In this document: piece after piece, positions 1 through 41,751 of the stretch
Layout: each line of letters starts with the position of its first letter
Position numbering within the stretch: position 1 is the first letter of the stretch
Program-made: the position numbers and the translations under genes
Assembly: GCF_000496735.2 (NCBI RefSeq)
Contig: NZ_AYLO01000021.1
Coordinates: forward strand, 1 to 41,751
Origin: Methyloglobulus morosus KoM1
GTDB lineage: Bacteria > Pseudomonadota > Gammaproteobacteria > Methylococcales > Methylomonadaceae
Reading direction: 5' to 3'
DNA: 41,751 nucleotides
The notes under the pieces: generated by a model
Database searches by the model: none
What the model saw: the letters and a program-made list of their open reading frames with translations, nothing else
What the model was told of the DNA's origin: nothing

Positions 1-52
1 GTTGCCAGGCATGGAACCGGTTTGCCAGCCAGCCCGACACTATTAGAAATCT

Positions 53-718
53 GTGTACCCGACAGTGGGCTTTATTAATATAAGAAACTATTGGCATTGG
101 TATTACTTACTTTTGAAGGAAGATGCAGTCAATATCACCCGGCAAATGCAACGTATGAATTATTATCGAATGCAACGAAACCTTGCCATTAACGAGAAAA
201 AAGAAGTGCCAATCGTCCTTTTTTTTGGGCTATTGATAGCCGGTATCGCCATGTTTTCGCTAACTAACCACACGACAACCGGGCAAAGTTGGCAGTTGAT
301 TTTGTTGACCGTCTATTTTGGCATGATTGGCGCTGTCGTCAGTTTATTGCAACGCCTTGAGCAAGCCTCCAACACATCGACCAATTTTACCGACTCTGCG
401 ATTAATTCAACTGATATTGGCCACGGCATGTCGAAATCTTATATGATTTCCTTAGTGGTCAGTGGGGCTGTGTTTTCGGTGTTGGTCTATTTGCTGTCCC
501 GATCACAACTGGTCAACATTCTGGATTTGCTGCCGAAGCCGGATGTAAATGCAGAATGCAATATCAGTGCATCGCAAAACTTTATAGGGAAATTCCTGTG
601 CGCGCCTTATGATTCGGCACAGACGGCAAAACTTCTTATCCTTTGTTTTATATCTGGATTTGCTGAACGCTTTGTGCCCGACGTATTGGATAGCCTAATC
701 AGGCGGGCAAAAAATTAA
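53..718 (+). CDS. Hypothetical multi-spanning membrane protein
   Basis: A 221-codon reading frame starting at GTG 53, directly after an in-frame TAG at 44-46. I do not recognise a named family. Hydrophobic segments are visible near residues 52-68, 80-98, 130-150 and 190-205, suggesting about four membrane passes. A short polar loop rich in Ser/Thr/Asn lies between the second and third. The C-terminus (GFAERFVPDVLD) is of a type that recurs at the end of small bacterial membrane proteins of unknown role. The start is uncertain: GTG 65, TTG 113 and ATG 149, 158 and 173 are alternatives, and no good ribosome binding site is seen before GTG 53. The charged N-terminal stretch (residues 20-50) could be the end of a larger cytoplasmic part lost through a stop or frameshift upstream. 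Confidence 0.6.
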   Translation: MYPTVGFINIRNYWHWYYLLLKEDAVNITRQMQRMNYYRMQRNLAINEKKEVPIVLFFGLLIAGIAMFSLTNHTTTGQSWQLILLTVYFGMIGAVVSLLQRLEQASNTSTNFTDSAINSTDIGHGMSKSYMISLVVSGAVFSVLVYLLSRSQLVNILDLLPKPDVNAECNISASQNFIGKFLCAPYDSAQTAKLLILCFISGFAERFVPDVLDSLIRRAKN

Positions 719-947
719 TGCTTAAACTAATAATCCAAAGGTTAGGGTTCAATCCGAAAACAAACAATAAGTCGATGCGCATTAGGGAATTAAGTGTCAT
801 TTTCCAAATATCGTTCGTGGCACAAAGCTAAAATGCCTGTCTGCATGTTTATCCATCCACACAGTTTATTTAAATCCTGCACAAGAAGGCAATCTCTGGC
901 AAGCCAATTAATTCAGATCAAGTGCACCATTTCTCAAATATATTTTT

Positions 948-2441
948 CTATTTTAGTAAGTCTACCAGACGTGGCCTAAGCCTTGACCAAAATTCAGAGA
1001 ATGTGGCTTCCATTTTTTTCCTGACATAAACGGAACCGCCAAAAATTATCGTGCCAAGTAAAATAAGTGTGGGATGATCCCAGACCAGAAAGACCAATTT
1101 GTCCAGTAGGCCGTCGGGGGAAATCAGTATTTTCACGGTGCCATATAACTGTACATCGGGATTCGATATGTCCCACCTCACTAGCCACCACAATGTCAAA
1201 ACTGAATAGACAAAAAAAGTGTAATACAGGATACGGCGAGGTTGAAAATATTTTGATGTCCGATCTAAAAGTGTATTGGGTGCAATGGAATCATTGACTA
1301 AATCGACTATCTTTTGGGAGTTTTTGTGCTTGCCCTTGTCATCGACAACTTCAAAAGCCAAAGGAAGGTTGCCGGGCGCATAACCCAGTATTCCCTGGGA
1401 AATACGTTTGAAAACGCTCACATGAATTTTGGGGATCTTAATCGAGATCTGATGTCGGGTGTCATTACAAATCTTGGCGATGTCGCGCGGTTCGTACCGG
1501 TAATATACCCCCATGCCGGCACGGGAGTTATAAAGTTTATCAAAGACATATTTCCGGTCTTTAACGTATTGCACGTCGTTGGGGACAAATTCAAGTCCGG
1601 CGGCATGGGCTTTGCCCATCATCCAGTCGAGCGTCACTAGCGAAAGCCCTTGTTGCGGATAACCACCGCCTACATTGGCATGCACACCTGGGAACCAAAC
1701 CTGTTCGATACGGGGATCGTCCTCCCATAACAATGGGTGGAATATCTTGCGTTCGTCGTCAATTGAAAGGGCATGGCAGGCTTTTTTGACTTTAGGGTGA
1801 AGCGTACGATCCTGAAATTTAAACCTAAAGACAAATTTATCCAATAAATGTGTCGCAATCCCGTCAAAGGGTAAGCCGACAGCGGCGACGGTATCCCAAA
1901 CCCCAACAAATTCTATGGGCGGTTTAGTCTTGCAGAACTTAAGTTCATTGTCAGGTAGCCTGTACACCAGTTCATCGTAAACCCGTTTGATAATGGGTTC
2001 ATAATACGGTTCAAACACCGCCCTATTTTTAGAGCGATAATGTTTGAAACAGTGCCAAACAGCATTATCAAGTATCTCGTCATCAACGTAAGCGGTTTTG
2101 TCCAATATCCCCATTGAACCAATCAGGCCTGCCAGCCGCCTGATAGTGAACGCCCCTCGACTAAAGCCAAACATATAGATTTTGTCGTCCGGTTCATAGA
2201 CCTGCACCAATTCCTTGTACAATTGTCTGATATTTCGACTGAGGCCCCAACCAAAAACACCCCCCATCATTTTTAGCGGCTTAAATTCTTGTGTACCGAC
2301 ACCATCATCGTAAAAGGCAACTTGTTTGGGTTGTTCCAAATTAAAATCTATGGCCTCGTAAAGTTTATAGACATTGGTCCCCCTGTTTTTAATATTGGTG
2401 TTTCCTGTGCCATCGGAAAACAAGATAATATTTTTAGGCAT
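948..2441 (-). CDS. DUF2235 alpha/beta-hydrolase (phospholipase-like) with C-terminal membrane helices
   Basis: A 497-residue protein with the DUF2235 signature. The N-terminus contains FSDGTGNT. The nucleophile elbow GFSRGAF places the likely catalytic Ser at residue 94. A VWDTVAAVGLP segment and a GVHANVGGGYP segment supply the usual Asp and His of the family. Members include type VI secretion phospholipase effectors (Tle1) and many uncharacterised housekeeping hydrolases. Two hydrophobic segments near residues 408-425 and 448-472 suggest that the C-terminus is membrane anchored with the hydrolase in the cytoplasm. No vgrG, hcp or immunity-type gene is adjacent, so I do not call it a T6SS effector. 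The start ATG is preceded by a near-perfect ribosome binding site (AGGAGGG, 4 nt spacing), which fixes the N-terminus. Confidence 0.85.
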   Translation of the reverse strand: MPKNIILFSDGTGNTNIKNRGTNVYKLYEAIDFNLEQPKQVAFYDDGVGTQEFKPLKMMGGVFGWGLSRNIRQLYKELVQVYEPDDKIYMFGFSRGAFTIRRLAGLIGSMGILDKTAYVDDEILDNAVWHCFKHYRSKNRAVFEPYYEPIIKRVYDELVYRLPDNELKFCKTKPPIEFVGVWDTVAAVGLPFDGIATHLLDKFVFRFKFQDRTLHPKVKKACHALSIDDERKIFHPLLWEDDPRIEQVWFPGVHANVGGGYPQQGLSLVTLDWMMGKAHAAGLEFVPNDVQYVKDRKYVFDKLYNSRAGMGVYYRYEPRDIAKICNDTRHQISIKIPKIHVSVFKRISQGILGYAPGNLPLAFEVVDDKGKHKNSQKIVDLVNDSIAPNTLLDRTSKYFQPRRILYYTFFVYSVLTLWWLVRWDISNPDVQLYGTVKILISPDGLLDKLVFLVWDHPTLILLGTIIFGGSVYVRKKMEATFSEFWSRLRPRLVDLLK

Positions 2442-2542
2442 AAGCCCTCCTGGGTTATTTTAGGTATTATTATAGGGTTTCCAGGTATCGCTTCTCGGTA
2501 GGAAATAAATACAGGCTAAGTGTTCGACCTATCCTCATTATT

Positions 2543-4792
2543 TCAACCTTTCAATTTCATCCACCGCAGTCGACTGGCGTTAGTCACCACGGTTAATGAC
2601 GACATCGCCATGGCTGCCCCTGCGATCATGGGGTTGAGCAAGATGCCGAAAAATGGAAATAAAGCGCCAGCAGCGACGGGAATGCTGATAGTGTTGTAAA
2701 AGAATGCACCGAACAAGTTTTGTTTGATGTTTTTGACGGTCGCTTTGGATAAGGCGATGGCTTCGGGGACTTTCAGTAACGAGCCTTGCAAAATAACGAC
2801 ATCAGCGCTTTCAATCGCCACGTCCGTGCCTGTGCCGATTGCCATGCCGACATCGGCTTGCGCCAGTGCGGGGGCATCGTTGATACCGTCGCCGACCATG
2901 CCGACAATTTGTCCTTGCTGTTGCAATTCTTTGATGATGCTGGCCTTATCTTGGGGTAACACTTGGGCTTTGATTTCGGTAATGCCCGCTTGTTTGGCGA
3001 TGGCCTGTGCGGTGATTTCATTGTCGCCCGTCACCATAAGTACACGGACACCCAACTTTTGCAGTTGTTGTACGGCATGGAGGGAATCCTTTTTAATGGG
3101 GTCGGACACGGCAATGATTCCGGCAATCGTGTTGTCAACTGCCAGTAACATCGGCGTTTGGCCTAAAGCCGACAATTCTGACAGTTGTCCGTCGTATTTC
3201 TTGGCATTAAGGCCTTTCAGGCCCATGAGTGTGCGATTACCGAAATAAACCGATTTTCCATTGATGATGGCCTCTACGCCATGCCCGGCGATGGCCGCAA
3301 ATTTTTGCACTTTTTCCAGCTTGAGTTGCTGTTCTTTTGCCGCCGCCAGAATACTTGCCGCCAAAGGATGTTCAGAGCCTGCTTCAATGCTGGCTGCCAA
3401 GGCCAATACCGTATTGCCGTCGAATTTAGCCGTATGCCTTACCGTTGTAACGACAGGCTTGCCTTCGGTAATTGTTCCGGTTTTGTCGAGCACCACGCAA
3501 GTCAATTGTCCGGCTTTTTGCAAGGCATCGCCTTGGCGGATCAATATGCCCGATTGCGCGGCCCTGCCCACCGCAACCATCACGGAAATTGGCGTAGCCA
3601 ATCCCAAGGCGCAGGGGCAAGCAATCACCAACACGGTCATGGCGGTGACGAAGGCATAGCCCAGGGATGGTACGGGGCCAAAGTAATACCAAAGTGCAAA
3701 AGTCACGATGGCGATCAACACCACTATTGGCACAAATACGGCGGAGATTTTATCGACCAAGCGGGCAATTTCAGGTTTGCTGCTTTGCGCTTGCCTAACA
3801 CTTTTTATGATTTGCGCCAGCGCGGTATCCTTGCCGATACGGGTGGCGCTAAACAAGAATGTGCCGGTCAGGTTGATAGAACCGGCTACCACTTCGCTGT
3901 TGATCGTTTTCTCAATGGGTAAAGGTTCACCCGTCAACATGGATTCGTCGACCGTTGAATGTCCCTCAAACAGCACGCCGTCGACGGCTATTTTCTCACC
4001 CGGCCTAACCCGTAGCGTTTCGCCTAAACCGACATCCTCGATGGGAATGTCTTGTTCCTTGCCGTCCCGAACGACACGGGCGGTGCGCGGTTGCAAGCCG
4101 ATGAGTTTCCTGATCGCACCGGATGTTCGGCCTCTTGCCATTGTCTCCAAGCCTGTCCCCAGGTTGATGAACGCCAGGATGACGACTGCCGCTTCAAAAT
4201 AAGCGTGTTTTGCCAATGACGGCAGGATTCCATAAAAATCTATGACAATGCAGGAAAACAGCCAGGCCGCACCCGTGCCCAAGGCAATCAGGGTATCCAT
4301 ATTGGCCTGGCCTAAGCCCAGTGCCTTTGCGGCGCCCTGGTAAAAATGTAAGCCGGAATAGGCTAATATGCCCAGTGTTATAAGGGCAATCTCAGGCCAA
4401 ACCCAACGGCCCGTTTCTGACCCCATGTCGGGTAGCCAGTTTAAATGTTCCGCTGCCATGAGAAAAGCGCCGAATACACCAGCCACCGCTGCTTTTTTCA
4501 TCAAGGAACGGTAGCGTTGCCGTTCCAATGCTTCTTGCTCTTCGGGGTTTTCCAGGCCTTCCACGACTGCCGCATCATAACCTGCTGCAATGACGGCTTG
4601 TTTCAACAAGTCAGGATCGGCATTTCCCTTGACCATAGCGGAATGGTCGGCAAAGTTCACACTGACCGAAATTGTCCCCGGCACAGAGGCTAACGCACCT
4701 TCTACTGTGCTGACGCATCCCGCACAACTCATGCCCATGATGGATAAACGGGTTTCGGTTGTTGCTTCTTCAGCGACAGGTTTTGTGCTCAT
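2543..4792 (-). CDS. copA: Copper-translocating P1B-type ATPase CopA
   Basis: A 749-residue heavy-metal P-type ATPase that would export Cu(I) from the cytoplasm using ATP. In order it shows one N-terminal HMA domain with the metal-binding GMSCAGC (Cys23, Cys26), several membrane helices, the TGE-containing actuator loop ([10 protein letters not shown]), the intramembrane metal site CPC at residues 392-394, the phosphorylation motif DKTGT with Asp436, and the hinge motif GDGINDAP near the C-terminus. The CPC signature and the neighbouring CopZ-like chaperone (26 bases upstream, same strand) favour copper over zinc or cadmium. The length is typical for a one-HMA CopA. No CueR or CsoR regulator gene is next to it. 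Confidence 0.95.
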
Positions 4793-4818
4793 GACAATGC
4801 CTTATGTGATTAAATCAG

Positions 4819-5049
4819 TCAAATATCTCCAACGACGGTATATCCTGCCTCAACAATTGCCTTTGCAATCGCAGTCAAGTCGGTTTTGTCCGGTTCGAAT
4901 TCGACGTTCACCTCTTTGTCTTTGCTCGATGCAATAGCCGATTTCACGCCCCCTATGGACATTAATTTTGTAGTGACATTGTTTTCACAGCCGCCACATT
5001 TCATGCCAGTTACCGTTAACGATGCTGATTCAATCATTTTCGTCTCCAT
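4819..5049 (-). CDS. Heavy-metal-associated (CopZ-like) copper chaperone
   Basis: A 76-residue single HMA domain with the metal-binding loop GMKCGGCENN, near residues 15-24, giving a CxxC pair. The ferredoxin-like beta-alpha-beta-beta-alpha-beta pattern covers the whole protein, so it is a free-standing metallochaperone. It would bind Cu(I) in the cytoplasm and hand it to the CopA encoded immediately downstream, with which it probably forms a two-gene operon (26 nt gap). The start ATG has a GGAGA site just upstream. A mercury or other metal role cannot be excluded from the motif alone, but the CopA partner makes copper the likely cargo. Confidence 0.88.
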   Translation of the reverse strand: METKMIESASLTVTGMKCGGCENNVTTKLMSIGGVKSAIASSKDKEVNVEFEPDKTDLTAIAKAIVEAGYTVVGDI

Positions 5050-5184
5050 AGTCGTATAATGCCATAGTTATATCACAACCAATAATTAGCGGATACTTGA
5101 TCGTAATCAAATTATAGGTGGGTTGTCATTGAACTAACCACTTTATTATTGCTACGATTGCCACTTGAACCGACCCTTAAAAAT

Positions 5185-6737
<1,553 letters not shown>

Positions 6738-6761
6738 CGCCTATCACTTAATATTGGTCAA

Positions 6762-6995
6762 TTAGATGCCTGTTTGTAACAAAGTCTGAGTAGTCCTTCG
6801 AGCTAGGTTTTCTTTTTCCCAGGCGGTTTTATTTTTTGGCTTAAGCGGAGAAAGTATCGGCATTACGTTGTCTAGGTATTCGATAGTATTGTTGGGCAGA
6901 AAAAGTTTGTAGGTTAAAATGCGACAATAAAACCATTTCGTAAGAGTTGGTTCCAAATTGCTAATGCCCAGTGCGGTGTAATAGAGGGGTTTCAA
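6762..6995 (-). CDS. Possible small hypothetical protein (doubtful)
   Basis: A 77-codon frame in the 265-base gap between hemF and the lipoprotein gene, opening with TTG and lacking a clear ribosome binding site. The composition is not absurd for a protein (aromatic-rich N-terminal half, basic C-terminus), but I recognise no family. It overlaps the place where the promoter of the downstream lipoprotein gene should be. It could equally be a gene remnant or chance. Confidence 0.15.
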   Translation of the reverse strand: MKPLYYTALGISNLEPTLTKWFYCRILTYKLFLPNNTIEYLDNVMPILSPLKPKNKTAWEKENLARRTTQTLLQTGI

Positions 6996-7002
6996 ATCAC
7001 GT

Positions 7003-7791
7003 ATGCAAAATATTCGCCTGGCATTTATTGTTTTTTTAATTTCCGCCCTTACCGCTTGCGCTAATTTTTATGACGGACAACCACCGGCACCTGTCTTTGG
7101 TGGAGAGACCGACGACCCTTACGCAAATGAGCCGTATGATAATGCGCAAAACGTACCCGATCAAGCTGCGCAACAACCCCCGAAAGTGCTTGAAACCAAG
7201 CCGTTAGAAGGCGGAAATAAGACGCCGGAGATGGTGGAAATTAATCCCAATTTGCCGCCCCCTGCAGACTTGGGCGGCGCACCGGAACAATCGGCGGGCA
7301 GCACCGATCCGTTTGGGATAGGGCAACCCTCCGAAGATCCGCAAATGCCGGAAACTGAGCCGCCCGCAGAGCAGCCCAAACCTAATGAAATTGTTCAACT
7401 AGTCGCGCCACCTGTCCCGGAAGCGCCCAAAGGACCGGCAGAGCTTGTGCCATTGGAAACTTTTGCCCCGCAGTCTCCTGCCGTAGGTTCACTGCTTCTG
7501 GCCGCCAATGAAAATAGTCAAGGCGGCAATCTCGATTCCGCCGTTTCGTCTATAGAACGCGCCATCCGTATCGAACCAAGGAATGCCGCCCTGTACTATA
7601 AGCTCGCCGTCTTGCGCTTAAAGCAATCCAAACCACGGCTTGCAGAAGATATTGCCCGAAAAGCGGCCTTATTGGCTGTGAATGATAATGCCTTGAAGAA
7701 ACACAGTTGGTTGTTGATAGCGAATGCAAGGGAATTGCAAAAGAATGTGGATGGCGCAAAAAAAGCAAAAGAGGAAGCGGATAAATACTAA
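7003..7791 (+). CDS. TPR-containing lipoprotein
   Basis: A 262-residue protein with a lipoprotein signal peptide: a basic start, a hydrophobic core, and the lipobox LTAC with Cys18 as the probable lipidated residue. Residues 20-160 form a proline-, glutamate- and glutamine-rich low-complexity linker. Residues 165-262 carry at least two tetratricopeptide-like helical repeats (the SLLLAANENSQGGNLDSAVS region, then LYYKLAVLRLKQSKPRLAEDIARKA). It is likely anchored in the outer membrane and acts as a protein-protein interaction platform. The BepA-like protease with its own TPR tail follows 87 bases downstream, so a shared role in envelope protein quality control is a reasonable inference. A GAGGGG sequence lies about 13 nt before the ATG. 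Confidence 0.8.
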   Translation: MQNIRLAFIVFLISALTACANFYDGQPPAPVFGGETDDPYANEPYDNAQNVPDQAAQQPPKVLETKPLEGGNKTPEMVEINPNLPPPADLGGAPEQSAGSTDPFGIGQPSEDPQMPETEPPAEQPKPNEIVQLVAPPVPEAPKGPAELVPLETFAPQSPAVGSLLLAANENSQGGNLDSAVSSIERAIRIEPRNAALYYKLAVLRLKQSKPRLAEDIARKAALLAVNDNALKKHSWLLIANARELQKNVDGAKKAKEEADKY

Positions 7792-7878
7792 AGGGTCAGG
7801 CTATCTATTACTAAGGTAGTCGCCATTAAGTGAGTTTGGATTCCTGGAACTTAGCATATCTCATTCAGTCCTATTGCA

Positions 7879-9336
7879 ATGAAATTGGTTTCTCGACATA
7901 CCTTGTTAGCGCTAATCCTGGCGTTATTTCCCGTTACCTATAAGGCTGAACCCAACACCAAGATCGAATTGCCGGATATGGGCGATTCTTCTGGCACGAT
8001 CATTTCGCCTGCAGAAGAAAAGGAATTGGGTGAAGCATTTTTCAGGAGCCTGCATTCCCAGGTTACCATCAACCAAGATGCGGAAATTCAAGAATACATC
8101 CAGTCTATAGGCCAAACACTGGTTGCTAACTGCGACAACCCCAGTTTGCCGTTCCATTTTTTTGTCGTGATGGAAAACGACATCAATGCGTTTGCGGGGC
8201 CTGGGGGGTATGTTGGCGTGAATTCGGGCTTGATCGTATTGACCGAAGCAGAAAGCGAGCTGGCTTCGGTGATGGCGCACGAAATCGCCCATGTCACGCA
8301 ACGGCACTTGTACCGTGCCGCAGAGGCGGCAGGCCGCCTTTCGGTTCCTACGATGGCGGCGACGCTGGCTGCGATATTGATAGGAACACAAGCGCCCGCA
8401 TTGGGGCAAGCGGCGATTATGGCGATTATGGGCAGCAGCGTGCAATTCCAAATCGATTTCACCCGAGAAAACGAAATGGAGGCCGACCGTGTCGGTATGC
8501 AGACCTTGCATGAATCCCGATTCGACCCGCGAAGCATGCCGACTTTTTTTGAACGCTTGCAACAATCTAGCCGCTATTACGGGCGGGACGTGCCAGAATT
8601 TTTGCGGACACATCCCGTTACGGCATCACGTATTTCAGACACCCGTGGACGTGCCGAGACTTATCCTTACAAGCAATATTCAGACACCTTGGGCTATCAG
8701 CTTACCAGGGCCAAACTCCAAGTCTTAGGTAGCAAAGATGACGCTGGAAGAGGCAGGGTATTTAAGTCCAGGTTATCACAAGGAACGACAGAGCAACGGA
8801 CCGTTGCGCGTTATGGGATGGGCTTGGTGGCGCTTAAAGCCCAACAATACAATGAGGCAGAGTCCATTTTTCAAGACTTGGTAAAACAATATCCAGGACA
8901 ATCACAGTATGCCACTGCACTGGCACGCACTGCGCTCGAATCCAAAAACTATCGTCTCGCGCTCGCCCGATACCAAAAATTAACAGAGCAGTTCCCGAGT
9001 AAGGAAGCCATCAAATTGGAATACATCACGACCTTGGTGCGGTCAGGTGAAGCTCAACTGGCTAAGAAAAATCTGGCGGCGTTATCTTATAAATCACAAA
9101 AACTTCCGGTTTATTATGAGTTGTTAGCGCAGGTTTATAGCGACTTACGGGAGCCTGCGGAATCGCACCGCTATCTAGCCGAATACTATTACGCAATGGG
9201 ACAAGTCCAGGATGCAGTCTTCCAAATCCGGTTGGCGCAGCAATCAAAAAAGCTGAATCCGCAGTTGGTGGCTATACTGAGAGAGAGGCATGATTTCTTT
9301 TTGAACGAACAGATTGAAGCCCGACGAAACCAGTAA
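7879..9336 (+). CDS. bepA: Periplasmic M48 metalloprotease with TPR domain, BepA-like
   Basis: A 485-residue protein, close to the length of E. coli BepA (YfgC). A signal peptide is seen at residues 1-23. The zinc site HEIAH lies at residues 134-138, the third ligand is in the downstream NEMEADRVG segment, and a LRTHPVTASRISD segment carries the His corresponding to the regulatory histidine switch of this family. The C-terminal third (from about residue 300) is helical with TPR repeats. BepA degrades or assists stalled outer-membrane proteins such as LptD at the BAM complex. The preceding gene encodes a TPR lipoprotein. The symbol is given by family resemblance; a paralogous M48 role (LoiP or YcaL type) is less likely because of the TPR tail. 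Confidence 0.87.
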   Translation: MKLVSRHTLLALILALFPVTYKAEPNTKIELPDMGDSSGTIISPAEEKELGEAFFRSLHSQVTINQDAEIQEYIQSIGQTLVANCDNPSLPFHFFVVMENDINAFAGPGGYVGVNSGLIVLTEAESELASVMAHEIAHVTQRHLYRAAEAAGRLSVPTMAATLAAILIGTQAPALGQAAIMAIMGSSVQFQIDFTRENEMEADRVGMQTLHESRFDPRSMPTFFERLQQSSRYYGRDVPEFLRTHPVTASRISDTRGRAETYPYKQYSDTLGYQLTRAKLQVLGSKDDAGRGRVFKSRLSQGTTEQRTVARYGMGLVALKAQQYNEAESIFQDLVKQYPGQSQYATALARTALESKNYRLALARYQKLTEQFPSKEAIKLEYITTLVRSGEAQLAKKNLAALSYKSQKLPVYYELLAQVYSDLREPAESHRYLAEYYYAMGQVQDAVFQIRLAQQSKKLNPQLVAILRERHDFFLNEQIEARRNQ

Positions 9337-9498
9337 TTTATCAAACGTGTTTATGAACCTGGGCTTAACGGGGAGCCGAATGCAGGTCAGTTTTTGCCTA
9401 CAATTTTAGGGGTGATTATTGGCATCAATTTGTAACTTACTGTAATAATAAGATATTTTTTATGGGAAAGTTAATTTTTTAAATTATTATTTTTTTTG

Positions 9499-9527
9499 TT
9501 GGACAAAGGCGTTTTTTTAGATATAGA
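9499..9527 (+). promoter_or_regulatory. Sigma70-type promoter
   Basis: A -35 box TTGGAC (9499-9504) and a -10 box TATAGA (9522-9527) are separated by exactly 17 bases, inside a very AT-rich tract. Transcription would begin at about 9534 and read into the structured region that ends at the terminator near 9697. Confidence 0.55.
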
Positions 9528-9533
9528 ATACGT

Positions 9534-9718
9534 CCAGCTTTTCGGAGCGGTGCTAGTTTAAACACTGGCATAGAGGGGGACATAGCCTTATAGGCTATTG
9601 AAATATAACAATAATAAAAAAGCAATTCTGCTTGAGTTAAGTTGTACAGAAGACACATTCGTACAGCGAGATAATAACAATAATAAGACTCAACATGCCC
9701 GCTTTAAGCGGGCTTTTT
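9534..9718 (+). ncRNA. Candidate structured small RNA, about 185 nt
   Basis: The interval runs from a good promoter to an intrinsic terminator and contains no convincing open frame. Visible hairpins are GCTAGT/ACTGGC with a 6-nt loop and ATAGCC/GGCTAT with a 5-nt loop, with an unpaired purine-rich GAGGGGGA between them, and then the terminator stem. The 13-base sequence ATAACAATAATAA occurs twice, at 9605-9617 and 9674-9686. It does not resemble 6S RNA, tmRNA, RNase P RNA or SRP RNA as I know them. It could also be the leader of a gene since lost. Confidence 0.35.
9697..9718 (+). terminator. Rho-independent terminator
   Basis: A perfect 6-bp GC-rich stem (GCCCGC/GCGGGC, 9697-9702 and 9708-9713) with a 5-nt loop, followed by TTTTT. 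It ends the candidate RNA that starts near 9534. Confidence 0.75.
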
Positions 9719-9777
9719 ATTGCCTCTGGGTTTTGCAGAAGCTCTGGGTTAAGTTATCTTTAGGTTGACAAAGCACC

Positions 9778-9996
9778 CTGGGCGTACCGCGAAACTACCC
9801 CCGCGCGGAAATCATCTCCAACGTTCGTCATCAGATTGTAGAAGGGCGGTTTTATCTCACCGGTAACACGCGCCCGTCGCTAAAGAGGCGCCATAACCTC
9901 GCGCGCTACGCCAAACCTGAAACGTGTTATGCATTCCAGGGAGGGGGTAAAATTAAATATTCCTATGTCTACTCAATCCCAATATGCCTGCAATAA
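9778..9996 (+). pseudogene. Start-less coding-like remnant, unknown family
   Basis: An open plus-strand frame of 72 codons ending in TAA at 9994-9996, preceded by an in-frame TGA and without any ATG, GTG or TTG at its head. Its base composition is much more GC-rich than the AT-rich flank on its left. The deduced peptide has a plausible protein-like pattern (segments RAEIISNVRHQIVEGRFYL and LKRRHNLARYAKPE). I cannot assign a family. It may be the internal piece of a degraded or laterally acquired gene, or chance. Confidence 0.25.
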
Positions 9997-10403
9997 TTTT
10001 ATGTTGCCCGGTTATCCAATCGGCATATGGTCAGAAAGCAGTATGGGTTCAGCGGATAACGAATTTATCTTTGCCTTGGTGCTCTCAGCTTGTTGGCATC
10101 GGTTAACCCGTAACCACAAAACGGTTTGCCGCTCCCAAATCTATTTGCGTTGATGGCATTGTCGATGCCCAATGTAAGTCAAGACAATTTGGTCGGTGTG
10201 CTTTGAGATTGGCAGGTTATCGCTTAAAGGTGGTGATTGCGCAGACCTTGTTGCTGACCGTATTTTTTGTCGCCTTTGCCCATGAAGGGCGTTCGGCTTC
10301 GGGCGGACGCCAACTCCGGTTTGTCGAGGTGCGTATGAATGAAATCGATTTATCCAGACCCTTTGTAAAGTGAGGGCGTATGTTTCTAAGTTTTGATTGA
10401 TCC

Positions 10404-10431
10404 TTGGTTGAGGAAAAGCAGTTTTTATGAT
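10404..10431 (+). promoter_or_regulatory. Possible promoter of the nqr operon
   Basis: TTGGTT (10404-10409) and TATGAT (10426-10431) are spaced by 16 bases, about 100 bases before nqrA. It is the best sigma70-like pair I see in the leader. The long untranslated leader that would result (about 95 nt) shows no recognisable riboswitch. Confidence 0.35.
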
Positions 10432-10497
10432 GTAATGTCGATGATTTAAACCATCGTAATTAATGCGTCTAACTACATCGTTGTAGCTTAGAAATGA

Positions 10498-11891
<1,394 letters not shown>

Positions 11892-11892
<1 letters not shown>

Positions 11893-13094
11893 TGTCGGCG
11901 AGAGATTTTTTAGACAAGATTGAGCCGTATTTTACAAAAGGCGGAAAGTTCGAAAAATATTTCGGCTTGTATGAGATGGTGGACACCTTCATTTACACGC
12001 CTGCCGACGTGACGGGCGGTAAAACCCACATCCGGGATGGCAATGACCTGAAACGGACGATGACGTTTGTGGTCATTGCGACATTTTTCTGTGTGCTGAT
12101 GGCGATGTACAATACGGGTTATCAGGCTAACCATGCGATGGAAGCCATGGGTACGAAGGAAATATCGAACTGGCGCGGCATATTCATGTCCCTGTTGGGT
12201 TATAACCCGATGAATCCATTGTCCAATTTTGTGCATGGCGCGTTGTATTTTTTCCCTATTTATATCGTTACTTTAGCGGTGGGCGGTATATGGGAAGTGT
12301 TGTTTGCAACCGTACGCGGCCATGAAGTCAACGAGGGTTTCCTGGTTTCTTCCATGCTTTACACATTGATTATGCCACCTGATATGCCCTTGTGGCAGGT
12401 CGCATTGGGCATTTCATTTGGTATCGTCATCGGCAAGGAAGTGTTTGGGGGCACGGGCAAAAATTTCTTGAATCCTGCGTTAACGGGTCGGGCATTTTTG
12501 TATTTTGCTTATCCTGCTTCCATTACCGGTGATTCGGTTTGGGTTGCCGTTGATGGTTATACGGCAGCAACACCGTTAGGTTTGGCCGCGACCGGTGGTT
12601 TGGAAGCCGTCCACGCCGCAAATTACACCTGGGTTCAATCATTCCTCGGTTTTGAGCCGGGTTGTTTGGGTGAAACTTCAACGCTAGGAATCCTGATAGG
12701 TGCTGCATTCTTGCTATATACACGGATAGCCTCCTATCGCATCATGGGCGGCGTTTTCCTTGGCATGGTGGCGACATCGTTGTTATTCAATATGATTGGT
12801 AGCGATACCGACCCTATGTTCGGTATCCCCTGGTATTGGCATCTGACGATGGGCGGTTTCGCATTCGGCATGGTTTATATGGCCACCGATCCAGTCAGTG
12901 CTGCCATGACCGATACTGGACGATGGGTCTATGGGGCTTTGGTCGGCATCATGACGGTGTTGATCCGAGTGGTCAACCCGGCATTTCCCGAAGGGATCAT
13001 GCTGGCTATCCTGTTTTCCAATATGTTCGCCCCGACAATTGATTATTTTGTGATGCAAGCCAATATCAGAAGAAGGATCAAACGCCATGCTTAA
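11892..13094 (+). CDS. nqrB: Na+-NQR subunit B (covalent FMN, riboflavin-binding)
   Basis: The 400-residue integral membrane subunit with about ten hydrophobic segments. The flavinylation motif is DGYTAAT, with the acceptor Thr227, the counterpart of Thr236 in the Vibrio enzyme. ApbE, encoded at 17282, would attach FMN there through a phosphoester bond. NqrB also forms much of the Na+ pathway. The start overlaps nqrA by one base and the end overlaps nqrC by eight bases, consistent with coupled translation. No abnormality is seen. Confidence 0.97.
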
Positions 13095-14019
13095 CGTCAT
13101 CAAAAACAACGAGCATTACGTTAAATTCCGTACCATGCTCGATAATTGCAAGCATTACCAAAAATTCCTGGCCTATAAGGAAAAAGTCTTAGGCTTAGGT
13201 AACGATAGCCTGGAAAAGACCATCGCAATTGCGGTCGCCCTTTGTTTAGTTTGTTCGGTACTGGTTTCTTTTGGTGCGGTTGCCTTGAAGCCTTTACAGG
13301 TGTACAACAAGAACCTCGACATGAAGAAGAACATTCTGGAAGTCGCAGGTTTGATGGAAGAGGGCATGGACATCGATGCGGCATTTGCGGAACGTATCGA
13401 ACCCAAGGTTGTCAACTTGGAAACAGGCGAATACGACGAATCGGTCAATGCAGATGAATACGACCAACGCAAAGCGGCTAAAGATCCTAAACTGAGTGTT
13501 GCAATCCCAAAGGACAAGGACATTGCACACATCCGCGCAAAAGCCAAGTTAGCCAAAGTCTTCCTAGTGAAAGAGGCTGGCCAAATCAAGTCGATAATCC
13601 TGCCTGTGAGCGGTTATGGCTTGTGGTCTACGCTGTATGGCTTCTTGTCATTAGATCCCGATGGGCAAACGGTACAAAGCATCAATTTCTATGACCAGGC
13701 AGAAACTCCAGGTTTAGGCGGCGAGGTGGTCAACCCCAAGTGGCGGGCACTTTGGAAAGGCAAAAAAGTGTATGCTGAGACCGACCAACCGTCCTTGGAT
13801 AAGGGTTCAATTGAAGAAGCCGATATAGGCGAACCCGCATTGGCGCTCATAAAAGGTTCCGTCGATACCGGAAAAATGGGCGCAGAATACCAAGTCGATG
13901 GCTTGGCTGGCGCAACCTTGACCAGCAATGGCGTCACCAATCTGGTCAGATACTGGATGAGCAAAGAAGGTTTTGCGCGTTATTTAAGTAAAGTAAGGGT
14001 TAAGAGGGCAAAATCATGA
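13087..14019 (+). CDS. nqrC: Na+-NQR subunit C (covalent FMN), with N-terminal extension
   Basis: A 310-residue NqrC: one membrane anchor (about residues 45-67) followed by a periplasmic FMN domain with the flavinylation motif DGLAGAT, acceptor Thr277. ApbE would modify this Thr. The Vibrio protein starts right before the membrane helix and is about 257 residues. Here about 38 extra residues precede the helix, with several Lys, Tyr and His. An AGAAGGA site sits about 10 nt before ATG 13087, supporting that start. ATG 13135 is an alternative that would still leave about 22 extra residues. The gene overlaps nqrB by 8 bases and nqrD by 4 (ATGA). Confidence 0.95.
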
Positions 14020-14744
14020 GCGCAGTAATAGGCAATGAACTAAAAGACGCATTATTGAACGATGAGACCAAGAAGGTTCTGATTGATCCCTTGGTCAATA
14101 ACAATCCGATTACCTTACAGGTCTTGGGGATATGCTCTGCCTTGGCGGTGACATCCAAGATGTCTACCTCACTGATTATGGCGTTGGCTTTGACTTTGGT
14201 GACGGCGTTTTCCAGCGCAGCTATTAGTGCCGTGAGGAATCACACGCCCAGCAGTATTCGTATCATCGTGCAGATGACGATTATTGCGTCCCTGGTTATC
14301 GTGGTAGATCAAATTTTGAAGGCGGTTGCCTACGACATTAGCAAGCAATTGTCAGTGTTTGTCGGCTTGATTATTACCAACTGCATCGTCATGGGCCGTG
14401 CGGAAGGGTATGCCATGAAAAACCCACCATTGGAAAGTTTCATAGACGGCATAGGCAATGGCGCTGGTTATAGCTTAATCCTAATCACGGTCGCATTTTT
14501 TCGGGAAATCTTCGGATCTGGCAAGCTGTTGGGTTACGAGGTGCTTAAGCTAGCTAAAGATGGCGGTTGGTACGACCCCAATGGTTTGATGCTGTTGCCG
14601 CCTAGCGCATTTTTTATTATTGGCCTGATTATTTGGGCAGTACGCCAATTGAAACCTGAGCAGCGGGAAGTCGTGGATTATAAAATCATGGCGATTGCGC
14701 ACGGCGAAGACGGTGCAGCGCACGGCAATGGAGGGCATCACTAA
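14016..14744 (+). CDS. nqrD: Na+-NQR subunit D
   Basis: The 242-residue membrane subunit of the NqrD/RnfE family with about six helices. Cys40 (in GICSALAV) and Cys123 (in [10 protein letters not shown]) occupy the positions that, with two Cys of NqrE, hold the intramembrane iron centre of the complex. The conserved FGSGKLLGY motif near the end is present. The C-terminal tail is His/Gly-rich ([15 protein letters not shown]), longer than I would expect and without a known role. It overlaps nqrC by ATGA and nqrE by one base. Confidence 0.96.
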
Positions 14745-15352
14745 TGGAAGGTTTAGTCAGTCTATTTGTCAAAGCCGTTTTCATTGAAAATCTGGCCTTA
14801 TCCTTCTTTTTGGGGATGTGTACCTTTATAGCCGTTTCTAAAAAGATTTCCACTGCGATGGGTTTGGGTGTCGCCGTCATGGTCGTACAGGCGATTACCG
14901 TACCTGCAAACAACTTTGTTTACCATGCCCTCTTGAAAGAAAATGCCTTGGCTTGGATGGGTATTACGGGCGTTGACCTGAGTTTTCTGGCATTGTTGAG
15001 CTGTATAGGTATTATCGGTGCTTTGGTGCAAATTCTGGAAATGGTGTTGGATAAATTCTTTCCTGCCTTATATTTCGCCTTAGGTATCTTCCTGCCGTTA
15101 ATTACAGTTAACTGTGCTATTTTAGGCGGTAGCCTGTTCATGATAGAACGTGATTATAATTTTACGGAAAGCGTTGTATACGGTGTCGGTAGCGGCTTTG
15201 GCTGGGCTTTGGCGATTACCGTTATGGCCGGTGTGCGCGAAAAACTTAAATACAGCGACATTCCACCTGCCTTGCAAGGACTGGGCATTACGTTTATCAC
15301 AGCAGGCCTGATGTCGCTCGGCTTCATGGCCTTCTCTGGAATCCAACTTTAA
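14744..15352 (+). CDS. nqrE: Na+-NQR subunit E
   Basis: The 202-residue membrane subunit of the NqrE/RnfA family with six helices, inverted in topology relative to NqrD. Cys26 (in [13 protein letters not shown]) and Cys124 (in VNCAILGG) are the ligands for the shared iron centre. The C-terminal [19 protein letters not shown] and [12 protein letters not shown] segments are standard. The start shares a base with the nqrD stop, and nqrF follows after 11 bases. Confidence 0.97.
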
Positions 15353-15363
15353 GAAGGTAACAC

Positions 15364-16584
15364 ATGCTGGAAATCATATTAGGGATTATTATTTTTACGG
15401 CAATCGTGATTGCGCTAGTCTTTGGCATTATCGGTGCCAAAAGCAAACTGGTCGCAGAAGGTGATGTTGAAATCTTGATCAACCATGAAAAGAAAATCCA
15501 TGTGCCTGTGGGTTCCAAGTTATTGGGTGCATTGGCCAATAACGGCTTGTTTGTCTCGTCCGCTTGCGGCGGCGGTGGCACTTGCGGCCAATGCAAAGTC
15601 GTCATTCATTCTGGCGGCGGCGAAATATTGCCTACTGAATTAAGCCATATTACCAAGCGTGAAGCGGCGTTGGGTGAAAGGCTCTCATGCCAAGTTGCGT
15701 GCAAATACAATATGGATATCGAAGTTGAAGATGAGGTCTTCGGTATCAAGAAATGGGAATGCACTGTCAAGTCCAACCATAACGTCGCCACTTTCATTAA
15801 GGAATTGGTATTGGAATTGCCCAAGGGCGAGGCCATCAATTACCGCGCTGGCGGTTTTATCCAAATTGAATGTCCGCCGCATGTCATCAAATTTACCGAT
15901 TTCGACATTGAAAAAGAATACCGTGAGGATTGGGATAAGTACAACTTGTGGCGTTATGTGTCCACAGTGAAAGAGCCGGCGTTACGTGCGTATTCAATGG
16001 CGAGTTATCCCGAAGAAAAAGAAATCATGTTAAACGTGCGGATAGCGACACCACCGCCCCGTGCTGATGAAAGCGTACCTCCAGGTATTATGTCGTCTTA
16101 TATATTCAATTTGAAACCTGGTGATAAATGTATTGTTTCAGGCCCTTACGGTGAGTTTTTCGCCAAAGAGACGAATGCCGAGATGATTTTTGTCGGCGGC
16201 GGTGCAGGTATGGCGCCGATGCGTTCCCATATTTTCGACCAGTTACGCCGGTTGAAATCCAAGCGGAAAATGACTTTCTGGTATGGGGCACGTAGCAAAC
16301 GCGAAATGTTCTATGTGGAAGATTTTGATATGCTGGCGAAAGAAAATAAGAACTTTACTTGGCATGTCGCTTTGTCTGAACCGTTACCTGAAGACAAATG
16401 GACAGGTTATACGGGATTTATTCATAATGTCCTATTTGAAAATTACATTAAGAATCATCCGGCACCCGAAGATTGCGAATATTATTTGTGCGGACCGCCC
16501 ATTATGAACACCTCGGTCATCAAGATGTTGCTCGATAATGGCGTTGAGCCTGAGAACATCATGTTGGACGATTTTGGCGGTTAA
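15364..16584 (+). CDS. nqrF: Na+-NQR subunit F (NADH dehydrogenase, FAD and 2Fe-2S)
   Basis: The 406-residue entry subunit for electrons from NADH. An N-terminal membrane helix (residues 3-24) is followed by a plant-type ferredoxin domain with Cys68, Cys74, Cys77 and Cys109. Next comes an FAD-binding domain with RAYSMASYP and an NAD-binding domain with [14 protein letters not shown] and the CGPPIMN motif near the end. All key residues for FAD, NADH and the 2Fe-2S cluster are visible. It is the last gene before a terminator. Confidence 0.97.
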
Positions 16585-16677
16585 CTGCCATTCTGGTCTG
16601 TGAAGTAATGGATAAGGTTAGTTCATTTTAAGCGCGAATTGTTTACTAACACCGTACAGTCAATTAGCCAATACGAA

Positions 16678-16704
16678 GCCCTGTACTGAGTGCAGGGCTT
16701 TTTT
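16678..16704 (+). terminator. Terminator after nqrF
   Basis: A perfect 6-bp stem GCCCTG/CAGGGC (16678-16683 and 16693-16698) with a 9-nt loop, followed by a run of six T. It separates nqrABCDEF from the DUF2845-apbE-nqrM group, so those probably have their own promoter or depend on read-through. Confidence 0.8.
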
Positions 16705-16815
16705 ATTTAAAGGGCATGTGAACTTGGTTCAGTCTTTATTCATCTTACGATAATTACATTATGCCCTGGGCTCATAAGAGTATTTGGCATCTAATTTTAA
16801 GGTAGTGGGTGTGGT

Positions 16816-17205
16816 ATGAATCGACTCAATGGTTTTGTGTTTACACTATGTTTATTATTTTCCGCCCCGCTGTTCGCTTTAAGATGCGGCCATTCCTTAG
16901 TCCAGGTCGGTGATTATAAAGATTATGTCAATGATATATGCGGCGATCCAGACAATGTTCAGTCGCACTATGAAAGAAGGGGAAATATTAACCGCGCTGA
17001 TGCCACATTGAACAATTTTAATGGTGAACAGCAATTTCCAAATAGTTCCTTCAATGTAGGGCAATCAAATTATGCTGAGATAGAAGTTTTGGTGGAAGAT
17101 TGGACGTACTATTTCGGTAGCGAGAGATTGAGTAAGATATTGCGATTTGAAAATGGTCGGTTAATTCAAATTGAAAATTTAGGTAGAAAGCGCCGCCGAT
17201 ATTGA
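16816..17205 (+). CDS. DUF2845-type secreted protein
   Basis: A 129-residue protein with a clear signal peptide (hydrophobic residues 6-20, cleavage likely after the LFA at residues 20-22). The mature start is of DUF2845 type: RCGHSLVQVGD followed by a second CG (ICGDPD), a pattern in which two Cys may form a disulfide in the periplasm. A short beta-rich C-terminus ends in a basic tail (GRKRRRY). The function of the family is unknown. It lies between nqrF and apbE, an unusual place that raises the question of a link to Nqr assembly. Confidence 0.7.
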   Translation: MNRLNGFVFTLCLLFSAPLFALRCGHSLVQVGDYKDYVNDICGDPDNVQSHYERRGNINRADATLNNFNGEQQFPNSSFNVGQSNYAEIEVLVEDWTYYFGSERLSKILRFENGRLIQIENLGRKRRRY

Positions 17206-17281
17206 AACCATTTCTTTTCCAGAAAAATTCCTCAACCAAATTCAGTAAAATCAAGTTCGGTGAAATAAGGCAAATTAAGGC

Positions 17282-18328
17282 GTGTTACAAAAAACTAAAT
17301 TTTATTGCAGTTGCCTGTCCTTGGTTTTTATCCTGTCAGCATGTGACAAGGTGGCAGAACAAAAGCCACAGGATTATCCGTACAATGCTGTCGGAATGAC
17401 GATGGGGACAAGCTACAGCATCAAGGCCAGCACGTTACCCGATTCACTCACGCCGACCGAAATCAACCGCCAAGTTAAGGAAGTGCTTGGTAAGGTCAAT
17501 GGGCAGATGTCCACTTACCAAAAAGATTCAGAACTTTCTTTATTCAACCAGAATACATCAACGGACTGGGTATCCGTTTCGCCAGAACTTTACGAAGTTA
17601 TTAAAGAAGCTTTAAAAATTAGCCGGCTATCAAATGGTTTGTTTGATGTTACCGTCGGGCCATTAGTTAATCTGTGGGGGTTCGGGCCACAGGAAATGTC
17701 TTTATCGCCGCCCGATGACACTCTTATCAAAGAAAAGTTGAACCAAATTGGCTATAAGCATCTAATTATTAAGGATGATAGGTTTTTCGTCAAAAAAGAC
17801 TTTCCTGAGCTTTATGTTGATTTGTCGGGCATCGCCAAAGGTTACGGTGTAGACCAAGTGGCATTGTTGTTGGAGCGCTTAGGGGTTATAAATTACATGG
17901 TCGAGATAGGCGGCGAAATCAGGGTGAAAGGCAAAAATAACCAAGGCCAACCCTGGCAAATCGCCGTTGAGAAACCAACTGCCGAAAAACGGATGATTGA
18001 AAAAATCCTAGCAATATCCGATACTGGCATGGCGACATCGGGCGATTATCGGAATTATTTCGAGGTGGACGGTGTGCGTTTTTCCCATACTATTGACCTG
18101 CGGACAGGGCGGCCCATTAACCATAAGTTGGCATCCGTCACGGTGTTAAGTGAAACTTCCATGGAAGCTGATGGGTTGGCTACAGCGTTTATGGTGTTAG
18201 GCCCCGATGAAGGGTATAAGTTTGCCGAGCAAAACCATATCCCTGCATTTTTTATTATTAAATCAGACAAAGGCTTTGACGAGCTTATGTCCACAGCTTT
18301 TATCGAAAGTAAGAAGGTGACAAAATGA
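17282..18328 (+). CDS. apbE: FAD:protein FMN transferase (Nqr flavinylation)
   Basis: A 348-residue ApbE lipoprotein. It transfers FMN from FAD onto the Thr of the NqrB and NqrC motifs, on the periplasmic side. The sequence begins at a GTG and has a lipobox (LSAC, Cys20 or 21). Family motifs follow: GMTMGTSYSIK, the YQKDSELSLFNQ segment, LFDVTVGPLVNLWGFG, VDLSGIAKGYGVDQVA, a GGEIRVKG segment and the HTIDLRTGRPI region with conserved Asp, His and Thr residues for Mg2+ and FAD. Its stop overlaps the nqrM start (ATGA), so the two maturation genes are coupled. AAGG sequences just upstream of the GTG serve as a modest ribosome binding site. Confidence 0.95.
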   Translation: MLQKTKFYCSCLSLVFILSACDKVAEQKPQDYPYNAVGMTMGTSYSIKASTLPDSLTPTEINRQVKEVLGKVNGQMSTYQKDSELSLFNQNTSTDWVSVSPELYEVIKEALKISRLSNGLFDVTVGPLVNLWGFGPQEMSLSPPDDTLIKEKLNQIGYKHLIIKDDRFFVKKDFPELYVDLSGIAKGYGVDQVALLLERLGVINYMVEIGGEIRVKGKNNQGQPWQIAVEKPTAEKRMIEKILAISDTGMATSGDYRNYFEVDGVRFSHTIDLRTGRPINHKLASVTVLSETSMEADGLATAFMVLGPDEGYKFAEQNHIPAFFIIKSDKGFDELMSTAFIESKKVTK

Positions 18329-18504
18329 GTTATTTTTTAGCGACATTTGCGTTGATGTTAATTGTGGTTGCACTGATGGCAATCGGCGTGATGTTTGGCA
18401 GGCGTGCCATCAAAGGTTCTTGCGGGGGCTTAAATGCAGGCAATTGCGTGTGCGTGGAAAAATGCGAAAAACGCAAAAAAATGGAAGCGGAAGGGCAAGT
18501 TTAA
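18325..18504 (+). CDS. nqrM: Na+-NQR maturation protein NqrM
   Basis: A 59-residue protein, easily missed because of its size. An N-terminal membrane helix (residues 3-23) is followed by GRRAIKGSCGGLN and a Cys-rich tail with Cys33, Cys41, Cys43 and Cys47, the hallmark of NqrM (formerly DUF539). NqrM is required in Vibrio for Na+-NQR assembly and is thought to deliver iron to the NqrD/NqrE Cys4 site. Its ATG overlaps the apbE stop by four bases. The tail is short and charged. Presence of the full set (nqrABCDEF, apbE, nqrM) argues for a functional pump. Confidence 0.93.
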   Translation: MSYFLATFALMLIVVALMAIGVMFGRRAIKGSCGGLNAGNCVCVEKCEKRKKMEAEGQV

Positions 18505-18528
18505 ACCCGTTAGTTGCCAGTATTGCCC

Positions 18529-19986
18529 GTGACGCAAAGTTTATACTGGCACGATTACGAAACCTTTGGCATTGATCCCCGGCGCGACAGGCCATCGCAA
18601 TTCGCAGGGGTACGTACGGATGTCGATCTCAATATCATCGACGATCCGCTAGTTGTTTACTGCAAGCCGCCCGCCGATTACCTACCCCACCCCGAAGCCT
18701 GTCTCCTGACGGGTATCAGCCCACAACTCGCTGAATCTAAAGGCGTCATTGAGGCGGAGTTTTGCCGTCTGGTTTACGAACAATTTGCACAGCCCAACAC
18801 CTGTAGCCTGGGTTACAATTCCATCCGCTTCGATGACGAATTTACCCGCAACTGCCTGTACCGCAATTTTTACGACCCTTACGCACGCGAATGGCAAAAC
18901 GGCAATTCCCGCTGGGATTTAATTGACGTTGTCAGGGCGACCAAAGCCTTACGGCCTGATGGCATAAACTGGCCGACCGATCCCGAAGGCCATCCCATTT
19001 TTAAACTGGAAGAACTGACCAAAGCCAACGGAATTGCCCACGAAGCCGCGCATGACGCGTTATCGGATGTCTATGCCACCATCGCCTTAGCCAAACTGAT
19101 TAAATCGGCACAGCCCAAACTGTACCAGTTCTTATGGCAGAATCGAACAAAAGCCGAAACCTATAACTTGCTCCAGTTTGGCAGCTTCAAGCCAGTGATC
19201 CATGTGTCGGGCAGATATTCTAGCGACAACCACCGTCTGGCAGTCGTTTTGCCCATCTGTAAGCATCCAACCAATTCGAATGGGGTTTTGGTTTATGACC
19301 TGTCTATTGATCCTGCCCCCCTGATTTCTTTGTCGGTAGAAGAAATTCAGCAACGAATTTTTACCGCTACTGTCGATTTACCCGAAGGGGTAGAAAGAAT
19401 TCCATTGAAAACCGTACACGTCAACAAATGTCCGGTACTGGCCCCAATATCCGTGCTTAAGCCAGACGACCTCCAACGATTAAACCTTAACTTGGCAATG
19501 TGCCATACGGCTATAAGGAAGATAAAAGCGGCACAAGGCCTGACGGAAAAAATCGCGGCGGTTTTTTCCAAAACGGATTATGCGGATTCAGGCCATGAAG
19601 CGGATCCCGACCTAGCCATTTATAGCGGCGGATTTTTTTCTGATGCGGATAAGCGCCTTATGACCAAAATCAGGAACACACTTCCAGGCCAGTTAGCCAA
19701 CTTGAACACTAACTTTACTGATAAACGCTTGGCTGAGATGCTATTTAGGTATCGGGCGCGGAATTATCAAAATACGTTGCAGCCTGATGAGCTGCCCAAA
19801 TGGCAGGAATTTTGTGCAAATAGGATCACGGGGCAAGTGCAAGGCGGTGGAATTACCCTGGCCGGATATTTTGGCGAGCTGTCCAGATTGCGCGATGAAA
19901 CTATCGGTAACGAAAGTTTCTTAAAGGAATTAGAAGATTTTGCCTTGGAGAAAATGCATCAGTTAGGTTTGCAGGGTACGGACTGA
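18529..19986 (+). CDS. sbcB: Exodeoxyribonuclease I
   Basis: A 485-residue ExoI that degrades single-stranded DNA 3' to 5' and acts in mismatch repair and recombination. The DnaQ-type exonuclease core is complete: WHDYETFG carries the first acidic pair, GYNSIRFDDE the second, and the AHDALSDVYATIALAKLI segment carries the His and Asp of the ExoIII motif. SH3-like and helical ExoI C-terminal regions follow (HVNKCPVLAP, FSDADKRLM, FRYRARN). I begin at GTG 18529, which aligns with the family; the frame can extend to TTG 18514. It lies 24 bases after nqrM on the same strand and may be co-transcribed. Confidence 0.95.
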   Translation: MTQSLYWHDYETFGIDPRRDRPSQFAGVRTDVDLNIIDDPLVVYCKPPADYLPHPEACLLTGISPQLAESKGVIEAEFCRLVYEQFAQPNTCSLGYNSIRFDDEFTRNCLYRNFYDPYAREWQNGNSRWDLIDVVRATKALRPDGINWPTDPEGHPIFKLEELTKANGIAHEAAHDALSDVYATIALAKLIKSAQPKLYQFLWQNRTKAETYNLLQFGSFKPVIHVSGRYSSDNHRLAVVLPICKHPTNSNGVLVYDLSIDPAPLISLSVEEIQQRIFTATVDLPEGVERIPLKTVHVNKCPVLAPISVLKPDDLQRLNLNLAMCHTAIRKIKAAQGLTEKIAAVFSKTDYADSGHEADPDLAIYSGGFFSDADKRLMTKIRNTLPGQLANLNTNFTDKRLAEMLFRYRARNYQNTLQPDELPKWQEFCANRITGQVQGGGITLAGYFGELSRLRDETIGNESFLKELEDFALEKMHQLGLQGTD

Positions 19987-20007
19987 AGCGACAGCTTGAT
20001 TAGTTTG

Positions 20008-20116
20008 TTATTTCACCCTGGGATTTCCGCAACATTTCTTGAGTTTCTTTCCGTTGCCGCATGTGCATGACGCATTTCTTTGCTGCGTTGGGTGGTCTCT
20101 CTTGTCCGCTGTTAGC
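20008..20116 (-). pseudogene. SEC-C zinc-motif tail without start codon
   Basis: Downstream of the Anbu gene on the same strand, in a different frame from it, the sequence encodes SCTCGNGKKLKKCCG followed by a stop at 20008-20010. This matches the SEC-C motif (CxCGxGKKxKxCC), a zinc-binding element found at the C-terminus of SecA and of many small proteins. The frame is open back to about 20158, overlapping the end of the Anbu gene, but contains no ATG, GTG or TTG. It is therefore either a remnant of a lost gene, or a C-terminal extension of Anbu reachable only by frameshift. I favour a remnant. Confidence 0.45.
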
Positions 20117-20872
20117 CTACAAAGTAACCTGCATCGATCTAATGGATTCTTTGTTTAAGCTAGGCAAAGCCGCAACCGCTTCACGTAACTTAGTTTCCCA
20201 ACTCCGACGAAGTTGCAACAGATAGTCATTGTCGTCATCAAAACAGTAATATTCTTCAAACCTGAAGGTATCTTTACGGTAAATCAACATCTCAACCGGT
20301 GGCCCGACACTCGCGTTACTTCGAATGGTAGAGTCCATTGAAACCAGGCAACAACGCGCCGCTTCGTCAATGGACGTATTTAATTTAAGGAACCGATCCA
20401 ATATAGGTTTGCCGTACTTACTTTCACCGATTTGCAAAAATGGCGTATTGGCGGAACTGGTGATACTGTTGCCTTCCGCATAAACCATATAAGCGCCGTG
20501 GGGTTCACTGCCAATCTGTCCCGCTAAAATAAAACTGGCCGACGGGTTAAACGCAGATTGCCCTTCAGCATTTAAGTGTTGTTTCTGTTTTTCCAGGCTT
20601 ACATGGCCCAAATAAGCGGCGGCTTCGGATAAACATTCCACGTTGTTCACGTTGATTGGGGCGTTCTTGATTTTATCGCGGTGTAATTGCTCAAAAACAG
20701 CTTGTGTGGTTGCCAGGTTGCCTGCACATAGCAAAACGATAATACGGTCACTGTTGGTGGCAAAGGCATGCATTTTGCCGTGGGTGCTGACATTATCGAT
20801 ACCCGCGTTGGTTCTTGAATCTGAAACCAGGATAAGCCCTTCGTTTATGGAGGCAGCAATACAATAAGTCAT
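20117..20872 (-). CDS. Anbu, proteasome-related peptidase
   Basis: A 251-residue Anbu (ancestral beta-subunit) protein, a member of the proteasome/HslV Ntn-hydrolase superfamily. It starts MTYC, so removal of Met leaves the N-terminal Thr nucleophile. The proteasome catalytic partners are visible as Asp17 (in VSDSRTNAG) and Lys32 (in THGKMHAF), numbered from that Thr. The family's CAGNLATTQ and FILAGQIG segments follow. Anbu assembles into helical, open-ring particles, and its substrate is unknown. Known gene neighbourhoods pair it with transglutaminase-like, circularly permuted ATP-grasp and alpha-E proteins, all of which precede it here. It is the last intact gene of the cluster, 33 bases after the transglutaminase gene. 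Confidence 0.93.
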   Translation of the reverse strand: MTYCIAASINEGLILVSDSRTNAGIDNVSTHGKMHAFATNSDRIIVLLCAGNLATTQAVFEQLHRDKIKNAPINVNNVECLSEAAAYLGHVSLEKQKQHLNAEGQSAFNPSASFILAGQIGSEPHGAYMVYAEGNSITSSANTPFLQIGESKYGKPILDRFLKLNTSIDEAARCCLVSMDSTIRSNASVGPPVEMLIYRKDTFRFEEYYCFDDDNDYLLQLRRSWETKLREAVAALPSLNKESIRSMQVTL

Positions 20873-20904
20873 GAAGGTTTAGGCCGTGATTACAAATAAA
20901 TGGG

Positions 20905-21705
20905 TCAATTATCCAATAAATTGACTTGAACGTCCATGTTGTTCAAAACACAACCGGAGCCGAACTGATGAAATATGGAAACATCCGCAGCATCGCGACC
21001 AAAAGCAATAATCACCCTGCCGCCAGACAAGGAGTTTTGTGTCGGGTCGAAGGCATACCAGCGATTGCCGACATAGGCCTCAAACCAGGCATGTAAATCC
21101 ATCGGTTGCAGATTGTAAAGATAACCGACAACCAGCCTTGCCGGTATGCTGATACTGCGGCAAAGCGCTATGCAAAGCTGCGCAAGGTCCCTGCACACCC
21201 CATGACCGAGATGATGTATTTCAACCGCTGATAACGGAAAATCGCTGGTGCCGGGCAAATACCGTATCGAATTGTGTACCCAATCTGTAATTGTACTGAC
21301 CTGGTCATAACCGGGAAAAGCATCAACGGTTATTTTTCTGGCAAGATCGCCAAAGCGGTCAGATTCACAATAACGGCTGGGTAGCAAATAAGGCAGTGTT
21401 CCATTCGGTAGATGCTGTATTTCAATAAAATAAGCGCCTGGAGCGATGTCAACATGGTCGGTGACCATGACTTCAGCCGATGTGTTTATAAAAAAATCGC
21501 CCATGGGGGCAAGCAAACGCTGATACGAATTACCAAAGCTGTCGGTGCTTTCCACCATCGGTATTGCTGGGCTAATTGTAAAACTTTCGCAGTTGATCCA
21601 TTGCTGTATGCCTCGAAAGGGACGCAGCATCAAGATTAAGGCCGTCTCTTCGATAACATGGAAATGAAGATTGCAACTGACGCTTAACTTCATGAGGTTA
21701 GACAT
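20905..21705 (-). CDS. Transglutaminase-like cysteine protein (Anbu cluster, second copy)
   Basis: A 266-residue protein with an N-terminal beta-rich region of the bacterial transglutaminase-associated type and a transglutaminase core. The catalytic triad can be read off: Cys171 (in HGVCRDLAQ), His205 (in DLHAWFEAY) and Asp220 (in AFDPTQ). No signal peptide, so it is cytoplasmic. Such enzymes may hydrolyse or transfer amide bonds. In the Anbu context they are proposed to act on the same peptide or tag as the ATP-grasp ligase. It differs clearly in sequence from the copy at 22612-23553, so it is a diverged paralogue and not a recent duplication. Confidence 0.9.
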   Translation of the reverse strand: MSNLMKLSVSCNLHFHVIEETALILMLRPFRGIQQWINCESFTISPAIPMVESTDSFGNSYQRLLAPMGDFFINTSAEVMVTDHVDIAPGAYFIEIQHLPNGTLPYLLPSRYCESDRFGDLARKITVDAFPGYDQVSTITDWVHNSIRYLPGTSDFPLSAVEIHHLGHGVCRDLAQLCIALCRSISIPARLVVGYLYNLQPMDLHAWFEAYVGNRWYAFDPTQNSLSGGRVIIAFGRDAADVSIFHQFGSGCVLNNMDVQVNLLDN

Positions 21706-21827
21706 TGGGAATATTGCTCGGTGGCTTTAATTCTGTAGCACACGATTGTGACCTTATGTTTATAATGAAATCAAATGCTTGCTTTTCTTCTTGAATCAAG
21801 TGGCTGATTCAGGGTTTCCTCAACTTA

Positions 21828-22523
21828 TCAAACCCCAACAAAGCCGATTTCGTTATAGGCATGGTTCAGCCAGATTTTTACCCGCTGCCTTTCTAGTAAT
21901 CCCAGGTTATTAAGGCTGTCGGCATCCTTGTTTTTTGCGGCCCAAAAACTGTAACTGTTGCTATCAATCTTGGTCATGACAGGCGCATGAAGTCGTTTTA
22001 GGGCAATAATTTTTGCATTCAAGACTAATGCTCGATCTTTAACGCCTGATGACTCCAGGATATTGAAGCTTTCGTCACGAATCTGGTTTTGCACCAAAAC
22101 GTAATTCAGCGCATTTCCGAATTGATCGAGGAGTTTGTCCAACAAATCTACACAATCCTTCCCTGAGTCCATGACATTCCAATAACAAATAGATATTCCC
22201 AACTCTTCTGCCAATTCCAGCACGCCGGAATCTTCTATCCAGAGCGCCAAGGGATGATGAGTTTGGGCGGCCAGGTCAACCAGAATCCGCTGCTCCGGTT
22301 GTGCCGATGCCGTTTCGAGTAGGGTATCGAGGCTTTCGTAATTATCGATAACCGTAGGTGAGGCATAATCGCTATAAAAACGCAGTAATGCGCCGTGCGA
22401 CCTGTCGGTATCAAAACCGATAAAGGGTATCTCATGATCGATCATGTATTGCGCCAATAGCCGGGCTACTACGGATTTTCCTACCCCGCCTTTTTCGCCG
22501 CCGATCAAATGAATAGTAGCCAT
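21828..22523 (-). CDS. ParA/MinD-like P-loop ATPase
   Basis: A 231-residue ATPase with the deviant Walker A motif GGEKGGVGKS at residues 8-17, typical of ParA, MinD and related SIMIBI NTPases, followed by a FDTDRSHGAL switch-like segment. I start at ATG 22523, which has a GGAG site a few bases upstream and puts the P-loop at the expected position; an in-frame extension to 22574 is possible but has no support. No parB or centromere-like repeat is nearby, so plasmid partition is unlikely. It sits inside the Anbu/ATP-grasp cluster, between two transglutaminase genes, with gaps of 88 and 122 bases. A role in positioning or regulating the cluster's product is inference only. Confidence 0.85.
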   Translation of the reverse strand: MATIHLIGGEKGGVGKSVVARLLAQYMIDHEIPFIGFDTDRSHGALLRFYSDYASPTVIDNYESLDTLLETASAQPEQRILVDLAAQTHHPLALWIEDSGVLELAEELGISICYWNVMDSGKDCVDLLDKLLDQFGNALNYVLVQNQIRDESFNILESSGVKDRALVLNAKIIALKRLHAPVMTKIDSNSYSFWAAKNKDADSLNNLGLLERQRVKIWLNHAYNEIGFVGV

Positions 22524-22611
22524 GCATTCTCCAAGAAGTTCATAAAATGATTTGGGCTTATGGGTTATAAGCAAGCGGCCTTAAAAGCCAAACAATAGAA
22601 GTGAAATTTAC

Positions 22612-23553
22612 TCATTCCAGCCTCAATACATCCACCGATACCGAAAGCGTATGTTGGCCGCCACCGAAAGCAATGCCTTTAAGCGGCGTAACATCCGAAT
22701 AATCGCGACCCCAAGCCAACGTGACATGTTGGTCAAGGGGGACTTTATTATTGGTTGGATCAAAATCCAGCCAGCCGGTATCGGGGACATAAACTGAAAA
22801 CCAGGCATGGGAAGCATCGACACCGACCAATCGTTGTATACCGGGTTCAGGCGTGGTTTCAACGTAACCGCTGATATACCTTGCCGGGATTCCGTAAGCG
22901 CGTAAACAGCCGATGGCCAGATGGGCAAAATCCTGGCAAACACCGCGGCGAAAGTTAAGGACGTCAGATAGGGGGGTCGCTATCGTGGTAAAGGTCGGAT
23001 CATAAGTAAAATCCTGGTAAATTCTTCCCATCAAATCATGCACCACATCCACTAAGGCACGATTGGGCTGGAATGAGGGTTGCGCGTAACCGGCAAGTTC
23101 GGGCGTAACGGTCACCATGAGCGAATCAAGCAAGTATTGCTTGGCATCCATCAATTCGGCCGATTGATCGCGATTTTGAAATTGGACCTGGCCTTGTTGG
23201 CTTTGAAATTGTCCTTGGCCCGGTAAAGATGTCTCTTGCAGCAGGTTACGCACCTGCTCCCATAACAACTGGTTAAATAAATCCAGGGTACTTTGTTTGG
23301 GGAATACCGTCACTTCACTGATTGTGGTGACAGTGAGTTGATTATGGGGTTGCTGGATAGCAAAATAAGTTACGCGATTGCCAAAAAAATCTAAACGCTC
23401 ATGAAAATCCATGGGTGTTGGATAAATTTCAAAGCGGCTATTGTCGCAGTTCTGCCGCCAAAAGTTTCGTGGCTGTAATCTGGCTTCATTCTGGCACAAA
23501 CCGACCGGCTGGCTATAGGAATACACGGTGGTATGGGTAATGCGATATTTCAC
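22612..23553 (-). CDS. Transglutaminase-like cysteine protein with Gln-rich insert
   Basis: A 313-residue protein of the bacterial transglutaminase family: an N-terminal beta domain (YRITHTTVYSYSQPV, NEARLQPR) then the core with Cys206 (in RGVCQDFAH), His249 (in DASHAWFSVY) and Asp265 (in LDFDPTNN). Residues 112-130 form a Gln-rich low-complexity insert (alternating GQ, FQ and SQ) between the two domains, which I would not expect in the family. Its start overlaps the end of the ATP-grasp/alpha-E gene by four bases (ATGA), so the two are translationally coupled and probably act together. No signal peptide. Confidence 0.92.
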   Translation of the reverse strand: MKYRITHTTVYSYSQPVGLCQNEARLQPRNFWRQNCDNSRFEIYPTPMDFHERLDFFGNRVTYFAIQQPHNQLTVTTISEVTVFPKQSTLDLFNQLLWEQVRNLLQETSLPGQGQFQSQQGQVQFQNRDQSAELMDAKQYLLDSLMVTVTPELAGYAQPSFQPNRALVDVVHDLMGRIYQDFTYDPTFTTIATPLSDVLNFRRGVCQDFAHLAIGCLRAYGIPARYISGYVETTPEPGIQRLVGVDASHAWFSVYVPDTGWLDFDPTNNKVPLDQHVTLAWGRDYSDVTPLKGIAFGGGQHTLSVSVDVLRLE

Positions 23554-26120
23554 AGTTCGTCCTCGCGAGGATTCAGCATCATGAGCTGTGAAGTTTGGGA
23601 ATGGCTAAAATAGGTCTCGGCGATGACTTCAGCAATTCGCCATAATAAGCCGGCTGTATTCGATAGAACCGTTTCCAAATTAGCATAAATACCACTGTTT
23701 TTGCTTGGCGAGCTTAATTCGAGCAGATTGCTTAGGCGTAAGTCCGTATAGACCTTCAAAATTAAACGTTCTTCTTCACTCAGGTGATTTTTATCATTGC
23801 TCCGTGGCAAAGCGCCAATATGGGCAGATAGCTGGTTCAGTTGATAGGCTACCGAACGAGGATGGGTTTCATCCAGCAATAATAATTCCAGCACCATAGG
23901 TAGTTGGATAAATGACCTATAACGCCGCTGATAAATAGTTAAACTATCAGTTGAAACCAGTACTGCTTCAAGCATTTGATTTTGCAGGGCGTCATCACAT
24001 TGAAAAACAACGGTAGCGCGAAGCAATGCTATCAGCCCCAACGCACGTTCCAGTCTCCGTCCACTGTCCAGCATCAACCAAGCCGCTTCACGCGTCATAC
24101 TCTCACTGGTCAGGCCAGAAAATGCAACGATACCCGTAACTAATTCATCCAAATAATTTTGTAGCTGTTCGATATCAATTTCATGATTGACGACCCGCTG
24201 TTGCCAACGACGTTGAAGGTTATCGACACAGCGCCAAGTATCTTGCGACCACAAATCGCGTATGCTGAATGCGGCTTGCACAAAGGCCTGAATATTGGTC
24301 GTCAAAGTGCCTTTACGGACGCTATTTTTAGTGACGGACAATAATTCAGGTTCGGGCGCTTTAAGGAATTGGGTATCACATTTTACAAACCCAGGGTAAG
24401 TCCCGGTCACTTGAGTCAGCGCCGGCAGCAATAACTTGAGGCATTCATTGTCGAGCGGGTCTTTTTGTTCGAGCGTTTCTCTCAACTTGTGCAATACAGT
24501 CCGCAGTAGCCGAGCGGATGTTTCAATCCGCTCAAGATGCCGTCCGACCCAAAATAGATTGTCGGCAGCGCGGCTAGTCAGCGGCTCAATGACAGCATCA
24601 ATCAACTGGTTGCGCTTCGGTTGATTCCATAAGCTGACAGGCTTATCGGGTTCTGATGCTAATACCCAGGTGTCTTTGCTAATCCCGCCTGCTTGATTGG
24701 AAACGACAAAGTTATCTTTTTGCAAAGCAATACGGGTCAGCCCACCAGGCATGACGACGTAATCATCATCACTTGCGACGACAAAGTTGCGTAAAACGGC
24801 GTTACGTGGTTCGATTCGATGATCGACAAATGCGGGTAACGTTGAAAAGCTAACTTGTTCCTGAGCGATGAATAAATGGGGTTTGGCTAGAATTTGGCCC
24901 CGCAACTTATCCTTTTCATTGTTACTTAAGCCCTCGGCAAATACGGCATGGTTACCCAAGCTTCGATTTATAGGCTTAATGACTAATCTATCAAGATTTT
25001 GCAGGACAAAATCCCTTTCGCGGCGCTGCCCGCACCACCAAGTTGCAACCGAGGGAAGCTTAAGCTCTTCATTTAAAAAATGACGCGCCAATCTCGGCAA
25101 AAATGCCATCAATCCTGGATTTTCGAGAATACTGCTACCCAAAGGGTTGGCAATAGCGACATTGCCGCGCCGGACAACTTCCAATAGCCCCGCCACACCA
25201 AGCTGTGAAATGCTACGCAATTCCAAAGGATCGCAAAATGAATCATCGACACGGCGTAAAATCACATCAACAAGCTGCAGGCCCGACAATGATTTAAGCC
25301 ATAACCGGCCATCACGCACGGTTAAGTCGCCGCCTTGGACCAAAGTAAAACCAAGGTAAGCGGCTAAATAGGCATGTTCAAAATAGGTTTCATTGAGTGG
25401 GCCGGGCGTGAGGACGACAATGCGAGGGTCTTCTTTATTGTGGGGCGCAATATCAGCGAGCCCCTTGCGCAAGGCTTTAAAAAAACCCGATAAGCGGTGG
25501 ACTTTAGTTTCGCGCAAAATATCCGGTAACACCCGAGTCATCACCGTGCGGTTTTCCAGCGCATAACCGGAGCCGGACGGCGCTTGGGTGCGGTCATCCA
25601 ATACCCACATGCGTCCCTTCGGGTCGCGGGCAAGGTTCGCTGAATAAATTGTCAGGTAACGCTGTTGGTCTTGTAACGCATCGACGCAAGGCCGCAAGAA
25701 GCCTTCATGCCCAAAGATAAGCTCAACAGGCAGCATGCCTTTTTTCAATAGTTTCTGCGGGCCATAAATGTCTTTAAGGATCAAGTTGAGCAATTCGGCG
25801 CGTTGTTTAAGGCCAGCTTCTATTACCGACCATTCTTCGCTGCTAATTAAGAGCGGAACAGGATCGAGCCGCCAGGGCCGGGTTAGATTTTGCGAATCAC
25901 CATAAACATTGTAAGTGACTCCATTTTCGCGCAGCAAGCGTTGGGCTTCTCGCCGACGAAGCTCAAGTTTCTCGCTGCCCATGGCTTCAATCGCCGCCAT
26001 AAACCGTTCCCAATAGGGAAACGGTTTATTGTCCGTCGCATACATCTCGTCGTAGATACCGAGTTGTGTCGGATAATATTGGGTACCAATATCTATGGCA
26101 GTAGGTTTGGCATTTGACAT
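23550..26120 (-). CDS. Circularly permuted ATP-grasp / alpha-E domain fusion
   Basis: An 856-residue protein. Residues 1 to about 490 form a circularly permuted ATP-grasp domain (DUF404/407 type): YDEMYATD at the start, WRLDPVPL, QRAELLNLILKDIYG, the HAYLAAYLGFTLVQGGDL block, NPLGSSILENPGLMAFLP and the RLVIKPINRSLG segment for nucleotide and metal binding. Residues from about 515 to 845 are the all-helical alpha-E domain (DUF403), opening with ADNLFWVGRHLERIE. In many genomes these are two separate adjacent genes. ATP-grasp ligases join carboxylates to amines or thiols, so a peptide or amide bond is the likely product; substrates are not known. The downstream transglutaminase gene overlaps by ATGA. 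Confidence 0.93.
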   Translation of the reverse strand: MSNAKPTAIDIGTQYYPTQLGIYDEMYATDNKPFPYWERFMAAIEAMGSEKLELRRREAQRLLRENGVTYNVYGDSQNLTRPWRLDPVPLLISSEEWSVIEAGLKQRAELLNLILKDIYGPQKLLKKGMLPVELIFGHEGFLRPCVDALQDQQRYLTIYSANLARDPKGRMWVLDDRTQAPSGSGYALENRTVMTRVLPDILRETKVHRLSGFFKALRKGLADIAPHNKEDPRIVVLTPGPLNETYFEHAYLAAYLGFTLVQGGDLTVRDGRLWLKSLSGLQLVDVILRRVDDSFCDPLELRSISQLGVAGLLEVVRRGNVAIANPLGSSILENPGLMAFLPRLARHFLNEELKLPSVATWWCGQRRERDFVLQNLDRLVIKPINRSLGNHAVFAEGLSNNEKDKLRGQILAKPHLFIAQEQVSFSTLPAFVDHRIEPRNAVLRNFVVASDDDYVVMPGGLTRIALQKDNFVVSNQAGGISKDTWVLASEPDKPVSLWNQPKRNQLIDAVIEPLTSRAADNLFWVGRHLERIETSARLLRTVLHKLRETLEQKDPLDNECLKLLLPALTQVTGTYPGFVKCDTQFLKAPEPELLSVTKNSVRKGTLTTNIQAFVQAAFSIRDLWSQDTWRCVDNLQRRWQQRVVNHEIDIEQLQNYLDELVTGIVAFSGLTSESMTREAAWLMLDSGRRLERALGLIALLRATVVFQCDDALQNQMLEAVLVSTDSLTIYQRRYRSFIQLPMVLELLLLDETHPRSVAYQLNQLSAHIGALPRSNDKNHLSEEERLILKVYTDLRLSNLLELSSPSKNSGIYANLETVLSNTAGLLWRIAEVIAETYFSHSQTSQLMMLNPREDEL

Positions 26121-26205
26121 GGGTTATGCCAACTTGTTTTTTTTCATGTTTTGCTTGTTAGGCTTTCTTTCTCATATTAGGCATATAAGAAACTGCAACT
26201 GGACA

Positions 26206-27507
26206 TCATCGTGGGATAGTATTTTTGTAGTGGCGTAATGGCTCCCCTACATAAATCTGGCGGGGACGGTAAATAGTCACCGTTTCGCCGTGTATCATCT
26301 CCCGCCAATGGGCTAACCAGCCTGGCATACGGCCCATGGCAAACAAAACGGTGAACATGTTCGTAGGGATACCGGCGGCACGGAGAATCAACCCAGAGTA
26401 AAAATCAACATTAGGGTAAAGTTTCCTGGAAATGAAATAGTCATCATTGAGGGCGATTTCTTCGAGCCGTCTGGCAATATCAAACAAGGGGTCATTCATG
26501 CCCGGTTTATTCAATAGTTTGTCGCAATGTTTTTTCAGCACCAAAGCCCGAGGATCGAAATTCTTATAAACACGATGGCCAAAACCCATCAACCGGCTTG
26601 ATGAATTCTTATCCTTAGCCTGATTAATAAATTCCGTGCCGTCACCGCCTTCGGCGTGGATTTGTTCCAGCATCGAGATTACCTCTTGGTTGGCGCCCCC
26701 ATGGCGCGGCCCCCATAACGCTGCGATACCCGAGGAAGCAACCGCATAAACATTCGCTAAGCTGGAACCTGCCGTTCGAACCGAAGAGGTGCTGCAATTT
26801 TGTTCATGGTCGGCATGCAGGATCAAAAACATATCAATTGCCCGCACAATATCATCATCCAGTTGATAATCACGGACGGGGGAAGCAAACATCATGGTAA
26901 GAAAGTTCCTTACATATTTCAATTTGTAAGAGGGATAAACAAGCGGTTCACCAATCGATTTTTTATAGGAAAATGCCGCAATAGTCCGTACTTGGGATAT
27001 CAGGTTGGCGACAATTTGTATTTCGGTGGCGGTATCGAGTTGATCCGGCACCGGATAAAAAGTGGACAAAGACGCAACCATGGTGGCAAGTATACCCATG
27101 GGATGAGATCCTCGAGGGAAACCATTAAAAAAATGGTGCATATCTTCATGAATGATGGACGATTCATTCAATTGCGTTGAAAACTGTGTTAATTGATCTA
27201 TATTAGGCAACTCACCGTGCAACAACAGGTAAGCAACGTCAGTGAACCGTGAATTTTCGGCCAGTTCTTCGATAGGATAACCGCGATAACGCAGGATGCC
27301 TTTTTCCCCGTCGATATAGGTAATGGCGCTCTCACAAGCGCCTGTATTGCCGTAGCCGTCGTCCAGGGTTATGTAGCCAGTTTGGCTGCGAAGCTTAGTA
27401 ATATCAATCGCTTTTTCGCCTTCAACACCTTGGTAAGTGGGTAATGAATAGGTCTGGCCATCCAGGGTCAACGTTGCCGGAGTCAGCCTTTTTAATTTAT
27501 CAGTCAT
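26206..27507 (-). CDS. gltA: Type II citrate synthase
   Basis: A 433-residue citrate synthase of the hexameric, NADH-sensitive gammaproteobacterial type, condensing oxaloacetate and acetyl-CoA. The LHADHEQNCSTSSVR segment carries the first catalytic His, RHGGANQEV the substrate loop, GFGHRVYKNFDPRA the second His, and AMGRMPGWLAHW the C-terminal block. All are intact and the length is standard. A GGAGAG site lies a few bases before the ATG. It is embedded, in the same direction, between the DUF2126 gene (91 bases away) and the ATP-grasp gene (85 bases away), which is not a usual neighbourhood for gltA. Confidence 0.97.
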   Translation of the reverse strand: MTDKLKRLTPATLTLDGQTYSLPTYQGVEGEKAIDITKLRSQTGYITLDDGYGNTGACESAITYIDGEKGILRYRGYPIEELAENSRFTDVAYLLLHGELPNIDQLTQFSTQLNESSIIHEDMHHFFNGFPRGSHPMGILATMVASLSTFYPVPDQLDTATEIQIVANLISQVRTIAAFSYKKSIGEPLVYPSYKLKYVRNFLTMMFASPVRDYQLDDDIVRAIDMFLILHADHEQNCSTSSVRTAGSSLANVYAVASSGIAALWGPRHGGANQEVISMLEQIHAEGGDGTEFINQAKDKNSSSRLMGFGHRVYKNFDPRALVLKKHCDKLLNKPGMNDPLFDIARRLEEIALNDDYFISRKLYPNVDFYSGLILRAAGIPTNMFTVLFAMGRMPGWLAHWREMIHGETVTIYRPRQIYVGEPLRHYKNTIPR

Positions 27508-27552
27508 TCTTGTGTCTCTCCAAATGTAATGGACGGCGATGCAGGTAAAAAT

Positions 27553-27581
27553 TCTATGGGTACTTTACAAAGCCATTGCAA
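27553..27581 (-). promoter_or_regulatory. Possible promoter of gltA
   Basis: Reading the minus strand, TTGCAA (27576-27581) and CATAGA (27553-27558) are separated by 17 bases, in the 91-base gap before gltA. The match is moderate; it would let gltA be expressed independently of the DUF2126 gene. Confidence 0.25.
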
Positions 27582-27598
27582 TAGATGTCTACCGAAAA

Positions 27599-30500
27599 TT
27601 AACGATTGCGATGACGTAAATCCAGGGTAAATGGATATTCTTCACTTAATTCTTCAGCAGGCGGTGACATTGCCCTAGGCGCTCCATCGGTGGCGCTAAA
27701 ACGGGCAAGCAGGGGCTTATCGGAAGCCGCCGCTGGACTCATAGCCAGCGGCGGACGAATGATAACGCCGGGCGTATGCCCGTAATCCCAAAAGCGCGTC
27801 ATGCGTCGAGTTTCTGCCGCATACGCATTGACTGGAAAATCGTCATAGCTACGACCGCCTGGATGGGCAACATAGTAGGTGCATCCCCCCACCGAATGAC
27901 CATTCCATGTGTCAATTACATCTAGCACCAGCGGCGTATGCGGTGCAATCGTTGGATGCAATGCCGAAGGCGGTTGCCATGCCCGATATCGGACACCGGC
28001 TATGAACTCGCCTTTCCGCCCCGTGCTGCGCATGGGTAACCGTCGGCCGTTGCAGGCAATGACATAGCGGCCTTCGGTAAATCCGCTTACCGAGACTTGT
28101 AAACGCTCGACCGACGAATCCACATAGCGGGCGGTGCCTGTGCTGCTGACTTCCTCGCCCAGTACGTGCCACGGCTCGATGGCAAAGCGCAATTCCATGT
28201 CGATACCGTCAACCATTGTATTGCCGTAACGGGGGAAGCGGAATTCGAAAAAGGGGTCTAACCATTCAAGTTCGAAACCATAACCCGCGCGTTGTAAATC
28301 TTTAACAACCTGTTTCATATCTTCGCGGACATAATGCGGCAGCATAAAACGGTCATGCAACTCCGTGCCCCAACGCACGAGGTCGTGCTTATAAGGCTCA
28401 CGCCAGAACCAGGCGATTAAGGATCTCAATAACACCATCTGTACCAACGACATGCGGGCATGGGGCGGCATTTCAAAAGCGCGGAGTTCGAGGATGCCTA
28501 AGCGTCCTGTAGAGCTGTCGGGCGAATAGAGCTTATCGATACAGAACTCGGAACGATGCGTGTTACCGGTTATATCGGTCAATAAATGCCGTAACAAACG
28601 GTCAACCAGCCAGGGTTCGGGCACTTCGCCTTCAGGCATTTGTTGAAAGGCAATTTCCAGTTCGTACAGCTTTTCATCTCGGCCTTCATCCACGCGTGGC
28701 GCTTGACTGGTGGGTCCGATAAACATGCCGGAAAATAAATACGATAAACCGGGGTGATGTTGCCAGTAGGTAATCAGGCTGCGCAATAAATCGGGACGGC
28801 GCAGCAAAGGGCTGTCGGTCGGTGTTTCCGCGCCCATGGTAATGTGATTGCCGCCGCCGGTGCCGGTATGCCGCCCGTCCTGCATAAATTTTTCAGTGCC
28901 CAGCCTGGATTGTCGCGCTTCTTCGTACAGGACGGTTGTTTTATCCACCAATTCCTGCCAGGATTTCGATGGATGGATATTGACTTCGATAACGCCGGGG
29001 TCTGGCGTAACCATTAACCGTTCGATACGGTAATCGCGAGGCGGCTCATACCCTTCAAGCACCACGGGCATCGCCAAGCTTTCGGCTGTCGCTTCAATGG
29101 CCGCAACCAATTCAAGATAATGTTCCAGCAAAGTCAACGGCGGCATGAAGATATACAGTCGACCTTCCCGAGCTTCAACGCAAAGGGCCGTATGGGGCAC
29201 TTCAACTTGTATTGAGGGTTCAGCATCACCCAAATCCTGTCCAATAAAATCAGGATGTTCAACTGCTTTAGCTTCGATATGGCTGTAACGCTTAGCTACC
29301 TCACCGTGATAATCTTTCAAATCCGGCAAGTCTTCAAATAAGCTTTGTGGCTCCTGAGGGTCGCGTTTATCGGGCGCAACCCAAGGCAAGCTAGCTAAGG
29401 GCAAACGCATACCCATAGGCGAATTGCCGGGTATCAAGAACATCGCGTCGCGCCGGAAAGTCCAAGGGCCACTTTTCCAGCATTGTTCGGGCCAATTCCA
29501 GGTAATCGGTACCGCAAAACCAATCGGTTGATCTAAGCCGGTATCCAATAATTGGGTTAAGGTCTTCCGCTCGATAGAATCTTTGAGATTGCTTTTTAAG
29601 GGGTTGATATTGTCCGGTAAACTGCCTTCCTGCCAGAGATAATAGAAACTGTCTTCAAATGCGGTGTTTATATATTTAGTATGGATGCCTAAACGCTTGC
29701 TAAGTTGGTGGGTAAATTTTTCCGCCTGTTTTACGGTAAGCCCATAATCCTGGTTAATATCGGCCAATAAGGCTGGTTGGCGCCAAATAGGCGAGCCGTC
29801 TTTACGCCAAAAAATGCCGTATTGCCAACGCGGTAACGGTTCGCCCGGATACCATTTGCCTTGGCCGTAATGCAGCATAGCGCCTTCGGTGAATACATCC
29901 CGTAAGCGAATGGTCAATTGTTGTGCGCGTTCGCGCTTGTTTGCACCATCAGCGTGCGTATTCCATTCCGCACCTTCCATGTCATCGATAGAAACAAAGG
30001 TAGGTTCGCCCCCCATCGTCAGCCGGACATCTTGTTCGAGCAATTGTCGGTCGACAGCCTGTCCCAAGGCATCAATGCGATACCATTGGTCGTCGCTATA
30101 AGGCTTGGTAACGCGCGGGTCTTCATGCAAGCGCTCAACGGTATTGCTAAATTCAAACGCCACTTCGCATTTATCGGTGCCGCCTGTTACCGGCGCTGCA
30201 CTGGCGGGGTCTGGCGTACATGCCAAAGGGATATGGCCTTCGCTCGCCAATAATCCCGAGGTGGGGTCAAGCCCTATCCAGCCGGCGCCCGGTATGTAGA
30301 CTTCAGTCCAGGCGTGTAAATCGGTAAAATCCTGTTCAGGGCCGGAAGGGCCGTCCAATGCTTTGATGTCGGCAGTCAATTGAACTAGGTAGCCGGATAC
30401 AAACCGGGCGGCAAGGCCGAGATGCCGCAGGATTTGCACCAAAAGCCAAGCCGAATCCCGGCATGAACCGCTGCGTTTTTTAAGCGTTTCTTCACAGCTT

Positions 30501-31000
30501 TGTATACCCACTTCCATGCGGATGTTGTAGTTGATCGCTTCAAAGACGGTACGATTAATTTCGACTAAGAAATCATTGATATTGCGTTTGCTGATGTCGA
30601 AATTTTTAACCCATTTTTTTAATAAATCCCCTTTTTCCGTGATTTCCAGGTAGGGCTGTAGTTCTTTAAGCGTCAATGAATCGTATTTAAACGGATAATT
30701 TTCCGCATACTCCTCAACAAAAAAATCAAAAGGATTAATCACCGTCATATCGGCGATCACTTCAACCTCGACGCTGAGTTTTCGGCACTTTTCGGGAAAA
30801 ACCACACGGGCAAGGATGTTGCCGAATGGGTCTTGCTGCCAATTGATAAAATGGTTTTTCGGCTCTATACGCAGGGCATAAGCTTTTATAGGCGTCCTGC
30901 TATGTACCGCCGGACGTAATCTGAATACATGCGGAGACAGCGATACCAGCCTGTCGAAGCTGTATATGGTTTTATGGCGAATGGCGACACGGATGGTCAT
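27599..31000 (-). CDS. Transglutaminase-DUF2126 (amidoligase-like) fusion protein
   Basis: A 1133-residue protein. Residues 1-290 form a transglutaminase module: an N-terminal beta domain, then Cys180 (in SGSCRDSAW), His229 (in DLHAWTEVY) and Asp245 (in GLDPTSGLLA). Residues from about 310 to the end are DUF2126, recognisable from MGGEPTFVSIDD, KWYPGEPLPRW, TGTGGGNHITMG and the RLGILELRAFEMPPH block. DUF2126 has been placed by comparative genomics among amidoligases of the glutamine-synthetase/GCS (carboxylate-amine ligase) fold; that is an assignment from the literature, and no activity is shown here. It is the first gene of the minus-strand cluster and diverges from the phosphorylase-kinase-like gene across 391 bases. 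Confidence 0.92.
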   Translation of the reverse strand: MTIRVAIRHKTIYSFDRLVSLSPHVFRLRPAVHSRTPIKAYALRIEPKNHFINWQQDPFGNILARVVFPEKCRKLSVEVEVIADMTVINPFDFFVEEYAENYPFKYDSLTLKELQPYLEITEKGDLLKKWVKNFDISKRNINDFLVEINRTVFEAINYNIRMEVGIQSCEETLKKRSGSCRDSAWLLVQILRHLGLAARFVSGYLVQLTADIKALDGPSGPEQDFTDLHAWTEVYIPGAGWIGLDPTSGLLASEGHIPLACTPDPASAAPVTGGTDKCEVAFEFSNTVERLHEDPRVTKPYSDDQWYRIDALGQAVDRQLLEQDVRLTMGGEPTFVSIDDMEGAEWNTHADGANKRERAQQLTIRLRDVFTEGAMLHYGQGKWYPGEPLPRWQYGIFWRKDGSPIWRQPALLADINQDYGLTVKQAEKFTHQLSKRLGIHTKYINTAFEDSFYYLWQEGSLPDNINPLKSNLKDSIERKTLTQLLDTGLDQPIGFAVPITWNWPEQCWKSGPWTFRRDAMFLIPGNSPMGMRLPLASLPWVAPDKRDPQEPQSLFEDLPDLKDYHGEVAKRYSHIEAKAVEHPDFIGQDLGDAEPSIQVEVPHTALCVEAREGRLYIFMPPLTLLEHYLELVAAIEATAESLAMPVVLEGYEPPRDYRIERLMVTPDPGVIEVNIHPSKSWQELVDKTTVLYEEARQSRLGTEKFMQDGRHTGTGGGNHITMGAETPTDSPLLRRPDLLRSLITYWQHHPGLSYLFSGMFIGPTSQAPRVDEGRDEKLYELEIAFQQMPEGEVPEPWLVDRLLRHLLTDITGNTHRSEFCIDKLYSPDSSTGRLGILELRAFEMPPHARMSLVQMVLLRSLIAWFWREPYKHDLVRWGTELHDRFMLPHYVREDMKQVVKDLQRAGYGFELEWLDPFFEFRFPRYGNTMVDGIDMELRFAIEPWHVLGEEVSSTGTARYVDSSVERLQVSVSGFTEGRYVIACNGRRLPMRSTGRKGEFIAGVRYRAWQPPSALHPTIAPHTPLVLDVIDTWNGHSVGGCTYYVAHPGGRSYDDFPVNAYAAETRRMTRFWDYGHTPGVIIRPPLAMSPAAASDKPLLARFSATDGAPRAMSPPAEELSEEYPFTLDLRHRNR

Positions 31001-31391
31001 ATTATTTCCTACTGACTCAGTTTTTTTATAAAGCCAAATTGTTTTAGATTCAGGGCTTACTCAATCCTCAAGCACAAATCGTTCCATCTAGTGATTGCGT
31101 TGGAAAAATGAACAAGTGATCAGCCCATGCCTACAAGTTGAAAAATTCATCTATCAGGTGATATTGTCTCCATTAGACAACCCTAGGGCTAAATAGCCAA
31201 ATAAAATAAACAGGTCCTTTATTTTTTATGGTGCCGATTGGCAATCAATAAAGGCCGAAATCTGATTTAACCTAACTGTTGTTCAACATGATTCTGCGTG
31301 AATTCTTGCTAAAGGGCAAATGGCACAATTACTGCTGTATATTTTCTAATGATAAGCAGTTCTTTATAAGAAAATGGATAGATGACACATC
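31001..31391. promoter_or_regulatory. Divergent intergenic regulatory region
   Basis: This 391-base AT-rich gap must hold the promoters for both the DUF2126-led cluster (left) and the phosphorylase-kinase-like/glucokinase pair (right). An inverted repeat, CCTTTATT/AATAAAGG, lies at 31216-31223 and 31247-31254 with an inner TGCC/GGCA hairpin. A smaller GGCTAAATAGCC hairpin and a CCCTAGGG palindrome precede it near 31182-31195. I see no clear consensus promoter boxes and no recognisable riboswitch. Confidence 0.45.
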
Positions 31392-34300
31392 ATGAAACTG
31401 AATGATCCGCATGACAGGCTCGAAGCTTACTATCAGCAAGTACAGGATATCATCTTAAGTAAACAGAACTGGATCAGCGGCTTGTTGCCAGCCAGTACGG
31501 CAGTCAATACGCATGGGAATTATACGGATGCTTGGGTAAGGGATAATGTTTATAGCATCCTGGCAGCTTGGGGCTTGGCGATTGCTTATCGCCATAGCGG
31601 AGAAAATCAAGGGCGTTCGTATTATCTTGAGCAAAGTGTCGTAAAGCTCATGCGCGGATTGTTGACCGCAATGATGCGGCAGGCCGCCAAAGTTGAAAAA
31701 TTCAAGCAATCCCAAAACCCGCACGATGCCTTGCATGCCAAATATGACACCCGAAACGGCGACATCGTGGTGGGCGACCACGAGTGGGGGCATCTTCAAC
31801 TGGACGCCACTTCCTTATTTTTGTTGATGACAGCGCAAATGACGGCATCGGGCCTACGGATTGTCTTTTCCATTGATGAAGTCAATTTTGTCCAAAACTT
31901 GGTGCACTACATTAGCCGGACTTACCGGACTCCCGACTACGGCATCTGGGAACGAGGCAACAAAATCAACCATGGCATCGCTGAGCTCAATGCCAGCTCC
32001 ATCGGCATGGCGAAAGCGGCACTGGAAGCCTTATCCGGCTTTAACTTATTTGGCAAAGAAGGAGGGCAGGCTTCAGTCATCCATGTCATCAGCGATGATG
32101 TTGCCCGAACCCGCATTACACTGGAATCGCTTTTGCCCAGGGAATCCATTTCTAAGGAAACAGATTCTGCGTTGCTTAGTATTACCGGATTCCCCGCATT
32201 TGCAGTGGATAACCCCGGGATTCGAAAAAATACCGAATCGGTCATCCGTGAAAAACTGGAAGGCAGGTATGGTTGTAAGCGATTTTTGTTGGATGGGCAC
32301 CAAACAGCCTTGGAGGACGGTTGTCGTCTGCATTATGACCCGCATGAACTCAAACAATTTAAGGATATTGAATGCGAGTGGCCGTTGTTTTTTGCTTATT
32401 TGCTCCTAAATAGCCTGTTCACGGGCAATGCAAAAGCCGCCAGGGATTATCGTAACAAATTAGAGGCGTTGCTGGTTGAGCACAACGGTCAACTGTTATT
32501 GCCGGAATTGTATACCGTCCCAAATGAAATGATTGCCGCAGAAAAGGCCAATCCGCACAGTCAACAACGGATGCCGAATGAAAATATCCCACTCGTTTGG
32601 GCGCAAAGCCTCTTTATATTGGGTAGCCTTATCCAGGAGGGTTTGCTGGGGTTGGATGACATCGATCCTTTGGGTCGATATAAACCGATTAATCAAAAAA
32701 GCCATAAGCTGCAAATAGCCTTGTTGGCACAAGACGACTCAGTTCAAGAGCAATTGCTGACTGAAGGGGTTGACACCCAACAGCTTGCCGAAATCGTCCC
32801 CATCCAAGTCAGGGAGGCGGTGGAATTGGCCGAAGCCTATACCCATGTGGGCAGGAATGACCGGATGAGCTTGACGGGCCGTCCGCTCAGGCAGTTAAGG
32901 TCACTGTCAACATCGCAATTGTACATATTGTCGGGCGCACGATTGGTGTTTTTACCGCAATGCCTGAGTCAGAAAGGGTTTTATCTGGCAATGGATAACC
33001 GCTTGTTGATTGAACGGCTACGTTCGGAATTTTCATATATCTATAAGCATTGGAACAAGGCCAATAATCCACTGTTTGTTATGTCGATTAGGCACAATAT
33101 GCTGACTAGCCAAAATAAAGGCATCCTGATCGACTTTATCAAAGAATTACACTCGGGTGAAATGAAAGGGATTCCTGTCCAATTAGGCTTGCTTACCGAG
33201 TTCATTGAAACGGCCAGCTTTGAAAAAATTGATTATTTGCATGATTTTCAATTCTCGGTCGCCTCCTGGGAAGAGCCCGAACGCCCGTTTTTGCAAATAT
33301 TGCCCTCCGATAGCAACCCGCCTACACCGATTGATACGATGTTATTAACGGAATGGGAATTGAGCGCCGATCACGTACTGATCCAGCAACTAAAAACCAA
33401 CCCAAACCTGTACGCCCAACTTGAAATATTGACCTTCTTGAACAATCGTCATGGCCTAGCCTATGATACCGGCTTAACCGCCATAGACGGCAGTATCGGC
33501 CATGTGTCCAGTTTGTTGGAAGAAATCTATGCGCGGGCGGGTGACCAACACACTTGGTTTATAGTCAGGCGATGTGCGAGCCTGTTGGGCAAGTACGATA
33601 TCAATCTCGAGCAAGCTGCCACTGACATACTGGTGCGTCAACATGCCTTATCCGTCGGCTTGGTTTATAGCGGCAAGTCTACATTGACCCGCCCCGTCGA
33701 TTCTTGGGAAATTCTCCACCTTATTAAAACGTATACCAGTAAGGACGGGAATGAACAGATCATGATTCAAGAGTTAATCCTCTATTTGGGCATGTTAATC
33801 AAGTCGAATCCGCAACTGTTCTCTGATATCCATACCATTAGGGTAGGGCAAATTCTCCAGTTGATTATTGCCAAACAAAAACGCGAATCAACTAAGGGCG
33901 ATTTGCACTACACCAATGACCAGGCATTTAATGAAATAATGAGCCTGTCGCCGTATGAACTATCGAAAAAAGTTCACCAAACCATCGTCGATTACAGCAA
34001 TAGCGAGATTAAAACGGGCTTTTTGGAAAAATTAAATTACGTCGGCGATTTTCTGGGCTTAAATAAGGCAATTTTTGCAAAAGCCGCGATGCCTACCGAT
34101 TTCGAAAGGTTCGAAAATTGGTATCAGTGGCGTGAGATGCGGGGCAGTATCGGCAAGGAAAACGATAGCTTTTTTGCCCATGTGTGGGATTTGCTGCACC
34201 GATGCAAGGGTGTGGTCATTGGCGATAGGCTCAACAGCAAACGGCGATTGGACAGCGAAATCGTATTGGCGCACATGACCGCTGGGGAACAAAGCTTCAA

Positions 34301-34652
34301 GCTGCACGTCAACCACTTGCTCAATAAAATCCAACTGCCTGTGCACCGTCAGCTAACCGTGGAAGTGCTGACGGTAATCGCAACGGTATTTCATGACAAT
34401 CCAACATTACGGATCGACGATACCTTGTCTACGGATTCGTTAATAGAACATGCCGCCAAAATAGCCAGCCAAAAATGGCATCGCAACGCACAAAAGAATG
34501 ACGAACAGGATGAAGAATCGGTATGGCACTATTTTTATCACTTGCCACCCCATAAAGTGGCCAATTGTTATGTGGAGGCTTTGACCCATTTGCTCGATAA
34601 TACGCCACAAGATTTTCAACAAACGGAGACGGCAGATGATCTTGGCAGGTGA
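31392..34652 (+). CDS. Phosphorylase kinase alpha/beta-subunit homologue (GH15-like), full length
   Basis: A 1086-residue protein resembling the eukaryotic phosphorylase kinase alpha/beta regulatory subunits from end to end. The N-terminal half is the GH15 glucoamylase-like domain: GLLPAST, DAWVRDNVYSILAAWGLA (residues 46-63), YLEQSVVKLMRGLL, GHLQLDATS and ELNASSIGMAKAALEAL. The likely GH15 acid/base residues are kept, Glu187 (in GIWERG) and Glu372 (in LLPELY). The C-terminal half also matches, with segments such as IQELILYLGMLI, MSLSPYELSKK and the region near 960-1010 that in the animal protein precedes the C-terminus. There is no CaaX box and no kinase (gamma) gene nearby. It overlaps the glucokinase gene by 17 bases. 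An automated label of glycosyl hydrolase 15 family would hide this resemblance. Confidence 0.88.
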   Translation: MKLNDPHDRLEAYYQQVQDIILSKQNWISGLLPASTAVNTHGNYTDAWVRDNVYSILAAWGLAIAYRHSGENQGRSYYLEQSVVKLMRGLLTAMMRQAAKVEKFKQSQNPHDALHAKYDTRNGDIVVGDHEWGHLQLDATSLFLLMTAQMTASGLRIVFSIDEVNFVQNLVHYISRTYRTPDYGIWERGNKINHGIAELNASSIGMAKAALEALSGFNLFGKEGGQASVIHVISDDVARTRITLESLLPRESISKETDSALLSITGFPAFAVDNPGIRKNTESVIREKLEGRYGCKRFLLDGHQTALEDGCRLHYDPHELKQFKDIECEWPLFFAYLLLNSLFTGNAKAARDYRNKLEALLVEHNGQLLLPELYTVPNEMIAAEKANPHSQQRMPNENIPLVWAQSLFILGSLIQEGLLGLDDIDPLGRYKPINQKSHKLQIALLAQDDSVQEQLLTEGVDTQQLAEIVPIQVREAVELAEAYTHVGRNDRMSLTGRPLRQLRSLSTSQLYILSGARLVFLPQCLSQKGFYLAMDNRLLIERLRSEFSYIYKHWNKANNPLFVMSIRHNMLTSQNKGILIDFIKELHSGEMKGIPVQLGLLTEFIETASFEKIDYLHDFQFSVASWEEPERPFLQILPSDSNPPTPIDTMLLTEWELSADHVLIQQLKTNPNLYAQLEILTFLNNRHGLAYDTGLTAIDGSIGHVSSLLEEIYARAGDQHTWFIVRRCASLLGKYDINLEQAATDILVRQHALSVGLVYSGKSTLTRPVDSWEILHLIKTYTSKDGNEQIMIQELILYLGMLIKSNPQLFSDIHTIRVGQILQLIIAKQKRESTKGDLHYTNDQAFNEIMSLSPYELSKKVHQTIVDYSNSEIKTGFLEKLNYVGDFLGLNKAIFAKAAMPTDFERFENWYQWREMRGSIGKENDSFFAHVWDLLHRCKGVVIGDRLNSKRRLDSEIVLAHMTAGEQSFKLHVNHLLNKIQLPVHRQLTVEVLTVIATVFHDNPTLRIDDTLSTDSLIEHAAKIASQKWHRNAQKNDEQDEESVWHYFYHLPPHKVANCYVEALTHLLDNTPQDFQQTETADDLGR

Positions 34653-35604
34653 CATTGGCGGCACTAAAACAGTACTGGCGTTAATCGACAGGTTGCCGGA
34701 CGGTTCAACCGCCTGGATTAAGGAGGAGGCTTATCCAAGCCAGGATTACCCAACATTTGATGCTATTTTGGAGCAGTTCCTGCCCCGTGGCATTAACCTC
34801 ATATCGGCCTGTTTCGGTATTGCCGGCCCTGTCGTAAACCAGCATTGTCAAATGACTAACTTGTCATGGTCTTTGGACGGCACAACATTAAAAACCCAAT
34901 TGGGTGTCGAAAAGGTAAAGCTGTTGAATGACCTGGAAGCCATGGCGATTGGGATGTTGCATTTGCCGGAATACGACTTGGTCGAGCTAAACCCCAATGC
35001 CATTGCCCAATCTGGAAATATCGCAGTCATTGCTGCCGGGACAGGCTTGGGCGAAGCCCTTTTGTATTGGGACGGTGAAAAACATCACCCAATGGCAACC
35101 GAAGGGGGGCACTGTGATTTTGCCCCGCAAACGGTTCAACAGGATAGGCTGCTGACCTACCTGAGGACGTGCTATCCCGAGCATGTCAGTTATGAGCGCA
35201 TCCTGTCTGGCATAGGTTTTAGCCATCTTTATGATTTTCTCTGTGCGGATGGTTTTGCGCCTGCTTGCCCTGACGTGCCCGACATTGGGAGCGGGATCGA
35301 TAGGAACGCAGTCATTTCCCAGTTAGGCGTTGCGGGGAAAGATCCTGTCTGCGCCGAAGCAGTCAGGCTGTTCGTGGAAATCTACGGTGCGGAAACGGGC
35401 AATTTGGCGTTAAAGGCATTTGCCTTAGGTGGCATTTATATCGGCGGCGGAATTGCCCCCAAAATCCTGCCCATCATTAAAGACGGAGGATTCTTGCAGT
35501 CATTCAACGCCAAAGGCCGGTATTTGCCTTTGCTCGATCAGGTTTCTGTCAAAATATCATTAAACGAGCGCACGCCATTAATGGGAGCCGTTAATTATTA
35601 TTAG
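34636..35604 (+). CDS. glk: Glucokinase
   Basis: A 322-residue glucokinase of the bacterial Glk family, phosphorylating glucose to glucose-6-phosphate with ATP. The phosphate-binding motif DIGGTKTVLALID is at the N-terminus, and the central segments LLNDLEAMAIG, IAAGTGLGEALLYW and EGGHCDFAP bind glucose and ATP. The family's ERILSGIGFSHLYDF block and a GGIYIGGGIAPKIL block follow. It starts inside the end of the preceding phosphorylase-kinase-like gene (17-base overlap), with a GGAG site 7 nt before ATG. The two are therefore translated from one message, and the neighbour probably acts in the same glucose or glycogen pathway. Confidence 0.94.
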   Translation: MILAGDIGGTKTVLALIDRLPDGSTAWIKEEAYPSQDYPTFDAILEQFLPRGINLISACFGIAGPVVNQHCQMTNLSWSLDGTTLKTQLGVEKVKLLNDLEAMAIGMLHLPEYDLVELNPNAIAQSGNIAVIAAGTGLGEALLYWDGEKHHPMATEGGHCDFAPQTVQQDRLLTYLRTCYPEHVSYERILSGIGFSHLYDFLCADGFAPACPDVPDIGSGIDRNAVISQLGVAGKDPVCAEAVRLFVEIYGAETGNLALKAFALGGIYIGGGIAPKILPIIKDGGFLQSFNAKGRYLPLLDQVSVKISLNERTPLMGAVNYY

Positions 35605-35677
35605 ATATTCCACTAAGTCGATTGCGTTCATGATTCGATAAGTCCTGGGCGAGGAATCAACACAAACCGCCCGTTCC

Positions 35678-35715
35678 GGGGAAGTGTGCACATAGCTGCA
35701 AAAAGCGCCACGTAA
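35678..35715. repeat. Probable left terminal inverted repeat of a Tn3-family element
   Basis: A 38-bp stretch beginning GGGG and ending CACGTAA, with a run of A before the CCACG. This length and layout are the pattern of Tn3-family terminal repeats, for example that of Tn4430. It sits just beyond the 3' end of the transposase gene. The adjacent GTTCC (35673-35677) would be the target duplication. I found no matching copy at the other side in this window. Confidence 0.5.
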
Positions 35716-35769
35716 TGGGGTTAATTAACCAAAAGAACGGTTTGTCCTGCGACCCCTCCTAAACCCTTG

Positions 35770-38700
35770 CTACAAGCGGCTTACAGCCGAAATATCGATT
35801 TTAAAACCGGCAATAAAATTCTTGATAAGCTCTTGAATATTAAGCACATCCCCTCGGTTATAAAATTCATACTTACCGATGAAGTTGATATGCTGCCAGG
35901 CCACTGGCGAAAAACGCAGTATTTGTTTCGCCATGTCAGTGGCAACCGATTGATAATGCTGATAAAGCGCTGACAGCAGCGTCGCATTGTAAAAGATCAC
36001 CGCGTTGGCAATGAGCCGGATGGAGTCGGCATTGATGTCGAGTTCGATTTCGGTCTTGCCGCTCAGCATCCTGCCGCCGCTGACTTTGGCAATGGTGGAG
36101 CTTAACTGGTGGTAGGATTCGCCACGGTTCAACGAGCCTTGCACCACTTCGCGGATTTCCTTGCTGTCGATATAATCCAGCAAATAATCAGTCATGATGA
36201 TCTCATCGAAGGCAATTAGTGCCTTTAGCGCCGGGCTGGTCTTCTTATAGGAAGACAGCTTGCTGACGATGGTGCTTTGAGTTGTTTTCTTAAGGGCCAA
36301 GGAAGCCAATATCCTCAATACATTGTCCCACTCCTTGACGATAAGTGCCTTATTGACCTTCCTGCTGGGCTTGATGATGTGGTGCTTATAGTTGTCTGGC
36401 TCATCAAAACACACCAGGTTATTGTCCGACTTGTCCTGCAACTGGGTGAAGCGCGGCATGAAACGGTATCCAAACAGATACATCAAGGCGAAGTTGACAC
36501 GGTTGATGCTGTGCATGTCGCCGGATATTGCCGTGATTTCAACATCGGAGGTGTTGCTCTCCACAATATCCAACAAGAAGTGGCTTTCGTGCTGGTTCGC
36601 GCCAATGACTTTCAGGCACAACGGCAAGTGGTTGGCGTTGATTGCCAACAAGACCACGCCTTTCAACATACCAAAATACTTCTTTGCATGGCGTGATTTG
36701 ATCGTGTGGTATTTGGTGACCAATTTTTGGCCGTCAACGCTGGCGTGGACACCGTAATCGGCCAAGTTGTACTCGGCAAAGATCGGCAGTTTGGCCGTAT
36801 GGTTCATGATCAAGTCATTCGCGGCATAGAGGGTTTGGTAGCGGACATGGTTTTTGCCCACCCGTTCCAGGTCGCTTTCCTTAATGTCGCTGATCTCTTT
36901 CATCCGTTTGGCTTCAATGCCGGTGGCATTGGCGATGACACAGGCATGGATAACTTCAGGGTCTGGGCTTAATTTCGCGTATTTGGGCTGGAGGTGCGTA
37001 AAGGCCTTCATAAATCCGGTAGCCAGTGCCGTGAATTTCAGGATGTCTCCAATACTGGAGACATTCAGCTTTTCATAAAATGGGTTGTTCATCCCGTCAT
37101 CCAGGCGGACATAGGGCAGCGTCCATTTCAGCAGTTCGCCCTGCTTGTTGTAATGGGTTTTCAGGCTGGGGTTCTCACCGCTGCGGATAGCGTGGTTCAC
37201 TTGCCCATACTTGATTTTCATGTTGGCTTCGAACTGGTTTAACATGTCTTCTACATCCATCGACAGCAACGGCATATTCAGTTCTTTTAAAATCTTATCC
37301 TTGTTCTGCGTCCATTCGCCAATGTCGATTAGGTCATCCTCCAGGGAACAATACCAGTGGCTGTCCTTGACGAACACCGCCGTGTTGGCCATGCCCTGCT
37401 TAAGTTGGTGGTACACCATGCTTTCATAGCGGTCGCCATCCACCTTTTTGACCGACGGTTGCCCATTGATGGACACTTTGTAGGTCAGGAACTTTTTCAA
37501 CGCGGGTGGGCAAAAATCCATCGGCACGTCTTGATAGCGATAATCCCGGAACGGCTGCCCACCCTCCAGGTGCCACCTTAAAAATGCAACCGCCCGGGTC
37601 AAGTTGTCCTTGGTACAGGAAAATTCCAATACCTTGAACAGTGGGCGGATATTTTTCTTTACCGTCAGTGCAATCTCCCCGTAGTATTGCCAGCGGTAAA
37701 AGTCCCGGTCCAGGTTGGGCTTGTCAAAATCCTTGAGGAATTGTTTGTATCCCTCAAGCGGCACCACTTCAAAGGCCTTGGCCCGGACTTGGTCATCGGG
37801 AATCCGGCTGTCTATATTAACCGCCATCACCTGGAACGCCTGTTTCCGCAATCGCGTGTCCTCGGTTTCCATCAACTCAATTTTGGAGCGTTGATAGTCG
37901 TCCGCGCCGTCGGAATACTTGGCCATCTTCTGGATCAAACTAGACACCAGATGGTCATTGATTTTGAGGAAGCGGTGATGGGCATAACAGAGCAAATACA
38001 GGCGCACCAGGTTTTTGTCGGCAAAGCGACGGAGCTTCTGGATGCTGTAAAACTCCGCCAGGTTCGCATAGTAGATGATGTTCTGTTTGGAAATGCCCAG
38101 TTTCGGCATCAACAGTTGGGACTCTCGGTAAATGCCGATGACCAGTTGTTGTTTGGCGACACTTTTCTTGATCTCGGTGATGCTGAAATCCTTCTGGTCT
38201 TTTTTGAGCAAAGTGAGGTTATAAAACAACTCGTCGTTGGCCAACAGCTTGTCCAATTGCCCACGAAGCCCTTTGTCGGTATCGGTATAGAGCTTGGTGA
38301 CCAGCCGCTTACGCTCCTCCCGAAGTGCGATGGATACTATGTCCTGTAAGCTTGAGTATGCAGGCCTGAGCACATTTTGCAATTGGCAGTAGGACAGCAG
38401 TTCTTCCAGAACGAACCGGGACAGCACATGGCGTTTGGCAAGCGCTTTCGCTTCCTTGAGCAATTGTCTTTGAAATCCGGCATCGGCGTCCCTTAGCCCA
38501 AACTGGTTCATGACGGCACAACGGTTTTGGTAGTGGTGGTTTTTCGACACCTGCTTTTTTAGGAAGGGTTCCCCCGGGAAATACTGTTGCAGGATGAACT
38601 CAACTTCACCCTTCACTTTTTGGAAGCTGAACAGGAAGAAGGTGCCGATGGCCCGGTAATAACCCAGTTGGAGGATATAATCGACTTTGCGGGCGGTGTC

Positions 38701-38835
38701 GTTTCCCAGGGTATCAAGGACAGCCCTGTCTTCATTGTCGAGGCTGAACAGGAAAGACCGCTCTTCATCATCCAGCGGGGGGATCGCATACAGCGCGTCG
38801 ATTTCTTCCTGGGTCAATATGGTCAGGCGTGCCAT
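35770..38835 (-). CDS. tnpA: Tn3-family transposase TnpA
   Basis: A 1021-residue Tn3-family DDE transposase, which forms cointegrates by replicative transposition. The length is standard for the family. The N-terminal DUF4158-like domain starts ARLTILTQEEIDALY. The catalytic core is present: the first Asp is in HASVDGQKLVTKYHT, the second in ISGDMHSINRVNF, and the Glu in GSLNRGESYHQLSS. The reading frame is intact, so it may be active. A ribosome binding site (AAGGA) precedes the ATG by about 11 nt. The base composition is slightly richer in GC than that of the surrounding chromosomal genes. Confidence 0.95.
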   Translation of the reverse strand: MARLTILTQEEIDALYAIPPLDDEERSFLFSLDNEDRAVLDTLGNDTARKVDYILQLGYYRAIGTFFLFSFQKVKGEVEFILQQYFPGEPFLKKQVSKNHHYQNRCAVMNQFGLRDADAGFQRQLLKEAKALAKRHVLSRFVLEELLSYCQLQNVLRPAYSSLQDIVSIALREERKRLVTKLYTDTDKGLRGQLDKLLANDELFYNLTLLKKDQKDFSITEIKKSVAKQQLVIGIYRESQLLMPKLGISKQNIIYYANLAEFYSIQKLRRFADKNLVRLYLLCYAHHRFLKINDHLVSSLIQKMAKYSDGADDYQRSKIELMETEDTRLRKQAFQVMAVNIDSRIPDDQVRAKAFEVVPLEGYKQFLKDFDKPNLDRDFYRWQYYGEIALTVKKNIRPLFKVLEFSCTKDNLTRAVAFLRWHLEGGQPFRDYRYQDVPMDFCPPALKKFLTYKVSINGQPSVKKVDGDRYESMVYHQLKQGMANTAVFVKDSHWYCSLEDDLIDIGEWTQNKDKILKELNMPLLSMDVEDMLNQFEANMKIKYGQVNHAIRSGENPSLKTHYNKQGELLKWTLPYVRLDDGMNNPFYEKLNVSSIGDILKFTALATGFMKAFTHLQPKYAKLSPDPEVIHACVIANATGIEAKRMKEISDIKESDLERVGKNHVRYQTLYAANDLIMNHTAKLPIFAEYNLADYGVHASVDGQKLVTKYHTIKSRHAKKYFGMLKGVVLLAINANHLPLCLKVIGANQHESHFLLDIVESNTSDVEITAISGDMHSINRVNFALMYLFGYRFMPRFTQLQDKSDNNLVCFDEPDNYKHHIIKPSRKVNKALIVKEWDNVLRILASLALKKTTQSTIVSKLSSYKKTSPALKALIAFDEIIMTDYLLDYIDSKEIREVVQGSLNRGESYHQLSSTIAKVSGGRMLSGKTEIELDINADSIRLIANAVIFYNATLLSALYQHYQSVATDMAKQILRFSPVAWQHINFIGKYEFYNRGDVLNIQELIKNFIAGFKIDISAVSRL

Positions 38836-39108
38836 GCGGTCTTATATCCTTGGTGATCGTTGTTGTTATGGCACGCTAACTCTACTGCCCCAAAATCCAT
38901 TTTAGGCTATTTCGATACACTTACACCTTTGATATAGGCTTGCTTCCCCAGAATGCCCTTTAAATCCTATGGGACTTTGGTGCCGTTAGTTTAAACTCAC
39001 CCTCGTTTAGTAGTTTGGTGCTGTCCTGTCCTTTGTGGGGTTGGGTCATGGCATGGTTCGTTTTTCTGTCATAGACAGTCACTCTGGATCGGAATCTGAT
39101 AAATCTAA

Positions 39109-39122
39109 CCTATCAATAGGCC
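39109..39122. repeat. Resolvase-site-like repeat, copy 1
   Basis: CCTATCAATAGGCC, containing the CCTAT/ATAGG inverted arms around CA. An identical copy lies 49 bases further right. Direct copies of a dyad upstream of a tnpR gene are what a Tn3 res site looks like, so binding by the encoded resolvase is likely. Confidence 0.5.
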
Positions 39123-39157
39123 CTGCTCCAGTGAGAGGTGGGCAAACCCCATAAAAG

Positions 39158-39171
39158 CCTATCAATAGGCC
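39158..39171. repeat. Resolvase-site-like repeat, copy 2
   Basis: Second exact copy of CCTATCAATAGGCC, 58 bases before the tnpR start codon. It could also act as an operator through which the resolvase represses tnpR and tnpA. Confidence 0.5.
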
Positions 39172-39229
39172 GCTTTTTGATTTATGATCGACACCCTATC
39201 ACAACCCCTAAAATTCCAGTGAGGGAAAT

Positions 39230-39793
39230 ATGATCATCGGCTACGCACGGACTTCGACGGTAGACCAATTGGCCGGCCTTGAGGCGCAACTTCGGGAACT
39301 GGAAGCCGCCCAGTGCCAAAAAATCTTCCGGGAGCAGGTGTCCTCCGTTGCCGTCCGTGCCCAACTTGAAGCGGCCCTGGAATTTGCAAGGGAGGGCGAC
39401 GTGCTGGTCGCCACCAAGCTCGACCGCCTGGCACGGTCGGTGGCGGACTTGATGTCAACCGTCAAGGCCTTGGAACAGAAAGCGGTGGGCTTGCGTATCC
39501 TTAACTTGGGGATGGACACCCAGACCCCGACCGGCAAGCTCATGTTGACCGTCCTGGGCGGCATCGCCCAGTTCGAGCGGGAAATGATGCTGGAGCGGCA
39601 GCGCGAAGGGGTCGCCAAGGCCAAGGCCGCCGGCAAATACAAGGGGCGCAAGCCGATCCCGGACGACCTGCGCCAAGAAGTTATTGCCCTCGCCGCCAGC
39701 GGCCTGGCGAAAACCGGCATCGCCAAGCGACTCAATATCGGCGAGGCCAGCGTCTACCGCATCCTGGCGGCACACCCAAAGGCGGGGGCTTAA
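39230..39793 (+). CDS. tnpR: Serine resolvase TnpR
   Basis: A 187-residue serine recombinase of the resolvase/invertase family, the normal size for a Tn3 resolvase. The active-site Ser9 lies in YARTSTVDQ, the conserved Arg in KLDRLARS, and further core motifs in GIAQFEREMMLERQREG. A C-terminal helix-turn-helix (KTGIAKRLNIGEASVYRIL) binds DNA. It resolves cointegrates made by TnpA at the res region upstream. GAGGG precedes the ATG by five bases. The gene is clearly more GC-rich than the chromosomal genes in the window, consistent with arrival by transfer. Confidence 0.95.
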   Translation: MIIGYARTSTVDQLAGLEAQLRELEAAQCQKIFREQVSSVAVRAQLEAALEFAREGDVLVATKLDRLARSVADLMSTVKALEQKAVGLRILNLGMDTQTPTGKLMLTVLGGIAQFEREMMLERQREGVAKAKAAGKYKGRKPIPDDLRQEVIALAASGLAKTGIAKRLNIGEASVYRILAAHPKAGA

Positions 39794-40162
39794 AAAGAGT
39801 TCGCCGCCATAAGGGGGCAAGCCAAACGTCACTTGACGGCTGTCCACAACAGCCCAGAAACGTCGACAGCTTCACAAATTTGGATAAAATTGTCCATTTT
39901 TGAATCCGCAAAGGCCAAATTATGGACATTCAGAAAGAAAGCCACTAAGATGCGCGGAATATTTTTGGCGTTAGGGATTGGTGGCTAAGTGGTCGAATAT
40001 GCAACCCCTTTGTTCTAGGGCATATAAGCCTATCGGAAAATGCCTTAAACGTCAGTCCACATGGGTGTTCTTAATAGGGTGGTTGGTAGCTGTGTCCCGT
40101 ATAAACTGGCGCATTCACGAAGGTCACTTTTTTTCCAAACAGCAAACAGCGGGTGTCAATAG
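39794..40162. other. Intergenic region between tnpR and the RHS gene
   Basis: I see no supported gene in these 369 bases. Short open frames exist but have no ribosome binding site or family features. The right end of the Tn3 element may lie here, but no sequence matching the proposed left repeat was found. Confidence 0.5.
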
Positions 40163-41751
40163 ATGGCGGATCGGGGGATAACAGCAAGAGTGGTAGGGTA
40201 CGCACCGCGTAACACCAAAGTCCAACACGTACGCGGTGCGTATCCTACGTGGCTTACGGCCTTACTGCTATTTAGCTTTTTTACCACAACCAATGCCAGC
40301 GCAGATTATTATTGGTATATCTTCGGCCAGTCCAGTATAGGGCAGTTTTCAAGCTATGCACAAGCCTGTGAACGTACAAGGAAATTAACTGAAGATCAAG
40401 CTAATATATTGTTTAACAGTTCAAATTCCCGCCATATAAAAACTTACTTGCACAGTTGTCAACGTGTAAGACAAAGAGACCCAAATGGTGTGCCAAACGA
40501 ATATTTTTGTGGTGGACCCTTCACAACTTGGTTCGTTTTTTCTAGCAATGCATATTTTACTAACGGCTTTTGTGAAGCTGGCGCTACTGCGGTACGCGTC
40601 CCAGACACCGCCTCTGGTACATGCTCCGACCCCAGCAAACCGCTAAACCCCGACACCGGCAGTTGCGAACCGCCGCCCAAAACCCCACCGGGATGCCCTT
40701 CAACGCCTAAACCGGTAAACATTGTTACTGGTAACAAGCATTTCGACATCGCTGATTTTTCAACCCAAGGCACATCGCCCTTGCATTTCAGCCGTCACTA
40801 CAACAGCTTGGCAAGCTACCAATACTTGACCACGTTCGGCACGGCGGGAATCACCCGTAACCCAATAGGTTTCCAATGGTCGCACAATTATTACAAAGGC
40901 CTGACTGTCCTATCGGCCACCCAAGTCAAGTTGACCCTCAGCAGCGGCCAAGCCTTTAACTACAACTTGGTGTCAGGTGCTTGGCAACCCGATGCCGATG
41001 TCACTTACCGCCTACAAGAAAACTTGAGCGCAGGTGTGCGTACCGGCTGGACGGTGTCTACCCCTGATAATACTGTTGAAACCTTCAGCCCCATTGGCGA
41101 CTTGCTGACCATCACACAACCAAACGGTCTCACCCAAACCCTAACCTACAGCACCAATACTACGCCATCAGCTATTGCAGCATTTCCTGGCTTCCTCATC
41201 CAAGTCACCGACAACTTTGGGCGAAGCTTGAATTTTACTTACTCTGGTGGCCAATTGGCCACGATGGCCGACCCCGTCGGCAACATCACCAGCTACAGTT
41301 ATGACCCCTCCGGCAACCTCAAGACCGTCAACTACCCTGACAACACGCCTACAGTCCTGACCGACAACCCCAAGGTCACCTATGTTTATGGCAACGATGC
41401 CGGGGAAGCCGCCAACGTTTCCGCCACCCCCAATGCCGGGGTCAGCTATGCCAATGCCCTAACTGGTGTAATCGACGAAAACGGCATTCGCACCATGACT
41501 TACCAGTACGACGCCAACGGCAGGGCTTTCAACGAGTTCTCCAGTGGAAATATTGAGAAATACAGCCTGAACTACGCCCCCGACGGCAGCAGCACCGCCG
41601 TCACCGACCCGTTAGGCTCAATCAGGACCACCCACTTCACCACCGTCCTGGGCGTGGTGAAATCTACCGGCACCGACCAGCCCGGCGGCTCCGGCTGTAG
41701 TGCGGCCTCGTCTGCCATGACCTACGATGCCAACGGCAACGTCGCCTCAAG
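40163..41751 (+). CDS. Secreted RHS/YD-repeat protein, 3' end outside window
   Basis: An open frame of 529 codons running off the window. A hydrophobic signal-peptide core (WLTALLLFSFF, then NASA as a likely cleavage site) begins around residue 29. A Cys-rich region follows to about residue 180, ending in a proline-rich stretch (CEPPPKTPPGCP). An RHS-type entry domain comes next (PVNIVTGNKHFDIADF, LHFSRHYNS) and then YD-type repeats such as YSYDPSGNLKTV, YQYDANGRA and MTYDANGNV. RHS proteins often end in a variable toxin tip; that part is not visible here. The start is uncertain: ATG 40163 or GTG 40190 are the only reasonable codons. The first 30 residues are encoded by an inverted repeat and may not be original. 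Confidence 0.82.
   Translation, partial: MADRGITARVVGYAPRNTKVQHVRGAYPTWLTALLLFSFFTTTNASADYYWYIFGQSSIGQFSSYAQACERTRKLTEDQANILFNSSNSRHIKTYLHSCQRVRQRDPNGVPNEYFCGGPFTTWFVFSSNAYFTNGFCEAGATAVRVPDTASGTCSDPSKPLNPDTGSCEPPPKTPPGCPSTPKPVNIVTGNKHFDIADFSTQGTSPLHFSRHYNSLASYQYLTTFGTAGITRNPIGFQWSHNYYKGLTVLSATQVKLTLSSGQAFNYNLVSGAWQPDADVTYRLQENLSAGVRTGWTVSTPDNTVETFSPIGDLLTITQPNGLTQTLTYSTNTTPSAIAAFPGFLIQVTDNFGRSLNFTYSGGQLATMADPVGNITSYSYDPSGNLKTVNYPDNTPTVLTDNPKVTYVYGNDAGEAANVSATPNAGVSYANALTGVIDENGIRTMTYQYDANGRAFNEFSSGNIEKYSLNYAPDGSSTAVTDPLGSIRTTHFTTVLGVVKSTGTDQPGGSGCSAASSAMTYDANGNVAS
40193..40248. repeat. REP/MITE-like inverted repeat overlapping the RHS gene start
   Basis: Two 18-base arms (40193-40210 and 40231-40248) that pair with a single mismatch, separated by 20 bases. 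The arms begin GTAGGG and end CTAC, with an inner CGCACCGCG core, the style of short palindromic repeats dispersed between genes in many genomes. Here it lies within the frame of the RHS gene, just upstream of its signal peptide. Confidence 0.65.

Follow-up and report, generated by a model that had tools for sequence, protein, structure and literature searches.

A full-length bacterial homologue of the phosphorylase kinase alpha/beta subunits in overlap with a glucokinase gene in Methyloglobulus morosus

Genes and features at the locus

The window is the whole stretch of DNA that was analysed, 41,751 nucleotides from the Methylococcales methanotroph Methyloglobulus morosus KoM1 (contig NZ_AYLO01000021.1). 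It carries a gene for a large protein resembling the alpha and beta subunits of phosphorylase kinase (PhK), followed by the glucokinase gene glk (Table 1). No signal peptide was evident at the N terminus of the PhK-like protein on inspection by eye. The glk product was identified as a glucokinase by Pfam (PF02685, 327 bits) and by the glk equivalog TIGR00749 (255 bits, cut-off 225). A Tn3-type transposase lies behind glk (35770-38835), and inverted repeats of at least 25 bases were sought near it, at 35400-41751, and not found.

Table 1. Positions of the PhK-like gene, glk, and their features in the window
Feature	Position	Strand	Basis
PhK alpha/beta-like protein, 1086 aa (MKLNDPHDRLEAYYQQVQ)	31392..34652	+	ATG start, ORF table, Pfam, phmmer, model
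GH15-like (alpha/alpha)6-barrel domain, residues about 8-430, equivalent of PhK D1	31413..32681	+	Pfam, alignment, model, profile
Tyr44 codon	31521..31523	+	invariant in 40/40 bacterial homologues
Glu187 codon, predicted general acid, equivalent to human alpha Glu185	31950..31952	+	alignment
Glu372 codon, predicted general base, equivalent to human alpha Glu371; Lys in human beta	32505..32507	+	alignment
KPBB_C, PhK C-terminal region, residues 838-1072	33903..34607	+	Pfam, model
GGAGA, Shine-Dalgarno-like, within the end of the PhK-like gene, 6 bases 5' of the glk start	34625..34629	+	counted from sequence
glk, glucokinase (PF02685), 322 aa, member of the PhK-linked clade	34636..35604	+	Pfam, TIGR00749, tree
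17-base overlap of the PhK-like gene and glk	34636..34652	+	ORF coordinates

Membership of the PhK alpha/beta family

The protein is a full-length homologue of PhK alpha/beta, and this conclusion is strongly supported. Pfam matches, both over cut-off, cover residues 9-819 (GH15, PF00723, 276 bits) and residues 838-1072 (KPBB_C, the PhK C-terminal domain, PF19292, 283 bits). A phmmer search against PDB chains retrieved human PhK-alpha (E 8.2e-217; query stretches 8-614, 662-864, and 906-1018) and human PhK-beta (E 4.2e-177; 8-824 and 909-1059), and at E<=1 the only further hit was one chance match, with no GH15 enzyme. A profile of residues 1-433 built from 20 homologues matched PhK-alpha with 622 bits and PhK-beta with 490 bits, plus one chance match, and found no glucoamylase at E<=10, so that even the first half is PhK-like and not generic GH15. 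The alternative of an ordinary GH15 glucoamylase carrying an unrelated tail is ruled out, because the first half fits PhK-alpha and no glucoamylase, and the tail fits KPBB_C.

Across 601 aligned columns in the N-terminal part, identity to human PhK-alpha is 49.8%; the bacterial protein is therefore closer to human alpha (about 50%) than human alpha is to human beta (42%). Aligned to the animal cryo-EM structure, the predicted model gave Z 44.1 for human PhK-alpha (779 residues, 3.6 A). Its residues 907-1072 superpose on human alpha 1051-1217, which lie inside D5, the C-terminal region in contact with the gamma kinase in animals. The family architecture, in which D2-D5 come after a GH15-like D1 and KPBB_C closes the C terminus, is thus present. 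The initial annotation had described both halves of the 1086-residue protein as PhK alpha/beta-like, and the Pfam, phmmer, profile, and model results all agree with it, including in the C-terminal half, where KPBB_C and the later phmmer stretches supply the match.

The (alpha/alpha)6 barrel of GH15 glucohydrolases is also found, by PF00723 and by structure. The fold is shared with Kribbella isomaltose glucohydrolase (5z3a, Z 26.4), Thermoanaerobacterium glucoamylase (1lf6, Z 24.3), and Aspergillus glucoamylase (1gai, Z 19.9), although identity to these enzymes is 14-16% with no sequence-profile match, and the bacterial protein adds approximately 650 residues of PhK D2-D5 type. Human muscle PhK-beta has the same architecture. 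The match to human muscle PhK-alpha (PDB 8jfk/8z5r) is full-length, with both catalytic Glu in common, whereas the bacterial protein has 1086 residues instead of 1223, lacks a CaaX tail, and has no adjoining kinase gene here. It ends in ...TADDLGR, without the C-terminal CaaX farnesylation motif of the animal subunits. Since CaaX is an animal-subunit trait, its absence bars the name "PhK subunit" and not membership of the sequence family, and the protein is classed as a homologue of the PhK subunits and not itself as one.

Bacterial members of this family are already caught by the Pfam model, and one of the 14 control genomes, Synechococcus elongatus, matches. Within the M. morosus genome, the PhK-like protein is the only GH15 match. 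In the literature on PhK, GH15, and methanotroph glucose metabolism, in which subscription journals were thinly covered, we came across no report of a bacterial PhK alpha/beta homologue encoded next to glucokinase, a negative that does not extend to everything in print. The main texts of PMC6406325 and PMC8062543 contain neither "phosphorylase kinase" nor "glycoside hydrolase", and that of PMC8062543 contains neither "glucoamylase" nor "GH15".

Linkage to glucokinase and wider neighbourhood

The 17-base overlap with glk noted in the initial annotation is exact, and the sequence makes translational coupling of the two genes likely. Among the junctions of 19 loci including the window (L016 left out), an overlap of 17 bases occurs in five, an overlap of 4 in six, and a gap of 3-67 in eight, the gap at L046 being approximately 6 bases too large because its tblastn match starts at residue 3.

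The adjacency, which might have been unique to this genome, is widespread. Directly downstream glk was found in 126 of the 144 Methylococcales genomes having the PhK-like protein (including G669, with a KPBB_C match below cut-off). Outside the order, this holds for 5 of 19 positive genomes and not for the other 14; in one further genome, G841, glk adjoins the PhK-like gene divergently. The count omits 11 weak glk-family matches (E 3e-8 to 2e-4), none of them, by eye, within 300 bases of a PhK match. Adjacent glk is lacking in 18 genomes of the order. In at least two of these (G566 and G662) the PhK match sits at the edge of a contig, five (G513, G566, G648, G662, and G683) gave no glk match at all, and in G539 glk lies 685 bases beyond the PhK-like gene; for these reasons, 126/144 is probably a low estimate.

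In a tree of 25 linked and 20 unlinked glucokinases (L067 from G818 was left out, its glk being cut by the contig end), the linked ones group in a clade of their own, separate from a second glucokinase type. Three positive Methylococcales genomes with unlinked glk (G479, G564, and G578) have the second type only. Chance adjacency is ruled out by the spread and the shared history, with related genomes not regarded as independent.

Twenty-eight loci were surveyed for further neighbours, with the PhK-like genes of L065 and L073 located by tblastn. The ORF table places glk beside the PhK-like gene in 19 of them, or 20 counting L050, and the next commonest family occurs in 7. Because only glk is common to most loci, a larger conserved operon is ruled out. 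The sugar genes beside the PhK-like gene in these loci are glucokinase and glycogen genes. L016 has the order pyk-zwf-PhK-glk-glgB-glgA, and in four further genomes glgB and a glgX-like gene adjoin the PhK-like gene, one of the four also having malQ there. Phage or plasmid cargo was likewise ruled out, since searches of 72,556 plasmid and 50,697 phage records were negative. Among the PhK-positive genomes tested, MalQ is present in 16/16, GH31 alpha-glucosidases are absent from 16/16, and GlgP is present in 18/18, as well as in 15 of 19 PhK-negative genomes.

As the initial annotation had observed, no kinase lies nearby: a PF00069 search of the M. morosus genome gave six matches, all on other contigs. 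The animal holoenzyme (alpha4 beta4 gamma4 delta4) includes the gamma kinase and calmodulin. The bacterial protein could still pair with a Ser/Thr kinase encoded elsewhere in the genome to make a PhK-like complex, glycogen phosphorylase being controlled by phosphorylation as in animals. PF00069 kinases do occur in all 16 PhK-positive genomes tested, and the divergent neighbour in G017 is a kinase-AAA-TPR protein of 1099 aa (L040:11514-14813). However, this is the sole kinase adjacency among the 16 genomes, kinases of this type are widespread among bacteria (11 of the 14 control genomes match, 8 over cut-off), and the CaaX tail, which helps bind gamma in human alpha, is absent from all 40 bacterial rows. 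We regard such a complex as very improbable.

Predicted active site

Ten positions are invariant in 40/40 bacterial sequences, namely Tyr44, Trp48, Arg50, Asp51, Trp186, Glu187, Arg297, Asp301, Glu372, and Trp403. By motif, we take them to be GH15 subsite -1, a set that the bacterial protein presumably has in common with GH15 glucohydrolases; eight of them are matched by motif only, and the two Glu are matched to the GH15 catalytic pair via human alpha Glu185 and Glu371. The earlier statement that the acid and base Glu are kept thus holds in the alignment. Glu185 and Glu371 are named as the catalytic pair of human alpha in the available text of the cryo-EM paper (PMC10978961). Human alpha keeps both Glu, but the Tyr44 loop is absent, with Gln in the Tyr44 column and a loop 6 residues shorter than the bacterial HGNY loop. 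In human beta, the equivalents of Trp48, Arg50, and Glu372 are lost. The catalytic loop 184-197 of the predicted bacterial model has pLDDT < 50.

Invariant positions amount to 116/421 in the GH15 part and to 5/180, 3/230, 1/68, and 9/167 in the later parts. This concentration in the GH15 domain is, in the aligned sequences, an enzyme-like pattern. Human beta is described as the central scaffold of PhK (PMC10978961, in the text available), yet it has lost site residues, so an active site need not be kept for a scaffold role. The invariant active-site positions and the conservation of the GH15 domain favour predicted hydrolysis over sensing. No assay of a bacterial family member was found in the literature on PhK, GH15, and methanotroph glucose metabolism.

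Proposed function

Our preferred reading, to which we assign a probability of roughly 0.5, is that the protein would be a cytosolic GH15-type glucohydrolase on a complete PhK alpha/beta architecture, acting on glycogen-derived oligosaccharides and feeding Glk. GlgP, debranching enzyme, and MalQ would break glycogen down to short alpha-glucans, and the PhK-like protein would cut glucose off their ends. Co-translated Glk would convert this glucose to glucose 6-phosphate, which would return to central metabolism or glycogen. The putative substrate may be maltodextrin, isomaltose, or another alpha-glucoside; the protein would be catalytically active and may physically contact Glk, and the approximately 650 residues behind the GH15 domain may have a regulatory role. 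The observed basis is the whole-length homology, the full set of expected active-site residues, the operon with glk, the history shared with a distinct glucokinase clade, and the links to glgB, glgX-like, malQ, or glgA genes in other bacteria.

Published work on another methanotroph, Methylotuvimicrobium alcaliphilum, is consistent with such a route. In the text available (PMC8062543), free glucose is attributed mainly to glycogen, loss of glk is reported to lower glycogen approximately 50-fold, and gdh/glk double loss to raise free glucose. The partner here is the kind of enzyme, an ATP-glucokinase, that is proposed there and in the available text of PMC6406325 to salvage glycogen-derived glucose. 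There are counterpoints. The same authors name MalQ, which is able to release glucose, and mention an amy gene (PMC8062543), PMC6406325 lists sucrose as a further source of free glucose, and a plain glucohydrolase would not need the approximately 650 further residues. Furthermore, human PhK, despite both Glu in alpha, is reported not to act detectably on maltose, isomaltose, or glycogen (PMC10978961, text available), so the two Glu are insufficient. The 14 positive genomes outside the order that lack a directly downstream glk, the three Methylococcales genomes having the second glucokinase type only, and the low pLDDT of the catalytic loop also weigh against the preferred reading.

The protein might instead be a regulator or scaffold without a kinase, in which the GH15 domain senses sugar and D2-D5 binds Glk or Glg enzymes and tunes them to the glycogen state. 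In favour of this, the PhK architecture is complete, down to the C-terminal part used for gamma contact in animals, and the adjoining gene product is Glk in some genomes and GlgB with a GlgX-like enzyme in others, as expected of a pathway regulator more than of a single-step one. The GH15 domain of animal PhK may likewise be a sugar sensor; human PhK, not detectably hydrolytic, is reported to bind the glucoamylase inhibitor acarbose, with a rise in kinase activity (PMC10978961, text available). Against this role, which we consider possible though rather unlikely, the invariant positions are mostly in the GH15 domain and not in D2-D5, all ten active-site positions are kept in 40/40, and no third gene is conserved beside the pair in most of the 28 loci.

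A trehalase or other non-glycogen GH15 alpha-glucosidase, supplying Glk with glucose from trehalose, appears improbable. GH15 does include alpha,alpha-trehalases (PMC12446779, in part), trehalose rises in methanotroph glk mutants (PMC8062543, in part), and there is a weak match to the archaeal trehalase TreH1; at 18 bits, however, this match is far under the 820-bit cut-off. Among the structures listed, the nearest enzymes are the isomaltose glucohydrolase and the Thermoanaerobacterium glucoamylase, and the adjoining sugar genes are glucokinase and glycogen genes. The initial annotation had left open whether the protein senses or hydrolyses an oligosaccharide, and whether it feeds or regulates glucokinase; the tie to glucokinase is strongly supported by adjacency and clade, and hydrolysis is only favoured, as a prediction.

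Evolution and significance

In an unrooted tree, a 97/96 branch separates the two human subunits from all 40 bacterial rows. These two sequences (N-terminal 609 and 608 residues) are the only eukaryotes in the tree, which has no cyanobacterial row, and the program flagged human beta, human alpha, L027, and L073 as long branches and noted that long branches meet. The initial annotation had proposed that the bacterial protein may represent the ancestral state of the eukaryotic regulator; this tree speaks neither for nor against that proposal. We tentatively suggest, as a rather doubtful extension of the proposed glucohydrolase, that the bacterial protein could be the form in which the PhK alpha/beta family works as an enzyme, combined with a dedicated glucokinase in a two-gene module for glycogen recycling. 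The animal subunits would then descend from such an enzyme, having lost the HGNY loop (alpha) or catalytic residues (beta) and kept the fold for sugar sensing and for holding the gamma kinase. If true, this would account for the lack of detectable activity in human alpha despite its two catalytic Glu.

According to the available text of the 2024 cryo-EM paper, the meaning of the glucoamylase-like domains of PhK still needs investigation, above all in alpha with its apparently complete site (PMC10978961). The bacterial relative makes this question directly testable, since it shares approximately 50% identity with this part of human alpha, comes as a single gene product where PhK has four, retains the loop missing from human alpha, and lies in an operon with a measurable enzyme.

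Domain Architecture and Predicted Structure

The initial annotation held that both halves of the protein encoded upstream of the glucokinase gene (glk) resemble the alpha/beta subunits of phosphorylase kinase (PhK), beyond a plain GH15 glucoamylase. This was borne out, and more strongly than could be seen from the sequence alone. Using hmmscan, the PhK-like protein matched PF00723 (GH15, 276 bits, residues 9-819) and PF19292 (KPBB_C, the PhK C-terminal domain, 283 bits, residues 838-1072). A phmmer search of the PDB returned human PhK alpha (E 8.2e-217, aligned as three stretches within query residues 8-1018), PhK beta (E 4.2e-177), and one chance match. A profile of residues 1-433 (20 homologues) recovered PhK alpha (622 bits), beta (490 bits), and one chance match, with glucoamylase absent at E ≤ 10. 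The sole NCBIfam match was a negligible trehalase (18 bits versus a cut-off of 820). The protein is the single GH15 match in the M. morosus genome (4.14 Mb assembly, 99.97% complete). By sequence identity, the named records nearest to this genome were two Methyloglobulus MAGs (82% and 78%) and a MAG of an uncultured member of Methylococcaceae (65%), which marks it as that of a Methylococcales methanotroph. The glk product matched PF02685 at 327 bits and TIGR00749 (glk).

An AlphaFold2 model based on 28 homologues (mean pLDDT 80, pTM 0.76; loops 184-197 and 294-305 below 50) was ranked by Foldseek closest to PhK alpha and beta chains and then to the glycosidase 7c25/5z3a; 5z3a is described in passages of PMC12446779 as an isomaltose glucohydrolase. 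VIA-align gave Z 44.1 against 8jfk_A (779 residues, 3.6 Å), 26.4 against 5z3a, and 24.3 against glucoamylase 1lf6, and placed model residues 907-1072 on human alpha 1051-1217 with Z 17.4.

Features of the window
Feature	Coordinates	Strand	Basis
Tle1-like phospholipase, type VI secretion effector-like	948-2441	-	PF09994, 241 bits
Na+-translocating NADH:quinone reductase-like genes: nqrA, NQR2/RnfD-type gene, FMN-binding gene	10534-14019	+	domain scan
Na+-translocating NADH:quinone reductase-like genes, further on: apbE	17282-18328	+	domain scan
Divergent cluster	20117-31000	-	Pfam
PhK-like ORF, 1086 residues	31392-34652	+	ORF reading
glk, 322 residues	34636-35604	+	ORF reading; PF02685
Tn3-family transposase, behind glk	35770-38835	-	Pfam, PF01526
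Resolvase, behind glk	39230-39793	+	Pfam, PF00239

Distribution and Gene Neighborhood

KPBB_C was found in 144 of 301 Methylococcales genomes (143 above the cut-off), in 14/369 genomes of a class sample (two of them, G000 and G017, belonging to the order), and in 8/398 of a phylum sample (one being the window's own genome), so that 12 + 7 = 19 of the positive genomes belong to other orders. Among 14 control genomes, only Synechococcus elongatus was positive. These matches in the wider samples and in Synechococcus mean that bacterial members can be detected by Pfam and are not confined to methanotrophs. The PhK alpha/beta family thus has a true bacterial arm, common in Methylococcales and scattered elsewhere.

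The 17-base overlap with glk was confirmed by the ORF coordinates, and the adjacency is more than a one-genome case. A same-strand glk lies at most 300 bases downstream in 126/144 positive genomes of the order, with the domain ends of the two products 12 to 114 bases apart; the remaining 18 include contig breaks and genomes without any glk match. At 19 measured junctions, window included, the genes overlap by 17 bases in five and by 4 in six, and are spaced by 3-67 bases in eight. The pair stays constant while surrounding genes vary. At L016, also from a methanotroph, the gene order is pyruvate kinase, glucose-6-phosphate dehydrogenase, PhK-like gene, glk, glgB, glycogen synthase.

Outside the order, a downstream glk in the same arrangement was present in 5/19 positive genomes (three families), and in G841 a divergent glk adjoins the PhK-like gene. 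In G202 and G218, glgB and a glgX-like gene (named from its CBM48 plus GH13 domains) come after the PhK-like gene; in G345, glgB, a glgX-like gene, and malQ precede it; and in G983 it is divergent from glgB and a glgX-like gene. Glucose or glycogen genes therefore neighbor it in 10/19. In the other nine, eight reference proteins used as tblastn queries turned up neither glk nor glycogen genes in the stretch examined, and the neighbors were unrelated by Pfam scan (eight of the nine scanned).

The divergent cluster of the window encodes citrate synthase, a DUF2126 amidoligase with a transglutaminase domain (1133 aa), a circularly permuted ATP-grasp fused to Alpha-E, two further transglutaminase-core proteins, and two proteins without a Pfam match. 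Several further methanotroph loci carry relatives of these genes close to the PhK-like one (clusters c2, c3, c9, c13, c14), c2 being present in 7/28 loci including the window. Inverted repeats of at least 25 bases were not found around the Tn3-family genes (35400-41751). A kinase gene adjoins the PhK-like gene in 1/16 genomes checked; this divergent gene (G017, L040:11514-14813) encodes a protein that combines a Ser/Thr kinase with AAA and TPR domains.

Glucokinase Phylogeny

In a tree of 45 PhK-linked and unlinked glucokinases, all 20 linked sequences of the order fell into one clade (100/99), next to which the linked glucokinases of families f145 (95/85) and f243 (94/84) join. The clade also includes two unlinked sequences: G011 carries its PhK-like gene on a different contig, and G007, from the window's genus, has no PhK match in its genome and has probably lost the partner of its glk. 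The 14 kb surrounding the latter glucokinase (L095) contain no PhK-like match. A second, unlinked type forms a separate clade of 14 (98/95). Seven genomes carry both types (G014, G016, G022, G498, G525, G534, G567), the linked copies of G014, G016, and G022 only being in the tree. The PhK-like protein is coupled to its own type of glucokinase. Against strict pairing count G479, G564, and G578, with only the second type as far as found, and G494, with only remote glucokinases as far as found. The glk adjoining the PhK-like gene in G841 is also of a remote type, so this linkage arose separately.

Active Site and Relation to the Human Subunits

The predicted general acid Glu187 and base Glu372, which had been noted as kept, are invariant in 40/40 bacterial sequences, as are Tyr44, Trp48, Arg50, Asp51, Trp186, Arg297, Asp301, and Trp403; 21 of these rows (about half) come from one order. 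The latter eight we take to be site positions from the GH15 motifs Tyr-x3-Trp-x-Arg-Asp, Trp-Glu, Arg-x3-Asp, and Trp, by motif and not by residue-level structural alignment. In the GH15-like barrel, 116/421 positions are invariant, including all ten site positions (hypergeometric P 2e-6, a value that takes no account of how often residues of these types are conserved in any case), and elsewhere 1 to 5% are.

Of these 116 positions, 101 are retained in human alpha and 80 in beta. Among the 15 that alpha has lost are Thr36, His41, Gly42, Tyr44, His303, Gln304, Asn396, Asn398, Leu401, and Ala404, all ten near catalytic residues in sequence, and the alpha loop preceding Trp48 is six residues shorter than the bacterial one. 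A loss of Tyr44 function in alpha is only suggested by the alignment, because a Tyr two residues further off might replace it. Glu187 and Glu372 share columns with human alpha Glu185 and Glu371, named as catalytic in passages of PMC10978961, which also report no detectable activity of human PhK on maltose, isomaltose, and glycogen. The lost positions and shorter loop offer a concrete reason why alpha could be silent without its bacterial homologue having to be so.

Across roughly the N-terminal 600 residues, the 40 bacterial sequences share 42-52% identity with human alpha and 36-43% (35.5 to 43.1) with beta, compared to 42% between alpha and beta. An unrooted tree of 42 rows split the human pair from all bacteria (97/96). 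Judged from these identities and this split, a recent transfer from animals to bacteria is unlikely, although one long ago, in either direction, is possible.

Implications for Glycogen Metabolism

GlgP was present in 18/18 PhK-positive methanotrophs tested versus 15/19 PhK-negative ones, MalQ in 16/16 positive, and GH31 alpha-glucosidase in 0/16 positive. Passages of PMC8062543 on M. alcaliphilum describe Glk as the main salvage route for glycogen-derived glucose, with a 50-fold glycogen drop upon glk loss and increased glucose upon gdh/glk loss. Its authors name MalQ for glucose release and mention an amy gene; a word search of the text gave zero occurrences of "glucoamylase" and "GH15". Sucrose is given as a further free-glucose source in part of PMC6406325. 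A regulatory role of the PhK-like protein is the main rival to an enzymatic one. We infer both activity and substrate in proposing that it most likely releases glucose from glycogen-derived oligosaccharides; the predicted glucohydrolase encoded upstream of glk would then be one additional source of free glucose.
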